Of a stretch of DNA of 64,000 bases, positions 1 to 64,000 are shown in pieces. The notes below the pieces were generated by a model, which made no database searches, was not told the DNA's origin, and worked only from the letters and a program-made list of their open reading frames with translations. Position numbers and translations under genes: made by a program. How positions within the stretch are numbered: the first letter of the stretch is position 1; each line of letters begins with the position of its first letter. The stretch comes from Steroidobacter agaridevorans (GTDB lineage: Bacteria; Pseudomonadota; Gammaproteobacteria; Steroidobacterales; Steroidobacteraceae), in the NCBI RefSeq assembly GCF_009932555.1, contig NZ_BLJO01000001.1:436472-500471 (forward strand), in the 5' to 3' direction.

Positions 1-621
1 CTGATGGATGGCGCGGTCGGTGAACTGGACAGCGCGCAGCGGGAGGTCACCACCATCCTGCGCGACAACGGCATCAAGCTGCAGCAACTGATCGAGAACC
101 TGTTGGAGTTCAGCGCCTGGCAGGCGCGGCACGCGGGGCTGGAGATTTCCGAGTTCCGGCTGCGGCCGCTGATCAAGTCGGCCCTGGAAACGCATCAGCT
201 GACGCTGCTCGCGCAGCGGGTGCACCTGGACCTGAAAGTACAAGACATCGAGCTGCACGCGGACCGCGCCAAGCTCAAGCTGATCCTGGATAACTTGCTG
301 TCGAACGCGCTCAAATACAGCCCCCGGGGCGGGACCATTTTCATTCATGCCAAAGCGGACAAGGATCAACTGGTGCTCGATGTCGCGGATACCGGCCCCG
401 GCATTTCCAAGGATGAGCGCTCCGCGATTTTCGACGCCTTCTATTCGGGGCGTGCCCCGGTCTCCGGCCATCTCAAAGGCACCGGCATCGGCCTGTCGGT
501 GGTTTCGGAATTCGTGCAGGCGCACGGCGGTTCCATCGAGATCCTCGATGGAATGTTTCCTGGCGCCCATTTCCGCGTCCGGCTGCCTCTGGCGCCCGCG
601 CTCGAAGGCGAGCCGGCATAG
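1..621 (+). CDS. Sensor histidine kinase, GlrK/QseE-like (5' truncated by window edge)
   Basis: This is the C-terminal catalytic half of a membrane sensor kinase; the reading frame is still open at base 1, so the start lies outside the window. The first residues match the second helix of the dimerisation domain just after the phosphoacceptor His box. Counting from the first Met in the window (base 4), the N box (around N97-N101, NLLSNALKYS), the G1 box (DTGPGIS, 129-135), an F box (IFDAFYSG) and the G2 box (GTGIGLS, 159-165) are all intact, so the kinase should bind ATP. It is followed after 6 bp by a QseG-like lipoprotein and then a GlrR-like regulator, the usual glrK-qseG-glrR order. In enterobacteria this system controls envelope stress genes; the signal here is unknown. 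Confidence 0.9.
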   Translation: MMDGAVGELDSAQREVTTILRDNGIKLQQLIENLLEFSAWQARHAGLEISEFRLRPLIKSALETHQLTLLAQRVHLDLKVQDIELHADRAKLKLILDNLLSNALKYSPRGGTIFIHAKADKDQLVLDVADTGPGISKDERSAIFDAFYSGRAPVSGHLKGTGIGLSVVSEFVQAHGGSIEILDGMFPGAHFRVRLPLAPALEGEPA

Positions 622-627
622 CGGCGC

Positions 628-1308
628 ATGATGACGCTCAAACACATCATCGGGCTGCTTTGCGTATGCGTCGCCTCCCTGTCGTTACAGGGCTGCGAGA
701 TCGTGGATCAATTCCGCCAGCAATCGGCAGCAAACTCCGCGGCGAGCGTGCCACCCTCGCCCGCGCCGCTGAGCGGCAATACGCCTGCCTATCTGGACAT
801 CATGAATGGCTTGAGCACGCCGGATCCGGCGCGCCAGGCCGATTTGTTTTATGAAGTCGAGCGCGAATACACACGCGCGCCGACCACCGCGAGCACGCTG
901 AGATATGCCGTTGCACTGGTCACGCCCGGCCATCCCGCAAGTAGTCCCTCGGAGGGCAAACGTTTGCTGGAAACGCTGCTGGCCACACCGGAACGGCTCA
1001 CTCAGGATGAGCGCACGCTCGCCTCGGTATTGCTGCACGAAACTGATGTTAGATTGAAACTCGAGGCTGAAAATCGTCGGTTGCTTGCGACACTCGACGA
1101 CCGTCACCGGTCGCAGGCAAACTCGGATAAGCGCATTCAGGCGCAGATCGAAGAGAACGCACGTTTGCGCCGTGCCCTCGCCGAAGCCCAGCAGAAGCTG
1201 GACGCGATCAAAGAAATCGAGAGGTCTATCATTGAACGCAGTCCCACGCCCCCTGGCAATCGCGATGCCGCCCCAAGTGAAACGCAAAGCCCGCCTGCTA
1301 GTCGTTGA
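628..1308 (+). CDS. QseG-like outer-membrane lipoprotein
   Basis: A 226-residue lipoprotein between the kinase and regulator genes of a GlrK/GlrR-type system. The N-terminus has a hydrophobic segment ending in a lipobox (SLQGC) with the acylated Cys at position 23. The mature protein is helical and ends in a charged coiled coil (about residues 145-200, heptad-like ENARLRRALAEAQQKL) before a Pro/Ser-rich tail. Sequence conservation of this family is low, so the QseG call rests mainly on position, lipobox and coiled coil. The last 44 bases overlap the start of the regulator gene in another frame, which points to translational coupling. Either Met1 or Met2 could be the start. Confidence 0.75.
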   Translation: MMTLKHIIGLLCVCVASLSLQGCEIVDQFRQQSAANSAASVPPSPAPLSGNTPAYLDIMNGLSTPDPARQADLFYEVEREYTRAPTTASTLRYAVALVTPGHPASSPSEGKRLLETLLATPERLTQDERTLASVLLHETDVRLKLEAENRRLLATLDDRHRSQANSDKRIQAQIEENARLRRALAEAQQKLDAIKEIERSIIERSPTPPGNRDAAPSETQSPPASR

Positions 1309-2614
1309 CGACGATCCGGGGCTGCTCCGGCTGCTCACGATTCGTCTGCGCGCCGAGAACTACGAAGTCGACGCGGTCGAAAGCGCCGCCGCGGCTCTGG
1401 CTGCTCTCGCCCGCGTCCGCCCGGATCTGGTGATCACCGATCTGCGCATGGACCAGATGGACGGCATCGGCCTGCTCAAGGAAATCCAGAGCCGGGCCCC
1501 CGGCCTGCGAGTCATCATCCTCACCGCCCACGGCACGATTCCCGATGCGGTGCAGGCGACCCAGAGCGGCGCGTTCGCGTTTCTCACCAAGCCGGTCGAC
1601 AAGCAGGAGCTGCTCGATCAGGTGCAGAAGGCATTGAAGGTTTCCGGCTTCGCCGACACCACCGAAGACTGGCGCAGCGAAATCATCACCCGCAGCGCGG
1701 TGATGGAAGAGCGCATGGCGCAGGCTCACATGGTGGCTGGCACCGACGCGCGCGTCATGATCACTGGCGAGAGCGGCACCGGCAAAGAGCTGCTGGCTCG
1801 CGCCATCCACAAGGCGAGCCCGCGCCGCAACCGTCCGTTCGTTGCCATCAATTGCAGCGCCATGGCCGAGAACCTGCTCGAGAGCGAGCTGTTCGGCCAC
1901 GTGAAAGGCGCGTTCACCGGCGCCATCCGCGAGCATCGCGGCCTGTTCCAGGCGGCCGATGGCGGCACGCTGCTGCTCGATGAAATCGGCGACATGCCGA
2001 TGCGGCTGCAAGTGAAGCTGCTGCGCGTCCTGCAGGAAAACCAGGTCCGTCCGGTGGGCAGCACCGAAGCGACCACGGTCAACGTCCGCATCATCTCGGC
2101 GACGCACCGCGATCTGAAACAACTGATCATGGGCGGTCATTTCCGCGAGGATCTGTACTACCGCCTGAACGTCGTGCACATCGAAATGCCGTCGCTCGCG
2201 AAGCGTCGCGAAGACGTGCCGCTGCTGGTGTCGCACTTCCTCGAGAAGGTCGCGCAGGAGACCGGCGAGCAACGTCACATCTACGCGCCGGAAGCGGTCG
2301 AGCTGCTGGTCAGCGCCGATTGGCCGGGTAACGTGCGCCAGCTGGAAAACGTGGTCCGGCAGAACGTCGCGCTCGCCACCAGCCCGATCATCAGCGCCGA
2401 ATTGGTGCAGGCCGCGCTAGGCGGCGGTCCGACCCGCCTGCCCTCGTTCGACGAGGCGCGCGACGAGTTCACCCGCAACTACCTGTCGCAGATCCTGCAG
2501 ATCACCGGCGGCAACGTGAGTCAGGCGGCCCGCCTGGCGAAGCGCAATCGTACGGACTTCTACAAGCTGCTCGCGCGTCACCAGCTGACGCCGGAAGACT
2601 TCAAGCAGCGTTGA
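1265..2614 (+). CDS. glrR: Sigma-54-dependent response regulator, GlrR/QseF-like
   Basis: A 449-residue NtrC-type activator. The receiver domain covers about residues 8-120, with the acidic pocket VVDDD (13-17), phosphoacceptor D59 (DLVITDL) and conserved K109. The AAA+ domain carries Walker A GESGTGKE (168-175), the sigma-54 contact loop GAFTGA (215-220) and Walker B GGTLLLDEIGD. A Fis-type helix-turn-helix is at the C-terminus (GGNVSQAARLAKRNRTDFYK). I chose ATG 1265 because the receiver domain begins directly after it; the frame is open further upstream, but that stretch is the out-of-frame reading of the lipoprotein's coiled coil. It should be phosphorylated by the kinase upstream. Confidence 0.93.
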   Translation: MPPQVKRKARLLVVDDDPGLLRLLTIRLRAENYEVDAVESAAAALAALARVRPDLVITDLRMDQMDGIGLLKEIQSRAPGLRVIILTAHGTIPDAVQATQSGAFAFLTKPVDKQELLDQVQKALKVSGFADTTEDWRSEIITRSAVMEERMAQAHMVAGTDARVMITGESGTGKELLARAIHKASPRRNRPFVAINCSAMAENLLESELFGHVKGAFTGAIREHRGLFQAADGGTLLLDEIGDMPMRLQVKLLRVLQENQVRPVGSTEATTVNVRIISATHRDLKQLIMGGHFREDLYYRLNVVHIEMPSLAKRREDVPLLVSHFLEKVAQETGEQRHIYAPEAVELLVSADWPGNVRQLENVVRQNVALATSPIISAELVQAALGGGPTRLPSFDEARDEFTRNYLSQILQITGGNVSQAARLAKRNRTDFYKLLARHQLTPEDFKQR

Positions 2615-2617
2615 TCC

Positions 2618-3649
2618 TCACGCCCGCGCGCTCGCGCGGGCATCGATCTCGACCGGTACGGGTTTGGGAGCGTGCGAAGACGCGATGGCGATCTTCGTCA
2701 CGCCCAACAGCTGGTCGAAATATTCCACCGTTCGCGACAGCCCTTCCTTCAGCGACACCTTCGGCGCCCAGCCGAGCAGGTGCTGAGCCTTTTCGATATC
2801 GGGACGCCGCTGCCGCGGATCGTCGACCGGCAGCGGCTGCAGCACGATCTTCGATTTCGAACCGGTGATGTCGAGCACCGCCTGCGCCAGCTCCAGCATG
2901 GTGAACTCGCAGGGATTGCCGATGTTGATCGGGCCGGTGACGTGCTCGGCACTGTTCATCAGCGCCAGCAACGCCGCGACCATGTCGTCCACGTAACAGA
3001 ACGAACGCGTCTGGCTGCCGTCGCCATAGATGGTGATGGGCTCGCTGCGCAGCGCCTGTACGATGAAGTTCGAGACCACGCGGCCATCGTTGGGATGCAT
3101 GCGCGGTCCATAGGTGTTGAAGATGCGAGCCACCTTGATCTGCAGCTTGTGCTGGCGGTGATAGTCGAAGAACAACGTCTCGGCACAGCGTTTGCCCTCG
3201 TCGTAACACGAACGCAGGCCCACTGGATTGACGTTGCCCCAGTACTCCTCCACCTGCGGATGCACCGAAGGATCCCCATAAACTTCCGAGGTCGAGGCCT
3301 GCAGGATCCTGGCGTGCACGCGCTTGGCGAGTCCCAGCATGTTGATGGCGCCGTGCACGCTGGTCTTGGTGGTCTGCACCGGATCGTGCTGGTAATGGAT
3401 GGGCGACGCCGGACACGCCATGTTGTAGATCTCGTCCACCTCCACGTACAGCGGGAACGTGACATCGTGGCGCATCAACTCGAACCCCGGCCGATCCGCA
3501 ACGCGGGCAAGGTTGACCTTGGCGCCGGTGAAAAAATTATCGACACACAGCACGTCGTGGCCGTCCGCCACCAGCCGTTCGCACAGGTGCGAGCCCAGAA
3601 AGCCGGCCCCGCCGGTGACCAGAATGCGCTTGGTGTCGAGCTGTTTCAT
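2618..3649 (-). CDS. UDP-glucuronate decarboxylase (UDP-xylose synthase)
   Basis: A 343-residue extended short-chain dehydrogenase that would convert UDP-glucuronate to UDP-xylose using bound NAD, supplying a pentose donor for exopolysaccharide assembly. The N-terminal Rossmann signature is [10 protein letters not shown] (Gly13/Gly16/Gly19). The active site has STSEVYGD (119-126), with Thr120 and Glu122, and the YxxxK pair Y149/K153 (SCYDEGK). Conserved [17 protein letters not shown] and [14 protein letters not shown] segments are those of UXS enzymes rather than 4-epimerases. Length matches bacterial UXS. A modest AGGG Shine-Dalgarno lies 6 bases before ATG 3649. It is convergent with glrR and divergent from the first asparagine-synthetase-like gene. 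Confidence 0.92.
2622..2641. terminator. GC-rich hairpin at convergent gene ends
   Basis: A 9-bp perfect inverted repeat (GCCCGCGCG, 2622-2630, and CGCGCGGGC, 2633-2641) sits 7 bases after the glrR stop codon and overlaps the last codons of the opposing decarboxylase gene. No U-tract follows on either strand, so it may only stall or protect the 3' end of the glrR transcript. Confidence 0.35.
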
Positions 3650-3971
3650 GACGGACCCTGCTGCTGGGGCGACGAGTTGCCGCCGCTCGCAAGCACAATC
3701 TGCCGCCGATAAAACGGTTCCTCGAAACGGCGCCGGCCCCGGCTCCTGGTACCAACGGGCGTTGCGTTCGCAGGCGGCGTCGGTACTCTGCTGTCAAGTC
3801 CGGGGCATGGCCGGCCAGGCACGTCGCCCCCCCGTGTGACGCAGTTCGGCAGGTCAAGTATAAATTTCCCTTTAGAATAGAGGCGGCCTGGCTACCGGGC
3901 CCTTGCGCATCCTGGGAGCCACGTGCGCCGCCCGAGCGCAACGAGCAGATTTATTACGGCAATAATCCATT
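3650..3971. other. Divergent intergenic region
   Basis: A 322-base gap between the minus-strand UDP-xylose synthase gene and the plus-strand asparagine-synthetase-like gene. No convincing coding frame is present. It must hold both promoters; the best plus-strand candidate is listed separately. Confidence 0.7.
3836..3864 (+). promoter_or_regulatory. Putative sigma-70 promoter for the first AsnB/carrier cassette
   Basis: GTGACG (3836-3841, four of six bases matching TTGACA) is separated by 17 bases from TATAAA (3859-3864, five of six matching TATAAT) in an A/T-rich island within GC-rich DNA. It would give a leader of about 100 bases before ATG 3972. Call by eye only. Confidence 0.45.
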
Positions 3972-5942
3972 ATGTGCGGGATCGCAGGAATCATCGGCCT
4001 CGACGCTGAATACAGGCCGCAGCGCCACTCGCTGCAGGCCATGATCCAGGCGTTGCATCATCGCGGACCGGACGGCTACGGCGTGCTGGTCGACGGTCCC
4101 GTCGGGCTGGCGCACGCCCGGCTCAGCATCATCGACCTGAGCAGCGATGGCGATCAGCCCATGGGCAACGAAGACGGCTCGATCCAGATCGTCTTCAACG
4201 GCGAGATCTTCAATTACCTGGAGCTGCGCGCCGAGCTGCTGAAGGCCGGCCACCGTTTCAAGTCGCACTCCGACACCGAGACAATCGTCCATGCGTACGA
4301 GGAATACGGCGAGCGGTTTCTCGATAAACTCAATGGACAATTCGCCTTCGTGCTGTGGGACCGCCCGCGCCGGCGCGTGGTGCTCGCTCGCGACCGCGTC
4401 GGCATCCGGCCGCTGTATCTCGCTCGCGATGGCCGCCGCTTGTTGTTTGCTTCGGAGATCAAGTCCTTCGTCGCCGCCGACTTTCCACTGCGCCTGAATC
4501 CCCGTGGCCTGGGCCAGACGTTTACGTTCTGGTCCACCGTGGGCGAGGAAACTTCATTCGAAGGCGTGCGTGCGCTGCCGGCGGGTCACGTCATGGTGAT
4601 CGAAAACGGCGCCGAACGTGTTTCTCGCTACTGGGACTGGCAGGCTGCTCCGAAGGGCGCACCAGCTCCCGTCAGCTACGAAGCAGCGGCCACGCACGTA
4701 CGCGAGCTGCTCATCGACTCGGTCCGGCTGCAACTGCGCGCTGACGTTCCAGTGGGCGCTTACCTGAGCGGCGGCCTCGACTCCTCCGCCATCGTCAGCC
4801 TGATCAAGAATTACACCGACACTCCGCTGCGCACGTTCTCGGTCGCATTCGAAGACGCGGAATTCGATGAAAGCAGTTATCAGCAGGCGATGGTCGACTA
4901 CGCCGGCACCGATCACACGACCATACGCTGCACGCGACAAGACATCGGCCGCGAATTCCCACGGCTGGTCGAACATGCCGAAACGCCCGTGCTACGAACG
5001 GCGCCTGTGCCGCTGATGTTGTTGTCGGGATTGGTGCGCCAATCCGGTTACAAGGTCGTGCTCACGGGTGAAGGCGCGGATGAGATCTTCGGCGGCTATG
5101 ACTTGTTCAAGGAAGCGAAGGTGCGTCGCTTCTGGGCGCGCCAGCCCGAGTCGCGCGCACGGGCGGCGCTGCTCACTCGCCTGTATCCTTATCTGAAGCA
5201 CTCTCCTGTGGGCAATGCGGCGTTCGCAGGCAACTTCTACGGTCAAGGCCTCAGCGAGGTGAATGACCCGTTCTACGCGCACTTGCCGCGCTGGAACACG
5301 ACGCGACGGCTGTGGAATTTCCTGGCGCCCGACGTGCGTGCGTCGCTGCAGGACTGGGACCCGCACGCCGATCTGCGTGCACTGCTACCCGACGATTTCG
5401 GCAATTGGAACGAGCTCGGTCGGGATCAATACATCGAAGTCCAGACCCTGCTCTCGGGCTACCTGCTGAGCTCGCAGGGCGATCGCGTGGCCATGGCCAA
5501 TTCGATCGAAGGCCGTTTTCCGTTCCTCGATCATCGCGTGATCGAGTACTTGAACAGCCTGCCGGCGCGCTACAAGCTGCGTGGCCTCTACGAGAAAGCC
5601 ATTCTGCGTCGTGCCGTGCATGGCCTGCTGCCCGACGCGGTGCTTAACCGCGTCAAGCAGCCGTACCGCGCGCCGGACAGCATGAGCTTTTTTGCCGGCG
5701 GCAAGCCGCTCGACTACGTCGCCGAGCTGCTCAGCCCGGAACGCGTGGCGGCGAGCGGCTACTTCGATCCCCAGGCGGTGGCGCGCCTGCTGGAGAAGTG
5801 CCGGCAGGGCCGTGCGATCGGCTTCGCGGACAACATGGCGTTCGTTGGGATTCTCTCGACGATGCTGCTCGATGACAAATTCGTGCGTAGCCGGCGCTCC
5901 GGCGCAAGCACGGTTCCTCAAACGTTTCCTACGACTGCATAG
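3972..5942 (+). CDS. Asparagine synthetase-like glutamine-dependent amidotransferase (copy 1)
   Basis: A 656-residue two-domain AsnB family protein. The N-terminal class II glutaminase domain has the nucleophile Cys2 (MCGIAG) and the ammonia-site segments RGPDGYG (31-37), FNGEIFNY and SHSDTE (98-103). The C-terminal PP-loop synthetase domain has SGGLDSS (266-272) and GEGADE. It should activate a carboxylate with ATP and transfer ammonia from glutamine, giving an amide; family members in polysaccharide loci often act on substrates other than aspartate. It is the first gene of a run with a carrier protein (9-bp gap), an AMP ligase and an NAD-synthetase-like gene. Its closest relative here is the inverted paralogue at 21914-23890, with shared KQPYRAPDS and NMAF-GILSTML tail motifs. 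Confidence 0.9.
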   Translation: MCGIAGIIGLDAEYRPQRHSLQAMIQALHHRGPDGYGVLVDGPVGLAHARLSIIDLSSDGDQPMGNEDGSIQIVFNGEIFNYLELRAELLKAGHRFKSHSDTETIVHAYEEYGERFLDKLNGQFAFVLWDRPRRRVVLARDRVGIRPLYLARDGRRLLFASEIKSFVAADFPLRLNPRGLGQTFTFWSTVGEETSFEGVRALPAGHVMVIENGAERVSRYWDWQAAPKGAPAPVSYEAAATHVRELLIDSVRLQLRADVPVGAYLSGGLDSSAIVSLIKNYTDTPLRTFSVAFEDAEFDESSYQQAMVDYAGTDHTTIRCTRQDIGREFPRLVEHAETPVLRTAPVPLMLLSGLVRQSGYKVVLTGEGADEIFGGYDLFKEAKVRRFWARQPESRARAALLTRLYPYLKHSPVGNAAFAGNFYGQGLSEVNDPFYAHLPRWNTTRRLWNFLAPDVRASLQDWDPHADLRALLPDDFGNWNELGRDQYIEVQTLLSGYLLSSQGDRVAMANSIEGRFPFLDHRVIEYLNSLPARYKLRGLYEKAILRRAVHGLLPDAVLNRVKQPYRAPDSMSFFAGGKPLDYVAELLSPERVAASGYFDPQAVARLLEKCRQGRAIGFADNMAFVGILSTMLLDDKFVRSRRSGASTVPQTFPTTA

Positions 5943-5951
5943 GCGGGACGG

Positions 5952-6200
5952 ATGTCGACCAGAAGCGAAGTCAAATCTTTCATCCTCAAGAATTATCTGT
6001 TCACCGAAGATGATGCCGCGCTCGCCGACAGCGACTCGCTGATGCAGAAGGGCGTGGTGGATTCCACCGGCATCCTCGAGCTCATCATGCACGTGGAGGA
6101 CACCTACGGCATCAAGGTGCTCGATGAGGAGATGGTTCCGCAGAACCTCGACTCGGTCACCGCCATCTCGGCATTCGTCGAACGCAAGCGGGGCAAGTAA
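5952..6200 (+). CDS. Acyl/peptidyl carrier protein (cassette 1)
   Basis: An 82-residue stand-alone carrier protein. The phosphopantetheine attachment site is Ser38 in VVDSTGILEL (35-44), with the usual acidic residue before the Ser, and acidic helices follow. The DSTG version of the motif also occurs in the paralogous carrier at 20078-20332, unlike the DSL motif of fatty-acid ACP. It lies 9 bp after the asparagine-synthetase-like gene and 18 bp before the AMP ligase, which is the likely loading enzyme. A holo-ACP synthase encoded at 10768 could activate it. The cargo is not deducible. Confidence 0.9.
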   Translation: MSTRSEVKSFILKNYLFTEDDAALADSDSLMQKGVVDSTGILELIMHVEDTYGIKVLDEEMVPQNLDSVTAISAFVERKRGK

Positions 6201-6218
6201 CCGGTCGAGGCTGCACCG

Positions 6219-7748
6219 GTGCTGCTCACCGACAATCTCCGGGTCACTGCCGAGCGCCATCCACAGCGCTGCGCGATCCAGCATGGCGAGACCCAGCTGA
6301 GCTACGCGCAGCTGGCCCAGCGTGCCGAATCATTCGCGGCTCACCTGCTATCGCAAGGTTTGCAGCCAGGCGAACGGGTCGCATTGCTGATGGACAATTC
6401 CCCCGACTATGCAGCTGCGCTGTACGGCACGCTGCTCGCGGGTGGCATCGCTGTGACCTTGAACGCCGCCGCCAAGGCCCGCGAATTTGCCACGTGGCTG
6501 CGTCATAGCGAAGCCTCGTGGCTGGTCACCGAAGGTGACCGCCGGGAGGCAGCGCTGGCCGTCGCGGAAGTTGGCACATCGCCCAAGCTGCTCATTGCCG
6601 GCGCCGCGCGCCGCGATGAACGGCTCGCCGATGGTGAATCCCTCGAAGCCGTGCTCGCATCGGATGCGGTCGCAACCGCCCTGCCGACACTGCGTGCCGA
6701 TGCGCCCGCCTGCATCCTCTATACCTCGGGCACGACCGGCAATCCCAAGGGAGTCGTGCTCACTCATGGCAATCTCGCGAGCAATACGGACGCAATCGTC
6801 CGCTACCTCGAGTTGGCCGCCACCGACAGCATCGTCTCGATCCTGCCGTTTTATTACTCATACGGCAGCTCGGTACTTCACACTCACATTCGCGCCGGCG
6901 CGCGCATCGTGCTCGAAAACAATCTGGTCTACCCGCACCTCATCGTGGAACGCATGGCAGCCAACCGCGTTACCGGATTCGCCGGCGTTCCCTCGACCTT
7001 CGCGCTCCTGCTCCAACGCGTCGAGCTCGCCAAGTACGACCTCTCGGCGCTGCGCTATCTCACTCAGGCCGGCGGCGCGATGGCGCCGGTATTAACGCGG
7101 CGGCTGCGCGAAACATTGCCGCACACCCGCGTGTTTGTAATGTATGGACAGACCGAAGCCACCGCACGTCTTACCTACTTGCCGCCCGAGCGGCTGGAGG
7201 ACAAGCTCGGGTCGGTGGGCATCCCGGTCGAGGGCGTGAGCATCGAGATCCGCAACGACGAAGGCAGTCCACTGCCGCGCCTGCAGCCCGGAGAAGTATG
7301 GATCCGAGGACCGAACGTCATGCAAGGGTATTGGCGTGACGAGGCCGCGACTCGCAGCGTGCTCCGCGACGGCTGGCTGCGCACCGGCGATATGGGGCAT
7401 CTGGACGAGGAAGGCTACCTGTATTTGTCCGGCCGCCGCAGCGATATGATCAAGACGGGCGCGCATCGTGTGCACCCCAATGACGTAGAAGAAGTCATTC
7501 AAGAACTCGACCAGGTTGCCGAAGTCGCGGTCGTTGGCATCGACGATGAAACATTGGGTCAGGCGGTCGCAGCCTTCATCGTGCCCGCGTCCGGGCACAG
7601 CGGCGACGCGCTCCAGATCCGCAATCATTGCCGGGCACGACTCGCCAGCTACAAGGTCCCGAAGACGATCGAATTCGTAACCGCCCTGCCCCGCACCGCA
7701 TCGGGCAAGGTGCGCCGTGTGGAATTGGCACAGAGGAACTCACCGTGA
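6219..7748 (+). CDS. AMP-forming acyl-CoA/acyl-ACP ligase (cassette 1)
   Basis: A 509-residue ANL-superfamily adenylating enzyme starting at GTG 6219. It has the P-loop-like A3 motif YTSGTTGNPKG (168-178), the A5 motif YGQTEAT, the A7 motif LRTGDMG followed by GRRSDMIKTGAHRV, and the A10 Lys in PRTASGKVRR, so the ATP chemistry looks complete. It should activate a carboxylic acid as the adenylate and pass it to CoA or, given the adjacent carrier gene, to the phosphopantetheine of the carrier protein. The segment after A5 (ARLTYLPPERL) resembles the equivalent part of the paralogue at 20363-21895 (KRVTYLPPEQL). Its stop overlaps the next start as GTGA. Confidence 0.9.
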   Translation: MLLTDNLRVTAERHPQRCAIQHGETQLSYAQLAQRAESFAAHLLSQGLQPGERVALLMDNSPDYAAALYGTLLAGGIAVTLNAAAKAREFATWLRHSEASWLVTEGDRREAALAVAEVGTSPKLLIAGAARRDERLADGESLEAVLASDAVATALPTLRADAPACILYTSGTTGNPKGVVLTHGNLASNTDAIVRYLELAATDSIVSILPFYYSYGSSVLHTHIRAGARIVLENNLVYPHLIVERMAANRVTGFAGVPSTFALLLQRVELAKYDLSALRYLTQAGGAMAPVLTRRLRETLPHTRVFVMYGQTEATARLTYLPPERLEDKLGSVGIPVEGVSIEIRNDEGSPLPRLQPGEVWIRGPNVMQGYWRDEAATRSVLRDGWLRTGDMGHLDEEGYLYLSGRRSDMIKTGAHRVHPNDVEEVIQELDQVAEVAVVGIDDETLGQAVAAFIVPASGHSGDALQIRNHCRARLASYKVPKTIEFVTALPRTASGKVRRVELAQRNSP

Positions 7749-8749
7749 CGAACAAGGCCGACGATTTTTCCTGGAAGGTGCTCGATATCGATCTGGAAGC
7801 CGAAGCGAAGCGCATCACGGAGCGCCTGCGCGACGTGACTTCGCGCGTGCTGAACCGTCGCGGCCTGGTCGTCGCCATTTCCGGCGGCATCGACAGCTCC
7901 TGCTCGATCGCACTGGCGGTGCGCGCAATCGGCCCCGAGCGCGTGTTCGCCCTCATCCTGCCCGAACGCGATTCCTCGGATGACAGCGCGGTCCGCGGCA
8001 AGTTGCTGGCCGAGCACCTCGGCGTGCAGTACCACGTGCATGACATCGCGCCAGCGCTGGAAGCAATCGGCTGCTATCAATGGCGCGACGAGGCGATCAG
8101 TCGCGCGCTGCCCGGCTATGGTCCGGGCTGGCGCATGAAGATCGTGATCAGCGGCGGCATCGAAGGCCGCGTCAACACCTTCCATGTAGTCGCCGAGGCG
8201 CCCGACGGACGCAAGTTCGATGAGCGCCTGAACCTGCGCGACTATCTGCAGATCGTCGCTGCCACCAACTTCAAGCAGCGCCTGCGCAAGACGCTGGAGT
8301 ACTTCCATGCCGACCGGCTCAACTATGCCGTGGTCGGCACGCCGAACCGGCTGGAATACGACCAGGGCTTTTTCGTGAAGAACGGCGATGGCTCGGCGGA
8401 CGTGAAGCCGATCGCGCACCTCTACAAGTCGCAGGTGTACGCGATGGCCAAGCACCTCGGCCTGCCCGAGCGCATCACCTCGGCGGTGCCGACGACCGAT
8501 ACCTACAGCCTGCCGCAGGGTCAGGATGAGTTCTACTTCGCTCTGCCCTACCGCGAGATGGATCTGGCGTTGTGGGCGCTGAACCACCAGGTGCCCGCGG
8601 CACAACTGGCCAAGGTGCTCGGCTGCACCGAAGAGCGCGCGGCGTACATCTACCGGGATATCGAGACCAAACGCCGCACGACGCGCTACCTGCACCGCTC
8701 GCCGGTGCTGATGGAGTCTGTGAAGGAGATCACTCCGAACGTGGAGTGA
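7745..8749 (+). CDS. NAD-synthetase-like PP-loop ATP pyrophosphatase
   Basis: A 334-residue NadE-like protein without the glutaminase domain. The PP-loop SGGIDSSCS lies near residues 45-53, and the C-terminal half has the NadE-like stretches GTPNRLEYDQGFFVKNGDG and LYKSQVYAMAKHLGLP. I chose GTG 7745 because it overlaps the previous stop (GTGA); the frame upstream duplicates ligase coding sequence. Ahead of the second half it carries an additional glycine-rich stretch (KIVISGGIEGRVNTF) followed by EAPDGRKF that I do not recall in housekeeping NadE. Position in the amidotransferase/carrier operon suggests a specialised ammonia- or amine-dependent amidation rather than, or besides, NAD synthesis. 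Housekeeping NadE cannot be excluded. Confidence 0.8.
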   Translation: MTNKADDFSWKVLDIDLEAEAKRITERLRDVTSRVLNRRGLVVAISGGIDSSCSIALAVRAIGPERVFALILPERDSSDDSAVRGKLLAEHLGVQYHVHDIAPALEAIGCYQWRDEAISRALPGYGPGWRMKIVISGGIEGRVNTFHVVAEAPDGRKFDERLNLRDYLQIVAATNFKQRLRKTLEYFHADRLNYAVVGTPNRLEYDQGFFVKNGDGSADVKPIAHLYKSQVYAMAKHLGLPERITSAVPTTDTYSLPQGQDEFYFALPYREMDLALWALNHQVPAAQLAKVLGCTEERAAYIYRDIETKRRTTRYLHRSPVLMESVKEITPNVE

Positions 8750-8763
8750 ACGTCGGTCCGGAC

Positions 8764-8782
8764 GGGCCCGCCATGCGGGCCC
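8764..8782. terminator. Hairpin between convergent genes
   Basis: GGGCCCGC (8764-8771) and GCGGGCCC (8775-8782) form an 8-bp perfect stem with a CAT loop, 14 bases after the NadE-like stop codon and 12 before the end of the opposing gene. No U-tract follows on either strand; a bidirectional transcript-end hairpin is the simplest reading. Confidence 0.45.
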
Positions 8783-8794
8783 CCACCTCGTCTA

Positions 8795-9517
8795 TCAACT
8801 CGTTTTCGGCTGTGAGGCGAGGAATCGCATGAACTCGGTTGCGATCACCTCCTTGCCCCGCTCGCCCAGATGCCCGCCGTCGTATGTATACGACGGATCC
8901 AACGTCTCGATCTGTCGCGACCGGTACTCGAAGGTCCGGGCGCCAGCGGCAGCTTCCAGCCGCGCGATATCGAACAGCGCGTCGGCGCTGAAACGCTCGC
9001 GGATCCGCTGGTTGAATTGCTGTCGGCGCAGGTTGTGCTCATAGCCCGCCGGAGCCTTGCCCAGCACCTTCTTCATCCAGGCCTTAGGGCCCGTTTGAAT
9101 GGTCGTGAGCGGCGCCGTCATGGCGACGAAGCGTGTTTGGGGGTGCTGCGACTGCAGCTGCCCGAACGTCTCGCCATAGGTCGCCGCGAGCTTCTCCGGA
9201 TCCACGGCGCCGTTGAAATCGATGTAACAAAGCTTGAGCAGGGCCAGATCGGCCTGAGCAAATGCGTTGGCGCCCAGGGTGGCTGCGAAGTGCGCGATCT
9301 TGCCTTCCGGCTTGCCGTTCTCGCCGACCTTGAAATGCGCGATGCCTTGCCACTGCCCGGGGGCCTGGCTGGTTTCCACGATGGGCAGGGCCTGGCCCTG
9401 TTGCCGAGTCAGCGCCTGCACCCCGTCGAGAATGTCGTTGCCCACCGACTGATGGGCAAACACGATCCGTCGGCTCGCCACGGCGGCGATCTCGGCGGCG
9501 GTCAGAGTGGCGGACAT
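8795..9517 (-). CDS. SGNH-like hydrolase, cytoplasmic paralogue (uncharacterised)
   Basis: A 240-residue protein with no signal peptide. I recognise no named family, but it is clearly paralogous to the lipoprotein at 24288-25121: both share HQSVG (22-26 here), HFKVGENG, KLCYIDF, TAPLTTIQTGPKA, PAGYE and DGGHLGERGK. His22-Gln-Ser24 near the N-terminus and Asp213-Gly-Gly-His216 near the C-terminus are arranged like the nucleophile and DxxH blocks of SGNH/GDSL esterases, although a classic GDS motif is absent. Hydrolase activity is therefore inferred. It is convergent with the NadE-like gene and divergent from the flavin reductase gene; GGAGACC lies just before ATG 9517. Confidence 0.65.
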   Translation of the reverse strand: MSATLTAAEIAAVASRRIVFAHQSVGNDILDGVQALTRQQGQALPIVETSQAPGQWQGIAHFKVGENGKPEGKIAHFAATLGANAFAQADLALLKLCYIDFNGAVDPEKLAATYGETFGQLQSQHPQTRFVAMTAPLTTIQTGPKAWMKKVLGKAPAGYEHNLRRQQFNQRIRERFSADALFDIARLEAAAGARTFEYRSRQIETLDPSYTYDGGHLGERGKEVIATEFMRFLASQPKTS

Positions 9518-9549
9518 TACGGTCTCCTAATCCTTCGTAACGACGGGCT

Positions 9550-9558
9550 TGTTATACT
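9550..9558 (+). promoter_or_regulatory. Extended -10 promoter element
   Basis: TGTTATACT, an extended -10 (TGn plus TATACT, five of six consensus bases), lies in the divergent gap upstream of the flavin reductase gene. No good -35 box is visible at 17 bases, which is compatible with an extended -10 promoter. It may drive the operon up to 15894. Confidence 0.4.
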
Positions 9559-9652
9559 GCCCCTGGGCACGAGGACCTGACGTGCAGCACAGTTTGCACA
9601 GTTTACTCGAAGGCATAATTTGGCTGCTTGCTGCTCTCGCAGGAGCAACTCG

Positions 9653-9679
9653 ATGCAGTTCAGCAGTTCCAGCGCATGA
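9653..9679 (+). CDS. Possible 8-codon leader ORF upstream of flavin reductase
   Basis: ATG 9653 has a better Shine-Dalgarno (AGGAG, 9641-9645) than the downstream gene. It encodes MQFSSSSA and stops at TGA 9677-9679, overlapping ATG 9676 of the flavin reductase as ATGA. It could couple translation of the larger gene. It is too short for any homology argument. Confidence 0.3.
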   Translation: MQFSSSSA

Positions 9680-10668
9680 GTATTCCTGCCGATCAAATCC
9701 GCTCGTTCCGGAACGCGCTCGGCGCGTTCGCGACCGGCGTCACCGTGGTCACGACCCGGTCCGAGGAAAGCGGCGACGTTGGCCTGACCGCCAACAGCTT
9801 CAATTCGGTGTCGTTGGACCCTCCCATGGTCCTGTGGAGCCTGGCGAAAACATCGAAAGCGCTCAGCACCTTCATGACCTCGTCGCACTTCGCGGTTCAC
9901 GTCCTGGCCTCCGATCAAGAGGCGCTCTCGACGCGTTTCGCCCGCGCAGGCACGGATAAGTTCGCCGATCTCCCCATCGACCGCGGCGTCGGCGCCATCC
10001 CCCTTCTGACACACTGCTCGGCGCGCTTCCAATGCCGGACGGCCTTCCGTTACGAGGGCGGCGATCACATGATTTTCGTCGGCCAGGTCGAAGCCTTCGA
10101 TCACTGGGAGCGCCCGCCGCTGGTCTTCCACGCGGGCCGGTATGCGTCGGCCGTGCGGGTAATCAAGACTCCAGAAGCCCCGAGCGACGCCGAGCCCGAC
10201 AGCAGCTTCAGCCAGGACTTCCTCATCTATCTGCTCGGCCGCGCCCATCACCAGCTGTTCCTGCAGCTACGCAACTCCCTGCGTCGTTACGGGCTCAGCG
10301 AAGACGGCTGGTTCGTTCTGAGCCTGCTGGGCGTCGCCAACAACCGCACCCTGGATGAGCTGGGACGGCTGCTCGCCTATACCGGCAAGGGAATTACTTA
10401 CGATCTGCTCGCCAGCCTCGGCGCCGCCGGCTTCGTCAAGCTCGCCGGCTTCTATGACCCGCATGCCCGCGTCGAGCTCACGGACGCCGGCCGCAGAGTC
10501 GTGATCGAGTTGGTGGCGGCGGCCCGCGCGGCGGAAGATCATGCCCAGCGCAATCTCGACGACGCTCAAACGCACGTGCTGAAGCACGCCCTGCGCCAGA
10601 TCGTCAATGACTCACAGGTGGTCTCCCCGATGGCGGCGCCGAGCCTGGAGGGCGAACTGGATGAATAG
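9676..10668 (+). CDS. Flavin reductase with C-terminal MarR-like domain
   Basis: A 330-residue fusion. Residues 1-160 form a flavin reductase domain of the split-barrel type (RNALGAFATGVTVVTTR, LTANSFNSVSLDPPMV, HFAVHVLA, HMIFVGQVEAF). Residues 185-310 look like a MarR-type winged helix (HHQLFLQLRNSLRRYGLSEDG, TLDELGRLLAYTGKGI). The same architecture is known from the reductase of p-hydroxyphenylacetate 3-hydroxylase (C1), where the MarR-like domain is an effector-sensing autoinhibitory module rather than a repressor. It should supply reduced flavin to an oxygenase; the acyl-CoA-dehydrogenase-like protein at 16063 is a candidate partner by fold. I prefer ATG 9676, though the frame is open back to 9628. 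Confidence 0.85.
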   Translation: MSIPADQIRSFRNALGAFATGVTVVTTRSEESGDVGLTANSFNSVSLDPPMVLWSLAKTSKALSTFMTSSHFAVHVLASDQEALSTRFARAGTDKFADLPIDRGVGAIPLLTHCSARFQCRTAFRYEGGDHMIFVGQVEAFDHWERPPLVFHAGRYASAVRVIKTPEAPSDAEPDSSFSQDFLIYLLGRAHHQLFLQLRNSLRRYGLSEDGWFVLSLLGVANNRTLDELGRLLAYTGKGITYDLLASLGAAGFVKLAGFYDPHARVELTDAGRRVVIELVAAARAAEDHAQRNLDDAQTHVLKHALRQIVNDSQVVSPMAAPSLEGELDE

Positions 10669-10767
10669 TCAGGGCTGGACTTGCGTGCCGATTCACAGTT
10701 CCTTGACAGTGGCAAGGTCCGTTTGGGTCTTGTGAATGGCCGGTCGGCTGACCAAAATGGCGCGCTC

Positions 10768-11190
10768 ATGAGTTCGGGCTCGGAAGACTCTTCCGCAGGC
10801 CGGCCCCGCACGCTGCGCGTCGGCACGGACCTGGTTCAAATAAGTCGTATCGCCGAATCCATAGAGCGATTCGGCGACCGGTTCATCCGGCGGTTGTTCA
10901 CCGAGGGTGAAATCGCCTACGCGACGTCGAGCGAGTCTTTGCAGGCCGAACGGTTTGCCGCCCGGTTTTCGGCGAAGGAAGCGGCCATCAAAGCGCTGTC
11001 GCTGTCGGAGGACGGGCTCGATTGGAAACAAATCGAAGTGCTGCGCGCCGCGAACGGTGCGTGCACGTTGCGGCTGCACGGCGCAGCGCTTGCGGCTGCC
11101 GTCCAGGCAGGAATTCTCGAAATGAGCTTGAGCTTGAGTCATGAGGGCGACTATGCGACCGCCGTGGTTGTCTGCTTAGCCGCGTTATGA
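10768..11190 (+). CDS. Holo-[acyl-carrier-protein] synthase (AcpS-type phosphopantetheinyl transferase)
   Basis: A 140-residue AcpS-family enzyme that would transfer the 4'-phosphopantetheine arm of CoA to carrier proteins. The N-terminal magnesium/CoA motif GTDLVQISRI (starting at residue 19) and the second signature FAARFSAKEAAIKAL are both intact. ATG 10768 gives a length close to AcpS; the frame is open to TTG 10681, which would add 29 residues. It sits 30 bp before a carrier protein gene, and the usual acpS neighbours (era, recO, pdxJ) are absent, so it looks dedicated to the carrier proteins of this cluster. Whether the genome has another acpS cannot be seen here. Confidence 0.88.
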   Translation: MSSGSEDSSAGRPRTLRVGTDLVQISRIAESIERFGDRFIRRLFTEGEIAYATSSESLQAERFAARFSAKEAAIKALSLSEDGLDWKQIEVLRAANGACTLRLHGAALAAAVQAGILEMSLSLSHEGDYATAVVVCLAAL

Positions 11191-11220
11191 GCGATCTCGA
11201 TAGTCGAAGAGTGTAAATCT

Positions 11221-11469
11221 ATGAGCGATCTCGTCAGCAAAATCCGTAACATTCTCAAGGAGCATGGCCGCCTGAGCGGCGATGCAGCCACGCTCGATCC
11301 GCATGCCGATCTGTACCAGGCGGGCATGACTTCGCACGCCAGCGTCAACGTCATGTTGGCGCTGGAAGGCGAATTCGATGTCGAGTTTCCCGATGCGATG
11401 CTCAAGCGCAACGTATTCAGCTCGATCGCCGCGATCAGCGCAGCCGTCAGCGAACTGCAAGCAGCTTGA
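11221..11469 (+). CDS. Acyl carrier protein with TSH attachment motif
   Basis: An 82-residue carrier-protein-like sequence. By alignment, the phosphopantetheine Ser is Ser38 in AGMTSHASVNVML (35-47); the usual Asp before this Ser is Thr37. Flanking helices (VSKIRNILKEHG and VNVMLALEGEF) fit the four-helix fold. Directly upstream is a phosphopantetheinyl transferase and further down the same strand is an amino acid:[carrier protein] ligase, making this its probable substrate. The family of stand-alone carriers charged by such ligases is described in Bradyrhizobium and Agrobacterium. Possible Shine-Dalgarno GAAGAG lies about 10 bases before the ATG. Confidence 0.82.
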   Translation: MSDLVSKIRNILKEHGRLSGDAATLDPHADLYQAGMTSHASVNVMLALEGEFDVEFPDAMLKRNVFSSIAAISAAVSELQAA

Positions 11470-11475
11470 GCCTCG

Positions 11476-14028
11476 TTGCCCATGCCCGGCGCGATTCGCG
11501 GTCCAAACTCGCAGCACCGCGAATCACTGTCCTCGGGCTGGGAATTCTGCGCCCGTCCGCCGGACAGCGCGCTCTCGCCGCTTGAACTGAGCGAACAAAC
11601 AACCTGGCTCAAAGCGACCGTGCCATGCACGGCCGCCTCTGCGTTGCGCGAGCTCGGACAATGGAGCCTGGACAGCGCGCCGCGTCGGTTCGACGCGGAA
11701 GACTGGTGGTTTCGCTGTCACTTTTCCGCTTCCGACTCGAATGAGCAATGCACGCTCGGCTTCGATGGCCTGGCGACGCTCGCGGACGTGTGGCTGAACG
11801 GCGAGCACATCCTCGCGAGCGAGAACATGTTTGTCGCACATGAGGTCGACGTCACCGGTCGACTCCAGCAGCACAACTCGCTGTATCTGCGCTTTCGCAG
11901 CTTGGATAAAGCGCTCGCCGCCAAACGCCCGCGGCCGCGCTGGAAAGCCCCCATGATCGAGAATCAGCAACTGCGCTGGTTCCGAACGACGGTCCTCGGA
12001 CGCACGCCCGGATGGTCGCCCGCCGCTGCCGCCGTCGGGCCGTACCGGACCATCTGGCTCGAGTATCGAAAGGCACTCTCGGTCAAGCACGCGCAGCTGC
12101 GCACGTCCATCGACAACGGCAGCGGAAATGTCGATCTCGAATTGGAGCTTGCGTCGCCGAGCGCCGCGGCCATCGGAGCCCAGCTGACGGTCCGCCGAGG
12201 TGAGCAGATCATCAGAGGAACAACGCGCATCGAAGCCGGCCAGAGCCGCGCTCATGTGCATCTGGTCGTCTCCGATGTGCAACGATGGTGGCCGCACACG
12301 CATGGCGAGCCGGCACTCTACTCGGCGCAGCTTTCTCTCGAATCGCAATCGCCCTCGGGCGAAACGGTCTCTCAAGAAATCGGCCTGGGCCATTTTGGAT
12401 TCCGCGCCGTGCGCATCGATGCGAGCGACGGCGGCTTTCGTGTGATCGTCAACGACGTTCCGATCTTCTGCCGTGGCGCCTGCTGGACGCCGCTCGACAT
12501 CGTGTCGCTGCACGCCAGTGCTGGCGACTACGAACAAGCGATCGAGCAGGTGCGCGCTGCGGGCATGAACATGATCCGCATCGGCGGCACCATGGTGTAC
12601 GAGGACGATGCGCTGCTCGAGGCCTGCGATCGTCACGGAATTCTGGTCTGGCAGGAACTGATGTTCGCCAACATGGACTTCCCCCAAGGCGACCCGAAGT
12701 TCGATCGATCCGTGCAGCAGGAGCTGCATCAACAGCTCGGCCGGCTCATTTCTCATGCCTCGGTCGCGCTGATATGCGGCAACAGTGAAGTCGAACAGCA
12801 GGCTGCGATGTTCGGCGCCACTCGCGAACGATGGACGCCGCCGCTGTTTCACGAAGTCATCCCGGCGTTGATGCGCGAGGTCTGCCCGGACATGCCGTAC
12901 TGGCCGTCCAGTGCGCACGGCGGCTCCTTTCCGCATCAACCGAACGTTGGAACCGCTTCCTACTACGGTGTGGGCGCTTACTTGCGAGCGCTCGAAGATG
13001 CGCGCCGCTCCGAAGTGAGGTTCGCCTCCGAATGTCTCGCGTTCGCAAACGTTCCTGAAGATGCAACGATCGCGCGGATGCCAAGAGGAGCGGCGCTTCG
13101 CGTTCATCATCCCGAATGGAAAGCACGCACGCCGCGCGATCTCGGCGCCGGCTGGGACTTCGAAGACGTACGCGACCACTACGTGAAGGAGCTGTTCGGC
13201 ATCGATGTGCCCGCCTTGCGCTACTCCGATCACGATCGCTACCTTCACCTCGGGCGGATTGCCACTGCCGAAGTCATGGCAGCGACGTTTCCCGAGTGGC
13301 GCCGGAAACGCTCTTCATGTGCCGGCGGACTCGTTTGGTTCCTGCGCGATCTTGTCCCCGGCGCGGGCTGGGGCATCGTCGACTCTTTCGGACAACCGAA
13401 GTCTGCGTACTATGCGCTGCGTCGCGCGCTGCAGCCGGTCGCCGTGTTTATCAGTGATGAAGGCTGCAATGGACTTGCGATCCATGTAGTCAACGACAGC
13501 CGCGACGAGCTCAAGACGGTGCTCACAGTGAGCTTGTACCGAAATGGCGAGCCGCACGGCGCAGAGGTCCAACGCGAATTGACCCTTGGCGCGCATGAGA
13601 CGCTCGAGCTGGCGGCCAACGAATTCTTCGAGGGCTTCTACGACCTGGCGTATGCATATCGATTCGGGCCGAAGATTCACGATGTGATCGCCGCCACGTT
13701 GCGCGATCCGCGTGGAGACCTGTTGAGCGAACATGCCCACTTCCATCGTGGCGAGATCCTGCGGCGCGGCTCGGAGATCGAGATCGCCGCGGCGCTGACG
13801 CACGACGAGCTGGGCGTTCCGACGCTCCGGGTCAGCTCGAAGAAATTCGCTCAAAGCGTGTACATCGACACGCCGGGCGCAGTGCCTCACGACAACTACT
13901 TCCATCTTCTTCCCGGCGGATCGCGGACGATTCGCTTCCCCCATGCCCTTGCCGGCCAACGAATCGAAGGAACCGTTCGGGCGCTCAACAGTGTGAGCGC
14001 AGTGCCCATTGTGTTTTCAGCGCCATGA
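11476..14028 (+). CDS. Glycoside hydrolase family 2 protein (beta-mannosidase-like)
   Basis: An 850-residue GH2 protein. The N-terminal jelly-roll sugar-binding domain covers about residues 20-200 (WWFRCHF, GLATLADVWLNGEHI), an Ig-like domain follows, then the TIM barrel from about 325. Candidate catalytic residues are Glu438 in CGNSEVEQ (acid/base) and Glu519 in FASECLAF (nucleophile); both are in GH2-like contexts. No signal peptide is visible, so it would act in the cytoplasm, which is unusual for an EPS-degrading enzyme and fits trimming or transglycosylation of an intermediate. The frame starts at TTG 11476, with ATG 11482 two codons later. Its stop overlaps the acyltransferase start as ATGA. 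Confidence 0.88.
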   Translation: MPMPGAIRGPNSQHRESLSSGWEFCARPPDSALSPLELSEQTTWLKATVPCTAASALRELGQWSLDSAPRRFDAEDWWFRCHFSASDSNEQCTLGFDGLATLADVWLNGEHILASENMFVAHEVDVTGRLQQHNSLYLRFRSLDKALAAKRPRPRWKAPMIENQQLRWFRTTVLGRTPGWSPAAAAVGPYRTIWLEYRKALSVKHAQLRTSIDNGSGNVDLELELASPSAAAIGAQLTVRRGEQIIRGTTRIEAGQSRAHVHLVVSDVQRWWPHTHGEPALYSAQLSLESQSPSGETVSQEIGLGHFGFRAVRIDASDGGFRVIVNDVPIFCRGACWTPLDIVSLHASAGDYEQAIEQVRAAGMNMIRIGGTMVYEDDALLEACDRHGILVWQELMFANMDFPQGDPKFDRSVQQELHQQLGRLISHASVALICGNSEVEQQAAMFGATRERWTPPLFHEVIPALMREVCPDMPYWPSSAHGGSFPHQPNVGTASYYGVGAYLRALEDARRSEVRFASECLAFANVPEDATIARMPRGAALRVHHPEWKARTPRDLGAGWDFEDVRDHYVKELFGIDVPALRYSDHDRYLHLGRIATAEVMAATFPEWRRKRSSCAGGLVWFLRDLVPGAGWGIVDSFGQPKSAYYALRRALQPVAVFISDEGCNGLAIHVVNDSRDELKTVLTVSLYRNGEPHGAEVQRELTLGAHETLELAANEFFEGFYDLAYAYRFGPKIHDVIAATLRDPRGDLLSEHAHFHRGEILRRGSEIEIAAALTHDELGVPTLRVSSKKFAQSVYIDTPGAVPHDNYFHLLPGGSRTIRFPHALAGQRIEGTVRALNSVSAVPIVFSAP

Positions 14029-15227
14029 CAACAGCACAGAGCAGCGTGTCCGTCGCCCCGGTGCAAAAGCTGCACTTCTTCCAGCACATTCCCGCTCTGG
14101 ACGGGCTGCGCGGGATTGCGATCCTGCTGGTCCTGATCCACAACGCCGGGCATTTCGGCGCCCATCCTTCGGGCGCCTTTTGGGTGACGGCGCTGATCGC
14201 CGCCATCGGCTGGGTCGGCGTGCAGCTGTTTTTCGTGCTCTCGGGCTTTCTGATCACGGCCAAGCTGCTCGAGACTCAAGACGCACCGAACTACTTCTCG
14301 GTGTTCTTCGGCCGTCGGATCTTGCGGATCTTCCCGCTCTACTACGCCGCTCTCATCGTGGGATTGCTGATCGTTCCCGCCATTACACAGCAGCCTGCCG
14401 GCGGCGAAGCGTCCACTTCGCACCAGGTCTGGCTTTGGACATTCCTGCTGAACTGGGTACATCCGCTGGGACTGCCGACCTACGGCTTTCCGCATTTCTG
14501 GTCGCTCGCCGTCGAAGAACAGTTCTATCTCATCTGGCCGTTCATCGTTTACAAAGCGACTCAGACCACACTCGCACGCACCTGCTACGCCCTGATCGCA
14601 GCCGCGCTCGTGATTCGAACCGTTCTCGCGCTCGGCGGAGCGACCGAGGACATGATCTACGAATTCACCTTTTGCCGGATGGACGCGTTGGCGATGGGCG
14701 CGCTGCTAGCCGTGTGGCTGCAATCGCCGGATCGCACCCGACTGCTGCAGGAAAAAGCGGCTGCGCGGCTGATTCCAGCTGCGTTCGCAATAGTGCTGCT
14801 TGGAGCGGTGTTCTCGCGCCTTTACACACGCAGCCTGCTGTTTACCCAGACGCTCGGCTACACGTTGCTGGCCGTGTTCTTTGCATTGATCCTGCTCGCG
14901 TGCCTGATCGGCACCAGCAAGCTCAATCGATGGTGTCGGCAGTTCCTGTCGACGTCCTTGCTGCGTTCCCTCGGCAAATACAGCTTCGCGATGTACGTGT
15001 TCCATTTCCCGATCCAGTTGCGCCTGGAGAGCTTCCTGCCGCTGTTCGAACAGCGCTTTGCAGCCTGGTCCGGGATTGCGTTCCTGGTCGTCGTGGGGCT
15101 GGCCAGCTATGTCGCGGCTTTCTTCTCCTATCATCTTTATGAGAAGCATTTCCTGCGGCTGAAGTCGTGGTTCACTCCGCGAGCACGCCTCGAGCCCTCG
15201 CAATCCGAACTGCCCAGGCATGCGTGA
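14025..15227 (+). CDS. Acyltransferase 3 family membrane protein (OafA-like)
   Basis: A 400-residue integral membrane acyltransferase with about ten hydrophobic segments. The N-terminus has the family signature PALDGLRGIAILLVLIHNAGH, with the conserved His, and FFVLSGFLIT. RILRIFPLYY and the Trp-Ser-Leu-Ala-Val-Glu-Glu-Gln motif (HFWSLAVEEQFY) are also present. Such proteins move acetyl or other acyl groups across the membrane onto glycans. It overlaps the GH2 gene by 4 bases and the esterase gene by 8, so these three are almost certainly co-translated. The donor and acceptor are not deducible. Confidence 0.9.
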   Translation: MTTAQSSVSVAPVQKLHFFQHIPALDGLRGIAILLVLIHNAGHFGAHPSGAFWVTALIAAIGWVGVQLFFVLSGFLITAKLLETQDAPNYFSVFFGRRILRIFPLYYAALIVGLLIVPAITQQPAGGEASTSHQVWLWTFLLNWVHPLGLPTYGFPHFWSLAVEEQFYLIWPFIVYKATQTTLARTCYALIAAALVIRTVLALGGATEDMIYEFTFCRMDALAMGALLAVWLQSPDRTRLLQEKAAARLIPAAFAIVLLGAVFSRLYTRSLLFTQTLGYTLLAVFFALILLACLIGTSKLNRWCRQFLSTSLLRSLGKYSFAMYVFHFPIQLRLESFLPLFEQRFAAWSGIAFLVVVGLASYVAAFFSYHLYEKHFLRLKSWFTPRARLEPSQSELPRHA

Positions 15228-15894
15228 ACATCGCGTCACGCTCGCCGGCTTCGAGACCATCGTCGTAGAGCCGGCGACTCGGTCGGCGACCGACATCATC
15301 GTGCTTCATGGCTACTCAACGTCCGCCGCGGCGCTGTCGCCTTTCGCCCACTCGCTCGGCCTCGACGCGACGTTCTATTTTCCGCACGCCCCGCTGCCTA
15401 CGCTGGACGGCGGTCGGACGTGGTGGCCCGTGGACCACGAGCAGCGGACGAGAGCGCTGGCGCTGGGCCCGCGCGATCTGACGCACACCTGCCCCGATCG
15501 CGAGCCCGTGCGCCGGCGGATGTTTGAATTGGTGTCCGAGATCGAGCGTCGTGAAGCGCGGCCCCCGATCCTTTGCGGCTTCTCGCAAGGAGGCATGCTC
15601 GCCCTGGATTTGTTTCTCATGGAGCAGCCGCAGCTCGAAGCGCTGGCGTTGTTCTCGTCGTGCCTGATCGATCGAGCTCGTTTGCAGTCCCGCGCCAGCA
15701 GGCTCGAAGGCTTGCCGACTTTCGTCAGCCACGGCCTTCACGATTCCGATCTCGCGTTCGACGCTGGCTGTCACTTACGCGAATTCCTGGCTGGCGCGGG
15801 GGCCAAGGTGAGTTGGGTCGAGTTCGACGGCGGGCATGAAATTCCCTTGCCCGTCTGGCGACAGTTCAAGCAGTTCCTACGGGGCCTGCACTAG
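15220..15894 (+). CDS. Alpha/beta hydrolase, phospholipase/carboxylesterase family
   Basis: A 224-residue esterase. The nucleophile elbow is GFSQGG with Ser122; Asp in SHGLHDSDLAFD and His in DGGHEIP complete a plausible triad in the order of the carboxylesterase/phospholipase family. There is no signal peptide, so a cytoplasmic role is expected. It overlaps the acyltransferase by 8 bases, pairing acyl addition with acyl removal. In a carrier-protein pathway it could alternatively be a type II thioesterase-like editor, but the motifs do not decide this. Confidence 0.85.
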   Translation: MREHRVTLAGFETIVVEPATRSATDIIVLHGYSTSAAALSPFAHSLGLDATFYFPHAPLPTLDGGRTWWPVDHEQRTRALALGPRDLTHTCPDREPVRRRMFELVSEIERREARPPILCGFSQGGMLALDLFLMEQPQLEALALFSSCLIDRARLQSRASRLEGLPTFVSHGLHDSDLAFDAGCHLREFLAGAGAKVSWVEFDGGHEIPLPVWRQFKQFLRGLH

Positions 15895-15907
15895 CACGCC
15901 CGTCCAG

Positions 15908-15936
15908 TTCGCCCAGCGCCATGACGCTCGTACAAT
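15908..15936 (+). promoter_or_regulatory. Weak putative promoter before the acyl-CoA-dehydrogenase-like gene
   Basis: TTCGCC (15908-15913, three of six matching) and TACAAT (15931-15936, five of six) are separated by 17 bases in the only gap of size (168 bases) inside the central plus-strand gene run. It may make 16063-19169 a separate transcript. Confidence 0.3.
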
Positions 15937-16062
15937 GCCCACCAGATCACGGACATTCCGTTCCAGCATGCTAGAGTGCGCGCCAAATATGCGACCGGCT
16001 GCTCATTTTTCAGATCTCGGATCTTTTCGTGACAGCGCCCTTTTCTCCATCGTGTGACGCGC

Positions 16063-17244
16063 ATGACAACTAATGTTCGGAATCCCGGCTTCCCACAACT
16101 GCTCAGCGCGGTCAAGGCGATTGCCGACGGCGTGGCTCGAGAAAACGCCGCAGATGTGGACAGCAAAAGCCGCTTCCCCATTGAATCGGTCAAGGCGCTG
16201 AAGGAGGCATCCGTCCTCTCGGCGCTGATTCCGAAGGAACTGGGCGGCGCGGGCTGCTCCATGCGCGAGGCTGCCGAGTTGTGTTCGACACTGGCGCACG
16301 GCTGCGGCTCGAGCGGCATGGTGCTGGCGATGCATTTCAGTCAGCTCGCCTGCCTCACGCGACACGCTCTCGGCTCGGCGTGGTTCGTGAGCTACCTGCG
16401 AGAATTGGTCCAGCACCAGTACTTGCTGGCCTCGATTACCTCGGAGGTCGGCACGTTCGGCGACACTCGCTCGAGCATCTGTGCCGTGGAGCGCTCCAAC
16501 GGCCGGTTTGTGTTGAACAAGCAAGCAACCACGGGCTCGTACTGCGGACATGCGGATGCGATTCTGGTCACGTGCCGTCGTGCGCCCGATGCGCCCAACA
16601 ACGATCAGGTGCTCGTGCTGGTGCGCGAAGGCGACTACAAGCTCACTCAGACCACGACCTGGGACACGATGGGAATGCGCGGTACGTGCAGCCCCGGGTT
16701 CAACCTCGAATCGTCCGGCGACGAACAGCAGATCGTGCCGGGCAGCTTTGCCGACTCGTCGGCGCAGAGCATGGTGCCCTACTCGCACATTCTTTGGTCC
16801 TCGCTCTGGTGGGGCATTGCAGCCGATGCCGTTGCGCGCGCCGCTGCAACGGTTCGTGGGGAAGCGCGAAAGAAGCCCGGCACCGTTCCTCCGGCCGCCT
16901 CCCGGCTGGCCGCTGTCTGGACGCAGCTGCAAACCATGAAGCACAACTGGCTGGCGCTGGCCCAGGAATTCGATGAGATCGACAGCAGCGCCGATGGCAA
17001 GGAAGAGCTGATGAGCATCGGTTGGGCGCTGAAGATGAACAGCCTCAAGGTGAGCGCGTCGGAAACCGCGCCCCAGATCGTGCACCAGGCGCTGCAGATC
17101 ACCGGCGTCATGGGCTACAAGAACGATTCGAAGTTCAGCGTGGCGCGCCACTATCGTGACGTTCTGTCCGCCGCGTTGATGATTTCCAACGATCGCATCC
17201 TCTCCAAGAGCGCCTCCATGCTGCTGGTGTTCAAGGACGAGTGA
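16063..17244 (+). CDS. Acyl-CoA-dehydrogenase-fold flavoprotein lacking the usual catalytic Glu
   Basis: A 393-residue member of the acyl-CoA dehydrogenase superfamily: N-terminal helical domain (ALIPKELGGAG), central beta domain (ITSEVGTFGD, RFVLNKQATTGSYCGHAD, DTMGMRGTCSPGF) and a C-terminal helical domain ending in VMGYKNDSKFSVARHYRDV. Aligned by hand after the RD pair, the position of the MCAD catalytic Glu (YEGT) is occupied by Ile (SAALMISNDR), so simple alpha,beta-dehydrogenation is doubtful. The same fold is used by two-component flavin monooxygenases fed by a separate flavin reductase, and such a reductase is encoded at 9676. With the aminoacyl-carrier ligase 22 bp downstream, a carrier-bound aminoacyl group is a likely substrate. 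The start could also be GTG 16054. Confidence 0.8.
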   Translation: MTTNVRNPGFPQLLSAVKAIADGVARENAADVDSKSRFPIESVKALKEASVLSALIPKELGGAGCSMREAAELCSTLAHGCGSSGMVLAMHFSQLACLTRHALGSAWFVSYLRELVQHQYLLASITSEVGTFGDTRSSICAVERSNGRFVLNKQATTGSYCGHADAILVTCRRAPDAPNNDQVLVLVREGDYKLTQTTTWDTMGMRGTCSPGFNLESSGDEQQIVPGSFADSSAQSMVPYSHILWSSLWWGIAADAVARAAATVRGEARKKPGTVPPAASRLAAVWTQLQTMKHNWLALAQEFDEIDSSADGKEELMSIGWALKMNSLKVSASETAPQIVHQALQITGVMGYKNDSKFSVARHYRDVLSAALMISNDRILSKSASMLLVFKDE

Positions 17245-17266
17245 CCGCGAGTATCAGGAACAGCCC

Positions 17267-18178
17267 ATGAGCATCGACTACGATCCCCAGAAATTTTATG
17301 ACGAGCTGGTCGCCGCCGGGCACATCTACCCGGTCGGCGTGCAAGGCGCGTTCGGCCGCGGTCCCGTGTTCGAGCGCATCGTCGATCGCTTCAACGACCT
17401 GGTCAGCGAGATCGCGCGCAACGACGGCGCCGAAACGCGCACCTACCCGCCGGTGGTGAGCCGCAAGGTCATCGAAAAGAACAACTATCTCGAATCGTTT
17501 CCTCATCTGTGCGGAACGGTGTTCAGCTTCTTCGGCAAGGAGCTCGAAGGCCGCGAGATGGCACGCAAGGCCGCTCAAGGCGAAACCTGGTCGGAGCACC
17601 TCAAAGTGACCGACCTGTGTCTGACGCCGGCGATCTGCTATCCGCTGTATCCGACGCTCAAGGGCAAGCTGCCGCCCGGCGGCGGCCTGTATTCGCTGCT
17701 CGGCTGGGCGTATCGGCACGAGCCTTCGACCGAGCCGACGCGCATGCAGTCCTTCCGCATGCGCGAGTTCATTCGTGCCGGCACCGCCGACCAAGTCGTC
17801 GAGTGGCGTGACATGTGGCTGCAGCGTGGCCTCGAGCTGCTGCGCTCGCTCGGTCTGAATGCAAATTCAGACGTGGCGGCCGATCCCTTCTTCGGACGCG
17901 GCGGCAAGATGATGGCGCAGAACCAGCGCGAGCAGCGCCTGAAATTCGAAGTGCTGATCCCGGTGATCTCGGCCGAGAATCCCACCGCCTGTTGCTCGTT
18001 CAACTTCCATCAGGACCACTTCGGCTCCAAATGGGAGATCCAGACCGCCGACGGCGAAGTCGCCAACACCGCCTGCCTGGGATTCGGGCTGGAGCGGATC
18101 GCGATGGCCCTTTTCAAGACTCACGGCTGCAACGTCGAGCAGTGGCCTGCAGACGTCCGCCGCCGCCTCTCGATCTAG
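17267..18178 (+). CDS. Amino acid:[carrier protein] ligase (class II aaRS-like)
   Basis: A 303-residue homologue of the catalytic domain of atypical seryl-tRNA synthetase, without a tRNA-binding arm. Class II motif 2 (MQSFRMREFIRAG, 160-172) and motif 3 (ACLGFGLERIAMALF, 269-283) are present. Cys124, Glu167 and Cys270 are candidate zinc ligands, matching the Cys-Glu-Cys site of the characterised Bradyrhizobium enzyme. Those relatives activate glycine or alanine and acylate a stand-alone carrier protein instead of tRNA. Its partner here is probably the carrier at 11221-11469. AGGAAC precedes ATG 17267 and the DUF1839 gene follows after 7 bp. Amino acid specificity cannot be read from the sequence. 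Confidence 0.9.
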   Translation: MSIDYDPQKFYDELVAAGHIYPVGVQGAFGRGPVFERIVDRFNDLVSEIARNDGAETRTYPPVVSRKVIEKNNYLESFPHLCGTVFSFFGKELEGREMARKAAQGETWSEHLKVTDLCLTPAICYPLYPTLKGKLPPGGGLYSLLGWAYRHEPSTEPTRMQSFRMREFIRAGTADQVVEWRDMWLQRGLELLRSLGLNANSDVAADPFFGRGGKMMAQNQREQRLKFEVLIPVISAENPTACCSFNFHQDHFGSKWEIQTADGEVANTACLGFGLERIAMALFKTHGCNVEQWPADVRRRLSI

Positions 18179-18185
18179 AACACTC

Positions 18186-19169
18186 ATGCGCCGCGTCGTC
18201 ATTCCGGATCTCGATTCCTCGCGTTACGCCCGTCACGTCCTGCACACGGATGCGAGCGTCTGGACGGAGAAGAACTGCTACGCCGATCTTTGGATCGAGC
18301 TGTTGCACGCGTTGCGCCTCGATCCGGTCGCGATGCTGCCGTTCACGATCGCCATCGACTTCGAAGGCGATCAATGGACCTTCTTCAAACCTTCGCATGA
18401 CGAGCTCTACGAGCTCTACGGCGTCGATGTGCAGGAGCTCACGATCTGGCGCCCGCTGCTCGAGCACGCCAAGGAACAACTCGGCGCCGGCAAGCTCGTC
18501 AGCACCGAAGCCGACGCGTTCTGGCTGCCCGACACCGCCGGCACCGACTATCGGAATCAGCACACCAAGACGACGATCGTGCTGAACGATCTCGACCTGG
18601 AGCAGCAGCGCCTCAGCTATTTCCACAACGCCGGGTACTACACGCTCGAAGGCGAAGACTTCATCAAGACGTTCCGGCTCGATGCGCCGGAAGATCCGGC
18701 GTTCATGCCGCTGTACTGCGAATTCGTGCGCGTCACGCGGGCGCGCCAGCGCTCACAAGCCGAGCTCGCGGCGATGTCCTGGGAGTTGCTGCGCAAACAT
18801 TTCCGGCGTATTCCCAGCGAGAATCCGATTGCACGCTTCCGTGACCGCTTCAACGCGGACCTGCCGACCATGCAGGCTCGTGGCTTGAAGTTCTATCACG
18901 CCTGGGCGTTCGCAGCGACGCGGCAACTCGGCTCTGCGTTCGAGCTTGCGGCATTCAACCTGCGCTGGTTGGAAAGCTGCGGCCGCTCCGGTCTGGAGCC
19001 TGCCGCGCAAGCTTTCCTCGACATCTCGAATGCCTGCAAAGCCTTCATCCTCAAGGGCGCACGCGCGGTCAATTCCAAAAAGCCTTACGACGGATCTGCA
19101 ATGTTTGCAGAGCTGCACGACGCCTGGTCGCGCGGCATGGATGTAATCGATCGACAGATTCGCTCGTAA
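18186..19169 (+). CDS. DUF1839 family protein
   Basis: A 327-residue soluble protein of a domain family of unknown function that I know as a neighbour of amino acid:[carrier protein] ligases. Visible conserved-looking parts are the N-terminal ASVWTEKNCYADLWIELLHA, the middle DAFWLPDTAGTDYRNQHTKT, and FHNAGYYTLEGEDF. The Cys and the DTAGTDYRNQHTKT segment suggest a catalytic or ligand-binding site, and by context it could take the aminoacyl group from the carrier to the next acceptor. It ends at 19169, directly abutting the end of the opposing methyltransferase gene with no spacer. No function is claimed beyond context. Confidence 0.85.
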   Translation: MRRVVIPDLDSSRYARHVLHTDASVWTEKNCYADLWIELLHALRLDPVAMLPFTIAIDFEGDQWTFFKPSHDELYELYGVDVQELTIWRPLLEHAKEQLGAGKLVSTEADAFWLPDTAGTDYRNQHTKTTIVLNDLDLEQQRLSYFHNAGYYTLEGEDFIKTFRLDAPEDPAFMPLYCEFVRVTRARQRSQAELAAMSWELLRKHFRRIPSENPIARFRDRFNADLPTMQARGLKFYHAWAFAATRQLGSAFELAAFNLRWLESCGRSGLEPAAQAFLDISNACKAFILKGARAVNSKKPYDGSAMFAELHDAWSRGMDVIDRQIRS

Positions 19170-20081
19170 TCAACAACGAGCAACAATGACACGAAGGGCG
19201 CCGTGCTCGCCCTCGTGACACTCGACATATGTGAACAGCGGATTCGCTTGCAGGCGTTTGACAAGCGCCGGGCCCTGACCGAGACCGACTTCGATTGCGA
19301 GCCAGCCGCCAGGGCGCAAAAAGCGCGGCGCCTGCTGCGTGAGTTTCATCAATATGCCGATGCCCAAAGGGCCGCCGTCGAAAGCGAGCCGCGGCTCGTG
19401 ATCCGAGATCTCGCACGACATCGTGCTGACTTTCGCGGAGTTGATGTACGGCGGATTGCAGGTCAGTACGTCGATCTTCCCCACGAACGCTTCGCTCTCG
19501 AACGGCGACAGTAAGTCACCGCTGCGAAATTCGACTCGATCCTGCAGCCCCAGTAGCCGCGCGTTGTCGCGTGCCAGCGCAACCGCTTCACCGCTCAAAT
19601 CCGCGCCGAAGACGTGAGCACTCTCGACATGATGAGCAATGGCGAGCGCGACGTTGCCGCTGCCGGTGCACACATCGACGACGATCGGGCGCTCGTGGAC
19701 AGAGGCGCTTTGCTTCGTCGCTTGCACCGCCGCCGTCGCCAGCAACTCGGTTTCTTTGCGCGGGATCAGCGCGCGCGGATCCGCAAGCATCTCGAGTCCC
19801 ATGAATCGCTGCCGAAACGTGAGATGCGACAGCGGAACGCCGTCCAATCGCTTGTTCAGCAGCACTTCGAACGTTGCCACCGCGACGTCATCCAATTCCG
19901 GCGGCTCGCCGAGCAGCGCAGCTTCGGCTGACCTCGGCATGCCAGCAGCCGCAAACCACAGCGCGCGTATCGTGCTTTCAAGCGTCTCTTCCGGCTTGTC
20001 CGGAAGAAACTCGATGCGGCCGGCGAGAGCTCGCCGTGCATCGTCCAGGGCACTCGTTGCGGAGAACACGGGACGACTCAC
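19170..20081 (-). CDS. PrmC/HemK-like class I SAM methyltransferase
   Basis: A 303-residue methyltransferase. Motif I is VDVCTGSGNVALAIA, the acidic ribose-binding Asp is in FGADLSGEA, and motif IV is NPPYI, the signature of N5-glutamine methyltransferases (PrmC) and N6-adenine enzymes that methylate amide or amine nitrogens. It starts at GTG 20081, overlapping the carrier protein stop as GTGA, and is the last gene of the second AsnB/ligase/carrier cassette. Translation coupling to a carrier gene suggests methylation of an amide made by this pathway rather than of release factors, whose prmC normally follows prfA. It is convergent and directly abutting with the DUF1839 gene. Confidence 0.82.
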   Translation of the reverse strand: MSRPVFSATSALDDARRALAGRIEFLPDKPEETLESTIRALWFAAAGMPRSAEAALLGEPPELDDVAVATFEVLLNKRLDGVPLSHLTFRQRFMGLEMLADPRALIPRKETELLATAAVQATKQSASVHERPIVVDVCTGSGNVALAIAHHVESAHVFGADLSGEAVALARDNARLLGLQDRVEFRSGDLLSPFESEAFVGKIDVLTCNPPYINSAKVSTMSCEISDHEPRLAFDGGPLGIGILMKLTQQAPRFLRPGGWLAIEVGLGQGPALVKRLQANPLFTYVECHEGEHGALRVIVARC

Positions 20082-20332
20082 GCCGCGCGGGTTTTCGACG
20101 CCACGAAGCGTGCGACGTTCTCGAGGCTGTCCAGATTCTCCGGGAGCATCTCCTCATCCGCAATTCGGATCCGGTAGGTGGATTCCAGAAACGTCACGAG
20201 CTCGATAAAGCCCGTCGAATCGATAATGTGATGATCGAGAAAGGATCGATCGTCGGTCAGCTGCTCACCCCCATCGCCCATGAGAAAGTTCTCGAGGATG
20301 TAGCTGCGCACCGTTTTTTTGATGTCATGCAT
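20078..20332 (-). CDS. Acyl/peptidyl carrier protein (cassette 2)
   Basis: An 84-residue carrier protein with phosphopantetheine Ser39 in IIDSTGFIEL (36-45). It resembles the cassette 1 carrier through the shared DSTG-I-EL core and the later ENLDSLENVARFV segment (compare QNLDSVTAISAFV), indicating a common ancestor. It lies 30 bp after the AMP ligase, with an AGAGGG Shine-Dalgarno before ATG 20332, and overlaps the methyltransferase gene by 4 bases. Confidence 0.9.
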   Translation of the reverse strand: MHDIKKTVRSYILENFLMGDGGEQLTDDRSFLDHHIIDSTGFIELVTFLESTYRIRIADEEMLPENLDSLENVARFVASKTRAA

Positions 20333-20362
20333 CGTCGTGCCCTCTAATAATCATGGGCGGGA

Positions 20363-21895
20363 CTAGTCCAGTCCGCGCTTGCTGATCTTGCCAGTATCGG
20401 TGCGCGGCAGCGCGTCCAGGAAGACGACGCGAGCCGGCGCCATGAAACTTTCCAGATGCGACAGGCAATGCTTGATCACGTCGCGCTCCGAGTAGATGAA
20501 GCCTTGCTTGAGCACCACAAACGCCTTCACCGCCTGCCCCAGCAGGGGATCGGACACACCGACGACGGCCGCCTCCAGCACGCCGTCGAGGCGATATAGA
20601 ATGTTTTCGACTTCGCGCGGGCTGACCTTCTCGCCGCGGCTCTTGATGATGTCGTCCTTCCTGCCGACGAAGTACAGCCAGCCTTCCGAGTCGGTTCTGA
20701 AGATATCGCCGGTGTACAGGTACATCTCCCCGGGAATCTCGCCGGGCTTGAGCCGCTCCGCAGTCTCTCGGGGTTTTCGCCAGTAGCCACGCATCACGTT
20801 GCTGCCGCGCACGACCAGCTCGCCCACGTGCCCGTTCGGCAAGCGCTTGCCGGATTCGTCAACCAGCCAGACCTCTTCGTTCGGCATGCCGCGACCGACG
20901 CTCATCGGCCGGATATCGAGCTGCTCCGGCGGCAGATAGGTCACGCGCTTGCACTCGGTGAGCCCATACATCGAAAACAACGTTGCCTGCGGAAATGCTC
21001 TGCGGATATCGCGAATCTGCGTTTCGGAAAGCGCCGCGGCGGTGTTGGTCACCATCCGCAGCGTGCTCAGCTCGTACGAGGACAAACGTTCCAGGTTGAG
21101 CAGCATTGAGAACACGGTGGGAACACCTGGCAGTACGGTGACGCGCTCGCGCACCATGGTCTCGAGCACGCGCGTTGGGAAAGCAAGCGATCGCTGCAGC
21201 ACGACGGTCGCGCCGACCCGCGAGGCCATCAGAATCTGATAGAGCCCGTAGTCGAACGCGATCGGCAACACATTGATGATGACGTCGTCGTTGCGCAATC
21301 CGAGATAGGTGCTGATCGACGTTGCTGCGCTGGTCATGTTCAGATGCGTGACCATCACGCCTTTCGGCTCGCCCGTCGATCCGGACGTATAGATGATGCT
21401 GGCGAGATCCTGATCGATCGACGGCGGCGTCGAGCATGGATGCGAAGCCTGCATCGCTGCTTCATAGGACAGCGTCTTGCTCCCACCGACGGGTTCGGCG
21501 GACGTCGGCTGCACGATGACGGATGCTGCGATGCTGGCGGCTTTCTCGACCGCCATTCCCGCAATGTTCGATAGCACGCCGCTCGTGATCAACGCCCGGG
21601 CTTCGGAATCATTCAGCAGGTACGTGAGCTTGTCCGCCTTCGTTTGCGGATTGACCGGCATGAACACCGCACCCGCTTTGAGCGCGGCGAAGATGCTCAC
21701 GACTGCTTCGGTGCAGTTCTCCAGGTAGATCGCCACACGGTCCCCGCGTTGAACTCCACACGCCTGCAGCGTTGCAGCGAGCGCTCGTGCCCGCGTGTCG
21801 ATCTCACCGAAACTGATGCGCTCGCTTTCGCAAACGAGCGCGACCTTCTCGGGAGTATTGCGCGCGTGTTGTTCCAACCATTCGTGCAACAGCAT
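20363..21895 (-). CDS. AMP-forming acyl-CoA/acyl-ACP ligase (cassette 2)
   Basis: A 510-residue ANL-superfamily enzyme paralogous to the ligase at 6219-7748. Motifs: YTSGSTGEPKGVMVTH (A3), YGLTECKRVTYLPPEQL (A5 region), LYTGDIFRTDSEGWLYFVGRKDDIIKSRGEKVSPREVE split over A7/A8, and the catalytic A10 Lys in PRTDTGKISK. It should adenylate a carboxylic acid and load it on the downstream carrier protein. It starts 18 bp after the asparagine-synthetase-like stop. The gene order here is AsnB-ligase-carrier, whereas cassette 1 is AsnB-carrier-ligase, so the two blocks are not a simple recent duplication. Confidence 0.9.
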   Translation of the reverse strand: MLLHEWLEQHARNTPEKVALVCESERISFGEIDTRARALAATLQACGVQRGDRVAIYLENCTEAVVSIFAALKAGAVFMPVNPQTKADKLTYLLNDSEARALITSGVLSNIAGMAVEKAASIAASVIVQPTSAEPVGGSKTLSYEAAMQASHPCSTPPSIDQDLASIIYTSGSTGEPKGVMVTHLNMTSAATSISTYLGLRNDDVIINVLPIAFDYGLYQILMASRVGATVVLQRSLAFPTRVLETMVRERVTVLPGVPTVFSMLLNLERLSSYELSTLRMVTNTAAALSETQIRDIRRAFPQATLFSMYGLTECKRVTYLPPEQLDIRPMSVGRGMPNEEVWLVDESGKRLPNGHVGELVVRGSNVMRGYWRKPRETAERLKPGEIPGEMYLYTGDIFRTDSEGWLYFVGRKDDIIKSRGEKVSPREVENILYRLDGVLEAAVVGVSDPLLGQAVKAFVVLKQGFIYSERDVIKHCLSHLESFMAPARVVFLDALPRTDTGKISKRGLD

Positions 21896-21913
21896 TGACT
21901 ACTCGCACATCGA

Positions 21914-23890
21914 TCAAATCGCCTGCGACAAGCGTACGCCCTGGCTCGACCCCACGTCAGCGGGACGTCGGCCACGTATGAAGAACTCATCGACCAGCAT
22001 CGTCGACAGAATGCCGATGAACGCCATGTTGTCGGAGAATCCGCTCGCCCGCCCCGCCCGGCACTTCGCCACCAGTTTTCCAACCGCCGCCGAATCGAAG
22101 TAACCCGCGCTGCGCAAGCGATCGGCGCTCAGCAAGTCATCGACGTAATCGCACGCGATCCCGTCGGCAAAGAAGCTTTGGCTGTCCGGCGCCCGGTAGG
22201 GTTGCTTGGTGCGCTGTGCGATCGCTGCGGGCAAGAAGCCTCGCATCGCCTCTTTCAACAGGAACTTCTCCGTGAGACCGTTGATTTTCAGTGACGGCGG
22301 CAAACGGCTCGCATACTCGATGACGCGATGGTCCAGGAACGGCACGCGCCCCTCGATCGAATTCGCCATCGCCACTCGATCGCTCTGCGAGCTGAGCAGA
22401 TAACCGCTGAGCAGTGTGTGCGCTTCGACATATTGATCGCGGCCGACAGGAAGAAACTCTGCAACCTCCTTCGGCAAGCGAGCACCCAGATGCGCGACGT
22501 AGTCCCTGTCGCCAAGCTCCGCCCGTGCCTCCTTCGAGAGGAATTGCCAGCTTCGGTGCGTGGTCGACCAGCGCGGCAGATGCGCGAAGGATGGGTCGGC
22601 GACCCGGTCCATTCCTTGAGTGTAGAAACGTTCCGTCATGGCGCGATTTGCCGTTGGAGAATTGCGTAAGTACGGATACAACCTGTCGAGCAAACGCGGT
22701 CGCGCTTTCGACTGCGGGAAGCGCGCCCAGAAGCGACGGATCTTGGCTTCCTTGAACAGGTCGTAGCCGCCGAGCACTTCATCGGCCCCCTCACCCGTCA
22801 GCACGACTTTGTATCCATGCTGACGCACCGTCTCCGACAGCAGCATGAGCGGCGTGGGCGCCGTACGGACAATCGGCGACTCGGTATGCCAGATCACTTT
22901 CGGGAAGGCCGCTGCGATATCGCTCGTTTTGCAGACGACGCTCGTGTGCTGCGCACCGAGCTGCCGGGCCATCTCTTGTTGATAGGCGCTCTCGTCGAAC
23001 TCGGCGTCTTCGAACGCGATGGAGAATGTGTGCAGCCGCTCGCGATTGTAGATCTTGGCCAGCGCCGCGATGGCGGATGAGTCCAATCCGCCGCTCAAAT
23101 AGGCGCCTACCGGAACGTCGGCACGCAACTGCAGACGAACCGAATCGATCAGCAGCTCCCGTAACTCTTCGGCATACGCGGCGACAGTGCGCGCTCGCTT
23201 CGGCTGCGTGGTTGGAAAGTCCCAGTCCCAGTACTTCTCGATCTCGCAGCGGCCGTTCTCGATCGACATCCAGCAGCCGGGCGGCAACGAGAAAACGTTC
23301 TCGAACACGGTGTCGGGATCGAGCGCCGACCAGTAGGTGAGCACATCGCCGATCGCGCTGAGGTTCGCGCGCCGCTCGATTTCCGGCAGCGCGAACAGCG
23401 CTTTGACTTCGGATGCGAAGTACAAGCGCCCACGCGCCTGGGTATAGAACAGCGGGCGGATGCCGGTGCGATCGCGGGCCAGGACCAGGCGCTGTTTTGT
23501 CTGATCCCACAGCGCGATCGCGAACTGACCGTTCAGGTGATCGACGAACTTCATGCCGTACTGCTCGTACGCATGGACGATCACTTCGGTGTCGGAATTG
23601 CTCGCGAAGCGATGGCCGGCGCATTCCAGCGCCTGGCGCAACTCGATGAAGTTGAATATCTCGCCATTGAAGACGACCCAGACCGTCGCTGCTTCGTTAT
23701 GAATCGGCTGGTCGCCGCCCGCCAGATCGATGATGCTCAGCCGCGCATGCGCGAGCCCGCAGCGGGCGTCTTGGAAAAATCCGTAGCCGTCTGGACCGCG
23801 ATGATGAAGCGTTTCGATCATCGCCTGCAGAGTCCGCCTCTGCGGTGGCGATGAGTCAGAGAGATTCACAACTCCGGCAAGACCGCACAT
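21914..23890 (-). CDS. Asparagine synthetase-like glutamine-dependent amidotransferase (copy 2)
   Basis: A 658-residue AsnB-type protein with the glutaminase nucleophile Cys2 (MCGLAG), RGPDGYG, FNGEIFNF and SNSDTE in the N-terminal domain, and SGGLDSS and GEGADE in the synthetase domain. It is a close paralogue of the protein at 3972-5942: long shared blocks include GYDLFKEAK-RRFWAR, GRDQY-E--TLLSGYLLSS, KQPYRAPDS and NMAF-GILSTML. It heads the minus-strand cassette with the second ligase, carrier and methyltransferase. It should amidate a carboxylate, perhaps one activated on or for the carrier protein. Confidence 0.9.
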   Translation of the reverse strand: MCGLAGVVNLSDSSPPQRRTLQAMIETLHHRGPDGYGFFQDARCGLAHARLSIIDLAGGDQPIHNEAATVWVVFNGEIFNFIELRQALECAGHRFASNSDTEVIVHAYEQYGMKFVDHLNGQFAIALWDQTKQRLVLARDRTGIRPLFYTQARGRLYFASEVKALFALPEIERRANLSAIGDVLTYWSALDPDTVFENVFSLPPGCWMSIENGRCEIEKYWDWDFPTTQPKRARTVAAYAEELRELLIDSVRLQLRADVPVGAYLSGGLDSSAIAALAKIYNRERLHTFSIAFEDAEFDESAYQQEMARQLGAQHTSVVCKTSDIAAAFPKVIWHTESPIVRTAPTPLMLLSETVRQHGYKVVLTGEGADEVLGGYDLFKEAKIRRFWARFPQSKARPRLLDRLYPYLRNSPTANRAMTERFYTQGMDRVADPSFAHLPRWSTTHRSWQFLSKEARAELGDRDYVAHLGARLPKEVAEFLPVGRDQYVEAHTLLSGYLLSSQSDRVAMANSIEGRVPFLDHRVIEYASRLPPSLKINGLTEKFLLKEAMRGFLPAAIAQRTKQPYRAPDSQSFFADGIACDYVDDLLSADRLRSAGYFDSAAVGKLVAKCRAGRASGFSDNMAFIGILSTMLVDEFFIRGRRPADVGSSQGVRLSQAI

Positions 23891-24287
23891 AGTGGATCAG
23901 ATGGCCTCAACCGCCGGGGTAGGTGCAGCGCCGTCGCCCGATCGGCAATGTATCCATTCTGCGGTTCTCCGCCTGCCGGAGACGTGAGGACGCTCACAGA
24001 GCGGCCGGCCTCGGCTGAACAAAAAACCACGCATTTGCGCCCTGTAAAATAACTCGACATGCAGATGGCCGAGCGGCGCTTGGGCACTCTATCGCGAGCG
24101 GGTTCTTTTGCTATAACCCGGAGGGGCAACGGATCCGACCAGAAGCGCACGATCCACGCAGACATATGCTCATGCATGCGTGACGTGGTCCCTTGGCCAG
24201 GATCCGCGGTCCGACGCTATAATGCCGGCGCCTGGCCTGCCTCCCGATTAGCGTGCCCCGGCTCGCAGACGAAGCTTCTGGGATCTA
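23891..24287. other. Divergent intergenic region
   Basis: A 397-base gap between the minus-strand AsnB-like gene and the plus-strand lipoprotein gene. Open frames running through it on both strands (about 100 codons, Arg/Ser-rich) lack ribosome binding sites and I do not believe them. A/T-rich islands near 24030-24060 and 24105-24120 and the promoter-like element at 24193-24223 suggest it is regulatory. Confidence 0.6.
24193..24223 (+). promoter_or_regulatory. Putative sigma-70 promoter of the lipoprotein/acetyltransferase operon
   Basis: A perfect TATAAT (24218-24223) with TTGGCC (24193-24198) 19 bases upstream; the spacer is longer than ideal, but the -10 is strong. It lies 65 bases before ATG 24288. 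Confidence 0.5.
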
Positions 24288-25121
24288 ATGACGAAGACAC
24301 TTTCATACTTGCTCGCGGTCTTTATTGCTCTTGCCGCAGGTTGCGGGCAGCACGGTGCAGAGCGCCCGAATTCCTCGACCGCCAAGGCCATCCCGACCAC
24401 GGCCAGCGCCCAGGACTGGCAGAACCTCTCGCAGCTGAAGATCGCCTTCGGACATCAATCGGTGGGAGAAAATGTGCTCTCCGGCATCGAGGCGCTCGCG
24501 CGCGAGCACGACGTTGCAGTCTCCGTCGCCGAGACTCGCGAGGCTTTGGCCGCACCGGGGCTCCATCATTTCAAGATCGGGCGCAACGGCGAGCCGCAGA
24601 GCAAGCTGCAGGACTTCGATGCGGCGATGTCCAATGACATCGCCGGCACGGCCGATATCGCGTTGATGAAGCTGTGCTACATGGATTTCGATTCGGAGCC
24701 GAATCCGCAGCAGCTCGCGCGGGACTACATCGCCGAGTTGGATCGGCTCGCCTCGCGCTTCCCGCAGACCACTTTCGTGCCGGTCACGGCGCCGCTCACC
24801 ACCGTACAGACGGGGCCCAAGGCGCTGATCAAAAAGCTGATGGGCAAGGAGCCGGCGGGCTACGAGGCCAACGCGAAACGCCAGCTGTTCAATGAGACGC
24901 TGCGCCAACACTATGCGGACCGCGATGTGCTGTTCGACATCGCTTCGATCGAGTCGGGCTTCGGCAAGGTGACCATCGAGCGCGATGGCCAGCCCGTCGA
25001 GACGCTGAGCCCCGAGCTCACCTCCGATGGCGGGCACCTCAACGACCAGGGGAAACACCTGATAGGCAACGCGCTGGTGCATCACCTGGCGAACGTTGCA
25101 CGGCCCGACCAGGCGGAGTAG
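24288..25121 (+). CDS. SGNH-like hydrolase, lipoprotein paralogue
   Basis: A 277-residue protein with a lipoprotein signal peptide (hydrophobic residues 5-17, LAAGC with Cys19). The mature part is paralogous to the cytoplasmic protein at 8795-9517: HQSVG (56-60), HFKIGRNG, KLCYMDF, TAPLTTVQTGPKA, PAGYE and SDGGHLNDQGK. Ser58 and Asp247-Gly-Gly-His250 are the candidate catalytic residues in an SGNH-like arrangement; activity is inferred. It is followed after 5 bp by two acetyltransferase-like genes, so removal of an O-acyl group in the periplasm is a reasonable guess. Confidence 0.68.
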   Translation: MTKTLSYLLAVFIALAAGCGQHGAERPNSSTAKAIPTTASAQDWQNLSQLKIAFGHQSVGENVLSGIEALAREHDVAVSVAETREALAAPGLHHFKIGRNGEPQSKLQDFDAAMSNDIAGTADIALMKLCYMDFDSEPNPQQLARDYIAELDRLASRFPQTTFVPVTAPLTTVQTGPKALIKKLMGKEPAGYEANAKRQLFNETLRQHYADRDVLFDIASIESGFGKVTIERDGQPVETLSPELTSDGGHLNDQGKHLIGNALVHHLANVARPDQAE

Positions 25122-25126
25122 CGACG

Positions 25127-25768
25127 ATGGCCGATTCCCTGCTGCGTCAGTTCTGCGCGGACGCGCGCTTCTATCGGCAGCTCAAACATCCGGGGAAGCC
25201 CGCCGGCGGTGTCGGAGCGATGGCGACTGCCCTGGCCAGCCGGGGCTGGTGGTTTCTGGTCTTTCATCGCATCACTCACTACAGCAGTTTCAATCGCAAT
25301 CTGGCGAGCCCGACGTGGTGGCTGGCGCGCATCCTGGAAAGCTTCGGCCGCTATCTGTGCGCCTTGCTGTGCCGATCTGAAATGCTCGGGGATTGCGAGA
25401 TCGTCGGGCCGGTGTTTTTTTCGGACAAGGGCTACTTCCTGATCGGCGCCCGAGGCATCGGCGAAGGCTCGGTCCTGCATCACCGGGTCACGCTGGGCAT
25501 GGCGGTCGCCAATGGCAAGGCCGACCGGCCCACCATCGGCAAGAACGTCTGGATCGGCCCGGACTGCGTGATCGCCGGCGGGCTCGAGATCGGCGATGGC
25601 GCGACCGTGATGCCCGGCAGCTGCCTTACTTTCAGCGTACCGCCGAATGCCGTCGCCAAAGGCAATCCCGCCCGCGTCATCCGCCAAGGGTTCGATAACG
25701 AGGCGTTGCGGCGATCGATGGAGATCATCACCGAGCTTCCGCCCCCTCCTTCCGAAACACCACGATGA
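25127..25768 (+). CDS. Serine acetyltransferase-like hexapeptide-repeat protein (1)
   Basis: A 213-residue left-handed beta-helix acyltransferase. An N-terminal helical part (to about residue 85, with a hydrophobic LVFHRITHYS segment) precedes hexapeptide repeats (about 90-190: GDCEIVGPVFF, IGEGSVLHHRVTLGM, IGKNVWIGPDCVIAGGLEIGDGATVMPGS) and the closing GNPARVI loop. It lacks the full CysE N-terminal domain; relatives in EPS loci acetylate sugars. Operonic with the lipoprotein upstream (5 bp) and overlapping the next gene by 4 bases (ATGA). Confidence 0.85.
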   Translation: MADSLLRQFCADARFYRQLKHPGKPAGGVGAMATALASRGWWFLVFHRITHYSSFNRNLASPTWWLARILESFGRYLCALLCRSEMLGDCEIVGPVFFSDKGYFLIGARGIGEGSVLHHRVTLGMAVANGKADRPTIGKNVWIGPDCVIAGGLEIGDGATVMPGSCLTFSVPPNAVAKGNPARVIRQGFDNEALRRSMEIITELPPPPSETPR

Positions 25769-26337
25769 GAAACGCGTTCGTCGAGGACATCCACCGCTTC
25801 GTCGGGATCAAGCGGGAGCTGACGGCGCGCAAAGCGATCCGAGCGGTCCTGCGAGAGTACGGCCTGCAGGCGCTGATGGGCTATCGCCTGGGCCGCTTCC
25901 TGCTTCGCTCGCGACGCAAGCCTTACCTGTGGCCGGTGCTGCCGTTCAGATGGCTGTTCTATTTTCTGTTGACCGGTTTCGTCCGCGTCTCCTACGACAT
26001 CCGCCTGCATCTCAATGCGGATATCGGTCCGGGTCTATACATCGGGCATTTCGGCGGCATCCTGCTCGACCGCTGCAAGCTCGGCAAACATTGCACGGTT
26101 TCGCAATCTACCCGCATCCATGCCGGCGACGGCGATGTCGGGCCGGTGCTCGGCGACAGGGTCTGGGTGGGCGCGCATGCCCAGATCATCGGACCTCACA
26201 CGATCGGCACCGGCAGCACCGTGAGCGCGGCGGCCACCGTGCTCAGGGATATTCCCGAGAAGACGCTGTGCATGGGCAATCCGGCCCGCGTCGTCATCCA
26301 GGGCTACGACAACACCGTGATCCTGCTGCTCGCCTGA
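25765..26337 (+). CDS. Serine acetyltransferase-like hexapeptide-repeat protein (2)
   Basis: A 190-residue hexapeptide acyltransferase of the serine O-acetyltransferase type found in polysaccharide loci. N-terminal helices are followed by repeats from about residue 85 (IGPGLYIGHFGGILLD, LGKHCTVSQSTRIH, LGDRVWVGAHAQIIGPHTIG, VSAAATVLRDIP) and the GNPARVV loop. The GHFGG and HAGDGD stretches fit the acceptor and CoA sites of CysE-type enzymes. It starts inside the stop of the previous gene and ends 10 bp from the convergent glycosyltransferase. Confidence 0.85.
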   Translation: MRNAFVEDIHRFVGIKRELTARKAIRAVLREYGLQALMGYRLGRFLLRSRRKPYLWPVLPFRWLFYFLLTGFVRVSYDIRLHLNADIGPGLYIGHFGGILLDRCKLGKHCTVSQSTRIHAGDGDVGPVLGDRVWVGAHAQIIGPHTIGTGSTVSAAATVLRDIPEKTLCMGNPARVVIQGYDNTVILLLA

Positions 26338-26347
26338 TCGCGAGATC

Positions 26348-27493
26348 TCAGGAGCGCCGCAAATACAGGCGCTCGTATTCGCGCGCCATGGTCTCGGCGC
26401 TGAACCGTTCGCGAAAGCGATTCTTGCCGTTCGTCGCATAGGTCTGCAACAGATCCGGCGAATCGAGCAGGCGGATGATCGCATCCGCGAGCGCGCCGGG
26501 ATTTTGCGGCGGCACCAGCGCTCCCGTGACGCCGTCGACCACCGCGCTCGAGTTTCCACCCACGTCCGTCGCCACGATGGGGCAACCGGCGGCCATCGCT
26601 TCCAGTATGACCATCGGCAGTCCTTCCCACTTGGAGGGCAGCACGTACAGATCCAGCAGTTTGAGCAACTCGGGAATGTCTTTTCTCGGGCCGCAGAATT
26701 TCACGCGCGCTGCGACGCCGAGTTGCTGCGCTTCCTGCTCCAGATCCTTTCTGAGATCGCCGTCGCCTGCGATGAGCAGCGTCGTGTCGGGGTGCTTCGC
26801 GAGAATGCAAGGCATCGCCTGAAGCAGGAACGTGATGCCTTTCTGATCGCTCAGGCGCACCGCCAGCCCGATGACGCTTCCTTGCTCGTGTATTCCCAAC
26901 TCGCGGCGCTTGGCCTGCCGGTCGATCGTGAGATCGAACCGCGAGCCGTCGATGCCGTTGGGAATCGTGACGATCTTGCGCTTCGGGATCTTCTCATAGC
27001 GCATCAGCTGCTGAGACGTGTGCTCGGAACATCCGACCACGCGATAGGCATACAGGGACATCGCCCATTCGGCGACCATGTATCGCAGCTTGTCCGGGAA
27101 TGCGCGCGCGTGATCGGTGTGAACGACGGTGCGCACTCCCGCCAGCATCGCGCCGATGGTGCCGTCGAAGAACGGCTGGGTATTGTGGGTGTGAACGACG
27201 TCGATGCGCAGTTCGCGCAGCAGCTTCGCCACTTTCCGGAAGGCGAAGTAGTCGGCGCCCCGCTGTTTCTTCTCCAGCAGGTAGACAGGAATTCCCAGCG
27301 CCTCGACATCGCTGGCGAACAAGCCCTTCGATCTCAGGCACAGGACGAAAATTTCAAAGCGGTCGCGATCCAGCGTCCTGCACAGGTTGTAGATGACCTG
27401 CTGCAGCCCTCCCAGATCGAGGTCGTGAGTGATCTGTAACAGTCGCAGCCGCGGCGCGGCGGGTGAAGTGGAGGACACCGGCATTCCTGTCAT
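26348..27493 (-). CDS. GT4-family glycosyltransferase
   Basis: A 381-residue GT-B glycosyltransferase. The N-terminal acceptor domain begins with LLQITHDLDLGGLQQVIYNL, typical of GT4 proteins; the C-terminal donor domain has RLSDQKGITFLLQAM, LLIAGDGDLR and the nucleotide-sugar signature PSKWEGLPMVILEAMAAGCPIVATDVGG with the E-x7-E-like pair. A cytoplasmic-face transfer of a hexose to a lipid-linked intermediate is expected. Met4 is an alternative start. It is 15 bp downstream of the DegT-like gene. Confidence 0.88.
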   Translation of the reverse strand: MTGMPVSSTSPAAPRLRLLQITHDLDLGGLQQVIYNLCRTLDRDRFEIFVLCLRSKGLFASDVEALGIPVYLLEKKQRGADYFAFRKVAKLLRELRIDVVHTHNTQPFFDGTIGAMLAGVRTVVHTDHARAFPDKLRYMVAEWAMSLYAYRVVGCSEHTSQQLMRYEKIPKRKIVTIPNGIDGSRFDLTIDRQAKRRELGIHEQGSVIGLAVRLSDQKGITFLLQAMPCILAKHPDTTLLIAGDGDLRKDLEQEAQQLGVAARVKFCGPRKDIPELLKLLDLYVLPSKWEGLPMVILEAMAAGCPIVATDVGGNSSAVVDGVTGALVPPQNPGALADAIIRLLDSPDLLQTYATNGKNRFRERFSAETMAREYERLYLRRS

Positions 27494-27508
27494 TTCTGAG
27501 AATTCGTA

Positions 27509-28669
27509 TCAATGCCCGAGGAGATTCGCGGCGCGCCGAATCGTCACATCGTCGACGTCCTCGTGCACGGGCAGCGTCAACAGCCGACCTGCGAAATCGC
27601 GTGCGCGCGCAACGTCGCTCTGAACCGTGACGAGCGGCCCCACGTGCTCGATGTCGGGCATCGCCTGCGCGTACATGATCGATGCGCCAAGACCGGCTTG
27701 CCGCAGTCGAGCATAGGCTGCATCGCGAAGGACCTTCGATCTCATCAGAATCGGATAACGCAGGAGCGCGTAGTCGGACGGCACACCGTGCGTCTGCGGA
27801 AGGTCGATCACATCGGGGCCCACGCGAGCGAGCGCCTCGCGCCACTTCTCCTGCACGTCGAGTCTTCTGGAAACATATCGCCTGACGTTGGCAGGCAGTC
27901 GCTCCCGGTGCGAGGGAGGCATCCCGGCGATCTCATCCAGCGGGTGGTACTTCGTGAGGCCGATGCCCAGGAACGGCAACTTCTCCGCGATGCCGTACAC
28001 CCGGGGATGGATCAACGTGTTGTAGATGGCCACCTGGGCGGAATCCGCCAATACAGCGCCTGCGGCGCGCGACGGCGGCGCCGGCGGACTTTCCATGCCT
28101 CCGGCGATGAGCAAGGCCCCACCCCCAAGCACATTGACCGGCTTGCCGCGCCCGAAGCTGAGAACGACGTAGTCGCCGAAGAATCGCTGTGCGGGCGCGC
28201 GGGGAAACCACTGTGCGCTGTCCTCTATCAGGACAACATTTCGCTCCCCGATGATCGTACGCAGCCTGCTGGGATCGGGGCGCACGCCTAGAAACGTGAC
28301 GGCGACAATCGCGGCGGTGTTGGAACTCAGGAGTGCAGAGACGGCGTCAAGGTCATATTCCGGGGAGTCCTGCCGCAGGTCCGCGAGCATGGGCCGGGCA
28401 CCTGCGTACACGGCGGCGGCGACGAGATCGGGACATCCATACGCCGGCAGGATCACTTCGGGGCTACTCCCCCCTGCCCGCTTGCACGCCATGCGTATGG
28501 CCGACGACAGGGCCGCCGTCCCCGAACTCAGATGCTGGACGCGATAGCCCTCGGCCAGCGCCTCGACCGCGGGGCTGTCCGTGTCCTCGGACGAAACGAT
28601 GCGGTTGCCCACGGGACGCAGTGAACGCAGCGTCATGGAATCGTCGCTGCGAGGAACATCACCCGACAA
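27509..28669 (-). CDS. DegT/DnrJ/EryC1-type PLP-dependent aminotransferase-like protein
   Basis: A 386-residue fold-type I PLP protein. The cofactor phosphate/substrate segment SSGTAALSSAIRMA, the pyridine-ring Asp in VVLIEDSAQ, and the Schiff-base Lys in SFGRGKPVNVLGGGAL are visible. Family members transaminate keto-sugars for glycan synthesis; the region after the Lys is GGGALL, as usual. It is somewhat divergent and slightly Arg-rich at the N-terminus; ATG 28636 (residue 12) is an equally good start. Operonic with the GT4 gene 15 bp downstream. Substrate not predictable. Confidence 0.75.
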   Translation of the reverse strand: MSGDVPRSDDSMTLRSLRPVGNRIVSSEDTDSPAVEALAEGYRVQHLSSGTAALSSAIRMACKRAGGSSPEVILPAYGCPDLVAAAVYAGARPMLADLRQDSPEYDLDAVSALLSSNTAAIVAVTFLGVRPDPSRLRTIIGERNVVLIEDSAQWFPRAPAQRFFGDYVVLSFGRGKPVNVLGGGALLIAGGMESPPAPPSRAAGAVLADSAQVAIYNTLIHPRVYGIAEKLPFLGIGLTKYHPLDEIAGMPPSHRERLPANVRRYVSRRLDVQEKWREALARVGPDVIDLPQTHGVPSDYALLRYPILMRSKVLRDAAYARLRQAGLGASIMYAQAMPDIEHVGPLVTVQSDVARARDFAGRLLTLPVHEDVDDVTIRRAANLLGH

Positions 28670-28934
28670 CCTGCCGGATAGGAAATGGTCTTCACTCGAA
28701 GTAGCTGTAAGGCGGCTTATCGGGGACGCACAAAAGACCCGTCGAGACTGCGCCGGATCGGTCTTGTTCTTGCGTCTGATCGAGGCGTCGAAGCGGAGCG
28801 GAAGTGTAGTCGACTTCGATTTGCCGGACTAGCGGCTACATCACAGGAGGGGATTTCGAGAACTGGATCACACTTTGCGGGCGGATCCTGCGCGGATGCC
28901 CGGACCGGAAGTCCGGGCATCCGCTGCGCTGGAG
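28670..28934. other. Intergenic region with hairpin
   Basis: A 265-base stretch between the DegT-like and lectin/lyase-like genes. No believable gene; it contains the perfect 14-bp inverted repeat listed next and must hold the promoter for the DegT-GT pair. Confidence 0.55.
28892..28924. terminator. Perfect 14-bp inverted repeat after the lectin/lyase-like gene
   Basis: GCGGATGCCCGGAC (28892-28905) and GTCCGGGCATCCGC (28911-28924) with the 5-base loop CGGAA begin 10 bases beyond the stop codon of the minus-strand gene. There is no U-tract, so it is either a U-less terminator, an mRNA 3' stabiliser or a REP-like element. Confidence 0.55.
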
Positions 28935-29786
28935 TTACTGCACCGACAGGTTCGCAGGCGCCCGAGGGGTCGGGCCCGACGAGCGGTCGAGGGTCGTCGA
29001 CAGGTACAGGTCGTCGATATAACGGCTCACCGACGTGCCAGGGCCGCCGAACACGGCGCCGGAGTAATTGCCGCCGAACCACATGCTCTGCCAGCCCGTG
29101 CCATTGGGCACGCCACGGCTCGAGGATTTCCAGACCACATTCTTGCGGTCGAGGACCAGCTTGTCGTCGATCCAGACCTGCATGACGCCGTCGGCGACAT
29201 CCACGCCCGAATTCAGGACCAGCCAGGTTTCCATCTTGTACCAATGGCCGGTGCGAATGTACGGCAGATTGTTGCCAAATAGCGTGCTCGAGGCGTAGGT
29301 GGCTTCGATGTCCTGGTTGTAGACCGCCATGCACAGGCCTCTGGCGTACTGGTCGCTGGTCGAGCCGCTATAGGTCTGCCAGATCAGCTTTTCGGACATG
29401 TAGGCGTATGCCGAGCCGTCCGAGCCATAGCTGAAATCCGGACGGGTGAAATAGCGCGAGGTCTTCAGACCGACCGGCCAGTTGCCCTCCCAGCCCGGGC
29501 CAAAGTACTCGTACTTGCGGATGTACAGAGACTTGGTCGCGGGAAACGCAGCCGGCTTCAGCTCGACGCCCGCCTCATCCCTCGGGTAAACGATCTTGAC
29601 GGCCCGCGAACCGGAGTGCGCCTGTTCCGTCGACAGTGAAACCTGCACGCCCTCGTACGAGTTGACGTCGTAGAAAATCGAGTCCAGCGTGCCTGATTCC
29701 AGATCACTGCTGAAGATCGGGGCGGCAAGGGCGCCCGATGCATGCCCCAGCACGGCAATCAGCAGCGCGGATTTCAACAACTTCAT
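28935..29786 (-). CDS. Secreted concanavalin A-like (polysaccharide lyase/lectin-type) protein
   Basis: A 283-residue exported protein. The Sec signal peptide ends in GALA before APIF, about residue 21. The mature part resembles beta-jelly-roll polysaccharide lyases and related carbohydrate-binding proteins: an early FSSDLESGTLD strand, IRKYEYFGPGW, RTGHWYKMETWLVLNSGV, MQVWIDDKLVLDRKNV and MWFGGNYSGA. I chose ATG 29786 because GAGAGG lies 8 bases upstream and the signal peptide starts there; an upstream Met would add 8 residues. It could bind, cut or remodel the exopolysaccharide. No PEP-CTERM tail is present. Confidence 0.68.
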   Translation of the reverse strand: MKLLKSALLIAVLGHASGALAAPIFSSDLESGTLDSIFYDVNSYEGVQVSLSTEQAHSGSRAVKIVYPRDEAGVELKPAAFPATKSLYIRKYEYFGPGWEGNWPVGLKTSRYFTRPDFSYGSDGSAYAYMSEKLIWQTYSGSTSDQYARGLCMAVYNQDIEATYASSTLFGNNLPYIRTGHWYKMETWLVLNSGVDVADGVMQVWIDDKLVLDRKNVVWKSSSRGVPNGTGWQSMWFGGNYSGAVFGGPGTSVSRYIDDLYLSTTLDRSSGPTPRAPANLSVQ

Positions 29787-30162
29787 TTTCAATACCTCTC
29801 GAACGAGCATACTCGATACATATTCATGCTATGCAGTTGGCTTTCCTACGGACGTGCGTTGCGTCACGCCTTGCATGCCACCCACTTGACGTGCTGCCAA
29901 TTTAACGCCCCTTCCGCGCTGGGGCACTATCGGACAGCTCCTGAAATCCCGGCATCACAAACCCGGCGTCTATAAAATAGAACAGAAACGTAATCTTATG
30001 AATTCGTCGGCCCCAGGCGACTGGGCGGCGCCGAAAAACGACGTCGCCGACCGACGACAGATGCGTCGCGAAAGCGAGACTTGACCACGGAATCGTCGCA
30101 GAAACGTTATGTATGATGCGCCAGCGACGTCTACCAGAACAGACCGAACAACTCATCACGCC
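29787..30162. other. Divergent intergenic region
   Basis: About 376 bases, relatively A/T-rich around 29965-30000 (TATAAAATAG near 29971), between the minus-strand secreted protein and the plus-strand deacetylase. No gene seen. If the deacetylase starts at 30109, the gap shrinks accordingly. Confidence 0.55.
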
Positions 30163-31200
30163 ATGGCATTGAAGTCTCCCCTGTCCGGGGTCAAAGGCCT
30201 CCTCCGTTCCGGGGCATCGCACGCCTACTATGCGAGCGGGCATCACAGGCGCGCCAATCTCGGGCAGTTTGTCATCCTGATGTATCACCGGGTGCTGCCG
30301 GATGGCGATCCTTACATCCCTTATATCCAGCCCGGCATGTATGTTCGCGCGTCTTCGTTCGAGAAGCAGCTGGAATTTCTTACCGACGCTTATCAGATCG
30401 TTTCGCTGCAGGAGATGCTCGAGCTGATCGAGACCGGACGGGCGTCGAGCGAGCGCCAGTATTGCGTCATCACTTTCGACGACGGTTGGCGGGACAACTA
30501 CCAATACGCCTTCCCGCTACTGAAGAAATTCTCGGCGCCCGCTACGATCTTTCTCACGGCCTCGTTCGTCGGCACTCATCGTCTTTTCTGGCATGAGAAA
30601 GTGTCCAAACTGTTTTATCTCGCCCGTAGCAGCGGCAAGCAGCCGGCGCCGTCGGCACACGAAAGCGACGCGGCCGGCTCGCTGCTCATGCGCCATCTTT
30701 TCTCCGCGGAGGGCACCGCGACCGCCGTCGATACGGCCATCGAGGGCCTCAAATCGCTCCCCGTTGCGCAAATCGAAGAGGTCGTGGAGCGCGTGGCCGC
30801 GCGACTGGGCATCAGCTTCGAGAACGAGCGCACGATGTTGAGCTGGGAAGAAATCCGTGAAATGGGCAAGAGCGGGATCAGTTTCGGCTCGCATACCTGC
30901 GAGCACCGGATCCTGACCCAGATCGATCTGGCCACCGCCGCCGAGGAAATCACAGGATCGATGACGCAGCTGCGGAGCCGGGAGCCGGATCTGAACTATG
31001 TCCCGGTGTTCTGTTATCCCAACGGACGCTATAACGAGCAGATCCGGTCGCTGGTCATCGAAGCGGGATATTCGGCCGCCGTCACGACGAAGCTCGGCCG
31101 GCAATCCCGGGAACTGACGGATCCGTTCGCCATCGCGCGAATCGGCGTTCACGACGATATCGCACATAGCAAGTCACTGTTCTCATTGCGACTGCGCTGA
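30163..31200 (+). CDS. Polysaccharide deacetylase (NodB homology)
   Basis: A CE4-type deacetylase of about 345 residues. NodB motif 1 is VITFDDGWRDNYQYA, with the catalytic and metal-binding Asp pair; motif 2 is SHTCEHRIL (HxxxH metal site); motif 3 is FCYPNGRYN. It would remove N- or O-acetyl groups from a glycan. No clear signal peptide is seen, so action on a lipid-linked cytoplasmic intermediate is possible. ATG 30163 is preferred by homology of the start (MALKSP), with ATG 30109 in frame upstream; neither has a good Shine-Dalgarno. Followed after 8 bp by an acyltransferase gene. Confidence 0.87.
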   Translation: MALKSPLSGVKGLLRSGASHAYYASGHHRRANLGQFVILMYHRVLPDGDPYIPYIQPGMYVRASSFEKQLEFLTDAYQIVSLQEMLELIETGRASSERQYCVITFDDGWRDNYQYAFPLLKKFSAPATIFLTASFVGTHRLFWHEKVSKLFYLARSSGKQPAPSAHESDAAGSLLMRHLFSAEGTATAVDTAIEGLKSLPVAQIEEVVERVAARLGISFENERTMLSWEEIREMGKSGISFGSHTCEHRILTQIDLATAAEEITGSMTQLRSREPDLNYVPVFCYPNGRYNEQIRSLVIEAGYSAAVTTKLGRQSRELTDPFAIARIGVHDDIAHSKSLFSLRLR

Positions 31201-31208
31201 GTCGAACG

Positions 31209-32282
31209 ATGTTGAGATGGTTGAGCGTAACTGGCGCGGAGTCCCGGCTGACGGCCATGGAGGGGCTGCGCGCCTACGCCGCTGGCATCGTGTTCCTGTT
31301 TCATTCGGCCTTGCTCATGCAGGAGCAGCAGCACGCCGCCGGGCCCGTGATCGACTGGATGCTGCACTCTCAGTACGGCGTCGACATCTTCTTCATCCTG
31401 TCCGGATACCTGATCGCGGGCATCGCCTCGAAGCCGGGATTTCGACTGGGTACTTATCTCAGCCACCGTGCGCTGCGGATCTATCCCGCGTTTCTCGGAA
31501 CGCTCTTGATGTGTCTGATCGGGCTCGCCGTGCTGCGGGGCGAGCATGTCAGCTTCGAACGCCTCGTCGGCAACCTCTTCTTTCTGAACGGCGCGTTCGG
31601 CCTCGGCGTGCAGGCGATCAACGGAGTGACCTGGTCGCTGTTCTTCGAGTTCAGCTTTTATATAGCGTTTCCGCTCCTGTATCGCCACTTCGGGCTGGCG
31701 CGCACGATGGTGATATGCGCAGTGCTCATCGCCATGCTCGGCCATCTGGACACGCGCTTCGTCCGCTTCATGTTCTTCTTCGCCGGCGTGTGGCTTCGGC
31801 TGCGAGACTCATCGCAACCCTGGGCCAGCGAGCGATTCGCGATCGCATTCTATCTGCTGGTCACGACCGGCACGATCTACCTGCAGAAGTATCTCGTGTT
31901 CGCTGCGCTCTATGTGCCGGCGGCAACATTGATCGTCGATCACGCGCTGCATACGAAAGGCGTGCTGCAACGGGTTTTCTCCCGACCCGCGCTGCGGGTC
32001 CTCGGCAATGTCTCGTACAGCTTTTATCTGGTCCAGCCGATCGGTTTGCTGGCCGCGCGCTATGCCATCGAGCCGTTGGGACTTGCCGGCGTATCGTGGT
32101 GTATCGCGCTCCTGGTCGTGGGGTTTGCGATTACATTTGTATTGTCGTCACTCAGCTTCGTGGCGCTGGAGCGGCCGTACTTCACTTACAGGCACCTGCT
32201 CGTGCCTGGGGATTCCAAACAACGCTCGCGGCAGGACACGCCCGTCGCAGCGCCGGGCGCCGATGCGAAAGAGCAAGTCTGA
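31209..32282 (+). CDS. Acyltransferase 3 family membrane protein
   Basis: A 357-residue polytopic acyltransferase, second of its family in the window. The N-terminus has AMEGLRAYAAGIVFLFHSAL with the conserved His, then YGVDIFFILSGYLIAG, SHRALRIYPAFLG, and GVTWSLFFEFSFYIAFPL. About ten transmembrane stretches follow. It probably O-acylates the sugar exposed by the deacetylase-containing pathway. It is 8 bp behind the deacetylase and 6 bp from the convergent CapK-like gene. Confidence 0.88.
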   Translation: MLRWLSVTGAESRLTAMEGLRAYAAGIVFLFHSALLMQEQQHAAGPVIDWMLHSQYGVDIFFILSGYLIAGIASKPGFRLGTYLSHRALRIYPAFLGTLLMCLIGLAVLRGEHVSFERLVGNLFFLNGAFGLGVQAINGVTWSLFFEFSFYIAFPLLYRHFGLARTMVICAVLIAMLGHLDTRFVRFMFFFAGVWLRLRDSSQPWASERFAIAFYLLVTTGTIYLQKYLVFAALYVPAATLIVDHALHTKGVLQRVFSRPALRVLGNVSYSFYLVQPIGLLAARYAIEPLGLAGVSWCIALLVVGFAITFVLSSLSFVALERPYFTYRHLLVPGDSKQRSRQDTPVAAPGADAKEQV

Positions 32283-32288
32283 GAACGA

Positions 32289-33671
32289 TCATTTGATTCT
32301 GGACACGATCGACTTCAGCTTGCCGCCCTTGCCTCTCTCGATGCGCTCGACGTACTGAAACTCGATCCGGATCTCGTTGCCCACCCGCATCCTGAGCTCC
32401 CGGACGAGCTTGGCTTCATCCTCCGGGCCATAGGCCGCATCGGGGACCAGCACGACTTTCATCTCGCCGAGCTTGTCCTGGACGTACTGGGCTTCTCTGA
32501 CCGGAAAGCCTTTCAGCACCGGACTCAATCTGCCAATCCGATCCCCTCCCGGGGTCAGAATCACGTCGTCGTCACGGCCCAGAACGCGCGCCACGGTCGG
32601 TAGAGCGCTGCCGCAAGGACAGTGCCGCTGTCCGGCGATTGCGCGATCTTCGATCCGATAACGGATGAGCGGCATCGCGTCGTTGATAAAGCCGGTGCAC
32701 ACGATCTCGCCCTCTTCTCCGTCCCGGGCGGGCTCGCCGCTGGAATTCAATATTTCCAGGATGCCGAAATCGGAATGGACGTGATAACTGCCGTGCGCGC
32801 ACGAAGTCACCAGAACGCTCATCTCGGCACAGCCATACTGGTCGAACACCGTGACTCCCAGCTGTTCCTCGATGACCGCTTTCTGGTCGTCGAACAGCGT
32901 CTCACCGGACGTCACTATCGCCTTGGTGATGCCACGCAACGGGATGCCGTGCTTCTTTGCATGGCTTGCGATCGAATAGATGCTGGATGGGTAGCAGTCG
33001 ATGTAGTCCGGCCGCAGCGCCCTCAGCTTCTCGATGTAGAGCCCGATCGTGCCGTCATTCAGATGATACGAGGAGAACAGTACGTTCTTCTGAAAATAGC
33101 TGTGTCGCCAGTACGGCGGATTCCTATCGGACGAGGGAACGATGATCCGTCCGCCGATGGTGGCCCGCAGGCCGTCCTTGTCGATGCCGCACATCGTCAG
33201 GAATCGGTCGTGAAATGCGTAATTTCTCTGCCGGACATTGGCATTGCAGAAGATCCGCAACGGAGTGCCCGTCGTGCCCGTCGTGCTGATGACGGACAGA
33301 TCCTCGAGCGCATAGCGCTCGCTCACGAACTGCTCCGGATTCGATCTCAGCTCGGCCTTCGGCACCGTCGGCAAGTACTGGATATCGGCGACGCCTTTGA
33401 CCTTTTCGATCGGAAACTGGCCCTGCCGGTGCAATTCCCGGTAGTAAGGCACGGTCGCGACCGCGTGCTCGAGCATGCGCACGAGCGTCTCATTTTCGTA
33501 GCCGTCGAGCTCCTGCCGGCTGGCGCGGCTTCTCGCTACCGCCTGCTCATAGTAGGCCTTGTAGTTGCCGCCATGCCGGTTGCGCAGCAAGCTGATGCCG
33601 TACAGAGACAGGGCCACGTTCTGCAAACCCGTGGGCAACGTGTAAAGAAGTTTTTCGGCGCGCTTGAGCAT
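32289..33671 (-). CDS. CapK/PaaK-like adenylate-forming protein
   Basis: A 460-residue protein of the phenylacetate-CoA ligase/CapK family often found in capsule loci. Visible features are ISTTGTTGTPLRIF (phosphate-binding loop), FDQYGCAEMSV (A5-like, with the conserved Glu) and RYRIEDRAI (A7-like, Asp present), plus a CPCGSALP segment. It may activate an organic acid for attachment to sugar or amine. ATG 33671 (MLKRAEKLLYTLPTG) is preferred because the frame upstream is Arg/Cys-rich and overlaps the ATP-grasp gene. Neighbours: ATP-grasp and Cys-less AsnB-like genes. Confidence 0.83.
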   Translation of the reverse strand: MLKRAEKLLYTLPTGLQNVALSLYGISLLRNRHGGNYKAYYEQAVARSRASRQELDGYENETLVRMLEHAVATVPYYRELHRQGQFPIEKVKGVADIQYLPTVPKAELRSNPEQFVSERYALEDLSVISTTGTTGTPLRIFCNANVRQRNYAFHDRFLTMCGIDKDGLRATIGGRIIVPSSDRNPPYWRHSYFQKNVLFSSYHLNDGTIGLYIEKLRALRPDYIDCYPSSIYSIASHAKKHGIPLRGITKAIVTSGETLFDDQKAVIEEQLGVTVFDQYGCAEMSVLVTSCAHGSYHVHSDFGILEILNSSGEPARDGEEGEIVCTGFINDAMPLIRYRIEDRAIAGQRHCPCGSALPTVARVLGRDDDVILTPGGDRIGRLSPVLKGFPVREAQYVQDKLGEMKVVLVPDAAYGPEDEAKLVRELRMRVGNEIRIEFQYVERIERGKGGKLKSIVSRIK

Positions 33672-33705
33672 ATTCGATCCGGCAGTGAAGGTCGGCGATC
33701 CAGTC

Positions 33706-34812
33706 TCAACGACGCTCGAGCAAGCGCAGCTGTGCCGCGTTGTACAACAGCCCATATTCATGGAATGCCTGCAGCACGCGAGGATCCCGCAGCAACGGAC
33801 CCGCGGTCTGCTCCTGGAAGACGATATCGGGATTCGCATTCATCTCGATCAGTATCGGACCATCGGGCGCGAGCGCTACGTCCACGCCGATCAGCTTGTA
33901 GAAGCTGGCGGCCGATTGCAGTTTCGTGGCGATCTCGACCGTTTCTTTCCAGAACGGCAGCTCGAACCCGAGGAACGCGTGCTTGGTATCGGGATGCGCG
34001 TGAAAGCGGTTGCCATTCTTGTCGAAGGCGACCTCCATGAGCCGGCCGTTATGATGATCGACGCCGACCGCGATGCCGCCCGAGCTCCAGTTGTCGACGT
34101 GCGCATTGCCGACACCGAAGCGCATCGCCGCACTGACCAGAATAGTCTCCCCCGATTTGGTCGACAGGGTAACGAGCCGGATCGTGTTGACCGAGGTGTT
34201 CGAGATGGCGGCGATCTTGGCATGCTGCTGCAGGTATTCCTGCACGATCGCAGTGCCTTGCAACCGATAATCCTGCAGGGAAACGACGCCGGTCCCCGTC
34301 TTGACCACAATCTGCGAGCCGCTGCGATAGGCGACTTCGATGCCGCGGCCCGCGTGCCCCATCACCGGCTTGATGATGATCTTGTTCAAACTTTCATTGG
34401 CCGCGAAGATCGCCTCGATCCGGGCGGCATACGGCTGTGACGGCTCGATCTCTCCAAAGTAGCGCGGCAACCTCAAGTCCACGCCTCGACAGACCAGCTC
34501 GCTCACCGCTTTGTCGTTGAAGATCACCTGATAGTCGTAGCGCTGAACTTCCTTCCTGAGGCGCTTCCTGGGGTGCGGGTTGTAGCTGGAACCGTAGTAA
34601 TAGCTCCACGCGTCCCGGGGCTTTTCATCGAGCCGGCACGCCGAATAGTTGTCCGGGTAGCACTTCAGCCGAAAGAAGATATAGAGAAAGTCGGCAACGA
34701 CGCCGAACGCGGATCGGCTGCACTCTTTCCAGTTCACCAGGGAAAAAAAGCAATACGGCAAGGCAAGAAAGCGCAAGGCGCTGCGAACCGGTACGGGGCT
34801 CTCTGAAAGCAT
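33706..34812 (-). CDS. Sugar-transfer-associated ATP-grasp protein
   Basis: A 368-residue ATP-grasp fold protein of the type found next to glycosyltransferases. The ATP-binding Lys region IIIKPVMGHAGRGIEV, the adenine region AIVQEYLQQH, RLVTLSTKSGE, and the metal site VDVALAPDGPILIEMNANPD are visible. ATP-grasp enzymes ligate a carboxylate to an amine or thiol through an acyl phosphate, so it may attach an amino acid or other acid to a sugar. It lies 34 bp upstream of the CapK-like gene on the same strand. Confidence 0.87.
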   Translation of the reverse strand: MLSESPVPVRSALRFLALPYCFFSLVNWKECSRSAFGVVADFLYIFFRLKCYPDNYSACRLDEKPRDAWSYYYGSSYNPHPRKRLRKEVQRYDYQVIFNDKAVSELVCRGVDLRLPRYFGEIEPSQPYAARIEAIFAANESLNKIIIKPVMGHAGRGIEVAYRSGSQIVVKTGTGVVSLQDYRLQGTAIVQEYLQQHAKIAAISNTSVNTIRLVTLSTKSGETILVSAAMRFGVGNAHVDNWSSGGIAVGVDHHNGRLMEVAFDKNGNRFHAHPDTKHAFLGFELPFWKETVEIATKLQSAASFYKLIGVDVALAPDGPILIEMNANPDIVFQEQTAGPLLRDPRVLQAFHEYGLLYNAAQLRLLERR

Positions 34813-35043
34813 GCAGTGATTCCTGGGATGTCCGGGCTATTCGTTCGGTCCGGCGGATCTATCGATCATGTCGTGAACCGCCCGGAGTCGATAACCCGAC
34901 AAAAACCCAATTGTACTCGGTGAGCATTTTATGTCCGGCACCAAGCCGTTTCTCTCACCATGAGAATAAACCTGGCGGTGCGCTCGCCTCCGGGGTTGGA
35001 GTCACGTTTTCGTCATAACCCGGGGGCGCGGCCGCGCCGCGAC

Positions 35044-36849
35044 CTACAGCATGCCAGCACTGACGCTGGTCGATAGTGTCAGGAAGTTCCAGGACGTCGC
35101 CAATACATTCTGGACGGTGCCGATCACGCCCACTCCGATGGCGAGAGCGCGCTTCGCCCAAAGCTCGAAATTCACCATCGGCCACAGCACCTGCTCGTAC
35201 ATCGGCTCCTCGAGCCGGTCGTTCTGATAGTCGGAGAGCAGCTGATCGATGTACGCCTTCCTGAAGATGCCGCGCTCCCGGCACGCCGCGCTGTTGAGCA
35301 GGTCGACGAACTGCCCCAGGCTCGCCGGATCCCGAAACCACTCGGCAATGGGTACGCCGAAGCCCTCTTTCGGCATCCGGAAAAACGCGGGCGGCAGGTA
35401 TTCCCTCGCCATCTCGGCGACCAGGCGCTTGCGCGTGAACCCACCCACCTTGCGGTCCCAGGAGATCTCGTTGAACGCGTCGATCATCGGGCAATGGATG
35501 AACGGATGCCGATGCTCGAGTCCGTACGCGTCATCCAGTTTGGCCAGCGATCCGACCTGGGCCGACAGGTACGCAAACCGGTAGATCCCCAGGATGCGGT
35601 TCAGGATGTCGGCCTTGCTGTGGCCCGACAGGTCCCGCTTGAACTCCGGCAGGTAATCGCCGGGGTCGAACGCCTCGAGCATGCCGGACAGCCGCTCGGC
35701 ATTGTTGCTGATCAGTATGTCGTTCTGCAGGAGGTATTCATCCGGGGGACTGATCATCGCCTGCCTGACCAGGCGCGCCTTTCTGCCCCGGTCGCCGGGA
35801 AGCATCGACAGAGGCAGCAGACGCACCAGCACGGCGAGCAGCTCGCGTGCCGTTGCTTTGCTATAGAACCGGTACACCAGATCGAAGATGTAATAACCGG
35901 TGTAGAGGCTGTCTGCCCCTTCGCCGGAGAGCAGCACGTCGACCTCGCCGCCAAGCCGGGCGTACAGATGGCTCCTCAGCACCGTGCTCGGCGAATCGAG
36001 CGGAAAATCCGTGATCTCGACCGTTCTTTCCAACTGCTCGGCGAACTGGGCGGCACTGACGTAGACATTGCGATGATCGGTGTCGAACAACCGGCTGACG
36101 AACTCCGCCTCCTTCGCCTTGTCGTTCTTGTAGCCGTCGCAGCCGACGTAAATGGTCGGGAAACGCCGTTGCGTGAGCTTGCGATAGGCGCCCACGAGCA
36201 TGCTCGAGTCCATGCCGCCGCTCGAAAGCACCGCGAACCGGTGCGAGTCCGCATCGGCGCACACCGTCTGCAGGCTCTTGCCGAACTCCGCACTGAACTG
36301 GGCCACCCATTTCTGATTGGCGCCCTGGTCCGTCAACGGCGTGCACGGCGTCCGGTTGAAGAACGAGTGCGCCGACTGCAGCTTTCCGTCGGAGAATTCG
36401 ACGATCGTTCCTGGCACCTGCTCCGAGACGCCCTCGAACAGAGTCGCCGGCGGCACCGTGTACTTGACTGCGAAATAGTCGTACACACCACGCCGGTCGA
36501 ACGACCAAGGGCGCCGCGCGAGCGTTCGCAGCTCCCGGACACTGGAGGCGAACAGCAACCGATCGTCCTCCAGGGTGTGATAAAGCGGCTGCTGGCCGAG
36601 GTGATCCCTGACGATCGCGACCTTCCTGTTCCTCTTGTCGTGGATCACGAGGATGAACTGGCCCGGCAGATCCCGGATCGCATCGTGGGACGCGCCGCCC
36701 GCCACGATCCGGCCGAGCACCTGCTGTTGCTCCGGCTGCGGCAGATAGCAGTTGCCCTTCAGATAAACGTCGACTTCGGGAGAGAGGACTTTGCCCGATT
36801 CCCCGCTGATCTCGAAGGCCGCCGTCCTGGTGCTGTACACGCCGTGCAC
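35044..36849 (-). CDS. Asparagine synthetase-like protein lacking the glutaminase Cys (copy 3)
   Basis: A 601-residue AsnB-related protein starting at GTG 36849 with Met-His-Gly instead of Met-Cys-Gly; the frame is closed by TAG three codons upstream, so no Cys2 can be recovered. The N-terminal domain is still recognisable (PGQFILVIHDKRNRKVAIVRDHLGQQPLY), and the synthetase PP-loop SSGGMDSS (209-216) and SGEGADSLYTGYY are intact. It should therefore adenylate a carboxylate but not draw ammonia from glutamine, as in beta-lactam synthetase-type or ammonia/amine-dependent relatives. It is much more distant from copies 1 and 2 than they are from each other. Confidence 0.85.
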   Translation of the reverse strand: MHGVYSTRTAAFEISGESGKVLSPEVDVYLKGNCYLPQPEQQQVLGRIVAGGASHDAIRDLPGQFILVIHDKRNRKVAIVRDHLGQQPLYHTLEDDRLLFASSVRELRTLARRPWSFDRRGVYDYFAVKYTVPPATLFEGVSEQVPGTIVEFSDGKLQSAHSFFNRTPCTPLTDQGANQKWVAQFSAEFGKSLQTVCADADSHRFAVLSSGGMDSSMLVGAYRKLTQRRFPTIYVGCDGYKNDKAKEAEFVSRLFDTDHRNVYVSAAQFAEQLERTVEITDFPLDSPSTVLRSHLYARLGGEVDVLLSGEGADSLYTGYYIFDLVYRFYSKATARELLAVLVRLLPLSMLPGDRGRKARLVRQAMISPPDEYLLQNDILISNNAERLSGMLEAFDPGDYLPEFKRDLSGHSKADILNRILGIYRFAYLSAQVGSLAKLDDAYGLEHRHPFIHCPMIDAFNEISWDRKVGGFTRKRLVAEMAREYLPPAFFRMPKEGFGVPIAEWFRDPASLGQFVDLLNSAACRERGIFRKAYIDQLLSDYQNDRLEEPMYEQVLWPMVNFELWAKRALAIGVGVIGTVQNVLATSWNFLTLSTSVSAGML

Positions 36850-36874
36850 GTAACCACCCTATGTTTGTTCCGAT

Positions 36875-38071
36875 CTATGGTCGTTTCGATGCCAGGCCCG
36901 CGACCAGGTGCAGCAGCCTTTTGGTGTCTTCGTGCCAGTTGTATTTCCCCAGCACTGCCCGCCGTCCGTTCGCGCCGAGCTCTTCCTCGCGCCCGCGCAT
37001 CGCCAACAAGGTCTTCGTCAACTGCAACGCATCGCCGGACGCAAAGGTCCGGCCGCATTGTTCCTGCTCCAGGATGCGCACCATCGGCTTTGCGTCCGAG
37101 GCGAGCACGGGCAGCCCGCAACCCATGTAGTCGAAGATTTTGTTCGGTATGGTCGTGTTTACATGATCGGAAGTGAAGTGAGGGACAATCCCGACACGAC
37201 ACGCATTGAGATACTTCGGCAACTGGGTGTGCTTGACCCACCCCAGCCACGACACATGCTGCTCGACGCCCTTCTCCCGCATCATTTTCTTCAGTGTTTC
37301 GCTCGCGTAGCCGTCACCGATGACAACGAACTTGAAATCCGGGATGTGGCGGACGATCTGCGGTATGGCGTCGAAGACGACCTGTAAGCCGCGGCCCATC
37401 TGGATGCCGCCGGTGTAGATCACCGAGTAGTGATTGCGGATCTGCTGCAGAGTCTCCTCGGGCTCGGCGCCGGGGGAGCCCTCGATGCCTTTCAGATCCG
37501 GCGTATTGCCCACCAACGTGATCTTGTCCGCTTTGCCGCCGCCTCGGATCACGACATCGCCGGCCTCCTCGACCACGACCATGATCCGGTCGATGTGCTT
37601 GAAGGTGTAGCGTTCGACGAGCTTCGCCAGATAAGGATTCCTCACGACCAGATTCAGACCCTGGAATTTCCGGGCGTGCCAGATATCGCGCACCAGCGCT
37701 ACATAGTCTTCGGCCATATCCAGGATCACAGGGATGCCTGCCCGCTTGCCGGCCGAGATCCCCGCAATCGCCATCGGCAGGTCGCGCACGATGATGAGAT
37801 CGATGCCTCGCTCGCGAATGATCGAATCGAGGAAGCCCTTCCACACAGGACTGCAGAACAGCGGGAACGAGGCGAAGTAGTTGAATCGATCGCTGCTCCA
37901 GCTCCTGATCCGGTGCACGTGCAGCCCGTCGATGTTTTCGTAGACCGGCCGCTTCTTCAGGTTGCGCGCGGCCACGTGCAGCTCGTGCCCTCCCGCCATC
38001 AGGGCATGGCATATTTTTTCGACCCGGACGTCCCAGGGGTAGTCCGCGTCCCAGATATACAGAATGTTCAT
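36875..38071 (-). CDS. GT4-family glycosyltransferase
   Basis: A 398-residue GT-B protein. The N-terminal half opens with ILYIWDADYPWDVRVEKI and contains DLIIVRDLPMAIAGI; the donor half has GRGLQVVFDAI, FKFVVIGDGYASETLKKMM and IPNKIFDYMGCGLPVLASDAKPM. These are GT4 features, with the usual Glu of the E-x7-E motif replaced in part (KIFDYMGCGLP), as in WcaI-like members. Its start overlaps the stop of the next upstream glycosyltransferase (ATGA), so both are co-translated. Confidence 0.87.
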   Translation of the reverse strand: MNILYIWDADYPWDVRVEKICHALMAGGHELHVAARNLKKRPVYENIDGLHVHRIRSWSSDRFNYFASFPLFCSPVWKGFLDSIIRERGIDLIIVRDLPMAIAGISAGKRAGIPVILDMAEDYVALVRDIWHARKFQGLNLVVRNPYLAKLVERYTFKHIDRIMVVVEEAGDVVIRGGGKADKITLVGNTPDLKGIEGSPGAEPEETLQQIRNHYSVIYTGGIQMGRGLQVVFDAIPQIVRHIPDFKFVVIGDGYASETLKKMMREKGVEQHVSWLGWVKHTQLPKYLNACRVGIVPHFTSDHVNTTIPNKIFDYMGCGLPVLASDAKPMVRILEQEQCGRTFASGDALQLTKTLLAMRGREEELGANGRRAVLGKYNWHEDTKRLLHLVAGLASKRP

Positions 38072-39183
38072 TTCACAACCATCGCGCTATACAAAGAAAT
38101 CGTGCTGGCCAGGCAGCTGTCGAAGGAAAGCTCGCCCGTTACCGTGGCCCGCGCATTCGCCGCGAGCCGTTCGGCGAAGCTGCGATCGGCCGCGAGCTTC
38201 TTCAATGCCGCGGCCAGCGACTCGGCATCGTCGGAGTCCACCAGCATTCCATTGTGGTTGTCGGTGATCACCTCCGGAATACCGCCCACGCGGGTACAGA
38301 CCACCGGGATGTACATGCTCATGGCCTCGAGCAGCGACATCGGCACGCCCTCGTGCAGCGAGCTCAGCACGAATGCGTCCAGGCCACGCAGATACTGGTT
38401 TACGTCGCGCTGGAAGCCGGTGAACAGCACCTGCCCGGAAATGCCCAGCTGCGCCGCCAAGGACTCCAGTTGTGCCGCCAACGGCCCGTCGCCGACGATG
38501 ATCAGGCGAGCGGCATCGATTTCGTCATGAATGAGCTTGAATGCGTGGAGCAGGCACTTGTGATTCTTGACGGGCACCAGACGGCCGACGGTGCCGAGAG
38601 TGAATGGCCGCTCCGTGCGCGTCGCTGGCGCCCTTCCATGATCCTCCGCCGAGAGTGCGATCCCGTTTTTGATGACGTGCAAGTTCCGCGATGAGATGCC
38701 GCTCGCGCGCAGGAACTCGGCCAGGTCCTTCGAAACGGCGATCAAGCCATCGGTGAGCAGCGCGGCGTTGAATCGCTCGATGTATGCATGACGCTTGCCG
38801 GCCCCGATCATGCCGCGGCCGTGATGAGTCCGGACAATGGGAATGCCGCGCAGCCGGGCCGCGATGCCTGCGACCAGGTTCTCCTTGAAACCGTGCACGT
38901 GGACCAGATCGGGCCGCCACTTGCCCAGCACCGAGTGCATGCGGCGAACCAGCCCGGCAAATCCGAGAGTTCTCTCGTCAACCAGCTCGACTGGAATGCG
39001 GGCGCTTTCCATCCTGGAGTACAGCTCGCCACGATTGAACGCCACCACACACACGTCCGCGCGGTCCGCCAGCCTGGCTATCAGCGCCGCAGCCTGAGCT
39101 TCGGCGCCGCCCCACAAATCGGCGGATATGACATGGCAAATTCTGATCCGGCCCACATCGGTCTTGTCGCTCGATTTGATCAC
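38068..39183 (-). CDS. GT4-family glycosyltransferase
   Basis: A 371-residue GT-B transferase. The acceptor domain starts with CHVISADLWGGAEAQAAALIARL; HVHGFKENLVAGIAARLRGI and RTHHGRGM follow. The donor domain shows GRLVPVKNHKCLLHAF, LIIVGDGPLAAQLESL and SSLHEGVPMSLLEAMSMYIPVVCTRVGG with the E-x7-E pair. Overlaps the downstream glycosyltransferase by 4 bases. It is the first gene of the minus-strand run that ends at 32289. Confidence 0.88.
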   Translation of the reverse strand: MIKSSDKTDVGRIRICHVISADLWGGAEAQAAALIARLADRADVCVVAFNRGELYSRMESARIPVELVDERTLGFAGLVRRMHSVLGKWRPDLVHVHGFKENLVAGIAARLRGIPIVRTHHGRGMIGAGKRHAYIERFNAALLTDGLIAVSKDLAEFLRASGISSRNLHVIKNGIALSAEDHGRAPATRTERPFTLGTVGRLVPVKNHKCLLHAFKLIHDEIDAARLIIVGDGPLAAQLESLAAQLGISGQVLFTGFQRDVNQYLRGLDAFVLSSLHEGVPMSLLEAMSMYIPVVCTRVGGIPEVITDNHNGMLVDSDDAESLAAALKKLAADRSFAERLAANARATVTGELSFDSCLASTISLYSAMVVK

Positions 39184-39743
39184 GCCTATCCGTACCTCAG
39201 AGCGAGACCGACCGCCATTCCTGGCACTTCGCGCCCCCTTTCAATGACCATGGCAATTATGACAGCTCCATACGATGGCGCGGCCCGCACTTAAGTGCAT
39301 GCAGGCGCGACCGGCCGCGGCTCAACGGTTCGAGAATTTACCAACGTTCCCGGATGGCCGAGGGTATTGCGCGCCCAAAATAGTTACTCTGGATCATCGG
39401 CCGCTCGGCACGCGAGTCTCTGCCTCACAAAGTGAGAATTCGGCCGCCGCGACTTGAGGCGCAATACCTGAGAATATGCTGGATGCGACGTAACTGGCGA
39501 AATTCATGGCAGAATCGGCCCGATGGCGAGCCGCAGTCCAGGCTCGCGGCTGCGGCCGGGTCGGCCGGCCGGCCTGCTGCGAGGCTACCACTGTCCCTGG
39601 CGCCTTCCAGTCAGTGCGGCCGAATCACAACAAAGCAGCCGTTGCGGTGCGGCTCCCAGCGATCGCAGACGATCCGTCGCCTGCCGATGTCACCGCTGTA
39701 ATGGACAGGGCACTGATCGAACCACGAGGCTGCGCTCCCGGAT
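39184..39743. other. Large divergent intergenic region
   Basis: The longest non-coding stretch in the window, 560 bases, between the minus-strand glycosyltransferase and plus-strand wecB. Several short frames (60-90 codons) exist on both strands but none has a Shine-Dalgarno or recognisable product. A lower-GC patch lies near 39425-39515. It probably holds both promoters; I could not pick a convincing -35/-10 pair. Confidence 0.6.
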
Positions 39744-40910
39744 ATGAGTCTTAAAGTTTGCGTTGCTTTCGGCACCCGGCCCGAAGCCATCAAGATGGCC
39801 CCCGTGGTCAAGGCGTTGAAGCAGCAACCCGAAGTGGATTGCGCGATTTGCGTCACGGGCCAGCACCGTCAGATGCTGGATCAGGTCTTGACGCTGTTCG
39901 GCCTCGAGCCGCAGATCGATCTGAACATCATGCAGGCGGGACAGGATCTCTATGACATCACCGCGCGCGTGTTGCTCGGGATGCGAGATGCGCTGGCGCA
40001 GCTGAAGCCCGATGTCCTGCTCGTGCACGGCGACACCACGACCTGCTTTGCTGCAGGCCTCGCGGCGTTCTATGCGGGCATTCCGGTTGCGCACGTGGAA
40101 GCCGGACTGCGGACGGGGAACATGCGCGCGCCCTTTCCCGAAGAGGCCAACCGGGCGCTCGTCGGACGCATCACCCAGTTTCATTTCTCGCCGACGCAGA
40201 CCGCACGCCAGAACCTGCTGAAGGAAAACGTCGCCGACAGCAGCATCTACGTCACCGGCAACACCGTCATCGACGCCCTGCTGTCGGTTCGAGACACCAT
40301 CGCGGACTACCCGGCGAGCTTCTGGCGCCAGTACCTGCAGCCCTCGCTGCTGGAGCAGATCGATGTGCCGGGCACCCGCATGATCCTGATCACGGGACAT
40401 CGACGCGAAAACTTCGGTCGCGGCTTTACCGAGCTGTGCGAAGCGATCCGCGAGCTGGCCTTGAGCAATCCGTCGGTCCGCTTTGTGTACCCGGTCCACC
40501 TGAACCCGAACGTGCAACGGCCGGTGAAGGACATCCTGGGCGCCGTCGCCAACGTTCACCTGATCGAGCCGCTGGACTACCTGCCGTTCGTGTTCCTGAT
40601 GAATCGCTGTCATCTGGTCCTGACCGACTCCGGCGGGGTCCAGGAGGAAGCGCCGTCGCTGGGCAAGCCCGTGCTGGTGATGCGGGATGTCACCGAAAGA
40701 CCCGAGGCGGTGGAAGCCGGCACGGTCAAGCTGGTGGGCACGAACCGCGAGAAGATCGTCACGTCGATACAGGAACTGCTCGATGACCAGGACGCTTACG
40801 AGCGGATGTCACGCGCGCACAATCCTTACGGCGACGGCGAGGCCGCGCCACGCATCGCAAGCATTCTGCTGCGCCACGCTGAGGCGCTGACTGGACGGCG
40901 AGCCAAGTGA
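39744..40910 (+). CDS. wecB: UDP-N-acetylglucosamine 2-epimerase (non-hydrolysing)
   Basis: A 388-residue WecB/MnaA enzyme that interconverts UDP-GlcNAc and UDP-ManNAc, supplying ManNAc-type sugars. Signatures: [14 protein letters not shown] near the N-terminus, [38 protein letters not shown] split around the catalytic region, TGHRREN, and the UDP-site stretch [18 protein letters not shown] followed by [11 protein letters not shown]. Length is typical. The stop overlaps the flippase start as GTGA, so the two are co-translated. No wecC is seen here. Confidence 0.95.
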
Positions 40911-42436
40911 GCACGCCGCCTTCGGTTCCGCCTGCGATCCCTCCGGCTTCAGAACGAGACCTCGCCTCGGGACCCGAGGCTGTGTCGCTTGCCCAAAAAG
41001 CGGTAACGCACACCAGCTGGTTTGCACTGTTCAAGATGATCAGCCAGGTGCTCTCCTGGGGCGTCACCGTGGTCGTCGCCCGGCTGCTCTCGCCGGTCGA
41101 CTACGCTTTGTCGGCGATGGCGACGCTGATCACCGGCTACGCCGAGCTGCTGAGCGAAATGGGCATCGGCGCCTCCATCATCCAGAAGAAGGAGCCCACC
41201 GAGAGCGAGTTGTCGTCGATCTTCTGGTTCTCGCTCGGCGTCGGCGTGCTGTTCGCGCTGGCCTGCATCCCGATCGCGTTCATCACCGCCGAGATCTTCG
41301 ATGAGCCGGACGTGATTCCGCTGATCCTGTCCATCTCCGTGCTGTTCGTGTTCACCGGGCTGCAGGTCGTGCCGCTGTCGCTGCTGAAACGCGACTTGAA
41401 TTACAAGGCGGTCGGGCTGATCGAGATGCAGACCACGATCATCTCCTGCCTCGGCATGCTGGTCATCGCCTATTTCGGCGGCGGCGTATGGACGCTGATC
41501 GGAGGCCGGTTGATCCGCGGCGTGGTCAGGCTGGTGCTGGTTTATCGCACCACGACCTGGCGCCCGAAATTGAATCTGAACTTCGCCGAGACCAAGGGTT
41601 ATCTGAGCTTCGGCATCATGGTGGCCGCGAGTTCGTCCGCCTACTACATGTTCGAGGTCGCGGACCGCTTCTTCGCGGGGCGCGCCTGGACGGCCGAGGC
41701 GCTGGGCTTTTATCTGTTCGCCCTGCAACTGGCCCAGGTGCCGACCGAGAAGCTCACATCGAGCATCAATCAGGTCACCTATTCCCTGTTCTCCCGTTAC
41801 CAGGACGATCTGCGCACGTTCTCCGACTACTATCTGAAGACCATCAAGCTCACGGCCGCGTTGGTGTTTCCGATATTCGTCTCGGGCTTCCTGCTCGGCG
41901 ATCAGCTGATACCCATCCTGTTGGGAGACAAATGGGTGCCCATGTCGACGCTGTTCAAATTCCTGTGTCTGGCGCAGATTCTGGTCACGCTGAACGCGGT
42001 CGTGGGTTTCCTGCACATGGCGCTCGGCAAGCCGATCAAGGGACTGTATTTCAACGTGGCGTGCGCCGTGCTGATGTCTGTTTCCTACTTTTTCGCGGTC
42101 GACTACGAGAAAGAGGCGATCCTGATTCCCTGGTTCACGACTTACCTGCTGATCACGCTGGTCTGGCTCGGCACCACCAATGCCACTCTCGGCATCAGCA
42201 CCTCGCGGTACCTGGGCGCCCTGCGCATGCCGGTGCTCGGGGTCGCCGTCATCGTAGCCATAGACTACGGCCTGGGACGCCTCGAGCAGAACTCGGGGTT
42301 GGGCGTGAGCATCATGCTACCGGTGAAGATCCTGTGCTCGGCCCTGGGATACGGACTGTTCTTCTGGCTGTTCGACCGTACCTTCCTTACTTCCATCCGA
42401 TCGTTGAAAAAGCAGCCCGCCACGGCGCCTCGATAA
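40907..42436 (+). CDS. Wzx-type lipopolysaccharide/EPS flippase (MOP superfamily)
   Basis: A 509-residue polytopic inner-membrane protein with about 12-14 hydrophobic segments, starting at GTG 40907 overlapping the wecB stop. The N-terminus has [32 protein letters not shown], typical of polysaccharide transporters of the WzxC/RfbX group, and [22 protein letters not shown] in the middle. It would flip the lipid-linked repeat unit to the periplasm. The next gene is a glycosyltransferase 9 bp on. Confidence 0.9.
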
Positions 42437-42445
42437 GAATCACCT

Positions 42446-43567
42446 ATGACACACAAGATTCTGTTGATCACTCCCGGCCCGAAGATGAGCATCAACGAGA
42501 AGTACTATCGGGACCTGGGCAAGTATTGCCAGGGCGCGGTACTGACGACCTCGATGGACGACAAGATCCTGGAGTTGACCCGGGTGGCGGATTTCGAGTT
42601 CCAGTGCGCCCGCTACCACTTTCATCACGGGATGTATTCCAACCTGAAGTTCACCCTGTTTTGCATGATGTACGCGCTGCGGCGGCGCCTGGCCGGCGAG
42701 AAGTTCGATTTAGTGGTCACCTACGATCCGATCAAGACCGGAATGATCGGTGTCGTCGTCGCAAAGATCCTCGGCGCGCGCTTCGCACCCGAGGTCAACG
42801 GCCTCTACACCTCCGACGCCGAATATATGGATGGCGGCGAGAAGCTCAGCGTGAAAGTCAAAAAGGTGCTCATCCCCGCGATCATGGGCTGGGTGCTCAA
42901 GCGCGCTGACGGCATCAAGCTGCTGTTCGACACGCAGATCGATCCGTTCGCCAAGAAGGTGAAGGGCAAGGTCATCGGCCGCTTCCCCTGTCACGTAAGC
43001 ACCAGCAGCTTCAAGCCGGTACGCGAAGAAAAGGAAGTTCTGTTCGTGGGCTTCCCCTTCAAGCGCAAGGGCGTCGACGTGCTGATCGCCGCGTTCAAGA
43101 AAATCTCCGACAAACATCCGGACTGGAAGCTGAAGATCCTCGGCTGGTTCCCCGATCCCACCGAGCTCAATGCGGCCATGGCGGGTCATCCGCGCATCTA
43201 TCACCAGCCTCCGGTCTATCATCCGGAGATGCCTGCCCACGTCGGCAGCTGCGGCATTTTCGTGTTGCCGTCGAGATCGGAAGCCATGGGGCGAATCCTG
43301 GTGGAGGCCATGGCCTGTGCGAAACCCAGGATTGGCACCAACGTCGACGGGATCCCGACGGTGATCGAGGACGAAGTCGACGGCCTTCTGGTGCCGCCCG
43401 AGGATCCGGACGCGCTGGCGGCCGCGCTCGATCGGCTCATGTCCGATCCTGCCCTGCGGCAGCGCCTCGGCGAAGCCGGCCTGAAACGCTGTCAGACCGA
43501 GTTCAGCGAAGAGACGCACTTCATCAATACGATGAACTTCTACGAGAAGGTGCTGACTCAGACGTAA
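42446..43567 (+). CDS. GT4-family glycosyltransferase
   Basis: A 373-residue GT-B transferase. N-terminal half: LLITPGPKMSINEKYYRDLGKY, DLVVTYDPIKTGMIGVVVAKI; donor half: FVGFPFKRKGVDVLIAAFKKI, WKLKILGWFPDP, and LPSRSEAMGRILVEAMACAKPRIGT with the E-x7-E pair (Glu-Ala-Met...Glu-Ala). Last gene of the wecB-flippase run and convergent with the O-antigen-ligase-like gene 8 bp away. Confidence 0.88.
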   Translation: MTHKILLITPGPKMSINEKYYRDLGKYCQGAVLTTSMDDKILELTRVADFEFQCARYHFHHGMYSNLKFTLFCMMYALRRRLAGEKFDLVVTYDPIKTGMIGVVVAKILGARFAPEVNGLYTSDAEYMDGGEKLSVKVKKVLIPAIMGWVLKRADGIKLLFDTQIDPFAKKVKGKVIGRFPCHVSTSSFKPVREEKEVLFVGFPFKRKGVDVLIAAFKKISDKHPDWKLKILGWFPDPTELNAAMAGHPRIYHQPPVYHPEMPAHVGSCGIFVLPSRSEAMGRILVEAMACAKPRIGTNVDGIPTVIEDEVDGLLVPPEDPDALAAALDRLMSDPALRQRLGEAGLKRCQTEFSEETHFINTMNFYEKVLTQT

Positions 43568-43575
43568 ATGCTGCG

Positions 43576-44898
43576 CTAGGCGGTCCTACCAACCGCCTTG
43601 CGCAAGGCTTTGCCGAACGGCTTGCCCGGCGTCTTCTCCAGCGCGTCGTCCTCGGGCGCCTCGCTCAACTTCTTTCGGATTCGCACCGTAGCGACGATCA
43701 TCGCGGTGAGATACCAGTAGTGCGGATAGTAGAGCACTGAGATGAAGCTCGCGGAGGCGAAGAAGCCGGCCAGCGACGCGAGGAACGCGATCGACATCGC
43801 GTTCAAATAGCGATCGTCACCACTCAGCACTTTCCTGCGGGTCCTGATCGCCCGGGCATCCTTGAGGTTGTAGATCAGCAGCCTGAGATAGATGACGATG
43901 CCGAAGATGCCGGTCTCGGGGATGAGCGTGAACCACAGCGAATGCGCAACGCGTCCCCACATGCCCCGGTTGAACCGATCGCCCTGATACTCCGGGAAGC
44001 GGACCTGGAAGTTGTTGCCGCCGACCCCAAGCGGATTGTCGAGGAACATGTCCAAGCCGGAAGCCCATGAGTTCAAACGGGCCTTCGCCGTGCTTTCCTT
44101 CGTGTCCGTCACCGTGCCCATTTCGTTGAGGTAGGTCTCGCCGGCGTAGAAGTAGACGATGGTGCCCAGGAACAGGATCGCGACGACCGTGACCATCTTG
44201 CGCGGGCTGACCAGCCACACGATGAAGAACATGATCACGAGACCGACGAAGCCGCCGCGGGAGAACGAGATGACGACCGTGAGCAGCCCGATCATCAGCG
44301 CCGTGCCGTAGAACACCTTGGTCCACTTCTTTTCCTCGATCAGGAACAGGAAGTAACAGAACGGGATGACCATGTTGATGTACAGGGACACGTCGTTCTC
44401 GTCGGCGAAATAGTTGCCCGAGCCCATGCCGCCATGGGTCATCGCATACAGCGAGATATAGATCATCAAGCCGACGTAGAACTTGACGAAGGTCTTGAGG
44501 CGCTCGATCGAATTGACGCAGATCAGCAGCGACAGGATGAACGGCATGAACTTCAGCATCTCGCTGAAAGTCGCATACGCGTAGTAGTTGTTTCTCGCGA
44601 ACGGAATGAACAGCCCGAGCAGCGCGATGAAATACCAGATCATCCTGATCTGTTTGGCGCCGCGGACCAGCAGCGCCCGATGCTTGATGAGAAAGAAAAT
44701 GAGGACCGCCATCACCAGCAGCGCCGGGCGGATCGCGCCGACGCCGGGGATCAGGTCCTGAGGCCGGGCGTAGTCGACCAGGAGATACAGCATCGTGCAG
44801 CGGAACCACGTCGTGGTATCCACTACTGCTGTTTCCGGCTTGCCAGTTGCGTTGCCCATCGGCTGATCCGGCTCGCGGCGGACGCTGGCGGGTCTCAT
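43576..44898 (-). CDS. O-antigen ligase-like membrane protein, exosortase A locus type
   Basis: A Wzy/WaaL-like protein of about 440 residues with roughly ten transmembrane segments and a large periplasmic loop (about 270-340: YAGETYLNEMGTV...NPLGVGGNNFQVRFPEYQGD). GVGGNNFQ and the His in RVAHSLWFTLIPETGI are typical of the putative O-glycosylation ligase family that accompanies XrtA. It could polymerise the repeat unit or transfer glycan to protein or lipid. ATG 44898 overlaps the stop of the FemAB gene as TGATG, so I prefer it; ATG 44859 (MGNATGK) is a close alternative. The much longer open frame upstream is a shadow. Confidence 0.85.
   Translation of the reverse strand: MRPASVRREPDQPMGNATGKPETAVVDTTTWFRCTMLYLLVDYARPQDLIPGVGAIRPALLVMAVLIFFLIKHRALLVRGAKQIRMIWYFIALLGLFIPFARNNYYAYATFSEMLKFMPFILSLLICVNSIERLKTFVKFYVGLMIYISLYAMTHGGMGSGNYFADENDVSLYINMVIPFCYFLFLIEEKKWTKVFYGTALMIGLLTVVISFSRGGFVGLVIMFFIVWLVSPRKMVTVVAILFLGTIVYFYAGETYLNEMGTVTDTKESTAKARLNSWASGLDMFLDNPLGVGGNNFQVRFPEYQGDRFNRGMWGRVAHSLWFTLIPETGIFGIVIYLRLLIYNLKDARAIRTRRKVLSGDDRYLNAMSIAFLASLAGFFASASFISVLYYPHYWYLTAMIVATVRIRKKLSEAPEDDALEKTPGKPFGKALRKAVGRTA
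43578..43598. terminator. Hairpin at convergent 3' ends
   Basis: AGGCGGT (43578-43584) and ACCGCCT (43592-43598), a 7-bp stem with a 7-base loop, overlap the last codons of the minus-strand ligase gene and lie 10 bases after the plus-strand glycosyltransferase stop. No U-tract. Confidence 0.3.
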
Positions 44899-45962
44899 CA
44901 CCAGGGCAGACTCGGGCTCACCAGCGGGCCCAGCGCGTTGGCGACGCCCAGGGGCAGCTTCTGCCACACGGAGGTTGCGTAACGCATCAAGCGGCTCTCT
45001 TTCGCCGCAACGCCCGCCTTCGCCGGATCCGCGTCGCGCTCCCAGCGATGCCAATACAACTGCTGCGGCTCGGCGCCCCACTGCTTCTTGAACTTGAAGG
45101 TACCGCTGTCCATCGTCGAGCGTCCGAAATCGAACGACGTAGAGCCGCGCTCGATGACGTGTCGGAGCACTTCCCAATACAGCTTCATGTTGAGCCCGAC
45201 CGACTTGCTTTGCGCGCGGCAGGAGGCCCACGGAATTTCCGCCCGCGCGCCATCGATCACGAGAAAGGCCGCGGCGGATGGCACGCCCTGATGATCGATG
45301 ACGACGAGCGTTGCGTGCTCGCTGAATCGTTCGAGGATCGCCGCAAAGAATCTCTTCGGGTACACGGGAGTGCCCAGGTCGCGCATGTTCTGAGCGAATA
45401 CGGCATAGAAGCTGTCGAGCAGCTCTCGCCCGCCGGTACGCACCGCGATGGTCTCCCGGTCAGCACGCTTGATCTGCGATCGCAGCTTGGATCCGAGCGC
45501 CTTCGACAACGCATCCGTGGTCGCCGGCAATTGCAGAATCATCGTCACTTTATCGGTGCGAGCGCTCCAGCCGTCGGAGCTTGGATCCGTATCTCTCAAT
45601 TCGAGATAAGAGCAACGCGCTGCGCGCGCGATCTGGCGAGCTCTATCCATGAGGGCAAAACGCGCCTCGCGACTGTCCGCCAGCGCTCCTCCATAGTTGA
45701 AGAAGGGAATGGAGGTCATGAAATTGCCGAGCAGGCTCTTCTGCTGCACGATCGGCAGAACGCCCGCCAACCGGCCATCCGCATGGCGCGCCTCGACGAA
45801 CAGCGCGTGATGTCCGAAGACGTCCCGGGCAAGCAACGCCCAGTTGCTCAGCAAATAGATGCTGGCCTCGCGCGATCGAACGAAATCGTCCCAGTCCGGG
45901 CTGGGCGCAGTGCTGACCGACACCGTGAGCGCAGACACGGCAGCACCTTCGCAACTCGTCAT
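44898..45962 (-). CDS. FemAB-like protein of the XrtA/PEP-CTERM system
   Basis: A 354-residue double-GNAT protein of the FemAB family found in exosortase loci. Segments typical of the group: SNWALLARDVFGHHALFVEA, GVLPIVQQKSLLGNFMTSIPFFNYGG, and SFDFGRSTMDSGTFKFKKQWGAEPQQLYW at the C-terminus. FemAB enzymes form peptide bonds from aminoacyl-tRNA; in this system the donor is unknown. The start ATG 45962 overlaps the deacetylase stop as ATGA. In this locus it is one more candidate amide-forming enzyme. Confidence 0.88.
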   Translation of the reverse strand: MTSCEGAAVSALTVSVSTAPSPDWDDFVRSREASIYLLSNWALLARDVFGHHALFVEARHADGRLAGVLPIVQQKSLLGNFMTSIPFFNYGGALADSREARFALMDRARQIARAARCSYLELRDTDPSSDGWSARTDKVTMILQLPATTDALSKALGSKLRSQIKRADRETIAVRTGGRELLDSFYAVFAQNMRDLGTPVYPKRFFAAILERFSEHATLVVIDHQGVPSAAAFLVIDGARAEIPWASCRAQSKSVGLNMKLYWEVLRHVIERGSTSFDFGRSTMDSGTFKFKKQWGAEPQQLYWHRWERDADPAKAGVAAKESRLMRYATSVWQKLPLGVANALGPLVSPSLPW

Positions 45963-46873
45963 TGGGCGTACGCTCCTTCGGGCGTCGCCATCGGACGGCT
46001 GGTCTCTCTCGCCAGCAATTGCTTGGATCGAAGTACGTCGCGCACGGGTGCGAACCGAAACTCGCCGATCAGTCGACGCAAGCGCGCTTCGCACCTGTCG
46101 AGATTCGTGTAGTGACGCAGTTTCGAGAGCAGCTTCGTCTTGACACGCGGCTGCTGCGGATCGATCTCCCAGGGATGCAGGTAGAAGATAAACGGCCGCT
46201 GCAGCTTCTCGTTGAGCTTGTGCAGCCCGGCGCGCGTCAACGAATACGGCAGTAGCCTGAAGTATCCGCCGCCCGATACCGGCAGGCGCACCCCGAACAT
46301 CGGCGCCGTCGACATCGGGAACTCGACGATGTGCGCGCCTTTCGGCGTCGCGACCAGCCCGGGCACCGGCTGCGCGTCGGGAATGCCGTAAGCGTCGTGA
46401 CGAATGGGGAAGATGCTCGAGTCGTAGGCGAATCCCGCCTCTTTCAAAATATCGAGCGCCCACAGCGAGCGCTTGGTGATCGAATACGTCGAGGCGCGAT
46501 AGCCGAGCACCGGCTCACCGATCAGGTCCTCGAGCAGCGCCTTCGACGTGTAGGTCTCGCTCGCGAACTCCGCCGGCGTCTGGTTGTACACGAGCTTGTG
46601 GCTCATGCCGTGGCTCGCGACCTCATGACCGCGCCGATGAATCTCGCGGATCAGCTGCGGGCTGCGATGCGCCACCCAGCCGAGCACGAAGAAGGTCGAC
46701 TTCATCTGGAACTCGTCGAACAGATCGAGCAGCCGACGCGTGTTCTCCTCGGCGCGATACTCCATGTCGTCCCAACGTGAACGGTCGATCGAGCCGGCGA
46801 GCGCGGCGACGTGGAAGTAGTCCTCGACGTCCACGGACATCGCGTTGACGATCGTCGGCATACGGGAGTCCAC
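45959..46873 (-). CDS. XrtA system polysaccharide deacetylase
   Basis: A 304-residue CE4 deacetylase of the exosortase-associated type, which carries a C-terminal extension (DUF3473). Motif 1 is MSVDVEDYFHVAAL with the catalytic Asp; metal site SHGMSHKLVY provides the HxxxH pair; YRASTYSIT and the C-terminal LHPWEIDPQQPRV follow. It lacks a signal peptide, as its relatives do. It is probably co-translated with the FemAB gene (4-base overlap) and lies 3 bp after the outer-membrane protein gene. Confidence 0.9.
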   Translation of the reverse strand: MDSRMPTIVNAMSVDVEDYFHVAALAGSIDRSRWDDMEYRAEENTRRLLDLFDEFQMKSTFFVLGWVAHRSPQLIREIHRRGHEVASHGMSHKLVYNQTPAEFASETYTSKALLEDLIGEPVLGYRASTYSITKRSLWALDILKEAGFAYDSSIFPIRHDAYGIPDAQPVPGLVATPKGAHIVEFPMSTAPMFGVRLPVSGGGYFRLLPYSLTRAGLHKLNEKLQRPFIFYLHPWEIDPQQPRVKTKLLSKLRHYTNLDRCEARLRRLIGEFRFAPVRDVLRSKQLLARETSRPMATPEGAYAQ

Positions 46874-46876
46874 TGC

Positions 46877-48256
46877 TCAGCGCTCCGGATTCGCAGCGTC
46901 GACCGCGAATTGGTGCGGCAACATCGTGGTGCGCGGAACGCCGCGTCCATAGCCGATGTAGAACCAGTAGCGATTTTCGGTGTAGTCGCCGATCTGTTGA
47001 TCGCTGTCACGGTCGACGTGGTCGTAGGTCGCGTTGATCGAGACACGGCTCGACAGGCGCCACGAGAACGTCAAGCCGCCGCTGGCTTCGGTGTAGTCGC
47101 CGCCCTGCTGCTCGAACGCCGAGCGCAGATACCCGCCATCCAGGATCAGCGACATCACCGGCGACAGGTCGCGGCGAACCGCAACTGTGCCCGATGTGAG
47201 CTTCTGATCCAGTGCCGGCTGGGCGTCATAGGTATGGTCATCCCACGAGCCGGACAGCGACAGACTGGTCCGGTTGCGTGTGAAGGTCCAGTTCAGCCCG
47301 ATGGACTCGCGGGTGAACGGCTCGGCGGTCTGTCGTCCCGCGGCTGTTTCCAAGCCGATGCTTTGCGACTGAGTCGATGCGAAATCGCTGCCTGCGCTCG
47401 AGAACTCGCGCGCCAGCGACAGGCTCGCGGTCGTTGCCGCCGTGAGCCTGCGAGTCACATCCAGTCTGAACAGCGGGCCGCTTTCCGTATTGTCCATCGC
47501 ATCGCGCTCGATGCGCGTATAGCCGGCGTCCATTGTCAGGAGCGTGCGCGAGCCCTCGGTGGCGTAGTGCAGGAACGCCTCGCCCTGATCGTAGTCGGCA
47601 TTGAGCGCCGCGTTGTCGTAATCGATCTGCTGCGCTCGCGTGACGAGTCCGATGGAGCTTGCGCTCGAGAGCAGGCGGGACAGCTCGATCTCTCCGAGCA
47701 CGGTGTCGGAGTCGACCTCGGTGTCCTCGTACGCGGTCATCGAATAGCGGCCGCCGAAGCGCAGCCGCGTCTGCGAGCCTAACGCGAACAGCAGATCGGG
47801 ACCGGTGGTGAAATAGTTGATGTTCTCGCGATTCTCCGGCGTCGAGGGCAGGAACGGATCGCTGAGCACCTGGCCGAAATTATCGGCGATCAGCCACTCG
47901 AAGCGCTCGGGTGCGATCGCAAAGCGCGCCTGGCCGGCGAAGTTGCCGAGCACTTCGTCATCGAACGTATCGTCCAGGTAGTCGTAGTAGGCAAAGTTGC
48001 CGACCAGGTCCGCGTACAAGCGCGAGCTGCGCTGATCGAGCGAAAACTGCACGCCGGCGCTGGCGATGTTCTCCGACTCCTCGTCGACAGCGACGCGGCG
48101 GATGTTGTCGCTGTGGCCACCGCCCGCGGTGAGCTGATAATCGAGTGTGGCTGCGGCCGAAACGCCGCTGACGACCAGCAAGGGCAGCGCAGCCAGCACC
48201 GCCGCACGCACCTGGCGTGTGTTCTTTCGATTGTCCACCGGACCACCCTTCCCCAT
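46877..48256 (-). CDS. Outer-membrane beta-barrel protein of the XrtA system
   Basis: A 459-residue exported protein. The signal peptide (VRAAVLAALPLLVVSGVSAAA) is followed by alternating amphipathic strands with many Tyr, Asp and Arg, e.g. DYQLTAGGGHSDNIRRV near the N-terminus and RFGGRYSMTAYED, and a Trp/Tyr-rich end (NRYWFYIGYGRG). This fits the conserved PEP-CTERM-associated outer-membrane protein that sits between the kinase and deacetylase genes. A role as EPS secretion pore is plausible but unproven. Confidence 0.8.
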   Translation of the reverse strand: MGKGGPVDNRKNTRQVRAAVLAALPLLVVSGVSAAATLDYQLTAGGGHSDNIRRVAVDEESENIASAGVQFSLDQRSSRLYADLVGNFAYYDYLDDTFDDEVLGNFAGQARFAIAPERFEWLIADNFGQVLSDPFLPSTPENRENINYFTTGPDLLFALGSQTRLRFGGRYSMTAYEDTEVDSDTVLGEIELSRLLSSASSIGLVTRAQQIDYDNAALNADYDQGEAFLHYATEGSRTLLTMDAGYTRIERDAMDNTESGPLFRLDVTRRLTAATTASLSLAREFSSAGSDFASTQSQSIGLETAAGRQTAEPFTRESIGLNWTFTRNRTSLSLSGSWDDHTYDAQPALDQKLTSGTVAVRRDLSPVMSLILDGGYLRSAFEQQGGDYTEASGGLTFSWRLSSRVSINATYDHVDRDSDQQIGDYTENRYWFYIGYGRGVPRTTMLPHQFAVDAANPER

Positions 48257-48273
48257 TATCTGCGATGCGATGC

Positions 48274-49188
48274 TCAGCTGCCGGCCTCGCTAACCCCGGC
48301 ATCGCCGTACGAACCGTAGCCGTAGTGGCCGGCGTCCGGTTCGATGCTGCTCTGATTCAGTATCAGGCTGATCGGCTTGCTGTCACCCAGCGTCTCGATC
48401 GCTGACAAGACGGCACTGCGCGGCGTGGATTCGGCCCGCACGATCAAGACCACCTGTCCGATGCTGCTGATCAGCGCCTGCGACTCGGTCGACAACAGCA
48501 GCGGCGGTGAATCGAACAGAACGATCCGCCGTCCGCCGCTGGACGCCGCCAGCTCCGCCGCAACCTCATGCATGCGTTCGCTGGCCAGCAGCTCGGTCGC
48601 CATTTCGGTGTGCTTCCCGGCGGGAAGAATCGTCAGCCCCGGCACATTGCTGCCGAGAATGACCGATTCCGGATGCAGGCTGCTATCGGTCAAGAGGTCT
48701 AGCAGGCCGCGCTCCGCCTCCACGCCCAACACACGGCTCACATGCGGCTTGGCGACGTCGGCGTCGACCAGCAGCACCTCGAGATCTTTCTCGCGCGCGA
48801 GACTCAGCGCCAGATTGATGCTGGTGAAAGTCTTGCCCTCGCCGGGCAGAGCGCTGGCCAGCATTACCAGGTGACCGTTCTCGATCGGCGGATCGCTCTT
48901 GCCGCGAGCCGCAGCCACTAGTGGACGCTTGATTCGCTGATACTGACTGGCGGCGCGGCGCTCCATCGCGGTCGGCGGCATCAAGCGCATGGCGCGCAGA
49001 GCCTCCTTGTCGATGTTGACGATGCGAGTCGGGCGTTCGACGTGCGGTCGCAGTGGTGAGGTCTCGGCCGCGGCGACCGGCTGCGGCGCCACTTCGACCA
49101 CGCGTCCCGCCGACGAGGGGCGAGGCGGTGCGCTGGAATTCGCGGCGGATTCCTGCAGCTTCTTGATTGCGCGTTCTACGAGACTCAT
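48274..49188 (-). CDS. XrtA-associated tyrosine autokinase (CpsD/BY-kinase)
   Basis: A 304-residue cytoplasmic BY-kinase. Walker A is ALPGEGKTFTSIN, Walker A' is VLLVDADVAKPHV and Walker B is IVLFDSPPLLL. An extended N-terminal region starts MSLVERAIKKLQES, as in the XrtA-associated family. The C-terminal tail has only three Tyr in a Gly-rich YGYGSYG cluster as candidate autophosphorylation sites. It would work with the chain-length protein 9 bp upstream to control polymerisation and export. Confidence 0.9.
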   Translation of the reverse strand: MSLVERAIKKLQESAANSSAPPRPSSAGRVVEVAPQPVAAAETSPLRPHVERPTRIVNIDKEALRAMRLMPPTAMERRAASQYQRIKRPLVAAARGKSDPPIENGHLVMLASALPGEGKTFTSINLALSLAREKDLEVLLVDADVAKPHVSRVLGVEAERGLLDLLTDSSLHPESVILGSNVPGLTILPAGKHTEMATELLASERMHEVAAELAASSGGRRIVLFDSPPLLLSTESQALISSIGQVVLIVRAESTPRSAVLSAIETLGDSKPISLILNQSSIEPDAGHYGYGSYGDAGVSEAGS

Positions 49189-49197
49189 GTGACGTCC

Positions 49198-50823
49198 TTA
49201 CGCTCCCGGCTGCGGCCCGAGCCGGATACCCATACGGCTCATCTGCAGGACGACGGCGCCGACGACGAACAACCCGAGCAACGCAACGCCGTAACGCACG
49301 TAGGCTCGCTTTTCGTTCGCGCGCACCTCATCGACCCAGATCATGCTGACCGCACCGAGCACCTGCAGGCCGGTGGCCTCCGTCAGTCCTCGCGCCGAAT
49401 TGAATACGGGCTTGAGCTGATGCATCAGGAATGCGATAGCGGCGCCGAATCCGATCGCGACGACGAGGGTCGCGAGCACCAGGATCGAACGCTTGGGCGA
49501 GATGGGCTTGAAGCCGGCGTTCGGCGGCTCGATCACATCGAACCGCACCGACCCGCTGGTCGCCGCTTCCTCGCCGAGGCGCGATTTCTCCAGGCGCTCG
49601 ACCAGCGCCGTGTACCGGGCGCGGGTCACATCGTAATCGCGATTCAACCGTGCGAACTCAGCCTCGACCTGCGGCATGGTGTCGAGCATCTTGCGCAGTT
49701 CCGCAACCTTGCCCTGGTGATCCGAGACCTGCCGCCGCAGCGAGGCGATTTCGACTTCCGCCTCGTTCAATGCCAGCTGGATGCTCTGATACACGGGGTT
49801 GCGGCTCGCACCGCTGGCCGCCGCCGCATTGGGATCGCCGCGACGCAAAGCGGCAACTTCGGCCTCGCGGCGTTGCTTGAGCGCTTCGAGCGTGTCACGT
49901 TGCGCGATGACGTCGGGATGTTTGTCCGTGAATCGCAGCAGCAAATCGTCCAGCCTCGCCTGCGTCTCAGCGATGCGCGACAGCGTGTCGCCGCCACTAC
50001 CCCCCGCCGCGCCGGACGCTGTGGGTGCACTTGAGACACCGGCAGCGGCCGCGACAGGCGCCTCACCCCGCAGCTGGCGCTGCAACTCGTCGCGCCGGGA
50101 TGTCGCGATCGCAAGCCTCGATTGGCCCTCGGTGACTGCGTCCATCTCCGTCTGCAGGCGCATGAAATATCCGCCCTGCTCCGTCGGCATCAGGCCGACG
50201 TTGCTCTTCTTGAATGCGGCCAGCCGTTCCTCGGCCTGCCGCAACCTGTTCTCGTCGTCGCGGATCTGCGCCTCGAGAAACTTCTGCGCGCTCTCCGAGC
50301 CACTGCGCTTGCCACCGAGCGTTTTCTCGATGAGGTTGTTCTGCAGGACTTCCACCAGCTTGACCGCTCGCTCGCGCGACACGTCCTCATACTGGATGGA
50401 ATAAATGCTGCCGGCGTCGCGGTCCGTTTCATCTTGCTGACCGCCCGCGAGGCTCACGTCAATCGTCACGCGATCGCGGATGTCGTTGAGGATCCGCAGC
50501 CGTTGCTGTGGCGTCATGATGCGCGTATCGATCAGGCCGACTTCCTGCGCCACCGGCTCCAGCTGCGGTCCGGCCAGCAGCGATTGCCGCACCAGGTTCA
50601 GCTGCCCGTTCACGTCCTGATCGAGCACCAGGTCCTTGAGCGCGGGCTTGAGGGCGGTCTTGGTGTCGACAAAGACGCGCGAGCTCGCCTGATAAACATC
50701 AGGCAACGCGAAGATCGCGATCCAGCCGAGCGGCGCGACGATCCAGGCCGCGATCAGCGCATAGCGGCGGAATCGCCACGCACCGCGGATCTGGCTGACG
50801 ATCAGGTCCAGTGCTTCTTGCAT
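49198..50823 (-). CDS. XrtA system polysaccharide chain-length determinant (Wzc/GNVR type)
   Basis: A 541-residue polysaccharide co-polymerase without kinase domain. A transmembrane helix near residues 22-42 is followed by the Wzz-type segment PDVYQASSRVFVDT, long coiled coils in the periplasm (e.g. RDDENRLRQAEERLAAFKKS, ALNEAEVEIASLRRQVSDH) and a second transmembrane helix (about 445-465, preceded by PPNAGFKPISPKR), with a further short hydrophobic segment at the end. It would partner the kinase downstream and the Wza-like exporter upstream (1-base gap). Confidence 0.9.
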   Translation of the reverse strand: MQEALDLIVSQIRGAWRFRRYALIAAWIVAPLGWIAIFALPDVYQASSRVFVDTKTALKPALKDLVLDQDVNGQLNLVRQSLLAGPQLEPVAQEVGLIDTRIMTPQQRLRILNDIRDRVTIDVSLAGGQQDETDRDAGSIYSIQYEDVSRERAVKLVEVLQNNLIEKTLGGKRSGSESAQKFLEAQIRDDENRLRQAEERLAAFKKSNVGLMPTEQGGYFMRLQTEMDAVTEGQSRLAIATSRRDELQRQLRGEAPVAAAAGVSSAPTASGAAGGSGGDTLSRIAETQARLDDLLLRFTDKHPDVIAQRDTLEALKQRREAEVAALRRGDPNAAAASGASRNPVYQSIQLALNEAEVEIASLRRQVSDHQGKVAELRKMLDTMPQVEAEFARLNRDYDVTRARYTALVERLEKSRLGEEAATSGSVRFDVIEPPNAGFKPISPKRSILVLATLVVAIGFGAAIAFLMHQLKPVFNSARGLTEATGLQVLGAVSMIWVDEVRANEKRAYVRYGVALLGLFVVGAVVLQMSRMGIRLGPQPGA

Positions 50824-50824
50824 G

Positions 50825-51523
50825 TCAGAACCGCGACTGTGGAACTACGACAACGTCGCCCGGCTGCAGCTTGATGTTCTGCCCCAGGTCGCCTTCATTG
50901 ACCAGATCGGAAATCTTCACCTTGATCTCGCGCTGCTTGCCGTTTTCGGTGCGCACGATCTTGGCGCGATTGCCCGCCGCGAATGGACCAAGCCCGCCCA
51001 CGGCCAGCACCGCATCCAGCACGGTGAGTCCGTCTCGATAGGGGATCGGCGCCGGCCGCACGACCTGGCCGATCACTTGGACCTGACTGAGCGCGCTGGC
51101 GGGCTGGGTGACGATCACGTTGATCTGCGGCGAGCGGACGTACTCCGACAGCACTGTCTCGATGTCGCGGGCAAGCTGCGATGGCGTCTTGCCGACCGCC
51201 ACCATGTCCTCGACCAGCGGGGTGGAGATTTTGCCGTCCGGCCGCACCGGGACCGTCGTGGTCAGCTCGGGGTTGCGCCACACGAACACTTGCACCGTAT
51301 CGCCGGGGCCGATGACGTAATCATTGCCCACTTTGCTCTGCGCCGGCCCTTCGGCCTGGGCAGCCGCGGGCTGGGTCGGCGTGGCCGGCGACGGTGCGGC
51401 CTGCGCCGGGGTGGCCCGGACCGGCGTGGACTGGGCCGCGCACGCCATTTCCGAAAACATCACATTCACCAAGAAAATCAAATAAATACATCGCAACAGA
51501 CGGCCGAAGGCCGGCGGCCTCAT
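50825..51523 (-). CDS. XrtA system polysaccharide export protein (Wza/EpsE-like)
   Basis: A periplasmic/outer-membrane export protein of about 232 residues. The signal peptide (RLLRCIYLIFLVNVMF) is followed by an Ala/Pro/Thr-rich linker, a poly-export domain (YVIGPGDTVQVFVWRNPELT) and SLBB-like beta-grasp domains (VIGQVVRPAPIPYRDGLTVLDAVLAVGGL). The Cys in SEMACAAQ is a weak lipobox candidate. I prefer Met 51523, which gives a normal signal peptide; in-frame Met at 51541 and 51562 are alternatives and none has a clear Shine-Dalgarno. Confidence 0.88.
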   Translation of the reverse strand: MRPPAFGRLLRCIYLIFLVNVMFSEMACAAQSTPVRATPAQAAPSPATPTQPAAAQAEGPAQSKVGNDYVIGPGDTVQVFVWRNPELTTTVPVRPDGKISTPLVEDMVAVGKTPSQLARDIETVLSEYVRSPQINVIVTQPASALSQVQVIGQVVRPAPIPYRDGLTVLDAVLAVGGLGPFAAGNRAKIVRTENGKQREIKVKISDLVNEGDLGQNIKLQPGDVVVVPQSRF

Positions 51524-51688
51524 GGTTAGGTGCGCATGCATGGATGATCTCGGAATGGACATGAAATGGTGTCGCCGGGCTGTACGAGGACCCTATGGAA
51601 GTTCAGCAGATCGCTGCCTTTTTGCGGCGTGCATGGTCCTGATTTCACGCAAGCGTATCAGAACCGCGACAGCGCCGAATCTAACGCT

Positions 51689-54289
51689 TCACTCGCCGCC
51701 TAGTTCAGCGAGCAGTTTGCGGGCGTCGGCCGAGGCCGAATATTGCTCCTTGGTGCGCATCAGCTCTACCAACTCGGCGCGCGCCGCGTCGCGTTGCCCA
51801 GCCTTGGCCAGGGCCGCCGCGTAGTGATAGCGAATATCGGGCTGTGGGGTGGCGCCGGAAACCGCCTGCTTCAGCACCGCCAGGCCGCCGCCCACATCGC
51901 CCGACTGCACTAGTATCCAACCATACGTATCGGCAATGGCAGCGACATCAGGGGCCAGCTCGTGCGCACGTTTTGCGACTTCACGCGCACGCGCATCGCC
52001 CTTCTGCTGATAGAGCCAGGCGAGATTGTTGAGGGCCATCGGGCTGCGCGCGTCGGCTTGAACCGCCCGCTCATACTCGGCGATGGCGCGATCGGTCCGG
52101 CCATCGGTCATGTGATCCTCGGCCAGAACCAGCCGGACCGCCAGGTCGTCCGGATTCTTGTCCAGCCATTCGGCCAGCGGCCGGCCCGGCTCAGGCATAT
52201 TACCGAGCCGCCGGGCGCGGGAAAGCCGTACCGCAGTGCTGCCGGACGGCGCGAGCCGCGCTGCCGACTCATATGCGGACGCCGCGGTTGAGTAGGCCTT
52301 CGAGGCCATCGCAACGTCACCCTCGATAACCGCGACCGCCGCGTCATTCGGATGAGCGGTCTTGAGCCGTGCGATCCGCTCACGCGCCGCCTCGGGCCGC
52401 CCATCACGCAGATCCAGCGAAATGAGCTCGACCGCGGCTGACAACGAATCCGGGTGTGCCGCGACGACCTTCTCCAAAGTCTCGCGCGCGAGCACTTTGT
52501 CTCCTACCGCCAGCTGCATGCGAGCCACGTTCAACTGCGGCTGCGGATTGCCGGGCTCCAGGCGCGCGGCGTCTTGAAACCAGGCCCGCGCTTCCTGGTA
52601 TCGGCCGCGAACCGCGTACAGGTTTCCGAGCGCATTAGCTACGGCGAACTTGCTCTTACCCGCCGACTGCAACTCGCCGATCACGGCATCCGCCGCTTTG
52701 TCGTTCTGCTGCCGAAGATAAGCGCTCGCCAGCATGACGCGCGCTTCGGTTGCATTGGCATCCTTGGCCCGCACGTACTCGAGTTGCTCGATCGCGCGCG
52801 GCAGATCGCCACCGGCCGCCGCAAGCTGCGCCAGCAGCATGCGGGCACCAGCATCCTCAGGACTTGCAGAGACGGCCTGCTGTGCCACCTCGACCGCGAC
52901 CTTTCGTTGTCCGGCTGCATGTTCGACCCGCGCCAGCGCCATCAGCGTAGCCGGGTCTCCTTCGCGCAGCTTGAGCGCTCGCGCGAGCGTGTTTCGGGCC
53001 AGATCGAACTCGCGCTGTACCGCGTAGAGCGAGGCGGCGCGCCTCAACTCGTCGACGTCGTTCGGCTTCGCTGCCACCATGCGATCGATCTGCGCGCGCG
53101 CCGCCGCTTTCCCGTCGACCGCCGCCAATGCCGGAACGAGCAGCGCGTCGATCTCCGGATCCTCGACACCGGTCTGCTGCGCGGCTGTGAGCAGTTGCAT
53201 CGCTACATCAGGACGCCGCAGACGCAGATTCACTCGGGCCAGCAACTTGCGGGCCTCGACGTTCTCCGGCGCCATCCGCACCAACCCCGCGAGCTGCGCT
53301 TCGGCTTGATTCAAGTTTCCCTGTTCCAGCAGCGCGACGGCGAGCAGGAACTTCACCTGCGCCGATCCAGGCGCGGCTCTCAAGGCTTTTTGTGCCGCCG
53401 CGACCGCGTTCGTGTAATCCCGCCGCGCAAATGCAATCCGGCCGGCCAGCAGCTGTGTCAGTGCCGAATCCGGCGAGAGCTTGGCGATCTCAGCCTGCGC
53501 GGCGTCGGCGCCGGCGAGATCGCCAGCAGCGAGATGGGTCTCGACCAGCGCCGCGAGCAGAGCGACGTATTGCGCCATGGACAGCTGACCGGCGGCGTTC
53601 TGTCGCGCATCGGTCAACGCCGCCAAGGCAGCGGACGTTTCTCCCCGGCGCGCCAGCAGCGTGCCCTTTGACAGCAGCGCGGTGGCGTCCTTCGAATTGG
53701 TCTCGAGCACGGCATTGAGAACTTCCAGTGCCTTGTCCGACTGTCCGGACGCAGCCAGCGCCTCAGCAAGCCCGATACTTGCGCGACTCGACTTCGCGTC
53801 GGCTTGCAGCGCCTTTTGAAATGCAGCGATCGCCTGCTCGCTCTGATTCAACTTCAACAGAGCCAGGCCGCGATACGTCGAGAGCGCCGGTTCTGCGAGC
53901 CCGCTTTCGCCGGTATCGATTTGCGTGAGCAGTTGCTGCGTCTCGCCGAGCGCGAGCCGGATATCGGCCCCCAGCACGGCCACCTGCTCGGCCGACGCGC
54001 CGACCTGCAGCGCCTGCGCCAGCTCACGATCCGCCGATTTGGGATCGCCGAGCCGCAACGAAAGCTCCGCGAGCATGAGCCGCGCCGGCACGTTGTCCGG
54101 CTCGCTACGCACCGCATTCTGCAGCTCGATAAACGCTGCTCGATCGTTGCCTTCGGCAATCTGTTTCTGCGCCCGGCCGATGCGCGCCTCGGCGTCGATG
54201 AAGCGATCGCAGCCGCTGCACAACCAGGCGCCGGCGAGGACGATGATGAGGGAACGAATAATCCGTACTCGAGCCATAGTGCGACCCAT
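51689..54289 (-). CDS. prsT: PEP-CTERM system TPR-repeat lipoprotein PrsT
   Basis: An 866-residue lipoprotein. Hydrophobic residues 9-23 lead to LCSGC with Cys27. The rest is a run of about twenty tetratricopeptide repeats (e.g. DRAAFIELQNAVRSEPDNVPARLMLAE near the start and AIAEYERAVQADARSPMALNNLAWLYQQKG near the end). This matches the large TPR lipoprotein conserved next to XrtA, thought to act as an outer-membrane or periplasmic scaffold. Its ATG overlaps the XrtA stop (TAATG), showing coupling. Met5 is an alternative start. Confidence 0.92.
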   Translation of the reverse strand: MGRTMARVRIIRSLIIVLAGAWLCSGCDRFIDAEARIGRAQKQIAEGNDRAAFIELQNAVRSEPDNVPARLMLAELSLRLGDPKSADRELAQALQVGASAEQVAVLGADIRLALGETQQLLTQIDTGESGLAEPALSTYRGLALLKLNQSEQAIAAFQKALQADAKSSRASIGLAEALAASGQSDKALEVLNAVLETNSKDATALLSKGTLLARRGETSAALAALTDARQNAAGQLSMAQYVALLAALVETHLAAGDLAGADAAQAEIAKLSPDSALTQLLAGRIAFARRDYTNAVAAAQKALRAAPGSAQVKFLLAVALLEQGNLNQAEAQLAGLVRMAPENVEARKLLARVNLRLRRPDVAMQLLTAAQQTGVEDPEIDALLVPALAAVDGKAAARAQIDRMVAAKPNDVDELRRAASLYAVQREFDLARNTLARALKLREGDPATLMALARVEHAAGQRKVAVEVAQQAVSASPEDAGARMLLAQLAAAGGDLPRAIEQLEYVRAKDANATEARVMLASAYLRQQNDKAADAVIGELQSAGKSKFAVANALGNLYAVRGRYQEARAWFQDAARLEPGNPQPQLNVARMQLAVGDKVLARETLEKVVAAHPDSLSAAVELISLDLRDGRPEAARERIARLKTAHPNDAAVAVIEGDVAMASKAYSTAASAYESAARLAPSGSTAVRLSRARRLGNMPEPGRPLAEWLDKNPDDLAVRLVLAEDHMTDGRTDRAIAEYERAVQADARSPMALNNLAWLYQQKGDARAREVAKRAHELAPDVAAIADTYGWILVQSGDVGGGLAVLKQAVSGATPQPDIRYHYAAALAKAGQRDAARAELVELMRTKEQYSASADARKLLAELGGE

Positions 54290-55794
54290 TAGAGATCAAC
54301 CGCGCGGATCAGGCCCTGCAGCTCGTCGCGAGCGGCATTGCAATCCGCACCACACGGCGCGCGCAGTGCGATGACTGTCGACATCGGCGAGCCAGTGAGC
54401 GATGTCACGCCGTACGCCACTTGCGCAATGAAACCGTTGACGGTTTGCAGCGACCCGATGCGATAGAAGTACCAGAGCACGAACTGCTCGCGCTGCGCGT
54501 CCTGCACGATGAGCTCGTTGACGGGACCGCGAGGCTCGATACGCGCCGACCCGACAATGTCGGCATCGGCGCCGGCGATCGAATTGGTGTAGCCGATCAG
54601 TTCCTTGCGCTGCGTCTGCGATGCGTAGGCCGCGGCGTAGCCTTCGATCAGCATACCGCCACGCTGATAGTTGCCACGCTGCTCGACATCGGCGCCGCGG
54701 AATGTCGGCTGCCAAGATGAGCGCCCTCCTCCCAAAGCCGCGGACCACGGAGCCGCCGATGGAAGCAACTCGCCCTCTTGCGGCAAGGTCGCAGGCGATA
54801 TCGGCGAAAGCACGCTCCAAATCGGCCCGAGAGCGATCGCCGCGAGTGCAGTCGCGAGCGCGAGCGGCCATCTCGACGGCAACGCGATGGATTCTGCGGG
54901 TGCAGGTTGCGTCTGTTCCTCCGCAGCCGAGACCGGCAACCGGCGCACGATGAGGAAGAAGACCACCATCATCACCGCGAACACGACCCAACCGTAGGTG
55001 GAGTGATCGACCCGCACCAGGTAATGCTGCATGTCCGTGAAATATCCGGCGAGAATGATGGTGTACACGCGCAGCCAATTCGTCACCAGCGCAAGCACCA
55101 GCGCCAATGCCACGATCCGCAGCCGCGCTCTCAATGAGTCACGGTGCACCTCGCCGTACAGCGCGCTGATCGCGAACGCAACGATGAAATAATGCAGCCC
55201 GCTGCAGCCGCCGGCGACCTCGAAGGTCCCTGCCGCGAGGTGCACGAAGTTCCCCTCGACATAGGCCGGCACGCCGGTGGCGCGCAGCAGCGCATCGACT
55301 GCGACTACGGTCGCATCCTGTAACGCGCCATTGATCACGCCCCAGACTGGCACGGCAAAGTACAGGTAGCCCACGGCGAAGGCGCTCGCCACGGCGACGC
55401 GCCAGCCAAGGACGGTGCAGATGGCCAGCCACACGATAATCGGCAACAGGAACTGATGTGCTGTTTGAATGCCTGCACGCACGCAGACGAGCCACAACAC
55501 GCTGATTGCCGCCAGCGGCACGGCTGCGGACAGCATCAGTGTTGCCGGAATTGTCCGCAGGCGATGGCGATCGCGCCACAGCAGCCAGATGCTGAGCGCC
55601 GCTACCAGGTAGCCATGCGTGTAGGGGGTCTCGCTCGAACTTTCCCACGCCACCATCAGCGATGCTGTCGTCGGCCAGAGCAACACGAACGTGGTCGCGA
55701 GCAGAAACACGCAGATGGCCGCGCACCGCCACGCCGCGCCCGGTAGCGCGCGCTGTCCTGCAACTTCGCTACTGGCCAGGGAGTTCTCAATCAC
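54289..55794 (-). CDS. xrtA: Exosortase A fused to EpsI domain
   Basis: A 501-residue integral membrane transpeptidase-like protease that would cleave PEP-CTERM signals. The 8-TM EpsH core covers about residues 20-300, with catalytic Cys197 in AGGCSGLHYF, Arg242 in NWLRVYTII and His264 in DHSTYGW, all intact. After a last TM helix (about 315-330) follows a periplasmic EpsI domain (about 335-500) common in exosortase A proteins. Its start overlaps the prsR stop as ATGA. No PEP-CTERM substrate is encoded in this window. Confidence 0.95.
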   Translation of the reverse strand: MIENSLASSEVAGQRALPGAAWRCAAICVFLLATTFVLLWPTTASLMVAWESSSETPYTHGYLVAALSIWLLWRDRHRLRTIPATLMLSAAVPLAAISVLWLVCVRAGIQTAHQFLLPIIVWLAICTVLGWRVAVASAFAVGYLYFAVPVWGVINGALQDATVVAVDALLRATGVPAYVEGNFVHLAAGTFEVAGGCSGLHYFIVAFAISALYGEVHRDSLRARLRIVALALVLALVTNWLRVYTIILAGYFTDMQHYLVRVDHSTYGWVVFAVMMVVFFLIVRRLPVSAAEEQTQPAPAESIALPSRWPLALATALAAIALGPIWSVLSPISPATLPQEGELLPSAAPWSAALGGGRSSWQPTFRGADVEQRGNYQRGGMLIEGYAAAYASQTQRKELIGYTNSIAGADADIVGSARIEPRGPVNELIVQDAQREQFVLWYFYRIGSLQTVNGFIAQVAYGVTSLTGSPMSTVIALRAPCGADCNAARDELQGLIRAVDL

Positions 55795-57152
55795 TGCTGA
55801 AACCTGATGTTGTACTTCTCCATCAAGTCATAGAGCGTGGGACGACTCACGCCCAGCAGCTCGGCAGTGCGCGAGATGTTGCCGTTGGTGATCGACAGCG
55901 CCTGCCGGATCGCCTGGCGTTCGGCTCGCGTGCGCACTTCTTTCAGATTGAACAACAGCGCGCCGTCGACGGCTTCGGCGAGATTGAGATCGGCAGCGGT
56001 GATCATCGGGCCGTCGGCCATGATCATCGCCGTCTTCACGCGGTTCTCGAGCTCACGCACGTTGCCCGGCCACTCGTAGGATTCCATGGCGGCGACCGCC
56101 TCTTCGGTGAAGCCGCGCTTCGGCCGACCATGCATGCCGCCGTACTTGCGCAGCAGTGCGTGCGCGAGCACCGTCGTGCCGCCCGGACGGTCGCGCAGCG
56201 GCGGCACGTTGATCACGACCTCATTGATGCGGAAGTACAGGTCCTGGCGGAAGCGCTGTTCGGGGATCTGCGCTTGCAGATCTTTGTTGGTCGCGCACAC
56301 GACGCGAACATTGACCGGGATCTCCTGTCGGCCACCCACCCGCTCGATGACTTTGTTCTGTAGGAAACGCAGCAGCTTTGCTTGCAGCGGCAGCGGCATG
56401 TCGCCGATCTCGTCCAGGAACAGCGTACCGCCGTCGGCAGTCTCGATCTTGCCGATCGTCTGCTTCACGGCGCCAGTGAATGCGCCCTTCTCGTGACCGA
56501 ACAGCTCGCTCTCGAGCAACTGCTCGGGAATCGCCGCGCAGTTGATCGCAACGAACTTGCCGCCGCGGCGTCCGCTCTGTGAGTGCACGGCGCGCGCGAG
56601 CAATTCCTTGCCGGTGCCGCTCTCGCCGAGAATGAGCACGGAAACATCCGTGGGGGCGACGCGCTCGACCATGCGACAGACCTTGATCATCGCTTCGTCG
56701 GTCGCAATCAGACCTTCCAGCGGCGTCGAGGACTGCGCCTGACGCAACTGACGGTTCTGTTCCTCGAGCGCGTGGATGTGAAACGCGCGATTGACCAGTA
56801 AGCGCAGTACATCCGTGTCGACAGGCTTCTGATAGAAGTCATAAGCACCCAATGACACGGCGCGCACCGCGTTGTCGCGGTCGTGATTGCCGGTGACGAC
56901 GATCACCTTGACCTGCGGCGCGACACTCAGGATCTCCTTGAGCGTTGCCATGCCTTCGCTGACGCCCTCCGGATCGGGCGGCAGTCCCAGATCCTGCAGC
57001 ACGACGGCGGGCTCGAAGCGCCGCAACTGCGCCATGGCTTCGGCGCGCGTCCCTGCGATCAGCACTTCGTGCTCGTCGAAACACCATTTGAGCTGCTTCT
57101 GCAGGCCCAGGTCGTCCTCGACGATGAGTAGTTTGGGTTTCTCGTCCGTCAC
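55791..57152 (-). CDS. prsR: PEP-CTERM-box response regulator PrsR
   Basis: A 453-residue NtrC-type sigma-54 activator. The receiver domain has VEDD (11-14) and phosphoacceptor D54 in VVLQDLGLPP; the AAA+ domain has GESGTGKE, GAFTGA and GGTLFLDEIGD; the C-terminal Fis domain includes TNGNISRTAELLGVSRPTLYDL. With PrsK it is known to control PEP-CTERM genes that have sigma-54 promoters. Overlaps xrtA by 4 bases. Confidence 0.95.
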   Translation of the reverse strand: MTDEKPKLLIVEDDLGLQKQLKWCFDEHEVLIAGTRAEAMAQLRRFEPAVVLQDLGLPPDPEGVSEGMATLKEILSVAPQVKVIVVTGNHDRDNAVRAVSLGAYDFYQKPVDTDVLRLLVNRAFHIHALEEQNRQLRQAQSSTPLEGLIATDEAMIKVCRMVERVAPTDVSVLILGESGTGKELLARAVHSQSGRRGGKFVAINCAAIPEQLLESELFGHEKGAFTGAVKQTIGKIETADGGTLFLDEIGDMPLPLQAKLLRFLQNKVIERVGGRQEIPVNVRVVCATNKDLQAQIPEQRFRQDLYFRINEVVINVPPLRDRPGGTTVLAHALLRKYGGMHGRPKRGFTEEAVAAMESYEWPGNVRELENRVKTAMIMADGPMITAADLNLAEAVDGALLFNLKEVRTRAERQAIRQALSITNGNISRTAELLGVSRPTLYDLMEKYNIRFQQ

Positions 57153-57261
57153 GATGCGTCGCCCTTCGATGTCTGGTGCGCGGCCCGCGCCAGCGGCAAG
57201 TTAACCATAAAGCGAGCCGCCGAACCGGGACTGCTCAGCACTTCTCGTCAGCACTTCCCGC

Positions 57262-58386
57262 TCACCGCACCGACGGCTCCCACACCACGATCCGGCGTCC
57301 GGCAACGAACAGGAGCGCGGCATGCGCCAGCGCGACGTTGGCCTGAACGAAGTAGTACGCGATCCGTGTGAGCCCGAGCCCGCGCACGGCGGCAAAGAAA
57401 TGCGCCGCGATCACCAACCCGTATCCGAGCAGTTGCGCAAAAAGTGCAAATCGATAGAACCCATGCACCGGCGCCAGCGCGAACGATGCGGCCAGCAAGC
57501 CCAGCAGAAACCACGGCACCATCCAGCGCATGACCTTGTGGCTCCAGATCTGGAACGCAAATGTGCCGTAGCGAAACGGACTGAGCACGCCGGCCAGACG
57601 CGCTAGACCGGTCATGCCGCGCACGGCCGTGCGCACCTTGCGCTGATATTCCTTCTTCGAGTCCTTGATGTCCTTGTAGATGCCACGCACGCGCGAATCG
57701 GACACCGCGACCAGGCCCGCCTGGACGCTTTTCAAGGCGCAGGCGAAGTCGCTCGGAATCGTGGCGTCCCAGGAGGTGAGCACCGAGCGCCGCACCGCGA
57801 AAAACGAGCCGCTCAGCCCGACCACGCCGGCGCGATCCGATTCGAGCCGACGCAGCCACATCTCATATTTGACGTAGGCGCCTTCGCCCGCGACCTTGCC
57901 ATCGGCGGTCACGAACAAGTCCTCGCTGGAGACGGCGCCGACGGCCGGGTCGCGAAAGCGCTCGACGATGAAGCCGATCGATTCCTTCGGCAGATCGGTG
58001 CCCGCATCCGAGAACACGATGATGTCGCCGCGTGCGCTGGCGATGGCGAGCCCCTGTGCGTGCTCCTTGCCCATGCGCCGCTCCGAGCGCACCAGGCGGA
58101 CGCCACGGTCGGCGTAGCTCAGCGTGATCTCGTCCGAACGATCGTCGGAGCAGTCGGAGGCAACCAGGATCTCGGATAGCGGATAAGCGACCTGCAGCGC
58201 GTTCTCGATCTTGTGCGGCAAGCGCCGCTCCTCATTGCGGCAGGCGATGACCAGGGTCACTGCGGGAGCGTACTCAGCAACGGCGCCGTGCTGCTTGCGA
58301 ACCGGTACCAGCAGGCGGAGCAACAGCGGATAGATCGCGTAGCTATAAACGGCGCCAAACGCACAAATCCAGAAAAGCCATTTCAT
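57262..58386 (-). CDS. GT2-family glycosyltransferase
   Basis: A membrane-anchored GT-A glycosyltransferase of about 374 residues. An N-terminal TM helix (LFWICAFGAVYSYAIYPLLL) precedes the catalytic domain with VTLVIACRNEERRL, ILVASDCSDDRSDEI, the DxD-like FSDAGTDLPKES and the QRKVRTAVRGM segment resembling the Q/RxxRW site; three to four TM helices close the protein. It lies between prsR and prsK, 109 bp upstream of prsR on the same strand. ATG 58386 or ATG 58392 could be the start. Confidence 0.87.
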   Translation of the reverse strand: MKWLFWICAFGAVYSYAIYPLLLRLLVPVRKQHGAVAEYAPAVTLVIACRNEERRLPHKIENALQVAYPLSEILVASDCSDDRSDEITLSYADRGVRLVRSERRMGKEHAQGLAIASARGDIIVFSDAGTDLPKESIGFIVERFRDPAVGAVSSEDLFVTADGKVAGEGAYVKYEMWLRRLESDRAGVVGLSGSFFAVRRSVLTSWDATIPSDFACALKSVQAGLVAVSDSRVRGIYKDIKDSKKEYQRKVRTAVRGMTGLARLAGVLSPFRYGTFAFQIWSHKVMRWMVPWFLLGLLAASFALAPVHGFYRFALFAQLLGYGLVIAAHFFAAVRGLGLTRIAYYFVQANVALAHAALLFVAGRRIVVWEPSVR

Positions 58387-58497
58387 GTGCATCAACCTGC
58401 CAGCAGCGTGCTGCAAACGACCGCAGGCGGTCGACCGGGTGCGACGATCAGGAGTTTGGGTTGGTGTTCTCTCACGATATTCCTCTCCTGCGGGAGC

Positions 58498-60579
58498 TCA
58501 GCTATTCACCGCATTACTGGCCGCGGTCGCGTCCTGGCCCTGAGCCAGGGGCAGGCTAACCGCAAACCGGGTTCCCTGCCCGGGACTGCTCTGCACTTCC
58601 ACGTCCCCGCCCAGCAAACGGATGTATTCACGCACCTGGTAAGCCCCGATGCCCATGCCCTTGGCGCCCTTGGTGCTGTCGAACGGACGGAACAGGCGAT
58701 TGCGGATGAAGTCCGCCTCCATGCCGACGCCGGTATCTTCCACCAGCAGCCGAGCCTCGCGGCCCTGCCATCCGACGCTCACCGACACGGCGCCACCCTC
58801 GCTGGTTGCGTCCTGCGCATTGCGGATGATGTGTTCGATGACCACCGAGAGACGTTCGGCGTTGGCCATCACCATCACCGGCGGTCCCTCCTGCAATTGC
58901 GGCTTCGGCGCGCGAGAGCTGCAACGGGATACGGCCTTCTGGGCCAACTCGCGCAAATCGGCGGGCACGTGGCGATCGGCCGACGTGGAGCCACGCAACT
59001 GCTCGATCAGCTTGGTCATGCGATCGGCCGCGTTGGCGATGGTTTCCAACGCGTCGTCGATGAACTCCGGCTTGTGCTTGTGGCGTGGCGCGTTCGCGAC
59101 GATCAGCTTGAGCTGCGCCACCGAGTTCTTCAGGTCATGCATCATGAACGCGGTCAGCCGATTGTAGGCCTCGAACTGACGGCTTTCGGACAAGCGTCGA
59201 TCCGCGTCCTGTTGCGCGATGTGGGTGGCCACGTGGCGGCCCAGCGTCTTCAGCAAGTCCCGATCTTCGTAGGTCAGCTCGAACGGCGGCGGCGGATCGT
59301 ACAGGACCACGAAGCCGACCAGACGATCCAATTGCAGCATCGGCGACACGATGCGCAGTTGCTGCTTGTCGAGCAGCCAGCCCGGCATCTCGATGTTGCC
59401 GTAGAAATCCGGCGCGCGACGGAACTCATCCGTATCGATGATCCACTGCTTGGTGGCAAGAAACTGCGGCAGGTCCTCGTCGGCGGAAACGCTCGCCGGC
59501 AGCCCCAGCGAATCGATGGTCATCGGCCAGGCGGCATACGGCAGGAACTTCTTGCCGGTCTCATCGCGCAGGAACAGAAAACCACCCGGGCTGCCGAAGA
59601 TCTGCGCCATCGCGCGCACGGCGGTACAGCCAACGTCCTCTTCTTCGGTCGAGGACAGCGTGCCGATGAAGCGCAGCCATTCGATGCGGTAGTCGTACTT
59701 GTTCCGGTAGAAGTGCTTGCTGATGAAGACGCGCGTGTGGCGCCTGAGCGGCGCCGATGTGACCAGGCTGGCGAGCACCACGACCGCGCCGGCGAAGAAC
59801 ACGATCTGACCGACGTTGCCCCAATCCCCGCCGATCTCGCGGACGTACAGACCGCCGAGCGCCATCACCGAGAGATACGAGCCGATGACCAGAACGGTCG
59901 TCGTATAGAAAACGATCTGGCGCGACACGAACACATCGAGCGACCACTCTGGATTGCGGCGCGCGGCAATCGCGATCAAGGGCATCGCGAAGGCATTGAG
60001 GATGCCGCGCGAGGTCCAGGCATCGATCGACACGGCGCGCAGCAGCTCGGTCTGCGAATACAGGAACAAGTCGTAGGCGAACAGCGTACCCACGCCGATG
60101 ATGAAATACTTCAGCGACCTGCGGGCGAGTTGCGACGAGTTGCGATAGATCTGCTCGAGCAGGATCAGCGCCAGCAACGAAAGCGCCAGGCCGGCGCGCG
60201 ACAGCAGCAGCGTCGGATTGACGATGGCAATCCCGAAGTGCTCGAGCAACGGCAGAACGACGGCGGCTCCGAGCAATAGAACACAGAGCCCGCGCGCCGC
60301 GTTCGCGAGGAACTTGGGAGCCGCGATGCCGGCCACCGCCACCAATGTGAGCAGCCAGGCGCCGCCCCGGAAGGCCTCGGCGAGATAGATGACGAGCACC
60401 GGCACATGGCCGGCATAACTCTGCGCAGCCAGAATTCCGGCCCAGACCGCCGTGACCGCGCTGGCAACGATGAGGTGTCCGCCTTGTTGCCGACCACGCC
60501 AGGCCGTGACCAGCAGCAGGGTCAGCACCAGGAAGCTCAGCGCCGCTATGCCATAGCTGGCAATACCGAACGCATTCAT
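58498..60579 (-). CDS. prsK: XrtA/PEP-CTERM system histidine kinase PrsK
   Basis: A 693-residue sensor kinase. About eight N-terminal TM helices (residues 1-290, with a hydrophobic start GIASYGIAALSFLVLTLLLV) are followed by a GAF-type domain (about 310-470), a dimerisation helix with the His in AFMMHDLKNSVAQ, and an ATPase domain with VIEHIIRNAQDA (N box), VEDTGVGME (G1) and GMGIGAYQVREYI (G2). It would phosphorylate PrsR, encoded 1.3 kb downstream. Nothing in the sequence identifies the signal. Confidence 0.94.
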   Translation of the reverse strand: MNAFGIASYGIAALSFLVLTLLLVTAWRGRQQGGHLIVASAVTAVWAGILAAQSYAGHVPVLVIYLAEAFRGGAWLLTLVAVAGIAAPKFLANAARGLCVLLLGAAVVLPLLEHFGIAIVNPTLLLSRAGLALSLLALILLEQIYRNSSQLARRSLKYFIIGVGTLFAYDLFLYSQTELLRAVSIDAWTSRGILNAFAMPLIAIAARRNPEWSLDVFVSRQIVFYTTTVLVIGSYLSVMALGGLYVREIGGDWGNVGQIVFFAGAVVVLASLVTSAPLRRHTRVFISKHFYRNKYDYRIEWLRFIGTLSSTEEEDVGCTAVRAMAQIFGSPGGFLFLRDETGKKFLPYAAWPMTIDSLGLPASVSADEDLPQFLATKQWIIDTDEFRRAPDFYGNIEMPGWLLDKQQLRIVSPMLQLDRLVGFVVLYDPPPPFELTYEDRDLLKTLGRHVATHIAQQDADRRLSESRQFEAYNRLTAFMMHDLKNSVAQLKLIVANAPRHKHKPEFIDDALETIANAADRMTKLIEQLRGSTSADRHVPADLRELAQKAVSRCSSRAPKPQLQEGPPVMVMANAERLSVVIEHIIRNAQDATSEGGAVSVSVGWQGREARLLVEDTGVGMEADFIRNRLFRPFDSTKGAKGMGIGAYQVREYIRLLGGDVEVQSSPGQGTRFAVSLPLAQGQDATAASNAVNS

Positions 60580-60589
60580 TCAAGAGCTC

Positions 60590-61984
60590 TCAACGCGCGC
60601 CTTTTCTCCACACGATCACTTCCACCGTCTGCACCAGGATGGCCAGATAGAACAGCAGGCTATGGTTTTTGACGTAGAACAGATCGTATTGCAGTTTCTC
60701 GATGGCGTCCTGCTCGGAGGAGCCATACGGATAGCAAAGCTGCGCCCACCCGGTGATGCCCGGCTTGATGGTGTGACGCTCGCGATAGTACGGAATGCGC
60801 TCCTCGAGCTGCCCGACGAACTCGGGACGCTCGGGACGCGGGCCGACGAAACTCATCTCACCGCGCAGCACGTTCAAGATCTGCGGCAGCTCATCGATGC
60901 GCGTGAGGCGAGTGAACGCGCCGATCGGCGTCACCCGGGAGTCGTTCTTCTGCGCCCACTGCGCGCCGTCCTTTTCCGCGTCTTCGCGCATGCTGCGGAA
61001 CTTCAGCAACCGGAACGGTCGGCCGTACTGCCCCACTCGCACCTGACGGTAGAAGATCGAGGCCTTCGGCCCTTCCATGATTTTGATGGCGAGCGCCGTC
61101 ACCACCATGATGGGCGCCGCGACCACCAGCAACAGCAGGCTCGCGAGAATGTCGAACCCGCGCTCCATCGTGTCGTGGATCCGGCCGCGCCCGAAGCCTT
61201 CCGAAAAAATCATCCAGCTCGGGTTGAGCAGGTCCAGGCGCACCTTGCCGGTCTCGCGCTCCAGAAAGGTCACCAGCTCCAGGATCTCGACCCCTTCCAG
61301 CCGGCACTCGAGCAACTGATCCATGGGGAAACGGCGGCGCCGATCGTCCATCGCCACCACGATCTCATCGACCCGATGTCTTTCGCACAAGGTGAGCAGA
61401 TCGACCGTGGTCGGCAGCTTCTCGTTGTCCGGGACCTCCGAGGCCTCGTCGCCTTCAGCGGGCACGTAGCCCACGACGACAAAGCCACGACGATCCGAAC
61501 GACGGCGCAAGCGGGCGATGCTCACGGCGCGGCGGCCGGAGCCGTAAACCAGCACGCGACGCTTGAACAAGTCCTCATCGACCAGCGTGTCGAACACGAT
61601 GCGCGCGATCACCGAACCGCCGAACGCGATGGCCAGGCTGATCAACAGCGCGCCGCGGCCGATGTGCAGGTCCGGGAACATATAGAAAAGGATGGCGATG
61701 ACCATGGCGCCGCCGATCACGCTGGCGGCGACGCGCGCGATCAGACCGGCCAGGCGCGAGCGCTGGCGGGAGTTGTACAGGCCCATGGCGGCCATGCTGA
61801 TGAACAGCACCCCCGCGAACACCAGCCCTCGCGGCAGCATCGGGCCCAGGATTTCCTCGGCGCCCTGCGGGTTGAAGCGCAGATACGCGGCGGCAAAGGG
61901 CGCGAAAAAGAAGATCACACCTTCGATGACCGCGAGCACGGCCAGGTGCAAGTGCCAGTAATGTTGGAAAATTCGGATCGCCAC
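60590..61984 (-). CDS. epsB: XrtA-type undecaprenyl-phosphate sugar phosphotransferase (EpsB)
   Basis: A 464-residue polyprenyl-phosphate hexose-1-phosphate transferase that would start the repeat unit. Five N-terminal membrane segments, a Rossmann-like CoA-binding domain (RRVLVYGSGRRAVSIARL) and a C-terminal bacterial sugar transferase domain with FYRQVRVGQYGRPFRLLKFRSM, RLTRIDELPQILNVLRGEM and FVGPRPERPEFV. This is the first gene of the long minus-strand XrtA run; prsK follows after 10 bp. Confidence 0.94.
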   Translation of the reverse strand: MAIRIFQHYWHLHLAVLAVIEGVIFFFAPFAAAYLRFNPQGAEEILGPMLPRGLVFAGVLFISMAAMGLYNSRQRSRLAGLIARVAASVIGGAMVIAILFYMFPDLHIGRGALLISLAIAFGGSVIARIVFDTLVDEDLFKRRVLVYGSGRRAVSIARLRRRSDRRGFVVVGYVPAEGDEASEVPDNEKLPTTVDLLTLCERHRVDEIVVAMDDRRRRFPMDQLLECRLEGVEILELVTFLERETGKVRLDLLNPSWMIFSEGFGRGRIHDTMERGFDILASLLLLVVAAPIMVVTALAIKIMEGPKASIFYRQVRVGQYGRPFRLLKFRSMREDAEKDGAQWAQKNDSRVTPIGAFTRLTRIDELPQILNVLRGEMSFVGPRPERPEFVGQLEERIPYYRERHTIKPGITGWAQLCYPYGSSEQDAIEKLQYDLFYVKNHSLLFYLAILVQTVEVIVWRKGAR

Positions 61985-62295
61985 GCGTTACTTCGAGCCT
62001 TTTAGCTTCTGATTCAGTGCCCAGTTCGGCCGGCTATTGAGCGCGAGTTCCCCGCGGCGCACCAGCGGCCGTAAGTCTAGTCATCTCACCCTCACGACCG
62101 CGTGAAGGCAGTCACACGCGCAACTGTCAAATCCACGATCCCGTCCCACCCGGGAGTAAAGGACCCGAGGTCGGCGCGTCGGGGAATACCCGGCCCATTG
62201 TAAGGCCACTCATCAATTGACAATCATTCGCATTTGTATTTACATGATGGCCAATCGTCGCGACTCACGCCAGTCGCCGGGATCGAGAGCCAACC
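61985..62295. other. Divergent intergenic region, epsB/bfd
   Basis: A 311-base gap between the XrtA operon and the bacterioferritin-associated ferredoxin gene. The bfd-proximal end holds a Fur-box-like promoter. The epsB side contains a TTGACA on the minus strand (62130-62125) without a good -10. No gene seen. Confidence 0.65.
62217..62246 (+). promoter_or_regulatory. Fur-box-like operator over a sigma-70 promoter
   Basis: The stretch 62217-62237 (TTGACAATCATTCGCATTTGT) closely follows the proteobacterial Fur box pattern (GAnAATcATTcgCATTtg), and its first six bases are a perfect -35 TTGACA. A -10 of TACATG or TTACAT lies at 62240-62246. Fur with iron would block RNA polymerase here. Repression by iron fits the downstream bfd gene, 50 bases away. 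Confidence 0.72.
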
Positions 62296-62484
62296 ATGTA
62301 CATTTGCGTGTGCAATGCCATCAGCGACCGCCAGATCCGCGAGACCGTCGATCAGGGCGCAGCCTCGCTGTTCGAAGTCCAGATGCGCCTGCCAGTCGCC
62401 GCCTGCTGCGGTCGATGCGAAGATTCTGCGCGAGAAGTGATTGAGTCTCATATCGAATCTGCGAATCGTCCCGCCGCCGCCTAG
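62296..62484 (+). CDS. bfd: Bacterioferritin-associated ferredoxin
   Basis: A 62-residue [2Fe-2S] ferredoxin that delivers electrons to bacterioferritin for iron release. The four ligands are in YICVCNAIS (Cys4, Cys6) and AACCGRCED (two of the three Cys near residues 37-41), and the helix-turn-helix-like (2Fe-2S)-BFD fold length is normal. Located 142 bp upstream of bfr, its physiological partner, and behind a Fur-box-like promoter. Confidence 0.93.
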   Translation: MYICVCNAISDRQIRETVDQGAASLFEVQMRLPVAACCGRCEDSAREVIESHIESANRPAAA

Positions 62485-62626
62485 CCAAGGCCGCGTATTC
62501 TCGCGGTAATTCTTCGAGCCGTCTCCTGTCTTGCGATGCTGCGCTGACGCGCAGTTGCCTCGCTCCGCGCCACTCCCCCAAGATTCGCGGCTGTCTTGTC
62601 ATTTATCGAGTCCGGAAGGAGTGCAC

Positions 62627-63106
62627 ATGCAGGGCCACGCAACGGTATTGCGTCATCTCAACATTGTTCTGAAGAACGAGCTGACGGCCATCAACCAGTA
62701 TTTCCTGCACGCCCGCATGTTCGAGCATTGGGGCCTGAAAAAGCTGGGCGAATACACCTATAAAGAATCCATCGATGAGATGAAGCATGCCGACAAGCTC
62801 ATCAAGCGCATCCTGTTCCTGGACGGCCTGCCGAACCTGCAGGACCTGGGCAAGCTGCTGATCGGGGAGAATGTCGAGGAAGCGCTGAACTGCGATCTGA
62901 AGCTGGAAATGCAGGCGCATCCCGACCTGCGCCAGGCCATCGCGGATTGCGAGCAGGTATCCGATTACGTCTCGCGCGAGCTGTTCGAGGACATCCTCGA
63001 GTCCGAGGAAGAGCACATCGACTGGCTGGAGACGCAGCTCGATCTGATCAAGCGCGTCGGTATCCAGAACTATTGCCAGTCGCAGATGGAGACCGACGAG
63101 GATTGA
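62627..63106 (+). CDS. bfr: Bacterioferritin
   Basis: A 159-residue haem-binding ferritin. The haem ligand Met52 and ferroxidase residues Glu18, Glu51 and His54 are in place ([28 protein letters not shown]), and the downstream [15 protein letters not shown] supplies the remaining Glu/His ligands. ATG 62627 is set by a strong GGAAGGAG Shine-Dalgarno 6 bases upstream; the open frame continues further but is not needed. The high match in length and ligand positions to E. coli Bfr indicates a catalytically complete subunit rather than a haem-only FtnA variant. Confidence 0.95.
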
Positions 63107-63120
63107 AGCGATTTGAAATG

Positions 63121-63167
63121 AAAAAGGGCGGTCCCGCTCCCAGCACATCCTGGGGTCGAGACCGCCC
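63121..63167 (-). terminator. Rho-independent terminator of the minus-strand lipoprotein gene
   Basis: Read on the minus strand, an 8-bp stem (GGGCGGTC, 63167-63160, with GACCGCCC, 63133-63126), plus inner pairing of CCCAG with CTGGG, is followed by TTTTT (63125-63121). It lies 24 bases after the lipoprotein stop and may also cap the bfr transcript. Confidence 0.8.
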
Positions 63168-63190
63168 GCTGGATCGGTCAGCAGTTGCGA

Positions 63191-63871
63191 TCAGCTGATC
63201 GTCTTGCTCGCGGTATTGGACAACTCGCTGGTCGTGCCCGTGGAATTCACCGCCACCACCGCGAAGTACCAGGTGCCGGAGCTCAGGTTCTCGACCATGT
63301 AGCGGTCGATCGACGGGTTATCCAGGTTCACCGTCTGATCCAGATTGCCGGACGTCCGTCCGTACATCACTCGATAGCCGGCGAGATTGCCGAGGCTGCT
63401 GCCATCCGCATTCTGAGTCGGCGGTGTCCACGACAGGCTCGCGCTGCCGGTGGCGTTGGCCACTTCGCTTACCGTGATCGTGAACGGCCCGACCGTCGCG
63501 TTGGCCTTGCCATCCGACGCCGTGACCGTGATGTTGCCGTAAGCGCCCACTTGCGCCGCCGTCGGCGTGCCGGAGATCCGGCCAGTCTGCGCGTTGAAAG
63601 TGGCCCAGCTCGGCAGGTTGGCCACTGTGTAGGTGAGCGAGTCTCCGTTCGCATCGGTCGCCGCGGGCTGGAAGCTGTAGGCCTGGCCGACCACAGCGGT
63701 CGAGCCCGGCGTCCCGCTCATCGTCGGAGCGGCATTGGTTCCGCTGGCCGGAGGATTGTTGGCGTTACTGGAAGAGTCACCGCCGCCTCCGCCGCCGCCG
63801 CAAGCGGTCAGCAAGACGGAGCTCAGGATCAGGCAGCCGGCAAAAAAACCCGGAAAGTAAGTACGTCGCAT
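63191..63871 (-). CDS. Lipoprotein with putative Ig and fibronectin type III domains
   Basis: A 226-residue exported lipoprotein. The signal peptide ends in LLTAC, followed by a Gly-rich then Ser/Asn linker. Residues about 45-140 form a cadherin-like putative Ig domain (GQAYSFQPAATDANGDSLTYTVANLPSWATFN, TGRISGTPT, ITVTASDGKANAT), and about 145-226 a fibronectin type III domain (GSASLSWTPP, GYRVMYGRT, TWYFAVVAVNSTGTTSELSN). It is probably an extracellular adhesion or scaffold protein; no catalytic residues are evident. Met 63871 is the preferred start, with an in-frame Met at 63892. Confidence 0.82.
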   Translation of the reverse strand: MRRTYFPGFFAGCLILSSVLLTACGGGGGGGDSSSNANNPPASGTNAAPTMSGTPGSTAVVGQAYSFQPAATDANGDSLTYTVANLPSWATFNAQTGRISGTPTAAQVGAYGNITVTASDGKANATVGPFTITVSEVANATGSASLSWTPPTQNADGSSLGNLAGYRVMYGRTSGNLDQTVNLDNPSIDRYMVENLSSGTWYFAVVAVNSTGTTSELSNTASKTIS

Positions 63872-63893
63872 GATTCTCCACTGTGGCGGCACG

Positions 63894-63921
63894 CGTGTGG
63901 TTTATTGGTGTTCACCACACG
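63894..63921. promoter_or_regulatory. Inverted repeat upstream of the Ig/FnIII lipoprotein gene
   Basis: CGTGTGGT (63894-63901) and ACCACACG (63914-63921) form a perfect 8-bp palindrome with a 12-base spacer, 23 bases upstream of the lipoprotein start on the minus strand. It could be an operator or a leader hairpin; no regulator is assigned. Confidence 0.35.
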
Positions 63922-64000
63922 TTTCCGCTGTAGGTCTTTGATATCTATTCGATATCCTGGAGCTGAGGCTCGCCCGGCCCGAAGGCCTGCGAGGGCACGG

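Follow-up and report, generated by a model that had tools for sequence, protein, structure and literature searches.

Hydrolases of the GDSL/SGNH type (PF13472, PF00657), among them 7pzh, PAF acetylhydrolase (1wab) and acetyl xylan esterase (7ddy), have the same fold as the protein family described here. In both, a Ser follows strand 1, a Gly follows strand 2 and a DxxH motif precedes the last helix, and the profile match between them is weak but real. The family differs in block I, which reads [GA]-H-Q-S, and in block III, which reads C-[YF]-x-D and contains no Asn. Departures of this kind have been described in other SGNH families. According to one review (PMC9487903), SASA enzymes lack the block III Asn and line an inverted oxyanion hole with a Gln adjacent to the catalytic Ser; block III of XOAT1 contains hydrophobic residues, and BcPatB1 relies on an Arg. 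OafB, as described in a second paper (PMC7448272), lacks the block III Asn and has an Asn in block II.

The SASA/CE6 sialate O-acetylesterases (PF03629) resemble the family in having a Gln before the Ser and no block III Asn; we read GQS directly in 12 SASA proteins of relatives. Their block III QGE motif is however absent from the family, which reads KxC[YF]xD. The Gln preceding the Ser prompted a test of kinship with SASA enzymes, which was rejected at the sequence level, with an hhalign probability of 0.1 against the 12 SASA proteins. In the AT3-fused SGNH domains (OafB, OafA; PF19040), XOAT1 and BcPatB1, the triad is kept and the block III Asn is absent or unused (PMC7448272, PMC9487903), as in the family. 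The block II Asn of OafB suggests that N67 of the family might serve likewise. Unlike the AT3-fused proteins, family members stand alone, without a membrane acyltransferase domain.

The closest described gene neighbourhoods are the exosortase A-associated sets (TIGR03098, TIGR03108) and the conserved EPS clusters of Zoogloea and Aquincola, which are reported to contain two asparagine synthetase genes (PMC9012009). Both hold neighbours of the same kinds as the family's. We analysed a stretch of 64,000 nucleotides from Steroidobacter agaridevorans, hereafter the window, which has an exosortase A gene and an AsnB-like gene beside each of two family copies. It differs from the exosortase A-associated sets in that its two ligases score below the TIGR03098 cut-off, whilst the two amidotransferases adjoining the family copies, and a third at 35047-36849, score below the TIGR03108 cut-off. 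Among the open-licence PMC matches listed, we found neither an SGNH partner in the exosortase A-associated and EPS cluster literature nor any description of this family or of a cassette of this kind that includes an SGNH protein. PMC1569441, the founding PEP-CTERM paper, contains none of the terms ligase, hydrolase, amidotransferase, asparagine synth, carrier protein or TIGR03098. What is known is the fold and probable chemistry; what is new is a family with altered blocks I and III, and the company its genes keep.

Two family copies adjoin two carrier cassettes

Copy 1 (P0001; ORF 8795-9517, minus strand) encodes 240 residues from an ATG with AGGAG, read by eye, immediately 5' of it. Its open frame, at 243 residues, starts just three codons 5' of this ATG and thus leaves no room for an overlooked signal peptide. 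An earlier note on this DNA had called the protein cytoplasmic. Copy 2 (P0002; ORF 24288-25121, plus strand) encodes 277 residues and has a lipobox-like LAAGC near residue 20. The two proteins were identical at 102 of 236 positions in BLASTP (43%, E 4e-72). The blocks that the note had listed as shared, HQSVG, KLCYxDF, TAPLTTxQTGPKA and DGGHL, were all present in both. Searching the host genome with P0001 at E 0.001 returned the two window copies and nothing else. No promoter-like or terminator-like sites were found in positions 8700-9700 of the window.

Each copy adjoins a carrier cassette. The note had placed one copy on each side of a single carrier-protein cluster; the adjacency stands, but there are two cassettes, AsnB-ACP-ligase-NadE at 3972-8749 and ACP-ligase-AsnB at 20078-23890. 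The first, on the plus strand, begins with an AsnB-like glutamine-dependent amidotransferase (3972-5942; TIGR01536 500.4 bits, above the cut-off of 267.1). An acyl carrier protein-like gene follows (5952-6200; NF052616 E 1.6e-14, below cut-off), whose product contains a DSTG motif; we take the Ser of this motif to be the phosphopantetheine site. Next come an AMP-dependent acyl ligase (6219-7748; PRK06187 E 1.5e-122 and TIGR03098 E 1.2e-112, both below cut-off) and a NadE-like amide ligase (PRK00876/NF002048; 484.4 bits against a cut-off of 313). The longest ORF of the latter spans 7628-8749, but its profile match begins at residue 44 and its true start is therefore probably the GTG at 7745.

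The second cassette, on the minus strand, consists of an acyl carrier protein-like gene (20078-20332; NF052616 E 7.9e-17, below cut-off), an AMP-dependent acyl ligase (20363-21895; TIGR03098 E 7.4e-141, below cut-off) and an AsnB-like glutamine-dependent amidotransferase (21914-23890; TIGR01536 537.6 bits, again above 267.1). Neither carrier protein matched Pfam at 1e-5. Directly 3' of copy 2 on the plus strand lie two hexapeptide-repeat (CysE/EpsC-like) acyltransferase genes, at 25127-25768 (NF041874 E 1.1e-16, below cut-off; PF00132) and 25765-26337 (NF041874 E 7e-23, below cut-off). Further along, an exosortase A gene (54289-55794; TIGR03109 241.9 bits against a cut-off of 208) and many sugar genes, identified by eye, make the window an exosortase/exopolysaccharide region.

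The third asparagine-synthase-like protein (35047-36849; TIGR01536 142 bits, below the cut-off) and a PaaK-like AMP ligase (32292-33839; NF045666 132.5 bits, below cut-off) are beside no family copy. An amino acid--[carrier protein] ligase at 17267-18178 scored 409.7 bits with NF005479 (cut-off 357) and matched PDB 4h2w (E 3e-83) and 3mey (E 2e-80). Positions 16054-20332 also encode an acyl-CoA dehydrogenase, a DUF1839 protein, a HemK-like methyltransferase and a carrier protein. At 1e-12, the HemK-like query matched 3 of the 80 family loci described below, and the amino acid--[carrier protein] ligase, DUF1839 and acyl-CoA dehydrogenase queries matched none. A 4'-phosphopantetheinyl transferase (10681-11190; PF01648), which could activate the two window carrier proteins, has a homologue in 3 of the 80 loci. 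Adjoining copy 1 is a gene with a flavin reductase domain (9628-10668; NF045919 E 4e-60, below cut-off), whose C-terminal extension resembles p-hydroxyphenylacetate hydroxylase reductase; it matched none of the 80 loci at 1e-12. An AT3 membrane acyltransferase is encoded at 14025-15227, and a link between the family and such enzymes was considered; it was discarded because only 2 of the 80 loci contain homologues of the two AT3-like proteins of the window.

Predicted models support an SGNH hydrolase fold

The earlier note had suggested a possible SGNH-type hydrolase, to be checked by structure prediction and comparison with SGNH folds. AlphaFold2 returned confident models for copy 1 (pLDDT 95.6, pTM 0.92; 80-row alignment) and copy 2 (pLDDT 92.2, pTM 0.85; 49-row alignment). 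In both cases the best matches among natural proteins were SGNH/GDSL enzymes. For copy 1, the top Foldseek matches in the PDB were such enzymes at TM-scores of about 0.5, including 2hsj (E 1.1e-6), the Phocaeicola sialic acid esterase 7pzh (E 1.3e-6), gonococcal PatB 7tjb (E 3.4e-6) and brain PAF acetylhydrolase (E 9.1e-6). The TesA complex 9ge8 (E 1.2e-3) and SsfX3 (3skv; E 1.3e-3) were also matched. Lumazine synthases accounted for 3 of the 42 rows at E <=0.001, with TM-scores of about 0.3.

VIA-align gave the same picture. The best natural protein was 4ppy for copy 1 (Z 15.4, rmsd 3.2, 179 aligned) and 4rw0 for copy 2 (Z 15.8, rmsd 2.9, 174 aligned). Over the 50 matches listed per copy, Z ranged from 13.1 to 16.0 for copy 1 and from 13.3 to 16.6 for copy 2, and the listed matches of both copies covered 162-187 residues at an rmsd of 2.8-4.2 A. 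The designed scaffolds 9hi4-9hi6 stood at or near the top of both lists. The remaining matches listed were esterases, lipases, acylhydrolases and acyltransferases by title, many of them named GDSL; they include 5jd3, titled an alpha/beta hydrolase, and 7bxb and 7bxc, which carry locus names only.

Sequence profiles gave a fainter signal. PF13472 scored 14.7 bits on copy 1 and 17.8 bits on copy 2 (E 0.046 and 0.0051) against a gathering cut-off of 32.9, and PF00657 scored 16.5 bits on copy 2 against 23.6; both window copies thus fall short of the Pfam gathering cut-offs for these GDSL families. Across the family, 21 of 80 members matched PF13472 at E <=0.01, 14 matched PF00657 and two matched PF19040. 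No NCBIfam model matched either copy at E 1. PDB sequences gave nothing convincing, with best E-values of 1.3 (phmmer, P0001) and 0.13 (family profile); the family-profile rows 7ddy and 2hsj are SGNH enzymes and were matched at their DxxH ends. Compared with four GDSL proteins of the host genome, a yardstick drawn from its six GDSL matches, the family reached an hhalign probability of 93.4%. Taken together, the predicted models support an SGNH hydrolase fold for both window copies. A fold shared with SGNH enzymes does not, alone, establish function.

The family is thinly scattered over many phyla

A scan of GTDB genomes gave 88 confirmed stretches, of which 80 were analysed as loci; six of these coincide with loci L003-L008 and each was counted once. 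Members occur sparsely across a wide range of bacterial phyla: Pseudomonadota, Myxococcota, Acidobacteriota, Actinomycetota, Nitrospirota, Bacteroidota, Ignavibacteriota, Gemmatimonadota, Cyanobacteriota, Spirochaetota, Thermodesulfobacteriota and others. Because most hosts are metagenome bins, individual host names may be incorrect. A metagenome-assembled genome titled Bordetella parapertussis (locus L051), for example, has a family member and cassette genes, and we consider its species label doubtful. In 398 genomes of the phylum, the family profile at E 1e-10 matched the host genome only, a count that may be too low as six or fewer candidates were scored in most of the 21 rows listed. The co-occurrence test described below was therefore run on 98 relatives, of which seven, the host genome included, have the family. 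No plasmid record matched P0002.

In the tree, the window pair clustered with three Methylococcaceae proteins (support 100/99) and not with other Steroidobacteraceae members. Within this group copy 2 was nearer to the Methylococcaceae proteins than to copy 1 (90/56), and the two window copies paired together in 6% of bootstrap trees.

Candidate active site and oxyanion hole

The aligned set comprised 80 proteins: both copies from the window together with 78 from the loci. L082, with a broken frame, and L084, cut by a contig end, were excluded from the alignment and residue counts and retained among the 80 loci. Rows were unweighted for kinship, with one pair more than 90% alike. Sixteen positions were invariant in 80/80: F20, H22, S24, V25, G26, N67, K73, C97, D100, Y114, T134, P136, N169, A185, D213 and H216. 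Ser24, Asp213 and His216 form the candidate triad. The Ser and DxxH that had been singled out in copies 1 and 2 are thus conserved throughout the aligned family, with the qualification that block I columns, that of the Ser included, were partly pre-selected, as the genome scan required F[GA]H[QH]SVG[NAE][ND]. Five copies outside this pattern, aligned by eye, retained H22 and S24 in 5/5, D100 in 5/5 and C97 in 4/5. DxxH was present in four of them and has altered spacing in the fifth, in L114. Position 23 was Gln in 73 and His in 7 of the pattern-selected proteins, and Gln in 4/5 and Arg in 1/5 of the off-pattern copies. Divergent copies were seen in L112, with Arg for the Gln before Ser and Gly for Cys97, and in L114 (1901 bases, from the Anaeromyxobacter genome of L016), which holds two in tandem.

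These residues fall at the places expected for SGNH blocks. In the copy 1 model S24 comes after strand 17-22, and the usual GDS of block I has become [GA]-H-Q-S, its G and D gone. The block II Gly, assigned by its place in the fold without superposed coordinates, would be G65 (73/80; Ala in 4, Pro in 3), which follows strand 58-63; Asn67 stands two residues after it. Block III corresponds to the C97-D100 loop after strand 91-94, where K-[FL]-C-[YF]-x-D stands in place of GxND, and the DxxH of block V precedes the last helix. When the family was compared with the host GDSL proteins, hhalign aligned CYID of P0001 with GTND and matched the Asp and His of DGGH to those of DGxHPN. This profile comparison spans residues 86-233, so the assignment of blocks I and II rests on the order of strands and helices.

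No Asn was found at positions 95-101 in any of the 80 aligned members. The earlier SGNH-type label thus holds for the fold, the Ser and the DxxH but not for block III. Strictly applied, the label is barred by the absent Asn, whilst fold and triad are unaffected, as known active families also lack this residue (PMC9487903, PMC7448272). One of the GDSL yardstick proteins, L092, reads LGYGD and likewise has no block III Asn; its loss is therefore not unique to the family. The oxyanion hole must consequently use other donors. The candidates are perhaps the Gln, His or Arg directly before the Ser, or the invariant Asn67.

Recurrent neighbours of the family

We next consider the company of family genes at the 80 loci. 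Earlier counts by ORF linkage had found AsnB at 40 loci, hexapeptide genes at 39, ligase at 37, carrier at 28 and NadE-like genes at 24. Neighbours were recounted by tblastn because the representative of a recurrent ORF cluster had no Pfam match and reverse-strand ORFs were suspected of hiding genes. Queries came from the window and from loci L009, L010 and L017. As controls, 20 loci were taken from host genomes, each 15-20 kb long and with a weak match to the NadE model at its centre. The AsnB-like amidotransferase was found at 50/80 family loci and 0/20 controls, the carrier protein and the AMP-dependent ligase each at 46/80 and 0/20, and the NadE-like gene at 42/80 and 1/20. A strict count put the CysE-like hexapeptide gene at 14/80 against 0/20, and exosortase was found at 10/80 against 0/20. 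At least one of five cassette genes was present at 54/80 loci and at least three at 44/80. The remaining 26 had none, and 11 of these are among the 52 loci of at least 18 kb. The expectation that the family tracks AsnB/carrier clusters is thus borne out at most loci but fails at these 26.

The most compact arrangement is that of three Methylococcaceae loci, where AsnB, carrier, ligase, NadE-like, SGNH and two CysE-like genes follow one another on one strand; the carrier is unlabelled in one of these loci and the ligase appears as two ORFs in another. By comparison, the gene arrangement of the window resembles this cassette split apart and duplicated.

The NadE-like gene was also linked to the family at the level of whole genomes. 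NF002048 was over cut-off in 16 of the 98 relatives, host genome included: in 7/7 with the family and 9/91 without it (Fisher 8e-7, uncorrected for kinship). It was over cut-off in one of 14 well-known control genomes, and in 35 of 40 family host genomes with five lacking it. Among 29 host genomes checked for both, 24 hold the family and the NadE-like gene, and in 19 of these 24 both fall on a single contig, at most 8.3 kb apart. With 26 of 80 loci free of cassette genes and 5 of 40 hosts without a NadE-like gene, the link is strong but not obligatory.

Further recurrent neighbours were exosortase, FemAB-like, polysaccharide deacetylase, aminotransferase, flippase and glycosyltransferase genes. 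Together with the exosortase A of the window, these place the family in a surface-sugar setting. A Pfam scan of 75 of the 148 unlabelled neighbours, those adjoining the family gene, found DAHP synthase most often (6/75); among the 25 of 41 families listed, every other Pfam family was found in at most 2/75. These DAHP synthase neighbours belong to Thiodiazotropha-type loci such as L039, L045, L054, L067 and L078; all five of these lack the cassette genes. Six ORFs immediately upstream, in L039 and similar loci, form one cluster and are perhaps the same DAHP synthase genes.

Proposed role in surface glycan modification

We propose that family members are SGNH-fold serine enzymes, either esterases or acyltransferases, whose target is an acyl group on a surface glycan made with the cassette, a reading to which we give a probability of roughly 0.58. 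Judged by their families, the cassette enzymes suffice to activate an acid, transfer it to a carrier and form an amide, and the hexapeptide proteins could acylate sugars. The cassette would assemble a cytoplasmic sugar unit bearing an acyl or amide group. The SGNH protein, in most cases apparently exported or lipid-anchored, would then remove or move an acyl group on the glycan outside. In the predicted reaction, Ser24 of the F-[GA]-H-Q-S-V-G block would attack an ester or thioester carbonyl with the aid of Asp213 and His216, and the acyl group would pass to water or another hydroxyl. The oxyanion hole may be lined by the residue before the Ser or by Asn67. Copy 1, which has no signal, might do likewise on a cytoplasmic precursor or on a carrier protein. 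Against the proposal stand the cassette-free loci, the low strict count of the hexapeptide gene (14/80) and the scarcity of exosortase (10/80).

The place of action is where this proposal meets its main rival. By a crude rule applied to script-chosen start codons, the N-terminus is hydrophobic or lipobox-like in 65 of the 80 locus proteins, whilst the other 15 and P0001 have no signal. The majority led us to favour an exported esterase or acyltransferase working on a surface glycan. P0001 and the signal-less minority fit poorly with one common place of action and would suit a cytoplasmic thioesterase or acyltransferase able to remove the acyl group directly from the ligase-loaded carrier protein. 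The presence of a carrier-protein gene at 46 of the 80 loci agrees with such an enzyme, as do the thioesterase and acyl-transfer SGNH enzymes among the fold matches (TesA complex 9ge8, SsfX3 3skv). The carrier protein is cytoplasmic, however, and a hydrophobic or lipobox-like N-terminal stretch is found in the 65 locus proteins, including the three Methylococcaceae relatives with the most compact cassette, and in copy 2. We therefore regard action on the carrier protein as unlikely, while treating it as the most serious competitor of the exported, glycan-directed enzyme.

Much less probable is an ordinary GDSL esterase that sits in a carbohydrate region by chance and has no tie to the carrier cassette. 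In its favour, five further GDSL proteins over the Pfam cut-off are encoded elsewhere in the host genome, and 26 of the 80 loci are cassette-free. Chance does not readily account for AsnB, carrier, ligase and NadE-like genes at 42-50 of 80 loci against 0-1 of 20 controls, for a NadE-like gene in every one of the seven family genomes among the relatives against 9/91 others, or for the closeness of the two genes on one contig in most of the hosts that have both (19/24, from 24/29). The absence of the block III Asn could in principle mean a weakened or non-catalytic member, but a binding or scaffold subunit with an SGNH fold is improbable: the Asn is missing from 80/80 proteins and the GD of GDS is replaced, yet Ser24, Asp213 and His216 persist in 80/80 over many phyla, unexpected for a dead active site, and other SGNH families without that Asn are active (PMC9487903, PMC7448272).

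The exported, glycan-directed enzyme thus remains our preferred reading. A wider version of it is tentative and, on balance, doubtful. The family may be a distinct SGNH family within the GDSL lineage with an oxyanion hole of its own, built from the Gln, His or Arg before the Ser and perhaps Asn67, which would resemble the inverted hole of SASA enzymes despite the lack of sequence kinship. It may act as the exported finishing enzyme of a widespread, undescribed pathway that charges a dedicated carrier protein with an acid, amidates this acid (through AsnB and NadE-like enzymes) and attaches it to surface glycans in many phyla.

If the proposed role is true, the family would offer an entry point to a conserved, uncharacterised glycan-modifying cassette, through a soluble, single-domain enzyme that could be assayed directly. 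It would also be a testable case of how serine hydrolases rebuild an oxyanion hole without the residue that gives the superfamily its name.
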